A DNA stretch of 64,000 nucleotides, from assembly GCF_048771995.1 (NCBI RefSeq), contig NC_133064.1:28871001-28935000 (forward strand), in the 5' to 3' direction. Every line of letters begins with the position of its first letter. The stretch's first letter is position 1. The translations under genes and the position numbers were made by a program. Positions 1-64,000 of this stretch are shown here, piece after piece. The stretch comes from Taeniopygia guttata (taxonomy: Eukaryota > Chordata > Aves > Passeriformes > Estrildidae). The notes beneath the pieces were generated by a model. It worked only from the letters and a program-made list of their open reading frames with translations. It made no database searches and was not told the DNA's origin.

Positions 1-1273
1 TCGGAACCGTGCCCTGAGGAATGTTTACATCCTGGCCACGCCCCGACTCTGCCTGCGTCATCACGGGGGTGTGGACGCCTCTGCTCCCACCCCAGCTGTG
101 CTTTTGCCTAGCTCCTCCCCGCACAGCCTCTGATTCAGAGCCACTGTCGTCCCCCTCGAAACTGACGCCCTCTCCTTCCTGATCCCATTCTGGCCCTGAT
201 GTTTCCGCCTCGCTTTGCCCCTCTCCTGGCTCTGCGCCAGCACCCACAGCCCGCGCGCGCCGGCTCCGCCACGCCTGCGCCCGTGCCGCGCGTTCAAGAT
301 GCGAAAAATCCCCTCCCCCTGTGGCTTCCGGGTTCCGCTCAACCTTCCCGCGCATGCCCGACGCCCGAGCCGCAGCGAGGAACGCATCCCGCTGTCCCTC
401 TGCCGCTCCCTCGGCAAATGTGGCTGCCGCAGTCAGGGAGCTGCTCTCCCGCGCCATCTGGGTGGCCGCCTCGGCGGCCTCACGGATTCTCGGCATCGAA
501 CGCGTCACCGGACGCTCAGAGCGTACCACCGCCGCACTCGCACCCCCCGCTTTCGCTCCGGTCCGTCCCGCCCCCGCCGGTCCCCTTGCTTTCGCTTTCT
601 GCGCAGGCTGTTTTGAACTCCCAGCCTGCGCAGATGCGAGAGCACTTTCCTCTCCCTCCTCCCTCTGCTCGGCACTCACGTACGCACCCTCCCGCACTGG
701 GGCTGCTGCCGGCGCCCCCCCCACCGCGGATTTGGGGGCCGCGCTTGGCTTGCTTGCCTCCATCTGGGGAGTCTCCGCGTCGGAGGAGCTTGGGGACTCT
801 CAGGATACTGAGGAGCAGTGGGAACTTGGGGATACGGGACGCGAAGGGGTATCCTCTACTATGTCCGTCGTGAAAGGACCTGTCCCGAGCTGCTGGCTGG
901 ACTGTCCCCCCCCCTGTTTTTCCCCAGGAGCCGTGGCTGCCTGACTTGAGCTGCTGCATTGTGCGAGTGACTCTAAAACTGTTCTCGCTGAAGGTAGCAG
1001 TTTTGCAGCAAGCTTATCTTTTTTTATAGTTCGATAATATAATTGCTTATTAACTTCCTGCCAAAAATTTGGCTTAAACAACAAATTTAAATCCAAGGGT
1101 GAGAAATTACACCTCACCCACAATAACAAAATTTTCAACTCTTTTTGAGTGATCTCTACCCGATGGGCAGAGATAATGCCTTGTAAAGCAGATACTATTT
1201 GAATTTCCTCCCGGGAGAATTCCCGTGGGACAGATACTATCTGAGCTTCCTCTTGGGAGAATTCCCCCCCCAT
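1..1273 (-). pseudogene. ERVK-like gag, 5' part (runs off left edge)
   Basis: Minus-strand gag N-terminus of a beta-like (ERVK) endogenous retrovirus. The likely start is the ATG at 1,273, which encodes Met-Gly, a myristoylation-type start. The open stretch 800-1,273 carries a matrix-like region (LLLWVRCNFS, then KPNFWQEVNKQLYY) that is clearly homologous to the + strand gag at 18,874 (FWQDVNIQLYH). Left of 800 the frame is lost, and the sequence becomes GC-rich, coding for Pro/Gly/Ser-rich protein in shifted frames. This is typical of the spacer region between matrix and capsid. Capsid and everything downstream lie outside the window. It is followed on its 5' side by a leader, primer site and LTR on the same strand, so this is the 5' end of a provirus. 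Family assignment is inferred from motif similarity and gene order. Confidence 0.75.
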
Positions 1274-1572
1274 TTTCTTAATTTTGACCTTTCTCACCAA
1301 AATCTGAGTCAGCCCGAGGTCAATCCGGAGATGGCACTGTTCACTGTCCAGCAGGTCACAGGTGAGAGATCCCAGGCGCGCTTCTGTGTCGTCTCCTCCC
1401 TGGAAAGTCCCCGAGACGAGTTGTCTTGGTGAAGGTCAGGTTCTTATCTTGAGCTTCTCATTCCCTCTCTTCTTGGAACTTGTGGAGAGTTTGTGCACTC
1501 TGCTATTTTCCTTTTTTGTTTTTCTTTTCTGCCGCTGAAGGTTGGAGGCTGTTTGATGTTTCTTCTTGTTGA

Positions 1573-1591
1573 TGCTCGTCCAGGGATGCCA
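1573..1591 (-). promoter_or_regulatory. Primer-binding site, tRNA-Asn-like, ERVK provirus
   Basis: Two bases inside the LTR end, the minus strand reads TGGCATCCCTGGACGAGC. The first 12 bases match the complement of the tRNA-Asn 3' end (TGGCGTCCCTGG) except for one CpG-type change. The duplicate copy at 9,748-9,766 keeps the unmutated TGGCGTCCCTGG. The + strand ERVK at 18,621 has the same type of site. The untranslated leader runs from here to the gag ATG at 1,273. Confidence 0.65.
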
Positions 1592-1593
1592 GG

Positions 1594-2166
1594 TGTGAGA
1601 ACCCCGGGATTGATTCAGGGGTCTCGTGTGGTGGTAAAGTCTCTCCTCCAACCCGTGCTTCCAAAGAAAAACTCTGCAGCCTCTTGTTCTTCGGTCTCAA
1701 GGCAGTTTATTGCTGGTTATCTAAAAGATTGTCCTCGCCCGCTGCGGCTGCCTAGGTCAGCGGCCCAGGCAGAGGCACACACTCTCCTGACACCCTCACT
1801 GTCCGGTGTCTCTGTCGTCTCTCCCCCCGCCCAAGGCTGCTACTATCTTTTATATGATATATTACGTATTATATGTTTACAGATTTTCCCCAATACCTAC
1901 TATCTATGTTACAATGTGCTCTTCTACTCTAAACCAATCTGTGAGTGCCAACATCACAAAGAACATGGAGGTAAGGAAGAAGAAGGAGGAAGAACAGGAT
2001 CAGGCCCACTTTCCTCCATCTTAGAACTCCTGACCCCCCTGTACAATACTAAAAAATTTTCCCCTCTAATTTGTGACTACTTTTACTATACCATCTAACT
2101 CTCTGTGACCGCTTGTTCCACCTTCAAAGTTGGTAATTCATTCCATGGTTCAAACTCAAGATCACA
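1594..2166 (-). mobile_element. ERVK 5' LTR (573 bp)
   Basis: Ends are TGTGA...TCACA, a perfect 5-base inverted repeat. On the minus strand there is a TATA-like ATATAAAAG near 1,845-1,855 and an AATAAA poly(A) signal near 1,710. The LTR is followed in the minus direction by the primer site and gag, so it is the 5' LTR of the provirus that leaves the window on the left. It sits directly against RNase H sequence of an older class-I ERV at 2,167, which is its insertion target. Confidence 0.8.
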
Positions 2167-2810
2167 GCTGTTTCCAGCTGCTTGCCAGGGTCTAAAATGC
2201 TTCTGACCAAGGCCTGGAACCTCAAAAAATGTCTGAGGGACATTTTGAGTTCCAACATATGTACACCTCATGCAGTCCAAAATGTGTTAAATCAAAAAGC
2301 CGAAAAATGGTTAACAGACTCTAGGATGTTAAAATATGAAGCAATCTTGATAGACAGTGATGACTTGACACTAGAAGTAAGCAAAAGTTTGAATCCAGCA
2401 CAATTTTTATATGGAGAACCAAAAAGTAACTTAACATATAATTGTTTAGAAATTATCCAATACCAAAATAAAGTTTAAGAAGATTTCACAGAACAAGCCC
2501 TCTTAGAAGGGGAAAGAATATATGTTGATGGTTCATCCAGATGCATACAAGGGGAAAAAATGTCAGGATATGCTTTGGTTTATGGGCAAAAGATGAAGGC
2601 CATTGAAAAAGGAAAATTGCCTTCAAATTGGTCAGCTCAGTCTTGTGAATTATATGCTCTAAAAAGAGCACTGGAATATTTGGCACACAAGAAAGGAACC
2701 ATATTTTACTGATTCAAAGTATGCTTTTGGGGTAGTACACACTTTTTGGACAATTTGGGAAGAAAGGCGGTTACTAAATTCAAAAGGGAAGGGACTGGTA
2801 CATGAAAGAC
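2167..2810 (+). pseudogene. Class-I ERV 'J' pol fragment: RT connection and RNase H
   Basis: + strand remnant of gamma-like pol. The open stretch 2,182-2,478 matches the RT-RNase H connection (NQKAEKWLTDSRMLKYEAIL), which is paralogous to 7,600-7,700 in the other class-I element. An in-frame stop follows, then RNase H with YVDGSS and, after a frame change, TDSKYAFGVV. These contain the first and third catalytic-acid motifs of RNase H. The fragment is cut at 2,810 by LTR F. The continuation (KGHQ, GNNLADQEA) appears at 14,321 next to the second copy of the repeat. Stops, frameshift and insertion make it non-functional. Confidence 0.8.
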
Positions 2811-3079
2811 TGTAGTGGTTTCAGTTTGAAACCAGGCAGAAACACTAATTTCGTGTAGTGGTTTTGATTCGCCAATTTGAGACTTCGCCAACTTTGAGAT
2901 TTCCCAGCCAATGCACTAAAGAGTGTGGTGAGTTCAGTGCTGGCCAATCACCAATGCACTCACTTCCTGCTGTGAAGTAGGATTAGGAGAAAGGCAAAGC
3001 AGGCTCAAAACTTTAAATAGTATAAAGAGAAATTTATTAACCGTAACTAAAGAAAGAGTAATAAGAATCAGAACAAAAC
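2811..3079 (-). mobile_element. LTR F, left part (copy 1)
   Basis: Starts TGTAGTGGTTTCAG and matches 10,983-11,251 and, less closely, 58,511 onward. The + strand wording is the reverse of an LTR: read on the minus strand it resembles the U5 end of LTR family C. It is broken off at 3,080 by LTR G. Confidence 0.7.
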
Positions 3080-3669
3080 TGTTATGTGTAGTAGATATAA
3101 TTTGCGCCATTTCTAATATGATATATGTGATATTGAATATTTGTTAGAGTATACATGTTTGTATTAGGATTCCCCCCCTCACAGGCGCAGGTGAGACTGG
3201 GTGTAGATTGGAAACTGATTTACAAGTAAGAAGGTACTCGCCAGGAGATGGGCCATGTCTGGGGAGATACAGAAACCCCAGGTGCTGATCGTTAGCGTGA
3301 ACGACCCGAGATGGATATCATGGAAATCCTGAGGCGTGAATACAGCGTTCCCGTAAATTTCATCAAAGGATTCAACAAACTCCAGACAGTGATTTGTTCT
3401 CCCTCATCACCAAAAAAAAGAAGAAAAGACTGATTGCTGAAATCTTGGCCTCAGGCAGAACTTTCCCTATAAAAACTGCTTGTACCAGGATGGAGGTGTG
3501 TGGGCATAGAGGAAAACCTCTGCTGAGGCTGACCTCTTTGTTGCACACCCAGGGCTGACCCCGGGCTCGGCTCTGTTCTTTCCTTGTGGCTGGCTAGATA
3601 AAATTTCATTGTAAAATAAATATTTTATTTTTCATATTAATTTGGCTGGAAAAATTTTCATTTATAACA
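3080..3669 (+). mobile_element. LTR G, 5' LTR of tRNA-Trp class-I provirus (590 bp)
   Basis: Runs TGTTATG...TATAACA and is followed four bases later by a primer-binding site, which fixes it as a 5' LTR. A near-identical solo copy is at 11,252-11,839. An AATAAA signal lies near 3,618. It is inserted inside LTR F, within an A-rich stretch. Confidence 0.85.
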
Positions 3670-3673
3670 AACT

Positions 3674-3692
3674 TGGTGACCCCGTACGTGAT
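3674..3692 (+). promoter_or_regulatory. Primer-binding site, tRNA-Trp type with 1-base insertion
   Basis: TGGTGACCCCGTACGTGAT equals the complement of the tRNA-Trp 3' end (TGGTGACCCCGACGTGAT) with one extra T. Alpharetroviruses and HERV-W use the same primer, but the genes that follow here are class-I, so the site alone does not classify the element. Confidence 0.8.
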
Positions 3693-4464
3693 CTGGTTTG
3701 GGGGTATCCTGGGAGTTCCCTCTCCTGGATCCGGGCGGCGCCCTGCTGATTTCAGCAGCCGGACACGACCGCAGAACCCCACGGAACCAACCAGATTCCA
3801 AAAGCAGCAAAAAAAGCCACATTAAGGAAAGGATATAAACGGGCCCAGAGCTCTCGGAATTCGGAGCTAAATCTCCGAGGCTGCAGCAATTTTTCACTCG
3901 TAAAATCAACGTGCACGAAGAATCCACGCGGGAAAAGGAGCCGTGAGTACTGCGTGGTTGGGTGGCGCGTGGGTGGGTGTGTGTTTGAGTGAGACGTGGC
4001 ATAGCCATGGCGCGAGTGAGGACCCCAAAAAAACCGCAGTTCCACTAGCCCGCAAGGGCGGTGGTCGGCTACGGGGGAAGTGAAAGGACTCGGGTTTAAC
4101 TCACAACACGCATACGACCTGAAACTCTGGGAGTTTACAGGGATCCACTCACGGACGGGTCGGGGGAGGGAAGGTACGTTCTCGTGGACTCGAGAAATTG
4201 GTAAACCTCACCGGCTCTGGGCTCGGGGAGCCCAGGAAAACAGGTAAAAGAGAGCTCACTCATTTCCCAGCCGAAAAACTCACAGATCGGTTCGCTGTGT
4301 GGTCATTTAGGTTGGCAAGGTTCGGTCGGGAGAAGACCGGTTTAAACACTTGGTAAAAACTCAGTTCGGGGTAGGACTGAAATAAATATTTTAGCACGCG
4401 GGTAACTGACTTCTTGGAACAACTTGTGGACACTGACTTGGAATACGGTAAGAAAACTTTAAAT
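3693..4464 (+). other. Leader of tRNA-Trp ERV
   Basis: Non-coding stretch between the primer site and the gag ATG. It contains a possible splice-donor word (GGTAAGAAAA near 4,447). No convincing ORF is present. Confidence 0.55.
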
Positions 4465-6179
4465 ATGGGACAAGTGAACAGTAAAATACCCCTTAAGTTA
4501 ATGTTTTAAAAGGCTGCGCAGCTCCGTGTAGCCGCAGGCAGCGTGGCTCTGCAGTTTTTAAAACTCGCGCGGCGGCGGCTCCCGGTGGCGGCGGCTTCGG
4601 TTTCCCCGCGGCGGGAGGGGGAAGCGGAGGAGGCTCCGACTTACGCCGATAGCGGCGGGGGCGGCGGCGGCTCCCGGTGGCGGCGGGGGGAGCACGGCTC
4701 GGGCTTTCCTGCCACACACGGGCAGCGGGGGAGCCCGGCTCGGGCTTTCCTGCCACACACGGGCAGCGGGGGGAGCCCGGCTCGGGCTTTCCTGCCACGC
4801 ACGGGCGGCGGGGGAGCCCGGCTCGGGCTTTCCTGCCATGCACGGGCAGCACTGGTCGCCGCTCGGCCACGTGGCGTGGGGAAACCCGGTCCTGCAGGCG
4901 GCAGTTTTAAAAACAGCACAAGCTGCTGCTACTACTCTGCAGGGCTGGAATCTAAGTGCTTTTGGCTTCTCGACCACGGGTTTTTGGGAATCGGTAGCGA
5001 ATTTGTCTTGTTTCTGGTCAGTATAAAGTTGTGCTGTGCATTTTACGCCTAAAATGAGAGTGGGACAATGAAGAGCTAGATTATGCCAGGCTATAAGAAC
5101 ATGCCAGCGCGCGGCTGTTCCCTATTAAGACAACTGGCTACAAGGTAAGTACGGGGCAGCTGCTACCCCCATACCAAGTTCCTCCATCACAAGCACAAGT
5201 CTCGGCAGCCCCCGCTCCCCCCCTCCCCCCCCCCCCAGATCAGTCTGCACCACCACCTAATACACAAGTCTCCGATGCAGGCGCTCCGGGACCGTCCCAA
5301 CCCCCACCCCCCCCTCTCCACACAGTCCGGGGAGACACACACACGTGCATGCCACACCGGGGAAAGCACGTCCCCTCCTGCCAGTAGAACTCGGCAAAAA
5401 AAAAAAAAACAAGGAAAGGAAACACGGGAGATAGCGATGATGAAAGGGACAGACCTAATCTAATACCCCTTAAGGGGGGTCCCCACGGCTCCCGGAATAA
5501 TTGGGTTTGTAAATATTCCCATTAACACGGGAGATGTAAGGGCTTTCAAAAAGGAAATAGGAAAATTGATGGATGATCCATTGGGGGTGGCAGAAAGGTT
5601 GGACGAATTTTTGGGAGATAGCATATATTCTTTTGATGATTTCTCGGCTATATTAAGATCCTTGTTTAATACTGAAGAGCGAGATATGATAAGGCAGACT
5701 GCCATAAAGGACTGGGAATTCAGAAACCCCCAGGGTGGGGGCGGGGCAGAAAAGTAGCCAGAACAAAGCCCATCATGGACCGACCCTGAATCCCCTGTGG
5801 GAGTGGTCCTTTTAAAAACACAATTCGTTACTAAATCATGGGAAGACATTCGAAGGAGTTAGAAAAAAAAAAGATAGATAATTGGCAAGAGAAGAGCTTA
5901 CAGGAACTATTGAGGGAAGCACAAAAGGTGTATACGAGAAGGGATGAGGAGAAACAAAAAACGCAGGCCAGGGTGTTGGTGACAGCAGTAAGGGAAGCAC
6001 AAGCACAAACGGCTGAGTCATCAGCTCCGGCCAGGGGGCCCCAGGGAAAGCCGGCACACACCCAAAAGAAAAACAAACAGGTAAGTGCCCCTGAATGTTT
6101 TTACTGTAAAAAGAAAGGACACCTCAAGAGGGATTGTAAGAAACAAATAAAGCATGAAAAGGTCTTTCAAGAAGAATAG
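4465..6179 (+). pseudogene. Class-I ERV gag, disrupted (tRNA-Trp provirus)
   Basis: Gag starts at 4,465 with Met-Gly-Gln, stops after 14 codons, and is then interrupted by about 420 bp of very GC-rich sequence (4,508-4,930). Downstream are a proline-rich stretch (about 5,155-5,330), a capsid region with two recognisable blocks (GIIGFVNIPINTGDVRAFKK near 5,500; MDDPLGVAERLDEFLG at 5,569), a Lys/Gln/Arg-rich coil-like stretch (5,838-6,090), and one zinc knuckle C-X2-C-X4-H-X4-C (CFYCKKKGHLKRDC, near 6,095). Capsid is split among frames with stops at about 5,461 and 5,755. The single knuckle and capsid wording are typical of gamma-like elements. It cannot encode a complete Gag. Confidence 0.85.
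4683..4850 (+). repeat. GC-rich minisatellite inside gag, 4 x 41-42 bp
   Basis: Four tandem units built on GGGGGAGCCCGGCTCGGGC followed by TTTCCTGCCACACACGGGCAGC, with single-base differences. Larger CGG-rich duplications surround it (4,560-4,690). The block is flanked by short TTTTAAAA words at 4,505, 4,554 and 4,905. It interrupts gag and has no counterpart in other ERVs of the window. Confidence 0.85.
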
Positions 6180-6239
6180 AGATGTCAGGGGCTTTATAAT
6201 TTGAGGTCACGGACATCGAGAGAGCCCTTGAGAAAATTA

Positions 6240-8337
6240 AAAAGTTGGACCCCAAAAACAGGAACTAGTCTTTTTAGTTGATTCTGGAGCAGAAAAAACC
6301 ACAGTTCAAAGACTGCCTCCTGGATATATCAAAGGTAAGGATTTCATGACTGTGATTGGGGCTAAAGGGGAGCCCTTTCAAGTCCCCCGTCCTAAGGAAT
6401 GTAGAAATAGAATCAGATAATAAAATCTGTGTTGGGGATGTTTTATTAGTAGAAGAAACAGAATACAATTTATTGGGAAGGGATTTAATGGTGATGTTAG
6501 GAATAAGTATAATTGCAAAAGACTCACAACTCATGGTAAGTTTATACAACCTAACTACTGAGGATGAAAAGAAAATTGATCCCAGGGTTTGGCACACTCC
6601 GAGGGAAGCTGGAAAATTAGACATGGAACCAATTCACCTTGAAATTGAGAGACCAGATGACCCCATAAGGGTAAAACAGTATCCCATACCCCTAGAGGGA
6701 AGGAAGGGATTGAAACCAATAATTGAAGATTTAATAAAAAGAGGCACTTTGGAGCCCTGCATGTCAAGCTGGACTTGTCCTCTAGCTGAGGGAAGCCGTG
6801 ATTATTTTGCCTTCCAATGGGAGGACCCAGACACACATAGAAAGCAACAACTAAGATGGACTTCTCTTCCTCAAGGGTTTGTGGACTCACCAAATCTCTT
6901 TGGTCAGGCCCTGGAAAAGGTGCTTAGTGAATTTGTGCCAGTCCAGGGAACCAAACTATTGCAATATGTAGATGACTTATTAGTAGCTGGCTCTAAGGAG
7001 GACGAAGTAAGGACTGGAACTATAGCTCTGTTAAACTTCCTGGGAGGACGAGGGTTGAAAGTTTCAAAGTCTAAATTACAATTCACTGAACCTGAAGTGA
7101 AATACTTGGGGCATTGGCTGACAAAGGGGAAAAAGAAACTAGACCCAGACCGGGTGGCAGGGATAATTGCATTGCCCCCTCCCCAGACAAAAAGAGAGGT
7201 CAGGCAATTGCTGGGACTTTTGGGCTTTTGCAGACAATGGATCGAAGGGTACAGTGAAAAGGTAAGGTTTTTATATGACAAACTTACCACAGACAGACTT
7301 AAGTGGACCGATAAAGATGAAGAGAGCTACAGAGGATTGAAAGAAACCCTCATGGCAGCTCCAGTATTGAGTCTCCCTGACCTAAAAAGGCCCTTTCAGC
7401 TCTTTGTAGATGTGAACAACCACACTGCCCACGGAGTTCTGACCCAGGACTGGGCAGGGGCCAAATAAACCAGTTGGATATCTGTCCAAACTCCTGGACC
7501 CTGTCAGCAGGGGATGGCCCACCTGCTTACAAGCAATTGTGGCAGTAGCAATATTAGTAGAAGAAGCCAAAAAGGTAACATTAACCATTTACTCCCCTCA
7601 CAATGTGAGAAGCATCTTGCAGCAGAAAGCTGACAAGTGGCTGACAGATGCCAGGCTCCTGAAATATGAAGCTTTTTTAATCCATTCCCAGGACCTGGAG
7701 CTAAAAACTACCCCAGCACAAAATCCTGCCCAGTTTCTGTTTGGGGCAGTCCAAGGGCATCCTCCCCATGACTGTGTTGAAATGGTAGAATTACAGACCA
7801 AAATACGACCTGATTTAGAAGAAGAAGAACTCGAAGAAGGGGAAAAATGGTTTGTGGATGGGTCTGCCAGGGTGATAGACAAGAAAAAATCAGGATATGC
7901 AGTCATAGATGGGAGGACGGGAGGGGTGATAAAATCTAGGCCCCTGAATGCAGGGTAGTCAGCTCAGGCATGTGAACTGTATGCAGTATACAGGGCTTTG
8001 CTGGGTCTTGAAGGGAAAAAGGGGACAATTTTCACTGATTCCAAATATGCATTGGGGGGGGGGGGGTGCACACCTTTGAGAAAATCTGAGAAAAAAGAGG
8101 TCTGCTAAACACACGAGAAAAAGGATTGATTCATGAAGAAATAATTAAACAAATCCTAAAAGCCATTAGAGGGCCAGAAGCTATTGCTATAGTCCATGTA
8201 AAAGGACACCAAACCAGGATGCAATTCAGGACTCGGGGGAACAATTTAGCAGATAAAGAGGTAAAAAGTGCTGCTTTGCTAAAGGTAAGTGCCCCAGAGA
8301 TTAAAAAAAAAAAAAAAAAAAAAAAATTTTACACCAA
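6240..8337 (+). pseudogene. Class-I ERV pro-pol with internal RT deletion (tRNA-Trp provirus)
   Basis: Protease begins near 6,255 with the active-site word LVDSGAEKT, shifts frame near 6,380, and continues as the long open frame 6,356-7,468. RT retains the YVDD catalytic box (QYVDDLLVAG, near 6,970) and the thumb/connection. At about 6,783, however, the N-terminal fingers (LEPCMSSWTCPL) jump directly to EGSRDYFAFQWED. The palm block with the first catalytic aspartate is therefore missing. RNase H is at 7,850-8,280 (FVDGSA; TDSKYA; VKGHQ; NNLADKE), interrupted by a stop (7,956), a G run (8,056) and a frameshift. A run of 24 A bases at 8,303-8,326 marks the end. Not functional. Confidence 0.9.
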
Positions 8338-9010
8338 CAGACACACTGGGGGGCCCGAGCTCTGGCAGAGCAGTTCCTGAAATTCTTCAGCTGCAAAAGT
8401 ATGTGTAAATTGGCTAAACAAGAAGTACAAGGGTGCGTAACTTAGATAAAAATACCACACCCCATAGCACCCTCAGAGTTCTGGGCCACTCAAAAGAATT
8501 AATCAAATGCTAGGAGTCCAATTAGCCAAATTGGTGTTAAAAACAAATGTCATAAATAAAATACATCCCATTAGCCTTATTAAACATAAGAACTATGCCT
8601 CATTTTGAAATGGGATTTCCACCTTCTGAAATGTTACATGAGATACCTTATACCCATAATATGCCTGTAGGGCACCCGGGAGTAAAGAATAGACAGATAC
8701 AACCATACCTGATAGCATTAAATAAGGATCTCAAGGGGGTAATCATGCAACACAGCACCCCAACCCCCCCTTAGACTTTTTAATATATACAGCAATAAGT
8801 AAAATACATCCTGAAGACAAAATACTGGTAAAAAAATAAAAAGAGTCAACATTCACACCTCATTAAGAGGGACCCTATATTATCCTTTTAACTACAAATA
8901 CTGCTATACAAACTGCAGAAAAGAAGCAGACACACGCGTCAAGAAGTCGATCTCCAGGACCGGGCACCAGAGTGGAAAATCACTCCCCCCCAGGAACTTG
9001 AAAATGATCC
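8338..9010 (+). pseudogene. Class-I ERV integrase remnants (tRNA-Trp provirus)
   Basis: Decayed pieces of integrase. 8,350-8,450 reads like the HHCC zinc-finger end (AEQFLKFFSCKSMCKLAKQ). 8,590-8,740 reads like the C-terminal part (RTMPHFEMGFPPSEML, then NMPVGHPGVKNRQIQPYL). 8,870-8,910 gives the GPY/F-type block (EGPYIILLTTNTAIQT). The catalytic core with the D,D-35-E residues is absent, so there is a deletion between 8,450 and 8,590. Stops are frequent. Confidence 0.7.
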
Positions 9011-9611
9011 TGCCCGGCCAAGTAAAAAACGGAGAGCATCTCTATCAAACGTTCTTTGCCAGAAGTATAACTATTATCCTCTCATACATTTCTCTTGCAA
9101 ATACTGTCATAAAGTTTAAAATGTTCGTTACTGACTTAAATCAAGTGGGTTGTGTGGGAAGTGCTCTGAGCGGGAAGAAAACCTGACTAGTCGTTTTCTA
9201 GTAATAGCCACAAGGCTAATATTGTTCTAATTAGATTCAATAATCTAAATTTTAGGGTTTTTTTTCTTTTTCTCATCTCAAAAGGGATTAAGGGGGAAAT
9301 TACAAACAAAAGCTAAAATTATTATTGTTGAGTGTCATAGATTGAACAACATACCCTGCAGTGCAGACACTAGTAAACTACACCAGTGAGGCATCTTTAA
9401 ACAGGATATGCAGCTCGGCCTTGGTATGAAACCACAGACAAAGATTCCTGCTGCCAAGAAGATGCCTCACCCCGCTGCTGGATGCACCCCAGTGGGCGCT
9501 GGGAACAGCAGAGGGATCCCAGCAGTGGAAGTAGTCCCGGCGAGCCTGAGCCTAACCTTGTGCCTCAGTAACCTCCCAATCCTGAGAAGGGGGAACTCAG
9601 TGACAAATACC
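9011..9611 (+). other. 3' tail of tRNA-Trp ERV, non-coding
   Basis: No recognisable env. A purine-rich AAAAGGGATTAAGGGGGAAA at 9,280-9,299 resembles a polypurine tract but is not followed by an LTR. The rest, 9,300-9,611, holds nothing I can identify. It ends abruptly at the junction with the second copy of the 2.2-kb repeat, so the 3' LTR expected here is missing. Confidence 0.5.
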
Positions 9612-9768
9612 CAGGTTCTTATCTTGAGCTTCTCATTCCCTCTCTTCTTGGAACTTGTGGAGAGTTTGTGCACTCTGCTATTTTCCTTTTTTGTTTTTCT
9701 TTTCTGCCGCTGAAGGTTGGAGGCTGTTTGATGTTTCTTCTTGTTGATGCTCGTCCAGGGACGCCAGG

Positions 9769-10338
9769 TGTGAGAACCCCGGGATTGATTCAGGGGTCTC
9801 GTGTGGTGGTAAAGTCTCTCCTCCAACCCGTGCTTCCAAAGAAAAACTCTGCAGCCTCTTGTTGTTCGGTCTCAAGGCAGTTTATTGCTAGCTATCTAAA
9901 AGATTGTCCTCGCCCGCTGCGGCTGCCTAGGTCAGCGGCCCAGGCAGAGGCACACACTCTCCTGACACCCTCACTGTCCGGTGTCTCCGTCGTCTCTCTC
10001 CCCGCCCAAAGCTGCTATCTTTTATATGATATATTACGTATTATATGTTTACAGATTTTCCCCAATACCTACTATCTATGTTACAATGTGCTCTTCTACT
10101 CTAAACCAATCTGTGAGTGCCAACATCACAAAGAACATGGAGGTAAGGAAGAAGAAGGAGGAAGAACAGGATCAGGCCCACTTTCCTCCATCTTAGAACT
10201 CCTGACCCCCCTGTACAATACTAAAAAATTTTCCCCTCTAATTTGTGACTACTTTTACTATACCATCTAACTCTCTGTGACCGCTTGTTCCACCTTCAAA
10301 GTTGGTAATTCATTCCATGGTTCAAACTCAAGATCACA
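9769..10338 (-). mobile_element. ERVK LTR, duplicate copy (570 bp)
   Basis: Same TGTGA...TCACA ends as 1,594-2,166, three bases shorter. Its adjoining tRNA-Asn primer site (9,748-9,766) lacks the CpG change seen in copy 1. Gag is cut away at 9,612. Confidence 0.8.
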
Positions 10339-10982
10339 GCTGTTTCCAGCTGCTTGCCAGGGTCTAAAATGCTTCTGACCAAGGCCTGGAACCTCAAAAA
10401 ATGTCTGAGGGACATTTTGAGTTCCAACATATGTACACCTCATGCAGTCCAAAATGTGTTAAATCAAAAAGCCGAAAAATGGTTAACAGACTCTAGGATG
10501 TTAAAATATGAAGCAATCTTGATAGACAGTGATGACTTGACACTAGAAGTAAGCAAAAGTTTGAATCCAGCACAATTTTTATATGGAGAACCAAAAAGTA
10601 ACTTAACATATAATTGTTTAGAAATTATCCAATACCAAAATAAAGTTTAAGAAGATTTCACAGAACAAGCCCTCTTAGAAGGGGAAAGAATATATGTTGA
10701 TGGTTCATCCAGATGCATACAAGGGGAAAAAATGTCAGGATATGCTTTGGTTTATGGGCAAAAGATGAAGGCCATTGAAAAAGGAAAATTGCCTTCAAAT
10801 TGGTCAGCTCAGTCTTGTGAATTATATGCTCTAAAAAGAGCACTGGAATATTTGGCACACAAGAAAGGAACCATATTTTACTGATTCAAAGTATGCTTTT
10901 GGGGTAGTACACACTTTTTGGACAATTTGGGAAGAAAGGCGGTTACTAAATTCAAAAGGGAAGGGACTGGTACATGAAAGAC
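10339..10982 (+). pseudogene. Class-I ERV 'J' RNase H fragment, duplicate copy
   Basis: Essentially identical to 2,167-2,810, with the same stop and frame change. This copy is the one directly continuous, across LTR F, with the RNase H C-terminus at 14,321. Confidence 0.8.
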
Positions 10983-11251
10983 TGTAGTGGTTTCAGTTTG
11001 AAACCAGGCAGAAACACTAATTTCGTGTAGTGGTTTTGATTCGCCAATTTGAGACTTCGCCAACTTTGAGATTTCCCAGCCAATGCACTAAAGAGTGTGG
11101 TGAGTTCAGTGCTGGCCAATCACCAATGCACTCACTTCCTGCTGTGAAGTAGGATTAGGAGAAAGGCAAAGCAGGCTCAAAACTTTAAATAGTATAAAGA
11201 GAAATTTATTAACCGTAACTAAAGAAAGAGTAATAAGAATCAGAACAAAAC

Positions 11252-11839
11252 TGTTATGTGTAGTAGATATAATTTGCGCCATTTCTAATATGATATATGT
11301 GATATTGAATATTTGTTAGAGTATACATGTTTGTATTAGGATTCCCCCCCTCACAGGCGCAGGTGAGACGGTGTAGATTGGAAACTGATTTACAAGTAAG
11401 AAGGTACTCGCCAGGAGATGGGCCATGTCTGGGGAGATACAGAAACCCCAGGTGCTGATCGTTAGCGTGAACGACCCGAGATGGATATCATGGAAATCCT
11501 GAGGCGTGAATACAGCGTTCCCGTAAATTTCATCAAAGGATTCAACAAACTCCAGACAGTGATTTGTTCTCCCTCATCACCAAAAAAAAGAAGAAAAGAC
11601 TGATTGCTGAAATCTTGGCCTCAGGCAGAACTTTCCCTATAAAAACTGCTTGTACCAGGATGGAGGTGTGTGGGCATAGAGGAAAACCTCTGCTGAGGCT
11701 GACCTCTTTGTTGCACACCCAGGGCCGACCCCGGGCTCGGCTCTGTTCTTTCCTTGTGGCTGGCTAGATAAAATTTGATTGTAAAATAAATATTTTATTT
11801 TTCATATTAATTTGGCTGGACAAATTTTCATTTATAACA
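11252..11839 (+). mobile_element. LTR G, solo copy (588 bp)
   Basis: Differs from 3,080-3,669 by about five substitutions and one 2-base indel. It is flanked by CAAAAC and AAAAAC, a near-perfect duplication in an A-rich site. Sequence of LTR F resumes right after it (compare 58,790), showing that it was inserted into F and has lost the proviral body. Confidence 0.85.
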
Positions 11840-11974
11840 AAAAACTTCCGAATACTTCTCCCCCCACAAACTTTACTTTCCCACTGACAATGTAAAGGAA
11901 CAAAACCTAAAATTTCAGTCAGTTTCCCACCTCTAGAATAGTCTTTCTTCAGTTCACTTAGGGAGAGAAGTCCC

Positions 11975-12696
11975 TGTTGGAGTGTGTTTTAAGTTTCCCC
12001 CCAGTTATGGTTACTCCCTATCCCCCTCCTTTTGTAAAATGGTCCAGCCTTCCTTCTCCTCCCTCCTCCGTCTGCCTGTCATTCCTCCCTCCACCTAGTT
12101 CATTGTATTCCTGCTGAGTTATCCCCCCCAGCCACACCCCGGTGCCTGCCTGTCTCTCAGAGACCTCTCCCTTCCACCTAGAAAGTTCCATCCAGGGCTT
12201 TGAGTGATAGGCTGGTCTCCGGGGTCCCCTCCCTCCCTCCTACCTCATTGGAAGTTTCCCCTGAGTGTCACCCCTGTTACCACCCCCAGGTGTTATCCCA
12301 TTGGTTGGCTGCTGTTTCCTCTCCCTGTTACCACCCCCCTTTAAGAAGCAGGGCAGACCGTGCTCATCGCCTTTTGGAGCTTATCTTCTTCGAGCCAATA
12401 AACTCGGAACTCTGATACCCCCAGAAGGACAGCTCCTTGCTTTTGTCAGAGTAGCTCTGCGTGTCTTTCAGTCTGGTGGCTTCGACTTCCCACAGGCATT
12501 ACCTCGTGCCCACAGCGGCACATGAGAGTGGCCTTTGCTGCCGCAGTGCTACAGGTTCTGGGCTAGCCGAGACTTGGTAACCTAGCAACAGCCCTGGTAG
12601 CTCAGCGGTAGAATTCTCGCCTGTCACACCAGCAGCCTGGGTTTGAATCCCGGCAAAGCCACTAGTGCTAGTGAGACTTGGGAAGGCACAGTGACA
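11975..12696 (+). mobile_element. LTR H, solo LTR (722 bp)
   Basis: Ends are TGTTGG...GTGACA, flanked on both sides by a perfect 6-base duplication AGTCCC (11,969-11,974 and 12,697-12,702). Six bases suits beta/alpha-like integrases. It carries an AATAAA signal near 12,398 preceded by a TTTAAG element near 12,340, so it is + sense. LTR F sequence is continuous once H is removed. A tRNA-like segment lies near its 3' end. Confidence 0.9.
12591..12661 (+). other. tRNA-like sequence inside LTR H
   Basis: A 71-base segment laid out like a tRNA-Gly gene. It has an A box TAGCTCAGCGG (12,598-12,608), a B box GGTTTGAATCC (12,640-12,650, one C-to-T from consensus), a good T arm, and a GTC triplet in the anticodon position (an Asp-type anticodon). 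The acceptor stem pairs in only about 4 of 7 positions and the anticodon stem in 3 of 5. It is therefore probably a tRNA-derived relic and not a working tRNA gene. Both internal RNA polymerase III promoter boxes are nearly intact. Confidence 0.6.
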
Positions 12697-14320
12697 AGTC
12701 CCTCTTGTTAATGTTATGGAGACTTCTCCACAAGGAATAAAACAGTTCTCTCATGGCTCTCTCATTAATAGCAGCCACCCAGGGAAAATAGCAATTGTGA
12801 AGTTCCTCCCATTTTCCACAAGCTTTTCTCACAGCTGTGTTTATGTGATATGTCAACTTCTGGGGTACTGTTTTAAAGATGAGCTGTTCAAAGGCAAAAG
12901 TTCTCATTATCTATCTCTAGAATCATCTTCATCTCTGGGAATAGAGGTCTTCTCCTGGAGGCACAAGAACACTCTTCTCTACTTCTCTGTTCAACCTTCT
13001 CATAGTATCACAGCTACTTTAACGTCTGCTTACTTTAGCATGGAGGACTTTGCTTGATATCAAATTGAACCCTTCATCTCCCCATGGCTTTCATGTGTTA
13101 CGGGGAAACAGCCTTTCTCCATAGCTATTACAAGAGGATTTCAGCCCCAAGATTAAGGCATCTCCTCATCCCTTCCATGTGGGACGTGACTTCTGCTTCA
13201 CTGACCTCGATGTCTTCATGTTGTTCCTTTACATGCTTGCATCTTGTTCCTTTCTCTCACTCGAGGGAGGATTGAAGCACTGAAAAAGTAAACATCTCGC
13301 CTGAGACCTGCAGATGGTCACTCGGTGCTTGTGGCGGAACCTGCGTCTTGGGCTATGTCAGGATTGGTTGCATGGCTGGACTTTGATTTTTGCTGCGTTC
13401 AATTCCAGCCACAGGGCCACTCTGCACAGGCTGCAGGGATGCCTCTGGTCTCAGCTGCATGATCTCATGTGGCAGCGGCAGTGGGGGGAGGGGACCTGGT
13501 GGCAAGATGTTAACAGTTGCAGCCCAGCCTTGCCTTGGCCAGGGCTGCCTGCAGCCTCCCTGGCTTCCTTCCTGGCAGCTGCTGAGCCTGGCCTGGCCAG
13601 GACAGGGCTCAGTGGTGAGACTGAGTGAAAATTTAACAGAGTAGAAATCTCTTTAAATTTAGGTGAAATGTACCGCTTTGAGCTTGCTAACATAAGTGAA
13701 ATATACTGTTTAATCTAGTAACTGTAGCACTAACAAAGTTGCCCCAGCTAAAGAAAAAAGAATGAAAATTTCTACACTAAAAAGATAAGAGATAAGAAAG
13801 ACCCCTTAAACCTTGAAACAAACAGTACAGAGTGACCTAAGAGTTTTCTGTACTTTCTGACAAAAAGTGAGTACAAGTGTAACTAGATGTAAGTGTAACA
13901 CAACATCAGCAGAATGAATATGCATAAATGTATTCTGAAATTCTATACATATAGAAATTAGTTAAGGGTAATAAAAAAAATCAGGAGTTCTCAAGGGTAC
14001 ACATATCCATTAAAGAACAATGAGTCCCGACATGTGTCCAGCACTGTAATAAAACATACCGTCCCTACAAATCTCTATTAAAATTGTAGAGTTTTAATTT
14101 TTCACCCACATTTCAGTGGGCTCACTGGAGAGGGGCCCGGGCCTGTGGCAAAGCCTGCCCGGCCCGGCCTTGTTACCTGTTTCCAGGAGAGAAGGAAAAG
14201 AGAAAATTCCCGGGTTACTTTCATCTTTAACATGTGTTTTTCACAGAGGCTTGTCCAGCTTTCCAGTGGTTGGATGCTTTTCATCACTTCCTTAAATGTC
14301 TTCCATGCAAAATCATGACA

Positions 14321-14765
14321 AGGACTCAGAGGTTTTAGAGGCATTAAAATTGCCTGAAGAAATAGCTGTAGAAGAAGTTAAAGGACACCAAAGGGAAATT
14401 ACCTCAGAAATAAGAGGGAATAATTTGGCAGATCAAGAGGCTAGAGATGCAGCAGAAAATAGGACCAAAAGGGTTTTGTTAATTTTGACCCCAGATGAGG
14501 AAGAACTGGAAGTTCCAAACTTTAGTCTAGCAGAAGAAAAGGAACTAAGCAAGACAGGGGGAGAGAAAGATCAGTCTGGGAAACGGAAACTTCCTGATGG
14601 GAGACAGTTACTTAATAAGTTACTTACTAGGAAAATATTTGAAAATGTGATAAACAACAATAACTTTTTTTTTAGAATTTTTAAAAGTTTAATAATAATA
14701 AAATGGTTATAAAAATATTAATACAATTAGAGTAATAAAAATTTAGAGTTAGGACAATTACAAGA
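14321..14765 (+). pseudogene. Class-I ERV 'J' RNase H C-terminus and RH-IN linker
   Basis: Continues the RNase H interrupted at 10,982: the open frame reads KGHQREI, GNNLADQEARDAA, then a charged linker (DEEELEVPNFSLAEEKEL). The VKGHQ and NNLAD words carry the conserved histidine and last aspartate of retroviral RNase H. The open frame ends at about 14,710, and it is cut by LTR C at 14,766. Confidence 0.8.
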
Positions 14766-15980
14766 TGTTGTGGTTTGACACAGAAAAAGAATTTTCTCGG
14801 AAGAAAGAGGTCAATCGAGTCAGGGGGTCAGGGTTGGATATTGACACTTGGAGTGACCAACTGAGGGTGGACACGCCTCTGAGAACACAGAGGGGTTAAA
14901 AGCAGAATTCCCAGGAGAACACTCTGTCTTTTTGGTTCCGGTCATCAGAGAGTGCAGACTCACCCCCCCCCCTCAGCCTGTGGCTGGGTGGGGGAGGGGA
15001 GCCATGCGGCCCAGCTTGAGGTAGGCTGAAGGGTGGAGCGGACTTTTAACCCTTCCTTGAGAAATGAAAGCTTTGTGAAATTTTACTCCTCCTCGGTTTG
15101 AAAGAGAGGAAGAGAGACAGCCTGGGACCTGGGATGTTAGGGAAAGAAGATTGGGGGGGAAGATGATGGAGCGGCTTTTGGCTGGACTTTTTCTTGTTAG
15201 CCATAGACTGAACCGATTTTCTCTTCCAAGAGAGACTGTATTTTAGGAGGATGCCGGTGAACCAAGAGACCTGCTTCAGCAGCTGGGAAAAGACAGGAGT
15301 GGAGCGAACAGAGAAAACCTGGGGAGGTTTGTGGTGGTGCCCCCTGTCTTCAGAGAAGAAGAAGAGAAGAAGATCTCTGTTCCTGAGACCCTCGGCCGCA
15401 GGGGAGGAAGAAAATGGGGGGGACTGTGGTCACAAAAATGAAAAACTGAACTGTTGTCTTTTTCCCCTATTGGCAGAGCATCCTTGAAAGGAAAAATCCT
15501 AAAAGCAGTCTGTCCATTCATACATTGGTGGTGAGAGCACTGTGCATGAGCATGGAAAGGAGAGTGTTACCATGGCAAACTTTTTTCTCCGGGCGGTGCC
15601 ATGTGTGACATGGAAACACAAGAAGTGGCAGCTGTGTTTCTTGGGGGGTCTATGGCACAGGAAAGACTCCTCTCTCCCTCGATGGACTGAGTATTGATTA
15701 TCTGAATGGTGGGAACCTGATTGGGGGTCCAAGTTGTGTCTCACTGTGGTTTGTTGGAATTGGGGGGAGGTGGAGGAATGTTTTGGAAGGTTTTCATTTT
15801 GGAAATAGTGTGTGTTTTTCTTTCTTTTTCCTTTTATAATAGTAGTAGTTTAATAAAGTTTCCTTTGTTATTAAGCTTGGGCCTGCTCTGCTCTATTTCC
15901 TGATTGCATTTCACAGCATTCAATTGAGAGGTTGCATTTTCATGGGGGCGCTGGCATTTTGCCAGTGTCAAATCATGGCA
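14766..15980 (+). mobile_element. Solo LTR family C, copy 1 (1,215 bp)
   Basis: TGTTGTGGTTTGACAC...CAAATCATGGCA, flanked by a perfect 5-base duplication CAAGA (14,761-14,765; 15,981-15,985). AATAAAG near 15,852 fixes the + sense. It is related to 33,817-35,226 and 47,863-49,267 but about 190 bp shorter. Open frames inside are accidental. The 5-base duplication and the long LTR are consistent with an ERVL- or class-I-like integrase, but the family is not assigned. Confidence 0.9.
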
Positions 15981-16479
15981 CAAGACAATAAAAATCAAAG
16001 AATTACAGATGTCCGGATATTTTTGGACACTAAGCTGCCAAAAATATTCCTTCTAAACAAAGGAATAACCCTTAAAAGCAATAGCCAGTTGCATATTCAT
16101 GTATCTCACACATGATGCATAAATTCCTTGCAAATTAAGAATTTTTCTGGTTTTTGTCAACTTCTTCCCCTTAGTCCTGGTGGTTCCATAAAGACGGAGA
16201 GAAGGTGGAAGAATGTTTGGATTTTCCGATAAGAAGGCTGTAACTCTTTATGTGCCCTTTCGCTGTTATCTCTGTGCAAAGAATTTCTTGATTATCTCAT
16301 CTCTTTCTTGAGCTAGTTAAAAAGTATCTTATATAGCATAGTTTCTATTTAACATTGTGTTATAACCTAAAAATATATTTAACACACTGCTTAAAAGAAT
16401 TAATACAGCATAACTTTCTAACATTACAGATATAATATTAATTTTAATATTTGCGAAAAGCCAATCAAAATATGCATTT
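15981..16479. other. ERV-derived non-coding stretch, possible antisense LTR
   Basis: No coding potential. The segment TTGCGAAAAGCCAAT at 16,450-16,464 is the reverse complement of a word just inside the LTR start at 26,555. Part of this stretch may therefore be an antisense relative of ERV J's LTR. Ends could not be set. Confidence 0.35.
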
Positions 16480-16800
16480 TTCACAAAAACATGCATCAAA
16501 AAACTCATTGGGGCACTCGGGCTTTGTGTGATCACTTTTTAAGGAATTATGGGTGCACTGGAAATTTTTGATTGGGAAAACAAATAACTGAGAAATGTAT
16601 AACTTGCCAAAAGATGAATAAAAAGGTAATGAGTAAAACAACATTAGGAGGCCACGGGTTAGGTCTGCAACTGTTTCAAAGTGGACTTTACTAAACTTCC
16701 CCAAGTGCAGAGGTGGAAGCTTTTATTAGTAGTAATAGACCATTTAACTCATTGGGTAGAAGCTGTTCCCACTGTCAGAGCTACAGCTAATGTGGTATAG
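16480..16800 (+). pseudogene. Class-I ERV 'J' integrase, N-terminal and core start
   Basis: The + strand reads CITCQKMNKKVMSKTTLGGHG (end of the zinc finger), then after a frame change VIDHLTHWVEAVPTVRATANVV. This is the integrase core segment that follows the first catalytic Asp. Frameshifts near 16,690 and the insertion of LTR E at 16,801 break it. Confidence 0.75.
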
Positions 16801-17289
16801 TGTCCTGGTTTGAAAAGCAAAACCAGTGAGAGGCTCTAAGTCAGAAATACAATGTATTAGGAAAAGGGAACAAAGAACCAAATATATACAATAGCACAAA
16901 AGAGGAACCACTGACAGAGTTAGAGATACAACCTGACACTTGCTGGCTGGGGCGGTGGTAGCAGATATGGTTCTGTCCAAGTAGTGGTCCTGTAGACTGA
17001 TGTAGTTTCCCTCTGGAGGTCCAGTGTAGAGAAGGTCTCAGCTGTTCCTCTTGGAATAGGGGATCTACTTGCTGTCTGCACAACCCTGCTTATATCCTTG
17101 ATGGCATAATTTGGCTCCTCACTCTGGGCGGAGCATCTCACAATAGAATGCTGTGATCTTATCAGCCATGTGGCTAAAAGAACAGGTCCTCCTGGAGGGA
17201 CTTATCTCTGAGTCACGAGATAAGGGAAAAAAAAGGAATTGCAGCTCGAGGTGGTAATGGAATACACCCCAATATTATAACCTAGGACA
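16801..17289 (-). mobile_element. Solo LTR E (489 bp)
   Basis: TGTCCTGGTTTG...AACCTAGGACA, flanked by a perfect 5-base duplication TATAG (16,796-16,800; 17,290-17,294). On the minus strand it has a GATATAAG box near 17,090. Part of it (the GAGATGCTCCGCCCAGAG region, 17,115-17,140) matches the J 3' LTR at 26,750, so the two families share U3 sequence. Integrase coding resumes immediately after it. Confidence 0.9.
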
Positions 17290-18155
17290 TATAGAAAACC
17301 CCTTTGGAACAAATTATTCCCAGGTATGGAATGGTTAACAGAATAGACTCAGAGGAACATATTTTGTGTCAAGTCTTATAGCAAATAACTCAAGCCTTGG
17401 GAATAAAATGGGAATTGCATACCCTATGGCATCCACAAAGTTTGGGCTGAATGAACCAGACTTTAAGGAGAACTTTAACAAAATTAATGAATGAAACACA
17501 AATGTTGTGCGTAAAATATTTACCTTTGGCTCTATTGAGGGTCCAAACACAACCTGGGAGTGTCACCATATTAGATGATGTTTGGATTACCCTTTCGGAC
17601 CACCCAACATGAAAATGCTACTTATGAAGTAGGGGAAATGAGCGTTAGAAAATCTGTCACAACAATTGCAAAAACGCTTGAAAATTTGTGGTTAAAAGGG
17701 ATAATCCCTCAAACTATACCTTTAGGATTTAAAATCCATAATATCCATCTAGGGGAATGGATATTAGTAAAAATATGGAAAGAGCAATCTTTAACTCCAC
17801 AATGGGAAGGTCCTTTTCAGGTACTACTGACGACTGAGGCAGCAATCCGAACCAGAGAAAGAGGGTGGATCCACACCAACAGAATCAAAGGACCTGTGAA
17901 GGAACCTGAGGAGTGGACTATGACATCTAAACTGGGTGATGTCAAATTGACTCTCAAGCAGGGACTGGGTTGTAATGAACTCGGAAGACTTAAACTGTCA
18001 GAGTCCAGAGCATCTCTTTGTCTGCCCCAGATGCCTCGAGACCCTGGCAAAGGGCTCAGGAACCTTGGCAGCAAGGCAAAAACACCTGTGGCTTCGATTT
18101 TAGCCCATGGGAGAGGCTGCCAACCTTATATGAGGAATTACAAGCCAAAAGGGTT
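17290..18155 (+). pseudogene. Class-I ERV 'J' integrase C-terminus
   Basis: 17,300-17,570 is decayed core sequence. The open frame 17,575-18,162 then carries the C-terminal part: FGLPFRTTQHENATYEVGE, IPQTIPLGFKIHNI, and the GPY/F block WEGPFQVLLTTEAAIRTRE, followed by GPVKEPEEWT. Its order and wording match the second class-I element at 8,590-8,910. After about 17,960 the reading frame has no recognisable domain and may be the start of the overlapping env. Confidence 0.8.
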
Positions 18156-18159
18156 TGAG

Positions 18160-18616
18160 TAGTGTAATAGAAGAATTGACACAAGGTGGAAAAGTAGAAT
18201 TTTGGGATGTTTTTAGAATGTAATTCAGGGGTACAAGGTGGAGGAATCTGGGCGTGCCCTAGCCTCTTCTTCCTTCTTCTTGTCCTCCACGTCTTGGTGT
18301 GATAGTGACACTTTTCTATTGGTCTAGGATAGGGAAACACTGTCCAACATATATTTTAAGTATTGGTATGGGAACTGTAAACATGGTACACATAATTTTG
18401 AGTATATAATGTGGAAGACGCCCAGGGCTGGAAGGAGACTGCCATGGCTTCTGTACTAGCTGGACCTCAGCAGGTCAGAAAGAAACTATTATAGATAAGG
18501 AAATATAAACAACCTTGAAAACTCGGCTTCACGCATTCCAGACCTTTTCTTCAGCAGCCAGGCTAGGGAAAAAAGGACTTTCACACTGTTGGGGTCTTGC
18601 CAAGCTGACCCCGCCA
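18160..18616 (+). mobile_element. ERVK-like 5' LTR (boundaries approximate)
   Basis: Placed between the end of J integrase and a tRNA-Asn primer site. It begins near TGTAATAG and contains a word (GGTACAAGGTGGAGG) also found in the LTR at 57,702. The right edge is set by the primer site. The left edge is uncertain and no target duplication was found. Confidence 0.5.
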
Positions 18617-18620
18617 GTTT

Positions 18621-18638
18621 TGACATCCCTGGGTGGGC
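18621..18638 (+). promoter_or_regulatory. Primer-binding site, tRNA-Asn type
   Basis: TGACATCCCTGGGTGGGC equals the tRNA-Asn complement TGGCGTCCCTGGGTGGGC with two G-to-A changes, one of them at a CpG. It defines the start of the ERVK internal region. Confidence 0.75.
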
Positions 18639-18873
18639 ACTTACTCACCAGTTGTGCCGAACATCAGACCCTAGCCCAAGAAGAAAACTTCCTGAAAAGA
18701 ACAGCCTGAACCGCTGCAGAGAGCAAGCTTCTTCAAACTCGACCTGGAAAGGAGAAGATCCAAGGGCCCTGGGTGTTCTCCACATGTTATCTGCTGGCCG
18801 GAGACCAAGAAAAGCTTCCGGACCGATTTTGCAGATGACGCAGCTATTGGTGAGACCGGTCAAAATTAAGAAC

Positions 18874-21800
18874 ATGGGGGGGGGGGGGGGCTTGTTCCCA
18901 GGACCAATTTAATATCTTATCCACTCTAAGGAATGTGGCGACCACTTATCCTGTGACCTTAGCTGACAGGGAACTCAAAGATCTTTTGCAATGGGTCCGT
19001 TCTTATTACCCATAAACTGAGACCCATGTGATTTTTGAGCCAGGATTTTGGCAGGATGTTAATATACAATTATATCATTTGGCACCACAAAAAGACAAAA
19101 CAGCTGTGAAACTCCTCGCTCCAGCAAGAACCATGCTAGAAGCAATTTCAAACAGAAAACCCGCGGGACTTACTCCCACCAGGGGGATGGGAAGAATTCC
19201 GTCTTGCAAACGGCAGACGGGGGATACACCCACCAAAGAGGGGGGGCAGGCACCACCCTGCGGACTGCAGGCGGCAGACAGCCCTGAAAATTCAGGGGGG
19301 GAGCAGGACCTGACACCAATCAAAGAGGTGCAGGGAGTATCATCAACCAGTGAGTCTCCTCGAACACCCCAGTTAATACCAGGAAAGCTAAAATTGGATA
19401 TATTTCCCAGCTAATTAGAGGATTGGGATTTTGCATCTTTCGAGGTGTATTCACCCGAGTCACAGAGACCAATGGCAAATCCTACCTCGCAGCCAGAACC
19501 CCCCCCCCCCACCTCCTTTCCCAGGGATACGGGGGGGGAGGCGGGGGGGGGGGGGGCGGGGAGAGAGACAAAGGCAAACAGCTCCGCTCCGGAAACAGCA
19601 GGGGTGGAACTGAGCTCCGTGGCAGCGGGGGTCGCGAGGGAAGGGCGAGAACAGCCTCTCAGGGAGTCGTGGCAACCCGAGAATAGCACAGAGCTGGCAG
19701 GAGAGACCATTGGGGTTGGTGAAGCGGCGTCTGTGCTGACGGATGCAGAGGGGCGCGCGGGGGATACTTGCGCGAGGGATACTGTGGCGGCAGGCACCGG
19801 CCAATCGCCCGAGGCAGGCGGAGGGCGGTGAGAAGACCGAGTCATGCAGAGCCGAGGGGCGCGGGACGCGCGGACATGGCTGGAGCACCAGCAACGGACT
19901 GTGGGTGCGCGTTGATGATGTCAGACTGGGAAAAAGATGCGGGGAAAATACTGTCTTGTCTCATTGATGCACTGGAAGCCCTGGCGGGGCGGGGCGTGGC
20001 CACGGGACCCGGGGTGGTCAGTCCCAAGGAGGAAGAAGGCGGGGCGGACCCAGAATGGGATTGAGGCCACGTGAGCGCCGGAGATGGGGAGGAGAAAAGC
20101 GTTCCCGAGGACACGGTTACACCGGAACGAGCAGAGGCGGGGTGTGGCCACAATGGGGGCGTTCCTTTCCACACCCCAGTGACGTCGCGGGCAAAGACGA
20201 GGCATGGTGTAGGCAGAGACGTGTCTCAAAGCACCACCCAGTCCCGGTTGCCACGGGAGGCAGCAAGGCGGTGTCCAACAGCGCTACCCAGTGGCGGGAC
20301 TGCAACATCGCAACAAACATTACAACAGTATTTTCCGATTTCTTACAAAAGAAAAACTACTTCAGAAAAAGCGTGTCCTCCGCAGCAAATAGAACAATCT
20401 TCAGCTTCTGAAAATGATGAGGCTCAAGACAGTCCTACTGAAGAGCAGCAACAGGATGACATCATACGCATAACTGCTTCAGAATGTATTCCATCATAGA
20501 TGGTTTCAGCGTCAAGAACTGCTGGCTCATATCGCCAGAGACAGTCAACCCGGAAATCAAGGGATGCTGTGAGACAGTTTCTTTGCAATATATTGATGCA
20601 GGTCTGAAGTCTCGTCTGGACCTGTCAAGTCTGATATCGGGCAACGTTGTGAGACAGCTTCTTTTACATTATATTGATTCAGCCCTGAAGTCTCGTCCGG
20701 ATTTGGTGACCCAACTTTCACAGACTTTTCATCCAATGCAAAGCTGCAATGCTTTGCCTCCAGCTGCAGATGTTCCTACTGCTCCTCATCTAAGATCAAG
20801 GAAAACATCACAATTGTCAACATCTTTTGAACTGATGCCAGCAGATCCCAGGATGAAACAGGTTGCTGTACCACAGCAAGAACAACAGTTAACTTCATTT
20901 TTCAACTAGATATTTAAGAAATTACAAATACCTAGATCACTTCCATTGACAGATTGGATGGAAATCTGGAAAAAGGTATTTAAAGAGAAGGATTTCCACA
21001 TGACTCGTATAAGGGACATTGCTATGCCTGTGAACTATGATGGACAGGGACAAAATCCAAGATAGGAATGATTGGAACATGAGGTTGTCAAAGACCTGAT
21101 CAAAGCGATAAGAGATAATGGTCTTGAATCTTCATATTTCAAACAACTGCTAAAAAGTACTTTTAATATATATTATATGATACCATATGATATCAGATCC
21201 CTCATTTTGATGATTCTCACTGATACACAAACTATCGTGTGGGACACAAAATGGAGAAGAGCTCTTGGTGACCTGAGAACCAGATACCAGGGCGGACCAA
21301 ACGCAGGTCTCATCGTGGCACAATTGGCAGGTGATCCTCCAGATTATAATCCAGCTCAACAAGTAGCACGACTTCTACGAGAGGTGCTGAGCAACATCAA
21401 AGAGGCCACAAGAAGAGCAATTATACAGATTGCACCGGCAGGAATTCAGGATACCATTTATACAGACATTAAGCAAGGTCCTTCTGAACCTTTTTCCTCA
21501 TTCACTGACCACCTCACACAAGCAGTGGACAGACAAGTGACTGAGGAGGCAGTGAAACCACACTTGCTCCAAAGCCTTGCATTTGCAAACACCAACCCAG
21601 AATGCAGACGAGTCCTCAACGCAATGCCAGGCCAAACCTCTCTGGCGGAGATGGTGGAAGCGTGCAACAAGGTTGTAACACCTCAACATGTTGCGTCCAT
21701 TGTTGGAGAAGAAATGGGAAAAATCATCCAGGCACAAAATAAGAACTTCAAAGAGGTTCTCTCAACACTTCAAAAGAAAAGTAAATCAGAGTGAGAGTGC

Positions 21801-21960
21801 TACAAGTGTGGGGCCCATGGACATTTCAAGAGAAATTGCCCAAAACTTGCAAAGACTGGGCAGTCAACAGACATTTGTCAAAGATGCAGAAGAGGAAAGC
21901 ACCTTGCAAGTGAATGCTATTCCCAAACAGAAGGATCTGAACTGTTTCAGTCAGAAAGTT
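18874..21960 (+). pseudogene. ERVK-like gag (matrix, spacer, capsid, nucleocapsid), broken
   Basis: Starts Met-Gly at 18,874 in a run of 15 G, where the frame is lost. Past it, matrix reads RELKDLLQWVRSYYP, a stop, then FWQDVNIQLYH. A long Gly/Pro/Ser-rich spacer (19,140-20,900) is spread over all frames. The capsid frame 21,072-21,794 (240 residues) is open and contains the major homology region (KQGPSEPFSSFTDHLTQAV) and the two-helix C-terminal domain. After an in-frame TGA at 21,792, nucleocapsid follows with two zinc knuckles, CYKCGAHGHFKRNC and CQRCRRGKHLASEC (about 21,799-21,928). Two knuckles and this matrix identify a beta-like lineage, the same as 1-1,273. No protease, dUTPase or RT was found downstream. 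Confidence 0.85.
20561..20715 (+). repeat. Two tandem 78-bp units in the gag spacer
   Basis: Each unit runs GTGAGACAG...TTGATKCAG...CTGAAGTCTCGTC. Units start at 20,561 and 20,639. At protein level the second unit reads VVRQLLLHYIDSALKSRPDL. The two are out of register because of indels. Confidence 0.7.
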
Positions 21961-22285
21961 CTCATATTCTGGCCTTAGCCTGTGACTTATATAAAGAAGA
22001 GGAGGAATTACAACTTCCATCAGTGCCATACCATGTACCCTGTCTGATTCATCCCAACACTGGACATGCTAGCTGGGTTAAATGTAAATGCTTAAATTGT
22101 GGAAAAAAATAGCATTGCAGTTCACAAAGTCAACACTCGCGTTGCATGAAGTGTCAAGCACCAAATCTATTCCCTATCCAGATAGAACTAAGAACAACTG
22201 AAATAATAACTTTGCTTTTTGGATGGGAATTACTAGTGCATGTTGAATGGGAGATATTTGAGGAATGGTGGGAAACTATGGTTAA
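21961..22285 (+). pseudogene. Unidentified Cys-rich segment after ERVK nucleocapsid
   Basis: One + frame (about 22,028-22,285) reads through VPCLIHPNTGHASWVKCKCLNCGKK, a stop, then SQHSRCMKCQAPN and IEIFEEWWETMVKE-like wording. The Cys spacing (C-X-C-X2-C ... C-X2-C) suggests a small metal-binding fold. I do not recognise it as protease, dUTPase or RT. It may be an accessory or captured ORF of this ERV, or unrelated sequence. Confidence 0.35.
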
Positions 22286-23149
22286 GGAGTGACAAAAATG
22301 ATTTGCCTAGAAATTAGCAAAAAGGAAGTGATGAGGATATTGAGGGCAAGCCCAGGTTGGCTGCTGTTCTTGCCACCAAGATCATATACACCTGCTATAG
22401 GCAGCAACCCCATAGGCATGGGAGATGGGGGTAAAAGCCATACTGGACCTCTATTATTTCTTTTTATGTCACTCATTTGTTGTATTTCCCCTTTCAGGAT
22501 GCTGGCAAGATCTGTCACAAATGCTACTGAAAGCTTTACATGGAAAGAAACCGAGGTTCCTTTTTTTATTACTCACACCCATGTCAACAGTCACTGCTAT
22601 AACTGTTGGGGGTTGGGTCTTCTTTTCTGTTCATTCCTTATCACCCGAGGAATTTCTTCCCATTGAGTTGCTGATGGGAATTGATTGCTGGGTGCTTGGG
22701 TCTGTGAAAAATGTTTTTGTGATTCGTGTCAATTGGCAATGGAATCAGCAAATGCTTGTATCTGCTGTGTCGAAAGTGGACATGTTCCCAGGGATAACTA
22801 CAAAGAACGGTTTTGAAACTTTCTGACCTAATAGTCAAATAAAGCATTGAACAAGAAAATAGAAGTATAGTAAAGAGAGGAGGTAGCAAAACGACTGATG
22901 GTTAGAATAAAATAGAGGAAGTTGTGGTAAAGCTAAGGGATATTACAACAAAGCAACTAAATGCTTGTGTATAATAAAAAGCTTGATGAACTTGACAAAA
23001 TCATGTAGCAGACACCAGTGAAAGGCCTCCCTCCAGATGACCACAAGAAGGACAGGAAGCCAACGACCACATAGAAAGATTATTAAATTATCGAATCCAG
23101 CTTATTGATATTTGCTTATTTGGACTAACACAAACACACTGGAAAATAC
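22286..23149 (+). other. Unassigned stretch with overlapping open frames
   Basis: Open frames at 22,289-22,666 and 22,425-22,826 contain hydrophobic runs (LLFLFMSLICCISPF; FLFLLLTPMSTVTAITVGG) that look like signal or membrane segments. No retroviral Env motif was recognised. 22,830-23,149 is AT-rich and empty. Confidence 0.3.
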
Positions 23150-23870
23150 TTTGTAGGCTTAAAAACCGTCTATATTGAAATGAACAGGGTCTATGCCTTT
23201 ATTAATAGTCAGCTCTTTATTAAAAAGTCAGCTCGGCAAGGGGCTCAATAAGGAGCTCACCCCCACTGTTGTATCTTCTCCGGTAGCCGAAGGGTGAGCA
23301 GGCATGCAGAGTCTGTCCCTGGAGTCTCCGTGGCACGCTGGTAGCTGGAAGTGAAGAGGTGTGCAGTCCATATCTGAAGTCCCAGCAGACCGTCCTCTCT
23401 CCTTTCCTCCTGGCACACTGGTAGCTTCAGGGTGAGGAGATGTGCAGAGCCTGCTGCTAAGATCCAGCAGCAGCTATCCCTCTCCTTCCCTCCTGGTAAC
23501 ACCAGGAAGTGTGTGTGCTTTGCTCCTGCTTCCCACAGCCCAGTCCAGTCTGGTCCTCTGTAGGTTATGGTGACAGGTCAAACACAGACTAGGGATGGGG
23601 TTCCCTTTTCCCCAACGAGCACACCCATCCAGCCCCCTTCACTGTGCCCATCTTTTCCATTTAGGGATGTTTTTTATCCCCAAAACCCCCTCCCATGATT
23701 CCACTTGATTATTTTGCATCCCAGTCCTAGAATGGTAGTGAGGGTGGGGGGAGGTAGGTGATTCCCAGGAACAATTAGCTAATTAACATTTCAATGTCAG
23801 TACTTAGCCCAAGCCAAGTGTCCCAGCCAGGCTGTTTTTTTCATAACTATATACTCTGGTGAACTTATAG
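23150..23870 (-). mobile_element. Probable antisense LTR with internal tandem repeats (approximate)
   Basis: The minus strand shows AATAAA signals near 23,205 and 23,222 and a CpG-poor U3-like stretch. 23,280-23,510 holds three imperfect units of 60-83 bp beginning CTGGTAGC. No exact termini or target duplication were found, so assignment as an LTR is inference. Confidence 0.4.
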
Positions 23871-23949
23871 TGGCGTGTGCCATTAGTGGGGCAGTGACTC
23901 CACGGCCACCCAATGCTGCTTACTTTCTTTCTTTAAAATAAAAGATATA

Positions 23950-24795
23950 AAAATAGAATTTGGTTTGGCTATCAAAATTTTATGTCAGGACAAAGGGGGA
24001 ACTCTGGTTTTTTGGGATTTTTCCCTCAGGGGAAGGGGCTGGGTGAAGCTGCTGGCCCTCTCTCAGTTTGGGTTTGTTTTTTTTTTTTTCCTCGGAGGAG
24101 AAGGATAAGAGCCTCTGCTCTTGAGAAAGGGATTTTCCACTGCTGCTGCCGGAGCCCGGACCAGAGCTGCTTCTTCTGCTGTGGGGTGAGCCTCTGCTCG
24201 TGAGAACAGCCACTGAACTGGGACCTTATTAACACCTACCTCACTAAAAGAAAAATCTATCCCCGTCTGCTCGGGTGCCCGGGATCCTGAGCTCGGCTAT
24301 CCCTGCCCTGCTGGGAGCCGCTCACCCCCCTGCCTGCCAAGACATCCTGCCAGCCCAGCTTGCTGCTTTCCAAGAGTCCTACTACAGGCACCTGAGCCGG
24401 CTGACCCAGGGGTTTGTAAAGTGGAAACTCTGTTCCATCTCCTCCTGTCTTCGGACAAAGCCACCATTGCCACGTGCTCCTCAAGCCCGCGCCCCCCTGC
24501 AGCCACCTGGGGATCACTGCACCTGCCCTGCCCCGCGGGAGCTACCAGTGCCCCTGCTGGCTGAGACCGTAACTACACCAAAGGGGAAAGTGCCGCAGCC
24601 TAAAGGCTGTGACTGGGTTCCGGTTTCTGTTTGTTGTTAATGCCGTAGTTGTTGTTGTTGTGTGTTTGCTTTATTATACATACTTGTAAAGAACTGTTAT
24701 TCCTATTCCCATATCATTGCCTGTGAGCCCCTTGATTTCATTATTTTAATAATTTGGAGGGAGGGGGTTTACATTCTCCATTCCAAGGGAAGGGC
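23950..24795 (+). other. GC-rich non-coding stretch, possible LTR
   Basis: Begins with a TATA-like AAAGATATAAAAATAG near 23,943 and contains a G/C-rich central part and a (GTT)n tract near 24,650. ORFs in it have no recognisable domain and run in several frames at once. It separates ERVK gag remains from the ERV J env. Confidence 0.3.
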
Positions 24796-24799
24796 TTTT

Positions 24800-26520
24800 T
24801 TTCTGCTTTCCCTAGCAGACACCTGTCTTGTAAACCAAGACAATAACCCATCCAAATTAGGTACCTGTATACAAAATGGGAAAAAAATACTGGATTGTGA
24901 AAAACTGAGGAACAAGTGGTAATAGGTTCAGAAGTGAATGTCCAAAAAGGGAGAGATGGGTTTGTTCCACATTTATCGTTAGGGGTAGAGTCCAGGATTT
25001 GGTAAAAGAACAATTAGTAAACAAAAATGAAAAGCCAGTGCAACAATCTAACTCTGTATCAACCCCACATCAAGATCTGTATATGAAACTTAAATAGCAA
25101 TTAGAAAAAGAAAAAGATATCTCGAGATTTGGGGAAAACCCGTTTGTGGATTTAGGGGAAAGAATAAGTAAGGAACTTAACCAACTGTTTGGTCTGTGGA
25201 AGGGCTTTGATGACAGAGGAATGACCATGGAAAGGCAGTAGCTTAGGCTCTGTTGAACTCCTTAAATGGAATTGGACAAATATAAGGGGGGAAAACTGAC
25301 CAGAAGGGTGGATTCTAAGTTCAACAGTGATAGGAGAAGAATGTCTCTGGTGCACCACGAAAAAAACTTTAAACAAAGTAGGAAATACTCCCCTTAAGAG
25401 ATATAAAGTTAGTAATGGAACTTTTACATAGTGGATTCCAGATGAACCAACTGTATTGGACCCAGAGAAAAACAAAAGAAAAAAATTGCAAGTATAATAA
25501 CGAAATCAGGCTCTTCCAATGTAATGATACAGATAAGGATCCTTATTTTGGTATCCCAGAAATATCCAAAATTTGGGAGAATATACATCAACAGAGAAAT
25601 GATTATTGGAAAGCACCAGATGGTTTATTTTGGATATGTGGGAAAAGAGCATACCCAAGACTCCCCTCCCAGTGGAAAGGGAGTTGTACTTTGGGAATAA
25701 TACAGCCAATATTTTTTCTTTTACCAGGACCAGACGCAGATCAATTAGGAGTACCAATTCATGAGGACCTAAAAAGAAATAAAAGGGAATTGATTAGAGG
25801 ATTTCAAAAATGGGGAGATGGGGAATGCCCTCCTGAACACATATTGGAAACATATGGGACAGCCACCTGGGCACAAGATGGGAGTTGGGGATATTGAACC
25901 CCAATTTATATGTTAAATTGTATTATAAGACTCCAAGCAGTTGTAGAGATAATAACAAGCATTGGTTAGGCATTGGAATTAATATCAAGGCGACAAAGCC
26001 AGACAAGAGCTGCAGTGTATCAAAATAGATTGGCTTTAGACTATTTATTAGCTGAAGAAGGGGATGTTTGTGGAAAATTTAATACATCACATTGTTGTTT
26101 GAAAATAGATGACTTTGGAAATGCCATCTTGGGTATAGCCAAGAATATCAGAAAAATAGCCCATGTACCGGTCCAAAATTGTGAACCAATGCTAAAAACT
26201 AGCTGGTGGGATAATATATTTGGGATAGAATGGTGGAAGAAGCTAGGCTTCTTTTTATGTGCTACAGCTGGTTTGATATTTCTTCCTTGCTTGATCCCCT
26301 GTTTTATTTGGCTTATCACCAGCATAGTCCAAGGCATGCAAGTGGTAACAATGCCTATGGACCAAAAATTGGCTACATTGGGAATGGCACAAAAGATCAT
26401 GGTGTTAAAGAAAAGAATAATATGGAAGACCCCTTTGAAGAAGCAAAATTGATTTGTGGAAAAAATGAACAAATAATGGAGGTCAGAAAACAAGAATTTT
26501 TGTTCAAGCCAAATTATTTA
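24800..26520 (+). pseudogene. Class-I ERV 'J' env (SU fragments and TM)
   Basis: SU pieces are in broken frames from about 25,340. The open frame 25,415-25,897 has DGLFWICGKRAYPRLPSQW followed by GIIQPIFFLLPG, typical of avian class-I Env. The TM frame 25,973-26,452 contains NRLALDYLLAEEGDVCGKF, a Cys motif C-X7-C-C (CGKFNTSHCC), a Trp-rich membrane-proximal stretch, and a membrane span (FFLCATAGLIFLPCLIPCFIW) with a cytoplasmic tail. The SU-TM junction and fusion region are lost to a stop at 25,898 and a frame change. It is followed by a polypurine tract and an LTR, so it is the 3' end of the provirus. Not able to make a complete Env. Confidence 0.85.
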
Positions 26521-26521
26521 T

Positions 26522-26537
26522 AAAAAAGAAGGGGGGG
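26522..26537 (+). promoter_or_regulatory. Polypurine tract of ERV J
   Basis: AAAAAAGAAGGGGGGG lies immediately before the LTR start at 26,539. It is the plus-strand primer site for reverse transcription and confirms + orientation. Confidence 0.85.
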
Positions 26538-26538
26538 T

Positions 26539-27731
26539 TGTTATAGATATATAATATTGGCTTTTCGCAAATATTAAAATGAATGCTATCTTAGGTTGGA
26601 AATAGGTGTGTATATTCTATTCCTATCTGCGCAGCAGTTATCTTCTGTTAATTGGGCAGTTTTCTTTATCTCTTCCTCTAGGGAGATACCTTCTGTTAAT
26701 GGGCCATTGAGTTTCACTGCATGACTGATAAAAGTACATCATCCCATTGTGAGATGCTCCGCCCAGAGGGAGAAGCCAAGCATTCCTATCTGGATATAAT
26801 CAAAGATTTGGAAGACCACAGGCAGCCTTTTCCACTGGATTCCCAGAAGAGCAGCTTTCTTCTCCACTGGATTCCCAGAGAAAGACCAGGCCCATCTACA
26901 CCACCACTGGATCTTCAGAGGAAGATTCTATAGGATCACTGATTCAACAGAACCACATCTGACACTCCAGGAGGACTGCAGCCACCATTTCAATTGGACT
27001 GCTACAAACACCCTGACCCACAGGGTGTCAGGTTGTATTCTGACCCTATCAGTGTTGTTTTGTATTACTTCACTGGTTTTTTTTTTGTTGTTTTTTTTTT
27101 TTTTGCTGCAGATCACAAAACGCAGGCTCCTGGTGTTCCTCGGTGTTTCCCAGGTCCCAGTCCGGAGCAGGTTGGAATGATATTCAAGAAAGGGAAAGGG
27201 AAAAAAAAAACAGTCCAGGGAAAAAATTGGACTGCTTAGCTAAACTAACTAACAAGCAAAAGCAAAGGCAAAAGCAGAAGCAAGCAAGCCCAGCAAGCAA
27301 GCGAAAGCCAGCAAGCAAAGCAAAGCAAGCCAGCCAGCACTAGCCTCTTCTAGACAACAGACCCTGTGGGGAGGTGAGCCGGCTGATAACAAGACAAAAC
27401 AAACCTTCACTTTCAGAGTCAGTTCTGAAAGCACAGAACATAATATCAAACATAAACAAAACACACTATTGGGGATACCAGCATCATAATGTCACCCCAT
27501 GACAATACCTCACTCGGCATCTTCTCTTTGCTCCACGAAAACCAGAAAAATTAGTAAGACTGCACTGAGAGATTCGGATGTGTGTGGACCTTGTATGTCC
27601 CTCTTCTCTTCTGGGCGAAGGTCAATTTCTGGTGTCATGGCAGGGCTTGGGATGGTGTTAAATAGATCCTGGTACAGGACTTACTTCCCTGACCCTGTAT
27701 GACAGTCTATCTGAATAAATGAATCCCAACA
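26539..27731 (+). mobile_element. 3' LTR of ERV J, interrupted by an ERVL LTR piece
   Basis: Starts TGTTATAG right after the polypurine tract. It has GGATATAATC as a TATA candidate near 26,795, and it ends with AATAAATG (27,714) and CCCAACA at 27,731. The interior 27,077-27,504 is foreign: a T-rich tract plus an ERVL-type LTR fragment. Without the insert it is about 765 bp. Confidence 0.7.
27077..27504 (-). mobile_element. Truncated ERVL (family D) LTR fragment with A-rich tail
   Basis: 27,105-27,504 matches the ERVL LTR 44,473-44,859 and keeps that LTR's 5' end on the minus strand (TGTCATGGGGTGAC). It stops in mid-LTR and is followed, in sense orientation, by an A-rich tract of about 30 bases (the T run 27,077-27,104). 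The flanks ATTACTTCACTGG (27,064) and ATACCTCACTCGG (27,505) look like a diverged 12-13-base duplication. Confidence 0.7.
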
Positions 27732-27949
27732 ATTTTTGGTGAGACATAATTTTGGAGAATGCTAAGGAAACTGTGACTTCACTTTACCTGCAGATGTTAG
27801 AAATACTGTCCTCCTGGGGGTTATAAATGCCTTGGAAATGACTGGAATTTAGCAAGATAGTGCTGGAAACCAAACACTTCTAATATGTTTCAAAAATGAG
27901 CCGGTCATTTATGGGTGAGTAGCAGGATGTATCCTCCAGAGAGTCCCCA
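27732..27949. other. No feature recognised
   Basis: Flank between the J LTR and CR1. It contains nothing I can assign. Confidence 0.5.
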
Positions 27950-28066
27950 GAACCATAGAATCATGGAATGGTTTGGGTTGGAAGAAATTGTAAAGATCCC
28001 TACCAGGGGCAGGGCCATCTTCCACTACACCAGGTTGCTCAAAGCCTTATCCAACCTGGCCTTGGT
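27950..28066 (-). mobile_element. CR1 LINE fragment
   Basis: Antisense CR1 3' end: the + strand starts ACCATAGAATCATGGAATGG and continues with the CAGGTTGCTCAAAGCC and ATCCAACCTGGCCTTG words typical of bird CR1. Confidence 0.9.
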
Positions 28067-28799
28067 AGGAGTAATCATGTAGGATTTATGGGGAACATTT
28101 GTTGTGTGTGAAGTCATGTTGCTTTTACAGCAGGGATGGCCCTGAAGCTGTGAGCTCATTTTGCCATTCAAAAGAGCAAATTGAAGTGAACCAAAAGGCA
28201 GAACTTCAGCTACATCAACGGGTTTCCACCTGCATCTACATTTGATATACCCCATAATCCTTCTGTACTGCCTACTCCTTCAGACAATAGATTCATGTAA
28301 CTATTTTACAACCAGTATGGACAAAAGTTTGGAGAATTACACTTTTTTTTTTTTGACTGCAAAGTCATTATACAAGTCTATTACCTCAAATATGAGCATT
28401 GTAGAAAGAACTTGATATTCCTAAAGCAAACTTTATAAAAGCTTTATTGGATTCTAATTTGTAGTATGGGCTATAAATTGTTCAAGCCACAGTGCTCATA
28501 CCAATGTCCCTGACACATTGGGCTGCCCTTGAAGATGCTCTGTTTAATAAAGCAACTAACTCCATGAGAGATCACTTTCAAGCACTTTATTATGGTTGTA
28601 TTAAGATGTCCACAGCCAATTGCCTTTGCTTTTAGCACAGAGAAGGGAAATGAGATCTGTTAGGGATGGTAACTGTCAAATCACAGAGCCTTTACCTCAG
28701 CGGGGAAACACACAAAAAGGTATGAGGGGAAAGAGGACACCACGTCCATCAGAGACGTTTAGGGTTTTTTTTCTCTGTTTTGGGGCTCACCCCGTCTCA
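28067..28799. other. Upstream flank of MEX3C-like gene, no feature recognised
   Basis: AT-rich single-copy-looking DNA. An 11-base T run lies near 28,345. No coding signal was seen. Confidence 0.5.
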
Positions 28800-29116
28800 C
28801 CGGACCTTAATTCACAGAACCCAACCGTCCCAGGACTCACCGAAGCGCTGAGGTGGCGGTGTCGAGGGCGGGGCCTCCCCACACCCCGCAGGCACCATCC
28901 ATCCCTGGCGCCGCCCAGGAACCGGCTCTGCCGCCCAATGGCGATTCGGCGAGCGCGGGGCGGGACCACCTCCTCCCCGCTGGTCCCCCTATTCTAGCGC
29001 CGTCTGTAGTCCTGCTGCGGGGAGGGTTATGGGGTTAAAGGTGTGCTGAGAGTGTTGCCCTGGGGACTGGGTCATGCTCCTCACGGCATGGCGGCTCCAC
29101 GCCGCTAGGCCCTGCC
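28800..29116 (+). promoter_or_regulatory. CpG-rich promoter and 5' UTR of MEX3C-like gene
   Basis: CpG density rises sharply from about 28,845 and stays high through exon 1. It contains an inverted-type CCAAT context CCGCCCAATGGCG (28,930-28,942) followed by GC-box words (GGGGCGGGAC near 28,957; GGGGCGGGGCC-like near 28,868). There is no TATA box, as expected for a CpG-island housekeeping promoter. The exact transcription start is not determinable. Confidence 0.7.
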
Positions 29117-29696
29117 ATGCCGAGCAGCAGCAGTGCCGCCGCGGTCTCCTCTGCGGCCGAGCTGCCGCGCCTCCCTCTCCACCCGCTGCCTGTGCAGCAC
29201 ATCTCCGGCCTCGGCTTCCGCGACCACGGCCAGCCCGCCAGAGGCAACGGAGTGATGGGGGTGGCGGCCCGGCAGCGGGCGGGCTTGGCGCCGCCGCCCG
29301 ACTCCCTCGGGGAGCCGAGGCTTGGCGGAGCGGGGGAGATGGCGGCGAGGGGCGAGGGAGATCTGGAGCTGGAGGACGAAGAGGACCACCTGGCCGCGCT
29401 GCTGCTGCTCTCCACGTCTTCCTCGCCCTTCCAGCTGCTCTCCCTGCTGCCGGCGTTGGGATCCGTCCTGCTCTCGCCCGCTCTCGATGAGCAGGAGTTA
29501 GCGCCGGGGGCGCATGATCCTAAGGGCATGATGGCGGCAATGCTATTCCACGCTTACGGCGGTGGCCTGAGTAGCAGCGGTTCGGTGGGCCTCAGCGGCG
29601 AGCAGACGGCGTTGCTCTGCGGAAAGAGTGTCAACACCACCGAGTGTGTGCCCGTGCCCAGCTCTGACCATGTGGCTGAGATCGTGGGCCACCAGG
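29117..29696 (+). CDS. MEX3C: MEX3C-like RNA-binding E3 ligase, first coding exon
   Basis: MEX3 proteins bind RNA through two KH domains, and MEX3C also carries a C-terminal RING finger ubiquitin ligase. This exon gives 193 residues plus one base. It starts MPSSSSAAA (purine at -3), has an acidic ELEDEEDHL stretch, then GMMAAMLFHAYGG, GEQTALL, and the start of KH1 (SVNTTECVPVPSSDHVAEIV). It ends one base into the Gly codon, at a strong donor CAGG|GTGAGT (29,697). The open frame beyond it (to 29,950) is intron read-through. Compared with the family as I know it, the RRK before SVN is CGK here, Glu is Asp, and the KH1 GRQG loop is GHQG. Two of these look like CpG transitions. Exon 2 (rest of KH1, KH2, RING) is not in the window. 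It could be a diverged W-linked gametolog or a decaying copy. Confidence 0.85.
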
Positions 29697-29980
29697 GTGA
29701 GTGGAGGACTGGATGGGGTGTGGGGCGGCCTGGGCTTGCTGTCCTTCCCCGGGGTTCCTGGCAGGTCTCTCCCCGCACGCCCCTGGGGCATGCCCCTTCG
29801 GGGCCAGCTGCTGGAGCCCCTTGCCTCGGTAGTAGCTTTATGACCCCTGGGGACGACCTCTCTCTCCCAGACCCCAGCTTCCCCATGGGGGATAGAATGC
29901 TGGTACCAGGCCAGCCCTGCTTGAGAAGGCGAGAGCAAGGACTGGATTAGCTCAGACCTTCCATTTTTGTTCATCTGAGC

Positions 29981-30355
29981 TGTTATAAATTATGACACGG
30001 GACCAATTTGTGTCACTTTATAAAGAGAATTTTATTAATTTAGCAAGCAAGCAGTACGGGCAAATGCAGCGCTGGGCGGCCGGGGAGCCTCTGCTCCCAC
30101 CAACGGCTTGCCCCGCACCTCCCGGTCTTTCAGTTCTTATACCCCTTCAGTTCCGGACTTTGTGACATTCTCGACGTGCTCTGCATCTGCGTGGCGTGTT
30201 GCTAGGGGTCTTTTTTCTGCTGTCCGGTGGTCGTTTGAGGAAAGCTCCTATTCTTCTTCCTCCGAGGTAGCGTTAACCCTGCAATAACTTCTCCAAATAT
30301 GGTAACGCAGCTTTCAAAGATCTCTCAATTCCACTATCTACTAATAGCAGTACAT
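29981..30355 (-). mobile_element. ERVK-like LTR in intron 1, antisense (right end approximate)
   Basis: The + strand starts TGTTATAAATTATGACAC. On the minus strand there are an AATAAAAT poly(A) signal near 30,030, a TATA-like GGTATAAG near 30,140 and a GC-rich U3. It begins 285 bp past the splice donor of the MEX3C-like exon, in opposite orientation to the gene. No target duplication could be confirmed. Confidence 0.6.
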
Positions 30356-32179
30356 CCTGCCCTCCTGCCCCACTGTTTCCTGTGACTTACACAATCCCTG
30401 GGGCTTTTCCTGATGAACAAAAACTATGCTATTGTCTTTCACAGAGCTGTAAAATGCAGTGGATAGCCTGGCAACATACAGGTAGGTGTTGGCATAGGCT
30501 TTGCTCTTCAGTGACACTTGGCTCGTGGTCTTTAGTGAGAAGATGACTTTCACTGTAAGAACTTATGTTTTACAAAGATTTTTGCCTGAAGGGCTTTAAT
30601 TTGCCTTGGAGAGCAAGGTATGGACTGACACTGTTCCTACAGCTTTTCATGGTGCTCACCGATTACAAAGACCTGAGATGGAGAAAGGAGCCATGTTTAG
30701 CCCTCCTCTGTGTGAAAGCCCTTGTCTTTCTGTTTGGGTTATGGCTTCCTGTTGATTGCTGTTGCTACACTCAGTGGGTCTCTATTATGTCATTAGGATG
30801 AGGTCATATCAGTGATGTCACCTTAATTCTGTGCCTTTCATATGGTCCTGTGGGAGTGGTGCTTGGAGGAGTTAGATGTTTTGCACCATCTTTCTAGTGG
30901 TAAACCTAATTTTAAAAGCCCTTTTTATATATTGGAAGAAGCACTGAGCAGTGTCAGGTGTAGGTGTGGAAACTCAGACAATGAAGTTGCCACTCTCTCT
31001 TCCCTTTCTGTGTTATTTTTTTATTGTTTTGGGGGTGGTGTGTCTCATTTGCTGATGAGCTCTGATAATGAGCAGTTATGCTGCCCAGTCTCTCCATACC
31101 AGCGTGGCTTTGGATTGTTTTTTTCCCTTGAGTATGGAAGAAATGGTAAGATTCGTATAAACCAATGTGGTACTAAAGAAAGGCCCACCGAGCACCAATG
31201 CTTAGACAAACTTGTTTTCTCTTTCTACATTTATTTTAGGTTTTTAGCAGTTAAGGGTGGGGTTTTTGCTGTATGTGTCAAAGGAGAATAGAAGGCTGTG
31301 CAGCAGAAATTTGCAGGTAGCTTCCTCTGATGCAGACAAGTCTGTTCAAGCAGAAAATTTCTTTTCCAAAAAAATGGTGTTTCAATGTCTTAAGACTGTT
31401 CATGTGTCACTGGGGATGGTGGGCAGAGGAGGGGGGATGGGTGGAAAACAGAACTGAAAACTATGATTGCTACAGTTCTCTAAAGGAGAAATAGAAACTA
31501 CTGGGCTTCAAGGACTGATTAGGCTGCCATGTTTATTCTCCACCAGATCAGGGTTGGTCTTTGTAGTACATTTTTCTGTACTTTGAGTCACTTAAAGACA
31601 AGATAATGGGGTTTGCATAAAAAATAGGATCATTGTTCCTGAGGATTCATTTGCTGCTTCTGCTTTTATTTTTCATCTGATGTCATGCTGTTTGGCTCGT
31701 GATAAAATATTTTGCCTTGATGAGGAGAGATTTTATAATACAAAGAATTAGGGCTACAAAAGAGGAAGGAGCAGGAGTGGAGGGAGAGCTAAAAAAATTG
31801 TTACCAAATATACTTGCATGAAAACTTTGTGCAAGGAGGCCCTTCAAAATTCATGGGAGACATGCTTAAAGACTGTCTCATGTAAGTTGTATTAGTTCCA
31901 CTAAATATTTGTCAAATGTGTTAAGACATACTAGTCCTTGCATCCCCTTTTATGGTCCAGAACTGTGCTGGCTCATTGCATGGGTTAGAGGCTCTCATCC
32001 ATTTGCTTTGCATGCATCTGTGCCCTAGCCCACAAAGAGTTGTCAATTGTAGTGCAGCTTGGTCTTCCTTGAGCAAGGCTGGTCAGAGCTGCATCCACAG
32101 ATCGTTCTGCTCTCTGTAAAAATGAAGATGCATATTCTCTTCCTAGCAGATATCCTAACCAGTTGGTTACATTATCATA
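30356..32179. other. Intron 1 sequence, no feature recognised
   Basis: AT-rich and non-repetitive by eye. ORFs of 66-149 residues here show no recognisable domain or codon bias. MEX3C exon 2 motifs were not found. Confidence 0.55.
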
Positions 32180-33415
32180 CTTTCCACTAGACCAGGTTGT
32201 GCAAAGCCCTATCCAACCTGGCCTTGAACACTTCTAGGGATGGGGCATCCACAGCTGCTCTGGGCAACCTGTTCCAGTACCTCACCACCCTCACAAGAAA
32301 GAATTTCTTCCAAATATCTAATCTAAACTTACTCTCAGTTTGGATCCATTCCCCCTTGTTCTGTCACTACATGCTCTTGTAAATAGTCTCTTTCCATCTT
32401 TCTTGTAGGCTCCCTTCAGGTACTGGAAGGCCACAATTAGGTCACCCCAAAGCCTTCTCTTTTCCAGGCTCAACAATCCCAATTCTCTTAGCCTTTCCTC
32501 ATAGGAGAGGTGCTTCATCCCTGTAATATTGGTGGTGACCTCCTCTGGACTCCAACAGGTCAATATCCTTCCTGTGCTGGGGACCTCAGAGCTGTATGTA
32601 GCACTGCAGGTGGGGTTTCATGAGAGCAGAGGGACAGAATCACCTCTCTTGCCTTGCTGCCCAGGCTGCTTTTGATTCAGCCCAGGATACAATTGGCTTT
32701 CTGGGCTATAAGTGCACATTGCTGGCTCATGTCCAGCCTCTCATCCACCAGCATCACCAAGTCCTTCTTGGCAGGGCTGCTCTTGATCTCTTCATCCCCC
32801 AGCCTGGATTGTCCTGACCCAGGTGCAGAACCTTGCACTTGGTCCTGTTGAACTTCATGAGATTCTCATGGGCCCACTTCTCAAGCTTGTCCAGGTCCTT
32901 CTGGATGGCATCTCATCCCTCAGATGTGTCAACAGTACCACTCAGCTTGGTGTCATTTGCAAATTTGCTGAGGGTGCACTCAATCCCTTTGTCTATGTCA
33001 TTAATGAAGATATTAAATAACAGTGGTCCCTGTACAGCCCCCTGAGGGACACCACTTTTCACTGATGTCCATCAGAACTCTGAGCTGTTGACTGCTACCT
33101 ACCTTCTGGATGCAACTGCCCAACCAATTTCTTATCCATCTAAAAATCCACTCATCGAATCCATCTCTCTCCAATGTAGAGAGAAGGATGTTGTATGGGA
33201 CTGTGTCACAGGCCTTACAGAAGTCCAGATAGATGACATCTGTAGCCCTTCCCTTGTGCACTGATGTAGTCACTCCATCACAGAAGGCCACTAGATTGGT
33301 CAGGCAGGACTTGCCCTTGGTAAAGCTATGCTGGCTGCCCTGAATCACCTCCTTGTTTTCCATGTGCCTTAACAAAGCTTCTAGGAGGATCTGTTCCATT
33401 ATCTTCCCAGGATTA
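32180..33415 (-). mobile_element. CR1 LINE with RT C-terminal coding sequence
   Basis: A 1.2-kb antisense CR1 piece. The minus-strand frame 33,399-33,013 has CR1 reverse-transcriptase wording ([49 protein letters not shown]). The F(A/C)DTVP segment is the block following the first catalytic Asp of RT. The usual CR1 3' terminal repeat is missing at the left end. Frameshifts make it inactive. Confidence 0.9.
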
Positions 33416-33811
33416 TCTTGAATGAATTCAGATAAATTTTATGCCAGACTCCTCTATACTGCAGTACTTTAATATCTAATTATGTAAGGGTGATGAGATT
33501 GAAATGCTACTTCTGATAGATTTCCACAATTATTAAGTTTATACTCTTTCTGCTGCTGTCTGAGGTATAAAAAGAACTTGAAAATCTGCAGCCTAAAAAC
33601 ATCAGCTCTAAAATATCAAGAATGCTGAGTTTGATCTAGGCTTTGCTTGAGGCCTCATCGCTGTGTCTGAGAGCATGTTTTTTGTAAGTCCTAACTGAAA
33701 AAGTAATGATAACCAGAATTGCACAGTATTCTTTATCGAAATTTAATTTTTTGCCCAGTGGAAGAGAATCTCTAGACACTTTATCAGACCAAAGGAGCTT
33801 CTGAGTCCTAA
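33416..33811. other. No feature recognised
   Basis: AT-rich intronic sequence between CR1 and a solo LTR. Confidence 0.5.
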
Positions 33812-33816
33812 GGAAG

Positions 33817-35226
33817 TGTCGTGGTTTGACACGGGAAAAGAATTTTCTCGGAAGGAAGAGGTCAGTCCAGTCAGGGGTCAGGTTTGGATACTGATACTTG
33901 GGGTGACCAATTGAAGGTGGACACGCCTCTGAGAACACAGAGGGGTTAAAAGCGGAATTCCCAGGAGAATTCGCTCTCTGGTTCCGGTCATCGGAGAGTG
34001 CAGACCTCCCCTGCCCAGCCACGAGCTGGGTGGGGGAGGGGAGCCATGTGGCCTGCAGAGGTAGGCCAGGGGATGAAGGATCAGGAACTGAGCTGGGCCA
34101 GCTCCTGCAGACGGAAGGGTGGAGAACATCTGAGATGTCTTTGTTTCCCTCCCCCCCCCAACCTAGAGGGAAAAGAGATCAAGAGCCTGTAGACACCAGG
34201 AAGTTTGCCGGCAGAGGAGAAGGAGAAGGGGGGGGAAGATGCCCAGCGTGGGAGATGGGAGACAGAGTCCTGGCCGAGATTTCAGCCATCCAGGGAGTCT
34301 GGGACTTTTAACCCTTTCCTGGGAAATGAAGGCTTTGTGAAATATTACTCCTCCTCAGTTTGAAGGAAAGAGAGACAGCCTGGGACCTCAGATGTTAGGG
34401 AAAGAAGATTGGGGGGAGATGATGGAGTGGCTTTTGGCTGGACTCTTTTTGTCAGCCATAGACTGAACCAATCTTTCCTCCAAGAGAGACTGCATTTTAG
34501 GGGGATACAATGGTGAGCCAAGAAACTCCTTCAGCAACTACCAGTTCAGGAATGAACAGAGAAAAGCGGAGGAGGGTGTGAGGGATGCCCTCCGTCTTCA
34601 GAGAGGAAGAGAAGGCGATCTCTGTTCTTGGATCCTCGGCCCCAGGGAAAAATGGGGGGAACTGTAGTCCCAAAATGAGACACTGGACTGTTGTTCCTGT
34701 TGGTCCTTGACAAAGCATCCTTAAAGGGGCCCTATAAGCAGTCTCTGTCCATGCATGGTGGTGGGAGCACTGTGACAGGGAAAGGAGAGTGTCACACTGG
34801 CCTGGTGTGTCTGGGCGGTGCCATGTGTGACATGGAAACACAAGAGGTGGCAGCTGTGTTTCCTGGGGGTCTATGGTGCAAGGGAGATTCCTCTCTCCCC
34901 TGATGGACTCAGTATTGATTATGTGGAAGGGTGAAGACTTGATTAAGGGTTAAAATGTGTCTCGCTGTGATTTGTTTGAGTTGGGTTGTGGGAGGAGGAA
35001 TGTTTTGAAAGGTTTTCATTTTGAATTTTGTGTGTGTGGCTTTTTTTTCTTCTTTTTTCCTTTTATAGTCGTAGTAGTGTAATAGTAGTAGTAGTGTAAT
35101 AAAGTTCTTCCTTTGTTATTAAGTTTGGCCTGCTTTGCTCTGTTCTCGATCGCATTTCGCAGCATTCAATTGATAGGTTGCATTTTCATGGGGGCACTGG
35201 CATTGTGCCAGCGTCAAACCATGACA
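33817..35226 (+). mobile_element. Solo LTR family C, copy 2 (1,410 bp)
   Basis: TGTCGTGGTTTGACACGG...GCGTCAAACCATGACA. The flanks GGAAG and GCAAG are a 5-base duplication with one mismatch. AATAAAG near 35,098 is preceded by a GTAGTAGT-rich tract. Sense with the MEX3C-like gene, inside its presumed intron. Confidence 0.9.
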
Positions 35227-35370
35227 GCAAGCTGTAAACAAACAAAGACCTTATGGTGCACGCATTTAACATTTTTTTCAATTGTGTGTGAGTTTCAGAA
35301 ATAAATACAGCACTTAAGGCAGTGAAGTGGTGTTCCCACAGCCCTGCTCTAGGTTGCTGGATTCCAGATT

Positions 35371-35985
35371 AGAATCATAGAATGGTTTGGGTTGGAAGGG
35401 ACTTTAAAAATCATCTAGTTCCAACCCTCCCCTGCCATGGGCAGGGGTGCCTTTCACTAGATCAGGTTGCTCAGGGTCCTATCCAACCTGGCCCTGAACA
35501 CTTGTAGGAATGGGGCATCAACAACTTCTCTGGACAAATTGTTCCAGTGCTTCACCACCGTTTGAGTAAAGAATTTCTTCCTAACATCTCTAAACCTGCC
35601 GTCTTTCAGTTTAAAACCATTGCCCCTTTTCCTGTCACTATCTGCTTGTATAAAGAGCCCTTCTCCCTCCTTTTTATAAACCCCCTTTGGCTACTGGAAG
35701 GCTGCAATGAGGTCTCTCTGAAGCCTTCTCCTCTCCATGCTGGACAATCCTATGCCTTTCTTCATAAGAGAGAAGTTCACCAATCCTCTGATCATCTTTG
35801 TGGCCACCTCTAGACCCACTCTAACAGGTCCACATCTTTCTTGTGCTGAGGACCTTAAGCCTGGACATGATACTCCAGGTGGGGTCTCGGAAGGGCAGAG
35901 TAGAGGGGGAGAATCACCTCCCTTGACCTGCTGGGCATGTCTTTTGCTGCAGCCCAGGGTCTTGTGTAGGCATTTTGGCTGGTAC
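35371..35985 (-). mobile_element. CR1 LINE 3' fragment
   Basis: The + strand opens AGAATCATAGAATGGTTTGG, the reverse of a CR1 3' terminus, and continues for about 600 bp of CR1 3' UTR and RT end. Antisense to the MEX3C-like gene. Confidence 0.9.
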
Positions 35986-36382
35986 CTGTGCACAGATGTG
36001 GGATGCCACAGCTATAGAAGGTGTGGAGTGCTTGAAATCTACCTTGTGATTGATAGTTGAAACTATGTTAGATGTTGCTGGTTTACTGTGACAGTAATTC
36101 AATGTGTTGCTGCTGGAAGCATTTGCATCACAGGCAAAGGATTAAGACTTTAATGAATAAGTTAAGGGCTTCCTTAAAAGTTGTGTATTATTTCTAAAAC
36201 CTGGCAGGTTTTTGTGCCTTTGTTTTCTTTTTTTTTTTTTTTTATGATATTTTTATTAATCCTAACTGTTCTCAGCCTTTTCTTATTCCCCTTGCCCATC
36301 GAGAAATGAAGTTCACAGACACATTTTGGGGTAGTGCAATACATTTCTTTGTAGTCTTTGAGGTAGAAAAATCTCAAAGGTG
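35986..36382. other. Intronic stretch with T-run, no gene
   Basis: Contains a T-rich run at 36,228-36,243. Nothing else was recognised. Confidence 0.5.
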
Positions 36383-36388
36383 AACAAC

Positions 36389-36679
36389 TGTCACTATAGG
36401 ACACGAGAATGCACAACGCGGGCCACTTGCCACTTTGCAAGGTAAAAGAGAGCGTTTATTTTCTGACTCCAACTTTTATACTTCTCCAAAGGTGACAGTG
36501 GATTGGAGAGTGAATGGGCCACCTCTCCAGAGACATTGGAAAAAGCACTAGTACATCAAGTCTCTCCACCCCCACGAAGGAATGCAAAACAATATGTTAT
36601 TTACAGAAACTGTGTGGGAAAGCTTCCCAACAGAATGCAAACTCAGAAGGCTTTAGAAAACTCAAGAATCAGGGCGACA
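36389..36679 (-). mobile_element. 3' LTR of alpha/beta-like provirus (291 bp)
   Basis: TGTCACTATAGG...AGGGCGACA on the + strand. It carries the same TATA and AATAAA positions as the 5' LTR. A purine-rich AAAAAGGGTGAGA abuts it on the internal side, as a polypurine tract should. Confidence 0.95.
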
Positions 36680-36725
36680 TCTCACCCTTTTTAGTTGAAA
36701 AGAAAAGAAAAAATGAATAAGGCTC

Positions 36726-37951
36726 AGTGTCTGTTCATGGAGGAATCATCAGAGTGATCACCCGCCGTCATCTTCAACTGAGTCATCACTCGATGATCCA
36801 TCCATCTGATGACTTTCAGTTTGGTCATGGCTTCTATGTTGCCCGTTTGTTGGATTCTGTCTCTGCGGTTGCAGATCAGGACGAACACACCTTGAAGGTA
36901 TCCAGTGTACCCCAGTATCTGTGGATACACAAGCATACCCGCGCCTGGAAGCGATAAGGTCATAGGGACCTTCCCATTGTTTGGTGACTAAATTCCGCAC
37001 TCGAACTTTTGCTCGAGGCTGATGTGCCTCGTCTGCAGCCTGCAATGAGAGATGATGATTTAAAATGACAGGGTTATTTGAATTCTGCTGCACTGTAAGA
37101 TGATTGATGGTGTACAATGCTTTCTCCAACCGACTGTGCGGGGTCTCACCCTGCATTCCCCGTTTTTGTTTTTGAAGAACCCGCTTCAGAGTACCATGAG
37201 CGCGTTCTACAATAGCTTGGCCGGTTGGAGAACGGGGGATACCAAACTTGTGTGACACACCCCACAACTGCAGGAACTGCCGCACCTGCTGCGATCCGTA
37301 AGCAGGACCATTGTCAGTTTTCACAGCAGAAGGTATGCCCAGAACGGCAAAGGCCTGCCTCCAGTGGGCAATGACATCACGAGCCTTTTCTCCAGTGTGA
37401 GCGGAAGCCCACATCGCAGAGGAGAACGTGTCCACCGTGACATGCACATACTTGAGCTGGCCAAACTCGGCAATCTGGGTGACATCGGTCTGCCAAAGCT
37501 CCAAGGCCCTAAGGCCTCTAGGGTTTACCCCTGCTGGTAGAGGCGGAGCAAGTGCATGGCAGTCGTCACAGGACTCAACAATGCCACGAGCCTCTGTTGG
37601 CGTCAGCTGAAACTGCTTCTGCAGAGTATGTGCATTCTGATGGAAAAACCCATGTGATGCCTTGGCCTGTGCAAGTGTATCAGGCTGGGGTGCTACCCAT
37701 GCCGGATTAGCCAACTTGTCAGCCCTCGCGTTACCTTCTGCTACAAACCCTGGTAAATTGGTGTGACTTCTAACATGCAGAACGTAAAACGGATGAACCC
37801 GGGCCTGAATAGCACGCCACAAGGTCTTCAGTAAATGAAACAAGGCAGGGTTACTGACCTCCTTCAAAACTGAGTGACCCAACCGCTGTGCGGTCAGCCA
37901 CATAGGCAGAATCTGTGACCAAATTGAAAGGTTCCTGGGAAAATCTCTCAA
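36726..37951 (-). pseudogene. RNase H end and integrase of alpha/beta-like provirus
   Basis: Open frame of 397 codons (37,951-36,758). It starts with the RNase H C-terminus (HVRSHTN, GNARADKLAN). Integrase follows: an H-X3-H ... C-X2-C zinc finger (HGFFHQNAH, then CDDCH), a catalytic core with Asp in WQTDVTQI, Asp in KTDNGPAY and Glu in VERAHG exactly 35 residues later (the D,D-35-E triad), then QWEGPYDLI as the C-terminal SH3-like block. All catalytic residues are present. It is in a different frame from the RT part: an indel between about 37,851 and 37,951 breaks pol within RNase H. Confidence 0.9.
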
Positions 37952-39494
37952 ATGCCATAACAGCGGCCCTCAACTCAACCAATTGGGCCAACCCATCCTG
38001 ATGACCTTTCAGAATCTTCCACTCAGATCCGTCCTTCCAAGTAACAATGGCCTTTCCTGTTTTCCCCGAACCATCAGTAAAGACGGTGGGTCCTTGCACG
38101 GGTTCCTGACTATTTTTGGGCCGCAAAGAGATCTGCATAGATTTTGCCACCTGCAGTAGCTTGTGGCTGGGCAAATGATAAGTGATCTGCCCTGAAAAAT
38201 TTTCTAGAGCGCATTGCAGGGACACACAGTGTGCAAAGCTCCAGTCAAAGTCCTCCCGGGATATGGGGAGTATGATCTTTGCAGGATCCGCACCCATCAA
38301 TTGCAAACACCGTTGCCGGCATTTGATTATCAACCGAGCAATCAACTCAGCCAATGTCGTTGCCGTCTTCTGCGGCTGATGGGGCAGGAAAACCCATTCC
38401 AAGATGTGCAAGGGATCGGACCATTTGTCACTCCATTGACCAATGATACCTGTGGGATGCGAATCTGGAGTGGTAACGAACACTGTGACATCAACGGAAA
38501 GATCAATGCGATAAACCTGACAGGCAGAAACAGCCTGCTGAAACTCCTCCAGCACCTGACGTGCCTCAGGGGTCAATGTGCGAGGTGATTTTAAATCAGA
38601 GTCTCCTTTCAAGAGATCATATACAGGAGACAGTTGTGCATCGGTTAGTCCCAAGTATGGATGTAACCAGGTGATGACACCCATCAGTTTTTGAACATCA
38701 TTCAGTGTCTTCACCGAGTGTGCAAATTGCACCTCCTGGTGTTGGATTGTCCGTTCCAGAATTTTGACCCCCAAATACTTCCAAGGAGGTTGCTGTTGAA
38801 CCTTTTCTGGAGCCACCTGCAGCCCATGAGCATGCAAAGCATCGAGCAACTGAGGCTGAATCCTCAGCAGCTCATCCTGAGTGGACACAGCCACCAAGAT
38901 GTCGTCCATATAATGATACAGACGTGCATCAGGAAACGGCTTGCGAACTCCAGACAAGGCACGGGCGACATACCATTGGCATATGACCGGGGAATTGCAC
39001 ATCCCCTGTGGTAGAACTTTCCATTGATATCGCTGTGCAGGCTCATCATTGTCAATTGCTGGCACCGTGAAGGCAAATTTCGGTCTGTCATCGGGATGCA
39101 AAGGAATTGTAAAGAAACAATCCTTCAAATCCACGATGAAGATCGGCCAGCCTGCAGAAAGCATGGTAGGCGATGGCATGCCCGCCTTCAATGTTCCCAT
39201 GCCTTCCATGACGGCATTGACCTTCCGGAGGTCCTGTAACAACCTCCATTTCCCAGACTTCTTTTTGATGCAGAAAACAGGGGTGTTCCAGGGACTGTTA
39301 GAAGGCTCCAGACGACCCTGGTCCAGCTGCTCCTGCACCAATTTCCGAAGGGAAATCAGTTTATCTTGAGGGAGGGGCCACTGGTTTTCCCAAACAGGTG
39401 TATCCACCAGCCACCATATAGGAGGCGTAGAACACTCTGCGCCCTTCGCTGCAGTGGCCTCCATCAAAAACCCGTCCCAATGCGCACCCCCCAT
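37851..39494 (-). pseudogene. Reverse transcriptase-RNase H of alpha/beta-like provirus
   Basis: Open frame of 547 codons entered by a -1 frameshift from protease. RT fingers and palm are present (WRLLQDLRKVNAV near residue 85; VDLKDCFFTIPL near 121 with the first catalytic Asp; LPQGMCNSP near 161; YMDD near 195-198). Thumb and connection follow. RNase H (VFTDGSGKTG, AELRAAVMAF-like wording, VTDSAYV near 527) follows before the frame is lost at a downstream indel. The RT catalytic box is the retroviral YMDD form. This is the best preserved RT in the window. Confidence 0.92.
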
Positions 39495-41191
39495 GCAGAT
39501 AGAACATCCCTCCCCCAGAGGTTAGCAGGAGAAGAAGTAACATAAGGCCTAATCCAGGCCGTCTGTCCCTCTGGGTTTGTGACCAGCACAGGCCGTTGGC
39601 TCACATAACACCGTGCCGTTCCCCCCAGGCCCGCAACAGACGTCTCCGCTGGATCCAGGGGCCAGTCCGGAGGCCAGGCGGCAAGGAAGAGAACCGTGAC
39701 ATCAGCGCCGCTGTCAAGGAGCCCGCGCAGGCGGATCTCTGACGGTGTCGAATCAGGGATGGAGAGGGTACACAGCATCTCGGGACGGTCTTTGGTCAGG
39801 ACAGCAGTCCAGTGAACTTGAGGCAGCCCAGTGGATCCAAAACCGCCATCACCTCGCAACCGGTCAGTCGTCCTGCGAACAGAAGACTTAAAAGGCACAA
39901 GTTGAGCAAGCCGTGTCCCTTTTGGGATCGTAACGGGGGGGGGGGTGGGTGTGGAAACCATTGCACAAATCTGCCCTGTGAAGTCTGCATCAATGAGACC
40001 CAGGTGCACAATGACGCCCTGAAGGGTGGCACTAGACCTCCCCATGAGGAAGGCGCTCATGCCTTCACCCAATGGACCAAAGGCGTCCAGGGGAACCTTG
40101 TGCACCTTGCAAGAGTCTAACACGACTGTTGCTGCTGTGCAGACATCCACACCTGCTGACCCACAGGTGCTGGCGACAAGCTGGCCGAGCAGACGTCCAT
40201 GGGCTCTGGGGTCTGGAGAGGAACTTGTGTCTGAGCGCACCCCCCCCTTCGCGCTCCACTTCCCGTTTCCCGGGCCCGTGAGTGCTTGGCCATTAACATG
40301 AACAGTCGCCTTGCAAACATCTGCAGGATGGCCTGGCCTTCCACACCGGCCACACACATACAAGGGAATTTTTCCTTTCTGTGCTTTCTTCCCCCATTTG
40401 GTGCTTGCCTGAGCAGCACCCCGGGGCTGCTGCCAGCCCTGCGGTGCTGCCCAGACCGGCTGCGCAGCAGCAGCCCAAGCATCCACCTTCCGAACCGAGG
40501 GGCCTAGGTCTGCACAGGCCACTGCCATCTGTGAGAATGTAGCCCCTTCAGGAAGAGCCTGTATGACTCTATTGCATTCTGCGTTGCAGTGGATCCTAGC
40601 AAATCTCGCAAGGACCATTCGCCTTAGCTCAGGTTCTACCACCTGCCGCTCCACCGAGGCAGTCAACCTCGATGCAAAGTCCATGAACGACTCATCGGCC
40701 CTTTGAACAACAGTCAGAAAGGGTTCCATTGGAGCAGCCATTTCTAAGGTCTGGATCACAGCTGCTAAGCCTAACGTCCTGCACTGCTCAAGCACGAGAG
40801 GATTGTATCCCGCCTGCCCCTGAGGATCAACATAATTACCTGTGCCCATCAACATGTTAGCGGTAGCTACACGTCTGGGATCCTGCTGCCCCCGCGTAGC
40901 ATGCTTCCGTACTGCGCTGGCCACTAAGGCAGCCCACTTGTCCTCAAACACGTCAAATTGCACAGGGTTAAAAAGAGCCTGAGCCACAGAACGAATATCG
41001 GAAGGCGTCAGCAGGTCAGTAACAAGTAATCGGATCGTCTGCATAACGTCATCAGACCCAACACCATACTGTGCAACGGTGTCTCGGATTTCCTTCAACA
41101 CCTTAAATGAAAAAGGCTGATGAGTGTTATGAGTAACACCCCTAAGCACAGGGAAAGCCTGAGGACCCACTGGTAAGGCTGCATCATCCAC
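39464..41191 (-). pseudogene. Capsid, nucleocapsid, dUTPase and protease in one frame
   Basis: 575 codons. Capsid runs from residue about 14 (FPVLRGVTHN), with the major homology region near 163-183 (QRADESFMDFASRLTASVE). One zinc knuckle C-X2-C-X4-H-X4-C is at 280-293. dUTPase is at about 338-455 (SAGVDVCTA; GLIDADFTGQI; PKGTRLAQLVPF; RGDGGFGSTG, i.e. motifs 1, 3, 4 and 5). Protease has active site LLDSGAD at 491-497. dUTPase marks betaretroviruses, whereas having protease in the gag frame is the alpharetroviral layout. It is joined to the upstream gag frame only by a -1 shift at about 41,100-41,191 that has no obvious slippery site and is probably an indel. Confidence 0.88.
39467..39473 (-). 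promoter_or_regulatory. -1 ribosomal frameshift site GGGTTTT at protease/pol overlap
   Basis: On the minus strand the heptamer G GGT TTT, in the zero frame of the protease ORF, sits directly before the protease stop TGA (39,466-39,464). The heptamer has the canonical X-XXY-YYZ form. The pol frame is at -1 relative to protease, and the two frames overlap at 39,464-39,494. Both facts fit programmed -1 frameshifting as in alpha- and betaretroviruses. Confidence 0.8.
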
Positions 41192-42657
41192 TGTATCGTG
41201 TCCCGTGGACTCCGGGAAGTGGCAGCCCTTGGGCTGCGAGGCGGTGCAACATCACTGGACACCACGCCTCCCGCAGCATCTGCAGAGCCAGAGGAGCCTT
41301 CCCCTTGATCCGGCAGGCTCCGCGAGGGGCCGAAGTCGCACATCTCCTCAGCCTTATCCAGGACCACCTGCCAAAACCGCCCGTGGTCCTTCGGACGCAC
41401 GGTCACCTGGCAGGCAGGGAGGGTCCACAAGGTCGACTGGGAATATCCGCGGCCACGGGGAGTCACCGGTCTCCCGCCGGCCGCGTCAGCAGTCGCGCTA
41501 AAGGTGAACACCCCAGTGCCCTGCTGCGCCGCAGTCCCGGCCCCCGCGGCAGTTGGGGAAGGCGGAGCGGAACCAGCCGGTGCCCCAGCGGTGCTGTCTG
41601 CAGTATCAGCAGAGGGCACCGCGGCGGGCGCAGGCGGAGGCGCAGACCACAACCCCAGCACAGCACTCCCATCCCCCGGGACGGGGGAAGGACAGGGCGC
41701 AGAGGGAGACGCGGCGCGCGGAGACACGTCACCGCGGGACGACACAAGGGAGTCTGGCACGCCCCCAAGGAGCGTCGGACCCGCACCGCGCAGCCTCCTG
41801 GTGGGCACCGCCCCCATCAGGCGGGACAGGGCGGGCTGCCCGCCTGCCGGGGCGGGGTCCGATGGAACAGTGACCAATGCCCCGCCTTTGGCGGCCCTCA
41901 CCGCCTGCGCATGCCCGGCAGGCCGCGCAGGCTCAGGGGTCGGAGCGGGTTCCTCCTCAGAAGAGGAACCTGAGACCGGGCCAGGCGACTGCACCTGCGT
42001 CTTCTCCAGGGGAAATGTAACACCACAGTTTGGGCAATTCACCGTCACCGAGTCAGACGCAATCCGAGGCGGGGGCTGATCCACGGTCCCCTGTTCACCC
42101 CCGAGCGCCGGGAAGGCCCAAAGAGAAAGTGCTTTCCCGCCCAGCCCACTACGCCTACAATGCGGGGCAGGGCGAGGCGGCCGAACCGGCTTCACCGACC
42201 GGATTCCTGGAGCCAGTGGGCTGGGAGCCCGAACCACACCAGAGGAGGAGCCGCCTTCCGGCTCACTCCCCCCGGGGCTAGGGGAATCAGGGCAACTGTA
42301 CAGAGACTCGGCTTCCCCAGCATCCGCATCCAAGACAGATAGGTCCCCCAGAGAAGCCCGAGAACTGCCAATCTCAGACCCCTGCCGAATGGCAACCAAC
42401 CTCTTGAACAGCATCATCAGCGGCCCAACATCTTCAAAACGATTATCAAGCAGGGCATCCATGAGGCGATCTTCCACGGGAGACCAATTCTCCCAGAAAA
42501 GGGCCTCAGCAAGACTGGGAAAGAATCCCTGTTCCCTTGCCCATAAAAACAGCCTCTCAAAATCGTCCTAATAAAAAGGAACGCGTTTCCGCTTCAGCAC
42601 CTCCCTCCAAACGTCCAAAGCCACAGACTCCTCCCTAATGCCCTCAAAGCTCTCCAT
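41095..42657 (-). pseudogene. gag 5' part (matrix and Pro/Ala-rich spacer), alpha/beta-like provirus
   Basis: The best start is the ATG at 42,657 (MESFEGIREES). An in-frame amber TAG at 42,570-42,568 stops it after 29 codons, and the same frame then stays open to 41,095. Matrix-like helices (EDRLMDALLDNRFEDVGPL) are followed by a long Pro/Ser/Ala/Gly-rich spacer with a lone C-X2-C-type pair near CPNCGV. The final residues before the stop read out of frame relative to the capsid. Two lesions (amber stop, frame change) inactivate gag. Confidence 0.8.
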
Positions 42658-42763
42658 TACCAAAAAAAAAAAAAAAACAGCAACAGGCAACGCGCTAAAC
42701 ATACAGAAAGACCTCACCAACAGTTCCCAGCCTAAACTGCAATACATTTCGGCGGTCACCAGA

Positions 42764-43054
42764 TGTCGCTATACGACACGAGAATGCACAGCGCGAGCCA
42801 CTTGCCACTTTGCAAGGTAAAAGAGAAAGTTTATTTTCTGACTCCAACTTTTATACTTTTCCAAAGGTGACAGTGGATTGGAGAGTGAATGGGCCACCTC
42901 TCCAGAGACATTGGACAAAGCACTAGTACATCAAGTCTCTCCACCCCCACGAAGGAATGCAAAACAACACGTTATTTACAAAAACTGTGTGGGGAAGTTT
43001 CCCAATAGAATGTAAACTCAGAAGGCTTTAGAAAACTCAAGAATCAGGGCGACA
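42764..43054 (-). mobile_element. 5' LTR of alpha/beta-like provirus (291 bp)
   Basis: Minus strand TGTCGCC...ATAGCGACA. It has a TATA box TATAAAAG (complement of 42,850-42,857) and AATAAA (complement of 42,832-42,837). Two bases past its end, the minus strand reads TGGTGACCGCCGAAATG, whose first eight bases match a tRNA-Trp primer site. The rest does not, so the primer is uncertain. Confidence 0.92.
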
Positions 43055-43060
43055 AACAAC

Positions 43061-44167
43061 AAAGGAAAATATTTTTGTATCCTTTTATTCTTTTAAAGGC
43101 ATGCGACTGGGAGCCAAGAAAATTAAATTCCATTCCTGGCAGTGAATAGGCTCCCTGTGTGAATTTGAACTAGCTGTTGAATCCACCCTTTGCTAACATG
43201 GCCAGTCATGCTGAGCAGAAAAGCTACTTCCTTTGCCGTCGACAGCAAAAAATCCTGCATGCACAGTGTTGCATTGGTTTAAAAAACTAAAATCAAGTGA
43301 GAGAAAGTGCTCTTGAGAAGTCCTAGCAAGAAAGCTGTGTTGCTGAGGAGGGGACCTTGTTTGCATGAGAAAAGCTGGAATTAAATAAGCATGTATCCAG
43401 ACTCAAAAAGCTTCTGAAGGTCTAACTTAGAAGGTTTTGTTTTAATCTCTAAATCATGTGAAGGACTTTTGAAAGTCTTCTGTGGATCACCTGAAAACTG
43501 TTTCCCTTATGTATAGTTGGTGATGCTGTCTTCAGTGCCTCCTGCACTTTGCACTTGAAATACGACACATTTAAACACTAAAATCTCTTTTGAATAATGC
43601 AAAAAGAGGGGTAGTGTCTAAAGACAAACAGAAAACCTGAAAGATGCTGGAAGGGACAAAGTCTGTCCTGTAGAGATGCTGCATCCCTGAGTATATTCAC
43701 TGTCTTCACATAGTGATTGCTGGAATATATTTAATACATTCCAGTGTTTTGACTATCCAAGGAATGTGATTTTTCTTAGTGTTTATATCCTCGATAAAAC
43801 TGACAATAGTGGGTTTCCCCCCTACAACATCACTAGTGATGGGAGCTGCTTAACACTAAAGCAACACTTTTATGCAGATTTAATGATCCTGGACTCTTTT
43901 TTGTTCTTTGTTTTTGAATGTGGGCTCTTGAGCAAAATATAACCTTGCTTAAAATAATCCTGCAAATTGAAATAAAACTGTAATTCTGATAAGTTGGTAG
44001 CTGATAACTATCTAACATAGCTGAACAGCCAAATAAAAGCAATAGCTGTCACTCAGGTAGTGGAAAAGTGCTAAAGCAACCCTAGAGCTATATATAATAA
44101 AATATAATAATAGTAATATAATCCTAGACCTTATGTTAGGATATCTATGTACTGTATTTAGCTATGG
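43061..44167. other. Intronic stretch, no feature recognised
   Basis: AT-rich, apparently single-copy DNA between two proviruses. A TATAATAAAATATAATAAT-type run lies near 44,090. No gene signal was seen. Confidence 0.55.
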
Positions 44168-44172
44168 GAGGA

Positions 44173-44859
44173 TGTCCTAGTTTAGGGCAAATTTGGGGAA
44201 AACCCTCTGGAAGGAGCCCCCAGAAAACAAACCCCCACGGCCCCTCCCCACCCACCTGGTTCGGGAAAAAATTTTCTCTGAGAGAAGTGGAAAAGAACCT
44301 GTTTATTCAACGAACAAAGCACCCCCCAGCACCAAGAAGAAAATTAGCAACACCAGATGACAACAAAACTCTTTTCACCACTCTGAAGAGATGAACAAAT
44401 CCAGAAAGTCTTTCCTGGGAGTGGTCGCCCAGGTCTGGACGCTGGGGATTGCTCTCCAGCACTGGGGATGGCTGCTGCAGATCACAAAATGCAGGATCTC
44501 GGTGCTCCTCGGTGTTTCCCAGGTCCCAGTCCGGAGCAGGTTGGATGGTATTCAGCAAGAGGAAAGGAAAAGAAACAGTCCAGGGAAAGAATTGGACTGC
44601 TTAGCTAAACTAACTAGGAAGCAAAGGAAAAAGCAGAAGCAAGCAAAGCAAGCAAGCCAAGCAAGCAAGCAAAGCAAAAGCCAGCCAGCCAGCACTAGCC
44701 TTTTCTAGACAGCTGACCATGGGGGGAGGTGAACTGGCTGATAACAAGGCAAAACAAACCTTCACTTTCAGAGTCAGTTCTGAAAGCACAGAACATAATA
44801 TCAAATGTAAACAGAACACACGATTGGAGATACAAACACCATAACGTCACCCTAGGACA
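44173..44859 (-). mobile_element. 3' LTR (family D) of ERVL provirus (687 bp)
   Basis: + strand TGTCCTAGTTTAGG...CACCCTAGGACA. It holds a GCAAG/AAGCC-rich simple tract (44,628-44,695) and, on the minus strand, an AATAAACAGG poly(A) signal near 44,305. A G-rich ATAAGGGGTGGA abuts it internally as a polypurine tract. Confidence 0.95.
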
Positions 44860-44939
44860 TTCCACCCCTTATCTCCATATCTTCAACATCATGTAAAAAC
44901 TCCATCAAGTTAAAACTTATATCTTTCACTTACTCATAC

Positions 44940-45013
44940 TTTCGACACTTACACATTTCCTTCTATTTCACTTGCTCAAACCTTTGACACTTACACATTT
45001 CCTTCTTTCTCAT
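44940..45013 (-). repeat. Short tandem duplication upstream of the ERVL polypurine tract
   Basis: GACACTTACACATTTCCTTC occurs twice (about 44,946 and 44,987) with similar flanks, in the untranslated region between integrase and the 3' LTR. Confidence 0.7.
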
Positions 45014-45029
45014 GTCTGTGTGTTTTCAT

Positions 45030-46832
45030 GCACAGACATTGGCAGTAACATCCAGCAAACAGTGATATTTGCACAATAGTTTCACCCCACAATCAGATCT
45101 CCCTGAGGTACACATCATGTTGTTCCATCTCTCTGCATTATCCACCATGTACAACCTGGTCCCTGAGCAAAGAAAATCCCACGAATGGGTTTGTCTGTAC
45201 TCGAGGCAGGATTGATCCACACTGATTTCCCTAACAAACCTCTGACATGTGCCACTGGGACTTTATCTCCATCTACTATATTCTGGGGCTCAGACTGGGC
45301 AGGACCTGCTCGATTGGTGCAACCTCGGCTGTTAAATAACCAGGTGGCCTTTTGCTAGATTTTGCCCCCAATTTTTGAAAGATCCCCCACCCAATGCTTT
45401 TAGGGTGGTTTTTAACAGTCCATTGTACCTCTCCACTTTGCCTGCAGCTGGTGCATGGTAGGGGATGTGGTACATCCACTCAATGCCATGTTCCCTAGCC
45501 CAGGTATTGATAAGGCTATTCTTGAAATGAGTCCCATTGTCTGACTCAATCCTCTCAGGGGTACCATGCCTCCAAAGGACCTGCTTTTCAAAGCCCAGGA
45601 TGGTGTTACGTGCTGTAGCATGAGACACATGTAGGTTTCCAACCATCCAGTGGTGGCTTCTACCATTGTGAGCACGTAGCGCTTGCCTTGGCATGTCTGG
45701 GGCAGTGTGATGTAGTCAATCTGCCAGGCCTCTCCATATTTGTACTTGGACCGCTGACCACCATAGCAGAGGGGCTTCACTCGCTTGGCCTGTTTGATGG
45801 TAGCACACGTCTCACAGTCATGGATCACCTGAGAAATACTGTCCATGGTTAGATCCACCCCTCGGTCTCATGCCCACTTATAGGTGGCATCTCTACCCTG
45901 ATGGCCTGAGGCATCATGGGCCCATCGTGCTAGGAACAACTCTCCCTTGTGTTCCCAATCAAGGTCTGTCTTTGACACCCCTATCTTTGCAGCCTGATCT
46001 ACCTGCTGATTGTTTTGCTGCTCTTCATTAGCTCTACTTCTGGGGACATGGGCATCTACATGGCGAACCTTCACAGGTAGCTTCTCTACCCGGGTAGCGA
46101 TATCTTTCCACTCTTCAGCAGCCCAAATTGGTTTTCCTCTACGCTGCCAGTTAGCTTCTTTCCACCTCTCTAGCCACCCCCATAGAGCATTGGCTGCCAT
46201 CCATGAATCAGTGTAGAGGTAGAGCTTTGGCCACTTCTCCCTTTCTGCAATGTCTAGGGCCAGTTGAACGGCTTTGAGTTCAGCAAGCTGGCTTGATCCA
46301 CCTTCTCCTTCAGTGGCCTCTGCAACCCATTGTGTGGACTCCATACAGCTGCTTTCCACTTCCGATTCATCCCTACAATGCGACAGGAACCATCAGTGAA
46401 AAGAGCGTAGCGTGTTTCCTCTGCTGGCAGTTGGTTATATGGTGGAGCTTCTTCAGCCCGTGTCACTGGTTCTTCTTCTTCATCTGTGACACCAAAACTT
46501 TCACCTTCGGGCCAATTTGTAATTACTTCCAAAATCCCAGGGCGATTCAGCTTACCAATATGGGCACACTGCGCGATGAGAGCAATCCACTTGCTCCATG
46601 TAGCACTGGTGGCATGGTGTGTGGAGGGAACCTTTCCTCTGAACATCCACCCCAGCACCGGTAGTCGGGGTGCCAGGAGGAGTTGTGCTTCTGTGCCAAT
46701 CACCTCTGAGGCAGCCTGGACTCCCTCATAGGCGGCCAAGATTTCCTTCTCTGTTGGGGTGTAGTTCGCTTCAGACCCTCTGTAGCTCCGACTCCAAAAT
46801 CCCAGTGGTCGGCCTCGAGTCTCATCAGGCAC
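45030..46832 (-). pseudogene. RNase H and integrase of ERVL provirus
   Basis: RNase H starts near 46,430 (ALFTDGSC), continues in another frame from 46,359 (AELKAVQLALD; YTDSWMAANALWGWL), and ends near VRHVDAHVPRS. Integrase has its H-X3-H finger (AHDASGHQG, 45,920) and C-X2-C (CETC, about 45,810), the first Asp in WQIDYITLP (45,720), and after a further frame change Asp in ESDNGTHF and Glu in GKVERYNG, spaced 35 residues. All catalytic residues are visible, but they lie in at least three frames, with stops near 45,867. The wording is typical of avian ERVL pol. Confidence 0.9.
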
Positions 46833-47857
46833 CTTCTGCCAAAGGCTCCAGGACAGACCATGGTTCCAGGCTGCAGAGTCACGTTCTTCACATCTGGTCC
46901 TGTCCTGACTGGGCCAAGGGCTACTGCATGAGCAATTTCCTGCCTTATCTGGGTGAAAGCTTGCTGCTGCTCAGGGCCCCAGCAGAAATCATTCTTCTTG
47001 CGGGTGACCAGGTAGAGAGGACTCACGATCTGACTGTACTCAGGAATGTGCATTCTCCAGAAACCGATGGCGCCTAAGAAAGCTTGTGTCTCCTTCTTGT
47101 TGGTTGGTGGGGACATAGCTGTGATCTTGTTGATGACATCTGTAGGAATCTGACGCCGTCCATCTTGCCACTTCACTCCCAAGAACTGTATCTCTCGAGC
47201 AGGTCCCTTCACTTTACTCTTCTTGATGGCAAAACCAGCTTCCAGGAGGATTCGGATGATTTTCTTGCCTTTCTCGAACACTTCTGCTGCTGTGTTCCCC
47301 CACACAATAATATCATCAATATATTGTAGATGTTCTTGAGCCTCACCCTTTTCTAGTGCAGTCTGGATCAGTCCATGGCAGATGGTAGGACTGTGCTTCC
47401 ACCCCTGGGGCAGTCGGTTCCAGGTATACTGCACTCCCCTCCATGTAAAGGCAAACTGAGGCCTGCATTCTGCTGCCAGAGGAATGGAGAAAAATGCATT
47501 GGCAATATTAATAGTGGCGTACCACTTCGCTGCCTTGGACTCCAGCTCGTACTGGAGTTCCAGCATGTCTGGCACAGCAGTGGTGGAGTCACTTCATTCA
47601 ATGCACGGTAGTCCACTGTCAATCTCCATTCTGCTTCAGATTTACGCACAGGCCAAATGGGCCTGTTGAAGGGTGAGTGGGTTTTGCTGACCACCCCTTG
47701 GCTCTCCAGCTCTCGGATCATCTTATGGATGGGAACCACAGCATCTCGAGTTGTTCTGTACTGTCGACAATGCACTGTTGAAGTGGCAATTGGTACCTTT
47801 TGTTCTTCTCCCTTCAAAAGTCCTACTGTAGTTGGATTCTCAGACAGTCCAGGCAAG
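46700..47857 (-). pseudogene. Reverse transcriptase of ERVL provirus
   Basis: The N-terminal part is in the frame 47,857-47,575 (RTTRDAVVPIHKMIRELESQ; EWRLTVDYRALNEVTPP). A frameshift follows near 47,580, then the frame 47,575-46,700 holds the palm (INIANAFFSIPLA, LPQGWKHSPTICH, and YIDD in LQYIDDIIVWGN) and thumb/connection (GAIGFWRMHIPEYSQIVSPL). The first catalytic Asp, expected in the palm word IDIANAFF, reads Asn here (INIANAFF). This would itself disable the enzyme. LTR C separates it from protease. Confidence 0.9.
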
Positions 47858-49272
47858 GTGTTTGTCATGGTTTGACACTGGCACAATGCCAGTGCCCCCC
47901 ATGAAAATGCAATTTCTCAACTGAATGCTGTGAAATGCGATCGAGAACAGAGCAAAGCAGGCCCAAGCTTAATTACAAGAAAAAAACTTTATTAAACTAC
48001 TACCACTATGCTACTATAAAAGAGAGGGAAAAAAAAAAGTAACACCCACAATTCAAAATGAAAACCTTCCAAAGTATTCCTCCTCCCACCACCCAACTCC
48101 AACATCCCACAGTGAGACACAATCTGGACCCCAATCAGGTTTCCACCCTCCCGATAATCAACACCCAGTCCATCTGCAGGGAGAGAGGAGTCTCTTCTGT
48201 GCCACAGACCCCCCAAGAAACACAGCTGCCACATCCTGTGCTTCCATGTCACCACATGGCACCGCCCGGAGAAAAAAAGTTTGCCAGTGGTGACCCTCTC
48301 CTTTCCATGCACAGTGCTCTCATCACCAATGCATGGATGGACAGACTGCGTTTTAGGATTTTTCCTTTTCAAGGATGCCCTGCCAAGAGGGGAAAAAACA
48401 ACAGTTCAGTTTTTCATTTTTGGGACCACAGTCCCCCCCATTTTCCCCTGGGGCTGAGGATCCAAGAACAGAGATCTTCTTCTCTTCTTCCTCTGCGAAG
48501 ACAGGGGGCACCACCACAAACCTCCTTAACTTTTCTCTGTTCGCTCCACTTCTGTCTTTTCCCAGCTGAAGCAGGTCTCTTTGGCTCACCGGCATCCTCC
48601 TAAAATACAGTCTCTCTTGGAGGAGAAGATCAGTTCAATCTGTGGCTGCCAAGAAAAAGTCCAGCCAAAAAGCCACTCCATCATCTCCTCCCACCTAGAA
48701 TTTCTCCTTCCAACATCCCAGGTCCCAGACTGTCTCTTTTCCTCTCTTTTTCAAACCAAGGAGGAGAAAAATTTCACAAAGCTTTCATTTCTCAGGAAGG
48801 GTTAAAAGTCCCAACTCCCAGAGATGGCTTGCTGCCCAGGCTCCAGCTCCCACAGTCCGGCTGGGCACCTTGCGGCCCCCCTGCTCTTCTCCTTCTCCGC
48901 GGTGAACTGCTGATAAAACCACCGCCGTCTCTTTTCTCTCTTGGGAGAGAGAGACTCTGGGGGGAACGGAGACATCCCAGATTTTCTCCACCCTTCCATC
49001 TGCAGGGGGCCAGCCCGGTTCCAGCCCCTCCACCCTTGGGCCTACCTCCGAAGGCCACATGGCTTTTCCCCTCCCCCACCCAGCTCGTGGCCGGGCAGGG
49101 GAGAGTCCTGCACTGACCGCTGACCAGAACCTAAGAGAGCGAGTTCTCCTGGGAATTCTGCTTTTAACCCCTCTGTGTTCTCTGAGGCGTGTCTACCTTC
49201 AATTGGTCAATGTCCAAATTGACCTCTTCCTTCCGGAAAAATTCCTTTTCCGTGTCAAACCACGACAGTGTT
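47858..49272 (-). mobile_element. Solo LTR family C, copy 3, nested in ERVL pol (1,405 bp)
   Basis: The LTR is 47,863-49,267 (+ strand TGTCATGGTTTGACACTGG...GTGTCAAACCACGACA), flanked by a perfect GTGTT duplication (47,858-47,862; 49,268-49,272). It is the reverse orientation of the copies at 14,766 and 33,817. It is younger than the ERVL provirus it splits. ORFs within it are accidental. Confidence 0.95.
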
Positions 49273-49659
49273 CAATTGCTGGATGCCCTCTGTCACTACA
49301 GCTGCTATCCCAAATGCCCACCTGAGTCCCTTTGGGTCTTTTAAATACCCCCTTCAAAGGTAATCTATGCCCAAAATGCATGGGGCCTCTGGGCCAGTCA
49401 CAATAGGGTGTTTCTTCCACTCATTTCCTGTCAGACTTACATCAGCTTCCACCAAGGTAAAGTCCTGTGATCCGCCTGTCACACCGGCAATAGAGACAGA
49501 TTCTGCCCCTATGTGTCTCGATGGAATTAATGTGCATTGTGCACCAGTATCGACCAAAGCCTTATATCTTTGTGGTTCCGATGTGCCAGGCCAGCGAATC
49601 CACACAGTCCAGAAAACATGGTTTTCCCTCGCCTCTACCTGGCTAGAGGCAGGGACCCT
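49273..49659 (-). pseudogene. Protease of ERVL provirus
   Basis: Frame continuous with gag after one amber codon. It contains the aspartic protease active site ALVDTGAQCTLIPS (about 49,560) and the C-terminal block APCILGIDYL (49,390-49,360). It then runs on toward RT until LTR C at 49,267. There is no ATG of its own, consistent with expression as a gag-pro extension. Confidence 0.85.
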
Positions 49660-49662
49660 CTA
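49660..49662 (-). promoter_or_regulatory. Gag-pro amber codon, in-frame read-through arrangement
   Basis: TAG ends gag, and the next codons (AGG GTC CCT...) stay open in the same frame into the DTGAQ protease. This is the layout used for stop-codon suppression and needs no frameshift. That suppression occurred in the parent virus is inference. Confidence 0.6.
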
Positions 49663-51234
49663 AGCCTGGTTATCCTTCTTGCCTTGGGCGTATGTCTTAG
49701 AGGTTCCTTCAAGGGGATCAGACATGTCATCCTCATCATCATGCCTGGCAGTTTGGCTACGGGCAACTGGAGCTGCTCTCCCTTTGGTGGCACTTCCTCT
49801 CTGAGTCTTGCCTTCCTTGAATTCATGCACCCGTTGTGCCAGAGCAGCAGTAGATTTTCCGTCCCATTTCCTCATGTTTTCTCCGCAATCGCGCAGGAAG
49901 AACCACAGCTCAGTTCGTGGGGTGTACCTTCTTTCACCATCTGAGGAACGTCTACGTTGGATACCAGAACCTCTGATCTGTACTGCTGAGATTTGGAGAA
50001 GGTCCTCCTTAATCTCCTCCCTGAGTCTCTTATGATTCTCCTCTATCTTATCTTCTAATTTCTGCAGATGTGTTTCCTCTGCTGCAGTTCTGGCATGGGT
50101 TGGGCCATGTACAGCATCTGCATATGCTCGGAGTTTCCTTGCCATGTCGAGCACGGTCTCATCCCTCTCATCCCGCTTCATTATCGCTAAGGCAGAAGTG
50201 TATTCATGTGGCCCAAGCCGTACAAGTTTTCGCCACATCACAGATGTACATGGTACCAAGTCTGGATTCCTAGTTGTTATTTCATCTGAGAAGATAATCT
50301 CTGCCACTGCCATTTCTCTCAGACATTGGATCCCTTGTTCTATAGTCTTCCACTGGGTCTGCTGCATATAAAGATCATCTGCACACAGGTATCTTTGTGC
50401 TACACTTTCCAGAACCCATGCCCAGAGGCTGTGAGGGTTAGCCCCCCTCATCATTCCTTGATCAATGACAGGATCATGTGACAGGGATCCCAAATGTCTT
50501 GCCTCAGTACCATCCAGAATTGTATCCTCGCCGGCAGCATCCCAAAGACAGACTAACCAACTAATTACAGACTCATCAGGTCGTCGAGTGTAATCCTTCC
50601 TTAGGCCACGAAGGTCCTTTAGGGAAAAGGACTCAATATTGGCCTCTGATCTTGTACCAGTTGCCTTGACTTCTGATTTTATGTCAGCAGGCATTGAGGG
50701 TCCTTCTCCTGCATTATCATCATCGTCGTCATCATCCACTGGTCGATTGGTCTTTTCTGTGTGCTTCCCACTTCTTGTGCTAGTAGCAACAGCTATTGGT
50801 TGAGGCTTGGCTGCTGAGTCTGGTTTAGCTGCTAGCCTAGGCTCACTGTCTGGTTTAGCTGCTGGCTTTGAACCGGAGGTGTTGGCTGCAGCCTGAGTGA
50901 CTGGGATAGCTGCTGATTTATCTCCCTGCCCCCCTTCCTCTGTCTGCTGCCCTACAGTATCTAGCAGGGTGCGATAAGCATATGCTAGGGCCCAGCTCAC
51001 TGCAATGATCTTTTTCTCCTTAGAATTAAGATGGCACTTATCTTTCAGGTACTTCACCACCTCGGCCGGATTATGAATTTGTTCACATGGAAAGTCCCAG
51101 GCTATAGGGTCAGAAAATTCCTTTCAGATTTGGCCCATATCCTCCCATTTCTCACACCACTCAGGATTTCTCACACCTGGGTCTACTCCTGGGTCAGAGG
51201 TCTCATCAGCCCCTCTAGAAATCTCAGCCCTCAT
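49660..51234 (-). pseudogene. gag of ERVL provirus
   Basis: Start ATG at 51,234 (MRAEISRGADE). An in-frame TGA at 51,126-51,124 (codon 37) breaks it, and the same frame is then open for over 480 codons to TAG at 49,662-49,660. Features: a basic/acidic linker with a run of seven Asp, a capsid-like central part (LRGLRKDYTRRPDESVISWL; DQGMMRGANPHSLWAWVLE; LYMQQTQWKTIEQGIQ), a coiled-coil-like EETHLQKLEDKIEENHKRL, and a charged C-terminus. It has no Cys-His box, as is usual in ERVL and spumavirus-related Gag. The terminal TAG is followed in the same frame by protease. Confidence 0.88.
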
Positions 51235-51761
51235 TCTAAAGAGACTCCAGACTGTATAGAGAAAGCTTACCAGATTAAACACCAGGAAGATGGTCTCCTT
51301 AACAGTCGGGGAAACTGAACGTTCTCTAATAGGGAGGTAACAAATTCACAGGAGAAGAAGGAAAGCAAAGGCTGAAAAGCCTCATCCCCTGCTTCCCCTC
51401 TAACAAACTGGCTGCACAACCATAACCATGAACCATACATTCCAGGAACAGACCTCAGCACCTTTATAAACCCCCTGGAAGCCATTACACCCAAGCACAG
51501 CCCGATGGATATTCTGGTCAGCTCCCTTCTACTGCAAAACCTATGTATTAGGGACAATACTGGAGCTATTCCTGGATAAAAAAAATAAACCTAGGGACCA
51601 TAGGGGGATTAAGATCTCAAAAAACCTAGGGACCAGAGACACATGCAGGCCTTCACCCCAAGAGACACTATGAATTCAAACAACAGAACCAGTAACTGCT
51701 CCATACCAACACAAAATAATTGGAACAAAAATATGATTACAACAGGGTTTTTTCCACTCTC

Positions 51762-51786
51762 TCGAGCCACAAGTTGGGCGCCAAAA
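51762..51786 (-). promoter_or_regulatory. Primer-binding site, tRNA-Lys-like, ERVL provirus
   Basis: Next to the 5' LTR end the minus strand reads TGGCGCCCAACTTGTGGC, matching the tRNA-Lys1,2 primer site TGGCGCCCAACGTGGGGC at 16 of 18 positions. The same site is repeated in the right palindrome arm near 61,460-61,480. Mammalian ERVL elements typically use tRNA-Leu. Lys is the spumavirus primer. Confidence 0.75.
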
Positions 51787-51789
51787 TAT

Positions 51790-52477
51790 TGTCCTAGTTT
51801 AGGGCAAATTTGGGGAAAACCCTCTGGAAGGAGCCCCCAGAAAACAAACCCCCACGGCCCCTCTCCACCCACCTGGTTCAGGGAAAAATTTCCTCTGAGA
51901 GAGAAGTGGAAAAGAACCTGTTTATTCAACGAACAAAGCACTCCCCAGCACCAAGAAGAAAATTAGCAACACCAGATGACAACAAAACTCTTTCACCACT
52001 CTGAAGAGATGAACAAATCCAGAAAGTCTTTCCTGGGAGTGGTCGCCCAGGTCTGGACGCTGGGGATTGCTCTCCAGCACTGGGGATGGCTGCTGCAGAT
52101 CACAAAATGCAGGATCTCGGTGCTCCTCGGTGTTTCCCAGGTCCCAGTCCGGAGCAGGTTGGATGGTATTCAGCAAGAGGAAAGGAAAAGAAACAGTCCA
52201 GGGAAAGAATTGGACTGCTTAGCTAAACTAACTAGGAAGCAAAGGAAAAAGCAGAAGCAAGCAAAGCAAGCAAGCCAGCCAAGCAAGCAAGCAAAGCAAA
52301 AGCCAGCCAGCCAGCACTAGCCTTTTCTAGACAGCAGACCATGGGGGGAGGTGAACTGGCTGATAACAAGGCAAAACAAACCTTCACTTTCAGAGTCAGT
52401 TCTGAAAGCACAGAACATAATATCAAAGGTAAACAGAACACACAATTGGAGATACACCATAACGTCACCCTAGGACA
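51790..52477 (-). mobile_element. 5' LTR (family D) of ERVL provirus (688 bp)
   Basis: Same termini as the 3' LTR, followed on the minus strand by the primer site and gag. It lies wholly inside the left palindrome arm and is repeated at 60,766-61,453. Confidence 0.95.
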
Positions 52478-52689
52478 GAGGATTAATTATAGTCCTTTCA
52501 AAAAATACTGAATATCTGTTTTTATCTCTCAATGTGTTGTGATAATAGTATTACTGAATTACTGATAGTACTTACATAGCCTTAATTACCCATAAGGAGT
52601 AGTCAGCATAAGCATATCTAACTAACCTGAATTGCATGTTTGTTGTTTGTTTTTTGTTTTTTGTTTTTTTAACTGGATTCTTAATTGCT

Positions 52690-53180
52690 GCGTCTCCCCC
52701 TCAAATCCACGCGTCAGATTCCCTGTGGAGCCTGGCCATCTGGGCAGTTGGGGTGAGGCAGGCAGAGGGAAGGGTTTCTCCTTGAATCCCTGGGGGCCTG
52801 GAGAAGCCCCACGTGATTCCAAAGATGAGCTAGTCCCACAAGCAAAGAAAGAGGCACTCTCCCTTCAGGCTTAGTTCCAAAGTTTTAATTTCACCTCGAA
52901 GGAGTCCCGAGCAAGAGAGGGCGTGTCCCCACCCAGACCAGCCAGATATAGGGGGCAGGGAAAACCTGACCAGCCAATGGGGGAAGGACATGGGAGTGGC
53001 TCTCTGGGGGCAAGGCCTCAGAGTGACCACCGAGGAGGGGGTGAGGGAGGAGTCCCAGCCAGGGTCCAGTTACCTGGTAACCCTGCTAGAAGGGTCTGGA
53101 CAAAGGGGAGTGGTCACCAGGTGATGGACACATGACCTGGGGGGGACAGGGGGATGGGTTGGGGTTTGATGGACATACAG
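52690..53180 (-). mobile_element. Probable old LTR in palindrome flank (approximate)
   Basis: On the minus strand it has CCAAT context (CCCATTGGCTGG), a TATA-like CTATATCTGG near 52,940, then AATTAAAACTTTGG near 52,890, an LTR-like order over about 100 bp. The mirror copy is at 60,063-60,553. No termini were found. Confidence 0.4.
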
Positions 53181-53840
53181 GTACTGATGGGAAAGCTGGG
53201 ATGAACCAAACAGATACAAAGAGGGGATATACAGTGCAAACACAACTCTACACTTAGTATTTCTACTTTCATGGATAAGTTTAATTTGTATGACAGAAGT
53301 TGTCATGTATCTCGGTGCCAACTGATTACCACAGATAACAAAGACCAGGTTTAACTAACTTAAGTAAAAAAGGCAATTGCACTTCAGATTATTTTTTTGT
53401 ATCTTTTCTAACAAGCTGGTTGATAAATGTTATATTAAATGGCTTGTTCTAAAGACTGAAATAGAACTTGAGGTATTCGTTGAAAAGCTATTTTTCTAGG
53501 TAGTTGAAGTCTTGTCATTTTTAGAGCCTGGAACTTCAGGATCTGAAACGTGAGCATACCATGGCCTGGCATAGTTTGAAATTACTGCTGAATTTTCAGT
53601 GGCCTATTGCTCTGATACCATGTAACAAATAGGATTTCAGTTATGTTATTTGTCATTTCTGCTATGCAAAGATCCAACTCAAGTTGTGGAGTGTGTTAGA
53701 AAGGTGCAAGTTTTCCAGCTGGGATTGTAAATCCTTGCTCATAAATGCTGTTCTTGTCTGGCTTCTTGGGTGGGAAGGGCCCCAAATACAGTGCACACTC
53801 AGGAGACTTTGTGTAGTCTACCAGAAATTCTGTAAATTTT

Positions 53841-55715
53841 AATATGTGTATGCATCATAAGATTATTTTTTAATGAAGCTGAAATTAAAAATCTTGGAAG
53901 GTAAAATACCAATTTCTAATTGTCTGGTCCTTTTGATTTTCTTGTAAAATTACTGTGTTATAAAAGAGTATGGTTTTCTTTTTTATGTTTATAACGTACA
54001 CATAGAAAAGAAATCCTGATTAATGTGCTTCTAAACTGCACTGGATTAACCTGTCTGGCATGAGAAAACGGATTAATTATTTTAAGCTGTTAGTAAAGTC
54101 AGCAGATGTGCGTTTCCCTATCTCAGCTTGTTACCCTCTCTTCTAGTACACTGTGGTCTGAATTTCTGGAAAAGAAACTTGGTTCTAAACAAAGTGCTGG
54201 ATATCTCAAAGATCTTAAATTTTATTTTCATGCAATGCCTTAATCCCATAGAGCAAATTTCTCATTGCAGGCAAAAAATTTAGCAGGGATAAGGTTGCAA
54301 ACTTCCTGTAACAAAAAATCTTTCTGAGCACTAGTACACTTTTATTTAATCAAAAGAAAAGGCCAAAGAGCTCTAAATCAAGCATTTGTTTCCAATTTCA
54401 GTTACTCCTTAATGTCTTCATTTTCTCTTTCATGTATTCTTTTAAGAACATGAGATTTTTCAGTGTCTGAGATCTGTTTCCTTCACAGGTGTGAGTCAGT
54501 AGTTCTGAGGTCTGCATTAGGTTCTCTGTTTCTCTTTTGAACAAAGACACGTTATCGGTTACTTTTTACCTTCTAGATCATTTTACCTTTGACAGTATAC
54601 TGTGGGATTTTGTCTATAAAAACACAGGTCTAGCCGCATTTTTAAATCAAGGTTTTGGTGTAGGTGAAGATTTGCAGAGTCTTTTGCAGCCTTCCTTTAT
54701 TGACCATATACCACATGGCATGAATAGTGTTTTTTTGTAATATCGTCATGCAGGTCAGCTTTCCCAATGCTGTTGCTCACACAAATCGGTTTCATTCACT
54801 AGATCAATGTTCCTAATCAAAACAACTTTTTCCCTGTAGTTATTTGTTGGATGTACTTCCTCTCTTATAACTATTGCTTTTCTGCTATTGTACCTTCCTA
54901 ATTTGGCTCAACAGCTGCTACCTTAGTCCTGGTGCTACAGCAGTGCAAGTAATTAATAATACAAGTTGCTGTCCTCTGGCTTTTTTGCTCCATGGAACTT
55001 GTTTACAGAGTTGCCATCTGTTTTTGGAATTGGAGTATTCTTCTGCCTGTGAGACTGCTGATTTGATAGCATCCTGGACTGACATATAGAAGGAAACAGT
55101 GTGTAGACTGACTACTTCATTCTGTACTTGATTGATTGATTGATTGATATATATATATATATCAATTGATAAAATAATAGATGCCTATGAAATCTTTATT
55201 AAAGAGTTTCTATGTGGTTCTTGAACCACATCTTTTTTTTTTTTTTAAGAAGAGGGAAATATCCATGAGAGCTTTTGAGTAGCCTTATCTTGGAAAGCTT
55301 TCTCAACATCATCAGAAACTCTTAAAGCTGCCCACATTTCCCATCTCTTAGCTTGGCACAAATAGGGTCAAACAAAATCCTGCTTCTTTTGATCTGGCAC
55401 AGCCAAGTGGTTGACCTCAATTCCTTGGCTCTTGGTTAAAGTACTTGAGATCTCCAGACTCCTCTGTCCTGGTACCTAGGCAAAGCCTGTGTGGCTGCAG
55501 CACCTGGTGCACTTGAGCTTGAAGTGCTGGTCTGGAAAGTATCTTGTCTAAAAACACTTCTACAGCTCCGGCTGGATAATGACAAGTAGGTAAGTCATGT
55601 ATCATCTTTGCTTTGTATATTTTTACATGTACTAATGCTGAGTAAGTGGTCAGTTGCTCCTCAGAAATGGGTGTGCTGGAATTATAATGGGAGCAGTCTT
55701 GGTCCCTATATATAG
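53841..55715. other. Palindrome spacer, single-copy part
   Basis: AT-rich DNA with no gene signal. A microsatellite (GATT)n followed by (AT)n lies at 55,128-55,168, and a T run at 55,233-55,247. Presumably intronic or intergenic host sequence. Confidence 0.55.
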
Positions 55716-56228
55716 CATAGAATCATAGAATATCCTGAGTTGAAAGTGACCCACAAAGGTCATCAAAGTCCAACTCCTGGCCCTGCATGGGACAACCGGA
55801 AAAATCACACCATGTGCCTGAGAGTATTGTCAAAACACTTCCTGAATTCTGTCAGGCTTGGTGCTGTGACCACTTCCCTGGGGAGCCTGTTCCAGTGCCC
55901 AGCCACCCTGTGTGAAGAATCTTATCTTAATATCCAACCTAAACCTCCCCTTACACAACTTTGGGCCATTCCCTTGGATCCTACCACTGGTCACCAGAGT
56001 GAAGAGATTTGTGCCTGCCCCTCCACTTCCCTGGAAGTTGTAGACTGTGATGAGGTCTCCCCTCAGTCTCCTCTAGGCTGAACAAATCAAGTGACCTCAA
56101 CTGCTCCTTGTATAACTTCCCCTCCAGATTCTTCACCATCTTTGTTGCCCTCCTTTGGATACTCTCTAATAGCTTTATAGCTTTCTTATACTGAGGTGCC
56201 CAAAACTGTGCACAAAACTTGAGGTGAG
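55716..56228 (-). mobile_element. CR1 LINE 3' fragment
   Basis: The + strand begins AGCATAGAATCATAGAATAT and continues through 500 bp of CR1 3' end. It is a different subfamily from the other copies (TCATCAAAGTCCAACTCCTG wording). Confidence 0.9.
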
Positions 56229-56230
56229 TC

Positions 56231-56800
56231 TGTGGTGGGTTGTCCTTGGCTGGACACCAGGTGCCCACCAAGCTGCTCTATCACTCCCCATCTGGACAGG
56301 GGAGAGAACATAAGATAGAAAACAACTTGTTGGTTGAGATAAGGCAGTTTACTAAGGCAAAAGTGAAAGCTTGTGTGTGCACAAGCAAAGAGGAAGAATT
56401 TTTTTTTATTTTCTACTTCCTATCATCAAGTGATGTCTGGCCACTTAATGGGATGCGGCGTTTCAGCATGTGTACCAGTTGCTCCATAAGGCAAACATCG
56501 TAAGTAAGGAATGCCCCTCTTCCTCCTTCTTTACTTAGCTTTTATATCCCTTATGGAATATCCCTTTGGTTAATTTGGGTCAGCTGGCCTCGTTGTGTCC
56601 CTTCCCAGGATCTTGCCCACTCCCAGCCCCTAATGGGAATTTTGAGAGACAGCATTGATGCTGTGCCAGAGCTGCTCAGCAGTAGCCAAAACACTAGTGT
56701 GTTATCAACACCTTTCTAGCTACCAATGCAAAGCATAGCACTGTGAGGACTGCTTTGGGGAAATGAACTCTGGCTCAGCTGGACTAAATACAGAGCCATC
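56231..56800 (-). mobile_element. Avian ERV LTR, TGTGGTGGGTTG family (right end approximate)
   Basis: Starts GTGGTGGGTTGTCCTTGGC with the CCAGGTGCCCACCAAGC segment that I recognise from a common bird LTR. It continues to a GTGTTATCAACACCTTT block near the end. On the minus strand a TATA-like GGGATATAAAAGC is near 56,542. Confidence 0.7.
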
Positions 56801-56837
56801 TTGATATGTTCCACAGGCAAGCACAGGGGTTTGGTAA

Positions 56838-57492
56838 CTGCAAGTCCTGGTTTGGGACAGATTTGGGAGGGAACTTCCTGAAGGGGTCTCCTCTAGAAAG
56901 CAAATTCAAACAGTCCCTCCCCCAACCAGTTTGGGAGGTAAACCTCCTTAAAGAAAAGTGGAAAAACTGTTTAGTTAACAAGCAAAGTACTCACAAACAT
57001 GAAAAAATGAATAATATTAAAAAATGGAATCTCTTGTTGTTCTGAAGAGATGGCAAATTCAGAGAGAGTCCTTCTCGTGGGGTGTAGCTCGGTTCGCTCA
57101 GTCTCTTATCAGTCCCTCCTGCACTGGAAAATGCCGCATCCCGGGCCCCAGTGGGCCACAGGAATGAGCTCACGGTGCTTTTCTGAGTTTTCGGTCCAGA
57201 GCAGGGCTGATAAGTTCCAAGAAAAAGCAACAGTTTGGGGACCTTCTCTGCCTCAGCTAGCTAAAGAACTAAAAGCAAAGGAGAGCTCTCTTCTGCTGTC
57301 CATGCTGCAGACAACACAATCCATGAGAAAGAATGTGGGGGAGCAAGTGCAGTTTCTGCAGACAAACTGCATGCTTCTTCTCCCCCCCTTGGCTCTCGGA
57401 TCTAGTTTTAAAGGCGCAGAACTCAATATCCAGCATAAACAAAACAGATGATTGGGGATACAAGCATCATAAAGTGACCCTAGGACACTGCA
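56838..57492 (-). mobile_element. Solo ERVL-type LTR, diverged family D (645 bp)
   Basis: 56,843-57,487, AGTCCTGGTTTGGGACAG...GTGACCCTAGGACA (first T of TG mutated). Flanked by a perfect CTGCA duplication (56,838-56,842; 57,488-57,492). It is clearly older than the 44,173 LTRs but has the same start, end and layout. Confidence 0.9.
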
Positions 57493-57701
57493 GTGTAACT
57501 AAAAGCTTGTGATTGCAGGGGTGAGTTGTTGATGGGTAAGGAGGCAAGGAAAAATATCTTTAGTATATGTGGAAACCCAGGGCACTGGGAATATTTCTCT
57601 GTCTGCTCTGGGGTGTCCTGACGCCCAGGGGAGCACTGACTCTGACCCTCATTCATGGAGAAAACTTCCAAAGCCTCAAGGTAAACTAGAAACCACAAAA
57701 G
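57493..57701. other. Short spacer, no feature recognised
   Basis: 209 bp between two LTRs. Nothing could be identified. Confidence 0.4.
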
Positions 57702-58220
57702 TGTGAAATAGATTGTAGAGATTGTAGATAGTAGTGTAGTATGTCACATGGGTGAGAAATTTAGGTTTTAGGATTTTTAGCATATTGTAGACGGGTACAA
57801 GATGGAGGGTACAGGGTGTTGTCTTGAGTTCCTTTCTTCTTTCTTCTTCCTTCTTCTTGGGTTTGGGTGGTATCTTGTAATAGGGCAGAAAAATCCACCT
57901 TGCAGTTCTTTAGGGATCAGTTATTGGGTTAGAAAGGAAAATAATTTAGGTGTCACTTCTTAATTTGCTATCTTAGTTTTTGATTAGACTTAAAAGGCCT
58001 TGTAACAAGAGATTGTTAGCCATTTTTGTGCTGTTTTTCCTGCACGCAGAATCTGGTGCAGACAGTGTGCTGAAGTTTTGATAAGATAACAATAAACAGA
58101 ATCTGAAGACCAAAAAAGTCCAATGCGTCTCTCGTTCCTGACACAGAACTGCTCCAGGAGGGTCTCCCCTGCCAGAGGAGCCCCCAGGGAGTTGCCCAAC
58201 TTGGGGCCTGCGAATTCACA
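57702..58220 (+). mobile_element. ERVK-like solo LTR (519 bp)
   Basis: TGTGAA...TTCACA ends form a 6-base inverted repeat. AATAAACAG near 58,092 gives + sense. The interior shares GGTACAAGATGGAGG with the LTR at 18,160. No target duplication was seen. Confidence 0.7.
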
Positions 58221-58262
58221 AGTATAAAATGCTCTGAATTTTTATTATGTAGTGAAATGTTC

Positions 58263-58505
58263 AAGAGTTAAGGTCAGGGAAAGATCACTCACAGATAGCT
58301 ATCAGTGGCAAAACAGACTCAACTTGTGGATATTAATTGAATTTATTGCTAACAAAATCAGAGCAGGATAATGAGAAGTAAAATAAAACCTTAAAAACAC
58401 CTTCCCCTCACCCCTTCCTCCTTCCTGGGCTCTTACCTCCTCCCCCAGCATTGCAGAGAGACATGGAATGGGGGTTACAGTCAGTTCATCATGTCACCAA
58501 AAATC
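58263..58505 (-). mobile_element. Fragment of the TGTGGTGGGTTG-family avian LTR
   Basis: The words GATCACTCACAGATAGC, GGCAAAACAGACTCAACTTG, CAGAGCAGGATAATGAGAAG and CAGTCAGTTCATCATGTCACC are in the order known from the middle of this LTR family. It may be a displaced continuation of 56,231. Confidence 0.6.
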
Positions 58506-58510
58506 TCAGG

Positions 58511-59010
58511 TGTGGCAGTTTCAGTTGAACCAAGCAGAAACACCAATTAAGTGTAGTGGTTTTGGTTAGCCAATCTGAGTTTCCTGGCCAATGCACCAAT
58601 TAATGTACTGGGTCTAGTGCTGGCCAAATGCCAGTGCACCCACTAGAATAATTTTCTGATTTTCTGCTGCTAGATAAGGATTAGGAGAGCAAAGCAGGCT
58701 TAAAACTTTAAAGGGTATAAAGAAAACTTTAATAACAGAACTAAAAAAAATAGTAAGAAATCAGAATAAACCTTCAGGTCACTTCTCCGCCCCCCAGCTC
58801 TTCTTTCTTTTCCTACTGACAATGTAAAGAGACATATTTGGTATTTTCAGTCAGTTTGCCACTTTTAAAATAATCTTTCTTCAGTTCCCTTAGGGAAAGG
58901 CATCTCTCCTGCCATGCCATGGAGACTTTTCCACAAGAAACAGTTATCTCATGGTTTTAATTGTCATGAATAACAGCCACCTGGAAATCTGCAATTGTGA
59001 AGTCCTGCCA
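58511..59010 (-). mobile_element. LTR F fragment
   Basis: Starts TGTGGCAGTTTCAGTTG. It is collinear with 10,983-11,250, 11,842-11,974 and 12,703-12,810 but lacks the G and H insertions, so it shows the pre-insertion state of LTR F. Truncated at about 59,010. Confidence 0.8.
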
Positions 59011-59402
59011 ATGCGCTCTTCTCCCCTCTGCCTTTCCCTTTCCCTGGCTAGCTCTGGGGAGAAGGGGCGCGGGCAGATTTCCAGCGCTTCCCGCTGAACC
59101 CTCACCGGGCTTTGGGCAGCACTGTCGGAGTTCGGAGAGCAGTCAGTGACCCCACGGCGATTGAATGAAGAGAGTCTTTCTCCGGGGGGCGAATTTCGTT
59201 TATTATAATCCAACGGGGAATACAATAATTCGAAGGGAACCAGGCGTGCCGCGCCTGCATGTGCCGGAGCGGCGCGAGCAGGGCGGGGCGCGCTGGAGCC
59301 AGCCAGGAGAAAGCACGGAGTGCGCCGCGCGAACAACCTAAATACGGAACGGGGGGAAAACTGGAGCAGCCAATGGGGTAAAGCCACGGGGGGTTTGAGG
59401 TT
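59011..59402 (-). mobile_element. GC-rich LTR-like fragment at palindrome inner edge
   Basis: The minus strand has a CCCATTGGCTGC CCAAT box (59,370), CpG-rich U3, and ATAATAAACG as a poly(A) signal near 59,202. It looks like a short antisense LTR and is cut at the palindrome boundary. Class not assigned. Confidence 0.45.
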
Positions 59403-60765
59403 AGAATTTACAGAATTTCTGGCAGACTACACAAAGTCTCCTGAGTGTGCACTGTATTTGGGGCCCTTCCCACCCAAGAAGCCAGACAAGAACAGCATTT
59501 ATGAGCAAGGATTTACAATCCCAGCTGGAAAACTTGCACCTTTCTAACACACTCCACAACTTGAGTTGGATCTTTGCATAGCAGAAATGACAAATAACAT
59601 AACTGAAATCCTATTTGTTACATGGTATCAGAGCAATAGGCCACTGAAAATTCAGCAGTAATTTCAAACTATGCCAGGCCATGGTATGCTCACGTTTCAG
59701 ATCCTGAAGTTCCAGGCTCTAAAAATGACAAGACTTCAACTACCTAGAAAAATAGCTTTTCAACGAATACCTCAAGTTCTATTTCAGTCTTTAGAACAAG
59801 CCATTTAATATAACATTTATCAACCAGCTTGTTAGAAAAGATACAAAAAAATAATCTGAAGTGCAATTGCCTTTTTTACTTAAGTTAGTTAAACCTGGTC
59901 TTTGTTATCTGTGGTAATCAGTTGGCACCGAGATACATGACAACTTCTGTCATACAAATTAAACTTATCCATGAAAGTAGAAATACTAAGTGTAGAGTTG
60001 TGTTTGCACTGTATATCCCCTCTTTGTATCTGTTTGGTTCATCCCAGCTTTCCCATCAGTACCTGTATGTCCATCAAACCCCAACCCATCCCCCTGTCCC
60101 CCCCAGGTCATGTGTCCATCACCTGGTGACCACTCCCCTTTGTCCAGACCCTTCTAGCAGGGTTACCAGGTAACTGGACCCTGGCTGGGACTCCTCCCTC
60201 ACCCCCTCCTCGGTGGTCACTCTGAGGCCTTGCCCCCAGAGAGCCACTCCCATGTCCTTCCCCCATTGGCTGGTCAGGTTTTCCCTGCCCCCTATATCTG
60301 GCTGGTCTGGGTGGGGACACGCCCTCTCTTGCTCGGGACTCCTTCGAGGTGAAATTAAAACTTTGGAACTAAGCCTGAAGGGAGAGTGCCTCTTTCTTTG
60401 CTTGTGGGACTAGCTCATCTTTGGAATCACGTGGGGCTTCTCCAGGCCCCCAGGGATTCAAGGAGAAACCCTTCCCTCTGCCTGCCTCACCCCAACTGCC
60501 CAGATGGCCAGGCTCCACAGGGAATCTGACGCGTGGATTTGAGGGGGAGACGCAGCAATTAAGAATCCAGTTAAAAAAACAAAAAACAAAAAACAAACAA
60601 CAAACATGCAATTCAGGTTAGTTAGATATGCTTATGCTGACTACTCCTTATGGGTAATTAAGGCTATGTAAGTACTATCAGTAATTCAGTAATACTATTA
60701 TCACAACACATTGAGAGATAAAAACAGATATTCAGTATTTTTTGAAAGGACTATAATTAATCCTC

Positions 60766-61453
60766 TGTCCTAGGGTGACGTTATGGTGTATCTCCAATTG
60801 TGTGTTCTGTTTACCTTTGATATTATGTTCTGTGCTTTCAGAACTGACTCTGAAAGTGAAGGTTTGTTTTGCCTTGTTATCAGCCAGTTCACCTCCCCCC
60901 ATGGTCTGCTGTCTAGAAAAGGCTAGTGCTGGCTGGCTGGCTTTTGCTTTGCTTGCTTGCTTGGCTGGCTTGCTTGCTTTGCTTGCTTCTGCTTTTTCCT
61001 TTGCTTCCTAGTTAGTTTAGCTAAGCAGTCCAATTCTTTCCCTGGACTGTTTCTTTTCCTTTCCTCTTGCTGAATACCATCCAACCTGCTCCGGACTGGG
61101 ACCTGGGAAACACCGAGGAGCACCGAGATCCTGCATTTTGTGATCTGCAGCAGCCATCCCCAGTGCTGGAGAGCAATCCCCAGCGTCCAGACCTGGGCGA
61201 CCACTCCCAGGAAAGACTTTCTGGATTTGTTCATCTCTTCAGAGTGGTGAAAGAGTTTTGTTGTCATCTGGTGTTGCTAATTTTCTTCTTGGTGCTGGGG
61301 AGTGCTTTGTTCGTTGAATAAACAGGTTCTTTTCCACTTCTCTCTCAGAGGAAATTTTTCCCTGAACCAGGTGGGTGGAGAGGGGCCGTGGGGGTTTGTT
61401 TTCTGGGGGCTCCTTCCAGAGGGTTTTCCCCAAATTTGCCCTAAACTAGGACA
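60766..61453 (+). mobile_element. ERVL 5' LTR, palindrome copy
   Basis: Mirror copy of 51,790-52,477, here in + orientation and followed by the tRNA-Lys-like primer site and gag. The flanking TCCTC (60,761-60,765) is the mirrored GAGGA target copy, so this is not an independent insertion. Confidence 0.95.
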
Positions 61454-62008
61454 ATATTTTGGCGCCCAACTTGTGGCTCGAGAGAGTGGAAAAAACCCTG
61501 TTGTAATCATATTTTTGTTCCAATTATTTTGTGTTGGTATGGAGCAGTTACTGGTTCTGTTGTTTGAATTCATAGTGTCTCTTGGGGTGAAGGCCTGCAT
61601 GTGTCTCTGGTCCCTAGGTTTTTTGAGATCTTAATCCCCCTATGGTCCCTAGGTTTATTTTTTTTATCCAGGAATAGCTCCAGTATTGTCCCTAATACAT
61701 AGGTTTTGCAGTAGAAGGGAGCTGACCAGAATATCCATCGGGCTGTGCTTGGGTGTAATGGCTTCCAGGGGGTTTATAAAGGTGCTGAGGTCTGTTCCTG
61801 GAATGTATGGTTCATGGTTATGGTTGTGCAGCCAGTTTGTTAGAGGGGAAGCAGGGGATGAGGCTTTTCAGCCTTTGCTTTCCTTCTTCTCCTGTGAATT
61901 TGTTACCTCCCTATTAGAGAACGTTCAGTTTCCCCGACTGTTAAGGAGACCATCTTCCTGGTGTTTAATCTGGTAAGCTTTCTCTATACAGTCTGGAGTC
62001 TCTTTAGA

Positions 62009-63096
62009 ATGAGGGCTGAGATTTCTAGAGGGGCTGATGAGACCTCTGACCCAGGAGTAGACCCAGGTGTGAGAAATCCTGAGTGGTGTGAGAAATGGGA
62101 GGATATGGGCCAAATCTGAAAGGAATTTTCTGACCCTATAGCCTGGGACTTTCCATGTGAACAAATTCATAATCCGGCCGAGGTGGTGAAGTACCTGAAA
62201 GATAAGTGCCATCTTAATTCTAAGGAGAAAAAGATCATTGCAGTGAGCTGGGCCCTAGCATATGCTTATCGCACCCTGCTAGATACTGTAGGGCAGCAGA
62301 CAGAGGAAGGGGGGCAGGGAGATAAATCAGCAGCTATCCCAGTCACTCAGGCTGCAGCCAACACCTCCGGTTCAAAGCCAGCAGCTAAACCAGACAGTGA
62401 GCCTAGGCTAGCAGCTAAACCAGACTCAGCAGCCAAGCCTCAACCAATAGCTGTTGCTACTAGCACAAGAAGTGGGAAGCACACAGAAAAGACCAATCGA
62501 CCAGTGGATGATGACGACGATGATGATAATGCAGGAGAAGGACCCTCAATGCCTGCTGACATAAAATCAGAAGTCAAGGCAACTGGTACAAGATCAGAGG
62601 CCAATATTGAGTCCTTTTCCCTAAAGGACCTTCGTGGCCTAAGGAAGGATTACACTCGACGACCTGATGAGTCTGTAATTAGTTGGTTAGTCTGTCTTTG
62701 GGATGCTGCCGGCGAGGATACAATTCTGGATGGTACTGAGGCAAGACATTTGGGATCCCTGTCACATGATCCTGTCATTGATCAAGGAATGATGAGGGGG
62801 GCTAACCCTCACAGCCTCTGGGCATGGGTTCTGGAAAGTGTAGCACAAAGATACCTGTGTGCAGATGATCTTTATATGCAGCAGACCCAGTGGAAGACTA
62901 TAGAACAAGGGATCCAATGTCTGAGAGAAATGGCAGTGGCAGAGATTATCTTCTCAGATGAAATAACAACTAGGAATCCAGACTTGGTACCATGTACATC
63001 TGTGATGTGGCGAAAACTTGTACGGCTTGGGCCACATGAATACGCTTCTGCCTTAGCGATAATGAAGCGGGATGAGAGGGATGAGACCGTGCTCGA
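62009..63096 (+). pseudogene. ERVL gag, palindrome copy, truncated
   Basis: ATG at 62,009, with the same in-frame TGA at 62,117-62,119 as the left arm, so the lesion predates the duplication. It is open from 62,183 until an LTR interrupts it at 63,097, within the capsid-like region. The open frame reads on for 10 codons into the LTR. Confidence 0.9.
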
Positions 63097-63689
63097 TGTT
63101 AGGAAAATAAGGCCTTTTTGTTCATAATATAGAGTTTTCACATCCATAAAATAGAATTTTCACTTAGAGTTTTCACTTGTCTGAACATGTTCTCATTTTG
63201 CCAGGCATTCCAGAATATCTCTCAAGGACAATTTCGTTACAAACTGTTTTAGGGAGTTGAAACTAATTTAGGGAGTTGAGGTTGCTAGGCACCAAAGCAC
63301 CTAAGCGAATATCTTCAAGGACAGTTCCGTTACAGACTTAGCAAAACATTTACTCTTGTGGAATGCGAGTAAACGTGCCTAGAAATAACATTTCTTGTTT
63401 TGAGAAAGTTCCCAGATCACAGGGACAACCTTGAGGAAGACTACTGGCCTTCATCCCATGACCACCAGGAGGCAGAAAACGACCACCTAGCAACAGAGTG
63501 CACCTGCGCAGAAAAGACACCAGAACGTCACACATCCGGAAGAGAAGACCCAATAAGTTGGGGGGGAACGGGGCACGAAAATGCGGTAGTTGGAATAACT
63601 GCTGCCCAGCGCGCTGATTTGCTTTCGTTTCCTACCATTAATAAATCTTTTTAATTAGATTAGACAGCCTATTGTGCTCGTTCATAACA
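63097..63689 (+). mobile_element. 5' LTR of a tRNA-His ERV (593 bp)
   Basis: TGTTAGGAAAATAAGG...GTTCATAACA, with TGTTA/TAACA ends. AATAAATC near 63,641 serves as poly(A) signal. It is followed by a primer site, so it is the 5' LTR of a provirus that continues past the window. It is inserted into the palindrome's gag copy. The matching target duplication would be beyond 64,000. Confidence 0.92.
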
Positions 63690-63692
63690 ATT

Positions 63693-63710
63693 TGGTGCCG
63701 TGACTCGGAT
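63693..63710 (+). promoter_or_regulatory. Primer-binding site, tRNA-His, perfect 18-mer
   Basis: TGGTGCCGTGACTCGGAT matches the complement of the tRNA-His 3' end at all 18 positions. This is the primer used by HERV-H-like class-I elements. Confidence 0.9.
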
Positions 63711-64000
63711 CGCGGATCTGGGGAACCTCTCTCTGAGAGGGGCGCCACGATTCCGCTCCTTTGAGCGGACTCAGACCGGGGTTTCTACCCTCATCCCGAC
63801 TGACAAACCTAAAAGCCTAGAAAGCGAAAGCAAAAAAAAGGAAGCGGGCCCAGGGTACCCCTTAAATTTTGTGCACAAAGTCCGGACGAAGACGCAGGAC
63901 GCGTAAGTATAGAGGGACCCGTCCGGGCGGGGTTCGGGATCCCGGAGTACGGAGAGTGTGTGTGTGAATGAGAGGAGAACCGGCAGCCGAATTCTCCAAG
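63711..64000 (+). other. Leader of tRNA-His ERV, with major splice donor
   Basis: GC-rich untranslated leader. GACGCGTAAGTATAG at 63,897-63,911 gives a strong splice donor (GTAAGT at 63,903-63,908). The gag start is not reached. Confidence 0.7.

Follow-up and report, generated by a model that had tools for sequence, protein, structure and literature searches.

Gene conversion between the arms of a songbird W-chromosome palindrome was reportedly described by Davis in 2010. The inverted repeat analysed here resembles that case in being a songbird palindrome, but no host gene was recognised in it and arm-to-arm gene conversion, reported for the earlier palindrome, is here a candidate process. 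The duck W chromosome is described as carrying 38 palindromes of nested repeats, 15.2-345.5 kb in size and seemingly without robustly expressed functional genes (PMC7787181); this locus is likewise an inverted repeat built of nested transposable elements and repeats, but just 3.7 kb of arm is visible, and in a songbird rather than a duck. Palindromes P6 and P8 of the human Y chromosome are described as having arms that are more than 99.9% alike around a spacer (3.4 kb in P8), as is found here, but their arms are about 37 kb and more, they contain genes, and conversion has been observed in them across lineages (PMC3723533, PMC6790999). Low-homology inverted junctions such as the one at this locus are also described for inverted copy-number variants formed by fold-back or template switching, which in yeast have their arms 1.1-34.9 kb apart following secondary rearrangement (PMC10766186, PMC10622511); those variants are experimental or clinical events, whereas this locus is known from its product alone. 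Literature searches that were not aimed at one species did not find a published description of it.

The window, meaning the whole 64-kb stretch of DNA that was analysed, contains no Ns. When it was compared with itself, positions 50147-53842 (the left arm, plus strand) matched the reverse complement of positions 59401-63096 (the right arm, minus strand) over 3696 bp with three substitutions and no gaps (99.92% identity), and a match of this length and closeness cannot be chance. A reading of the window from its sequence alone (the sequence-only reading) had described a near-identical inverted repeat at 50147-53840 and 59403-63096, which is confirmed with its inner ends shifted by 2 bp. The sequences that flank the arm ends are mutually unrelated at both ends. 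The three differences between the arms are at position 50199 (T in the left arm and C in the right, a CpG/TpG difference), position 53820 (22 bp from the inner end) and position 53839 (3 bp from the inner end). The locus thus has the long inverted repeat with more than 99% arm identity around a spacer that characterises sex-chromosome palindromes; the arms of those palindromes measure tens of kb, versus 3.7 kb visible here, where the right arm is interrupted at 63097, the window ends at 64000 and the duplicated segment probably reaches further left than the visible part of the left arm.

Within the left arm are the 5′ LTR, the leader and part of the gag gene of a minus-strand provirus (44173-52477). 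Its LTRs (44173-44859 and 51790-52477, the latter being the 5′ LTR) have eight substitutions in 682 aligned bases, both start with TGTCCTA and end with TAGGACA as read on the plus strand, and the provirus has the 5-bp target duplication GAGGA on both sides (44168-44172 and 52478-52482); a TG..CA LTR pair with a 5-bp target duplication is what is expected of an ERVL (class III) provirus. A Pfam search of 30 of the 88 stop-to-stop frames of at least 120 amino acids in the window found reverse transcriptase, RNase H and a sub-cut-off integrase match in separate open frames of this provirus. Its gag open frame of 487 amino acids (49660-51123, minus strand), which is broken off at 63096 in the right arm, had no Pfam matches, and a PDB sequence search with it returned no matches at E up to 1. 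A protein search with the gag frame retrieved 188 proteins; among the 120 matches listed, the best was from Passer domesticus (86% identity), the named proteins at the top were from songbirds, and one was named Friend virus susceptibility protein 1-like (P0015; 84% over 78% of the query). The Fv1 gene is linked to ERVL-type gag, and the latter match fits an assignment of the frame to ERVL-type gag. A search with a reverse transcriptase fragment found named relatives in Hirundo rustica (84%, the best over 90% of the query) and Lonchura striata (93% over 34%) and one further match of 87% identity, while nine pattern stretches of the fragment in viral_contigs yielded none that was confirmed. The closest named proteins in the gag search (among the matches listed) and the reverse transcriptase search are thus from songbirds, and the remoter reverse transcriptase matches include other birds and a turtle. 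The primer site of the provirus is two mismatches from what we take to be the tRNA-Lys1,2 type and is not of the tRNA-Leu type found in the original ERV-L, for which reason the provirus is called only ERVL-like.

Beyond the provirus, the arm carries a non-ERV flank (52478-53842) that includes one copy of the target duplication, GAGGA at 52478-52482 with its reverse complement at 60761-60765. Both had been pointed out by the sequence-only reading, and together they support its view that the right arm was copied from the left at the DNA level. A second independent proviral insertion is rejected because the arms have in common the non-ERV flank and one target-duplication copy, and retroposition of a transcript is not favoured because the copy includes DNA upstream of the 5′ LTR.

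At the outer end of the right arm (63096/63097), the very next base is the 5′ terminus of another retroviral LTR, which is 593 bp long (63097-63689, plus strand) and has the termini TGTTA...TAACA and a polyadenylation signal AATAAA at 63640. It is adjoined by a primer binding site (63693-63710, plus strand), an exact 18-base match to what is presumably the tRNA-His type and the single match to this motif in the window even when up to three mismatches are allowed. Matching LTR termini, a poly-A signal and an adjoining primer site, the features that identify a retroviral insertion, are therefore all present at 63097. When the whole window was scanned on both strands for LTR grammar, five candidate starts and two LTR ends were identified, of which 63097 is the sole start with the end 63689 (the other four starts have the end 3669). 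At the corresponding position of the left arm (50146/50147) there is no such element, and the gag frame is open straight across it. No continuation of the left arm was found in the right flank up to the window end at 64000. Two LTR-end/primer-site patterns of the element had no exact matches in viral_contigs, and its LTR yielded no relative: the local scores with the LTR-like sequences at 3080-3669 and 11250-11839 (436 and 434, respectively) barely exceed the maxima obtained in 100 shuffles (429 and 420, respectively). The start of an LTR on the base next to the right arm argues that this end is probably the site of a later retroviral insertion rather than a duplication breakpoint. The earlier proposal of a copied segment that stops at 50147/63096 and carries half an ERVL provirus is accordingly not supported, and if a retrovirus inserted in the right arm after the duplication, the palindrome probably runs on beyond 64000. 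The 3′ half of that element, its target duplication and any point at which the arm resumes would likewise be located past the window end.

The spacer of 5558 bp (53843-59400) is AT-rich and single-copy-looking in its left part and GC-rich from approximately 59018; it contains an LTR akin to those of the ERVL-like provirus (approximately 56844-57487) and a stretch that we take to be CR1-like (approximately 55717-56230). A search of the window with Rfam at the gathering threshold and a tRNA scan found nothing. On the left side, apparently continuous single-copy-looking DNA passes through the inner boundary at 53842/53843. On the right side, position 59401 adjoins unrelated GC-rich DNA (61% G+C over 59018-59400) with a minus-strand AATAAA at 59199-59204 and a plus-strand CCAAT at 59370, which may be a truncated LTR. 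The possibility that an LTR edge had set the inner boundary was rejected because there is no TG/CA edge at 59400/59401 or 53842/53843 and no inverted counterpart of the left spacer edge was found in the window. If the outer end is an insertion site, then the window shows a single rearrangement junction, at 59400/59401, whose two sides have no more than 3-4 bp in common, and these imperfectly (TTAG versus TTAA); one inverted junction is enough to account for everything inside the window, and a second must sit at the true end of the right arm. Inverted junctions of such a kind are described as arising by fold-back priming and template switching (PMC10622511, PMC10766186), and a template switch at microhomology is the mechanism put forward for a palindrome newly formed on the human Y chromosome (PMC6790999).

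The best explanation, which as a whole scheme we consider reasonably probable, is that the inner part of a palindrome arose by inverted duplication in ERV-dense songbird DNA and was followed by a later retroviral insertion. The ERVL-like provirus would have inserted on the minus strand; the DNA to the left of 53842 would then have been copied backwards onto the end of the spacer of 5.6 kb, the probable mechanism being fold-back or a template switch with no more than 3-4 bp of homology at 59400/59401; and a retrovirus with a primer site of the tRNA-His type would have inserted in the right-arm gag at 63097, so that the right arm seems to end there. The near-identity of the arms would reflect a young event (approximately 0.1-0.3 million years, a very rough figure that depends on assumed rates), conversion that spared only the ends, or both.

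The arms (3/3696) are approximately 14-fold less diverged than the LTR pair of the ERVL-like provirus (8/682; Fisher P 3.6e-5), and so are either far younger than the provirus or being homogenised, in agreement with the earlier suggestion of a very recent event or gene conversion. Assuming 1.5-4.6e-9 substitutions per site per year, approximately 90-270 thousand years would separate the two arms and 1.3-3.9 million years the provirus LTRs. None of the three arm differences is more than 53 bp from the nearest arm end (P ~2e-5 under uniform mutation); the crowding at the edges persists without 53839 (P ~8e-4), and 50199 considered alone gives P ~0.03. When 120 of the 188 gag relatives were compared at 50199, 95 could be aligned, of which 44 have the right-arm residue, 41 serine, three the left-arm residue, three a gap and four others; the right-arm residue is present in all 16 best-scoring relatives, and judged by these relatives the derived base is that of the left arm. 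The two inner differences, 53820 and 53839, could have originated in error-prone replicative repair of the kind described at junctions (PMC4352052). With only three differences, claims of dating and of conversion are weak.

Three other repeat pairs in the window served as controls for edge bias. In a 2.2-kb direct repeat (1437-3671/9612-11841), the ten substitutions are biased towards the edges (P 4e-4) and leave 1715 consecutive aligned bases clean (P 2e-5, the simulation floor), but seven of the ten are 150-398 bp away from an edge, and the clean run includes an indel of 2 bp at approximately 472 bp from an edge. The edge bias of the ERVL-like LTR pair is weaker (P 0.01), with five of its 11 gap columns within the substitution-free stretch, and that of the ERVK LTR pair is not significant (P 0.10). 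The interiors of long repeats in the window look at least partly homogenised, as a result of either gene conversion or short-read polishing, and simple dating is therefore unsafe; the internal indel and gap columns indicate that the interiors of the 2.2-kb repeat and the ERVL-like LTRs are not wholly homogenised. The edge-crowded arm differences fit arm-to-arm gene conversion and also short-read homogenisation.

Several alternatives to the preferred scheme have to be considered. The one that survives best, possible but on balance doubtful, is that the palindrome is old and its arms are kept identical by arm-to-arm gene conversion, such that differences survive only near heterologous edges. The position of all three differences would be explained, as would the clean interior and edge bias of the 2.2-kb repeat and the weaker bias of the ERVL-like LTRs, which look as if homogenised, and conversion tracts of human P6 are described as averaging 2068 bp (PMC3723533). 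However, the differences number only three, the inner two are explainable as mutations made at the junction (PMC4352052), the ERVK LTR pair has no significant edge bias, and the clean interiors of the other two control pairs include gap columns or an indel.

The genomic setting bears on a more extensive form of the same idea. The window is rich in endogenous retroviruses: besides an ERVK-type provirus (36389-43054), the ERVL-like provirus and the element that starts at 63097, there are further fragments of reverse transcriptase, gag and env genes, and the proteins that were retrieved cover by themselves 14673 bp of the window by tblastn. In birds with highly differentiated sex chromosomes, the W is described as consisting of more than 55% transposable elements, versus less than 10% genome-wide (PMC8310711). 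As a pointer to the W chromosome the density of ERVs is only suggestive, and a location of the palindrome on the W appears somewhat probable. An unlikely extension is that the visible 3.7 kb form the core of a far larger palindrome on a songbird W, homogenised by conversion that is blocked near heterologies, in which case the right arm would mirror tens of kb of the ERV cluster on the left.

It is similarly improbable that the structure is real but the identity of its interior is overstated, because short-read polishing or consensus building swapped reads between the arms and only the differences near unique flanks survived. The surviving differences are no further than one short-read length from unique sequence, and two of the three other repeat pairs have a similar edge pattern, but the substitutions of the 2.2-kb repeat at 150-398 bp and its indel at approximately 472 bp from an edge are beyond anchoring by a single short read.

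Lower still in probability is an assembly artefact, in which 59400/59401 would be a false inverted join, for example of two haplotypes, one of which has the insertion at 63097 and the three differences. The window shows a single novel junction, and three differences in 3696 bp are within reach of heterozygosity in birds. An insertion and three bases that are present in the right arm but not in the left speak against a simple fold-back of the same molecule; in addition, the arms are separated by a spacer of 5558 bp for whose left edge no inverted match was found, and the window is free of Ns.

Least probable is that a self-contained segment of 3.7 kb was inserted in inverted orientation 5.6 kb away by two template switches and its outer end happened to lie beside an older LTR, which would suit the short visible match, the different outer flanks and the 4-bp TTAG at 59401-59404 and 63099-63102 as a possible small target duplication (weak evidence, because the TTAG at 59401 belongs to the arm, with TTAA in the left), but would require a random breakpoint to coincide with precisely the base at which an LTR with its own poly-A signal and primer site begins, approximately 1 in 25,000 for five candidate starts among approximately 128,000 strand positions.

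The locus is a transposon-rich palindrome, and structures of this kind are already known. What changes under the preferred scheme of inverted duplication and later insertion is the interpretation of its size: the limit of the arm is probably a later retroviral insertion, and therefore the visible arm length is not the true size of the palindrome, which 3.7 kb probably understates. With the insertion in one arm and not in the other, the locus offers a natural way to see whether a large heterology brings conversion to a halt. Provirus ages estimated from LTRs in such regions are unsafe if conversion does take place. If the visible part does belong to a much larger palindrome of the W chromosome, then a new provirus in one arm would leave a local island of divergence, and palindromes would homogenise and even preserve ERV copies of the W, where dating by LTRs would be misleading.

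An ERVK-type provirus occupies 36389-43054 on the minus strand, with LTR-like ends of 291 bp that are 94.8% identical to each other and with long open frames with Pfam matches to gag p24, dUTPase, protease, reverse transcriptase (RT) and integrase. The ERVL-like provirus (44173-52477) contains a segment (47863-49267) related to two others, 14766-16001 and 33817-35248, the three being 73-86% identical to one another. Its LTRs also have relatives: an additional partial copy at 27104-27504 is about 87% identical, and a diverged LTR in the spacer of the inverted repeat (56844-57487) is about 66-81% identical over the matched pieces.

At the inner junction (59400/59401), where the spacer meets the right arm, a GC-rich stretch (59018-59400) that carries a minus-strand AATAAA and a plus-strand CCAAT is perhaps an LTR truncated by the junction; a search of the rest of the window found no second copy of it.

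A minisatellite of approximately four copies of a 41-bp unit lies at 4679-4850.

Two copies of a 2.2-kb direct repeat (1437-3671 and 9612-11841), 99.3% identical and 8175 bp apart, enclose RT-bearing DNA. The final ~590 bp of the first copy (3080-3669), bounded by TGTTA..TAACA and with TTGGTGACCCC coming next, resemble an LTR, so the direct repeat could represent a provirus that is tandem or recombined.
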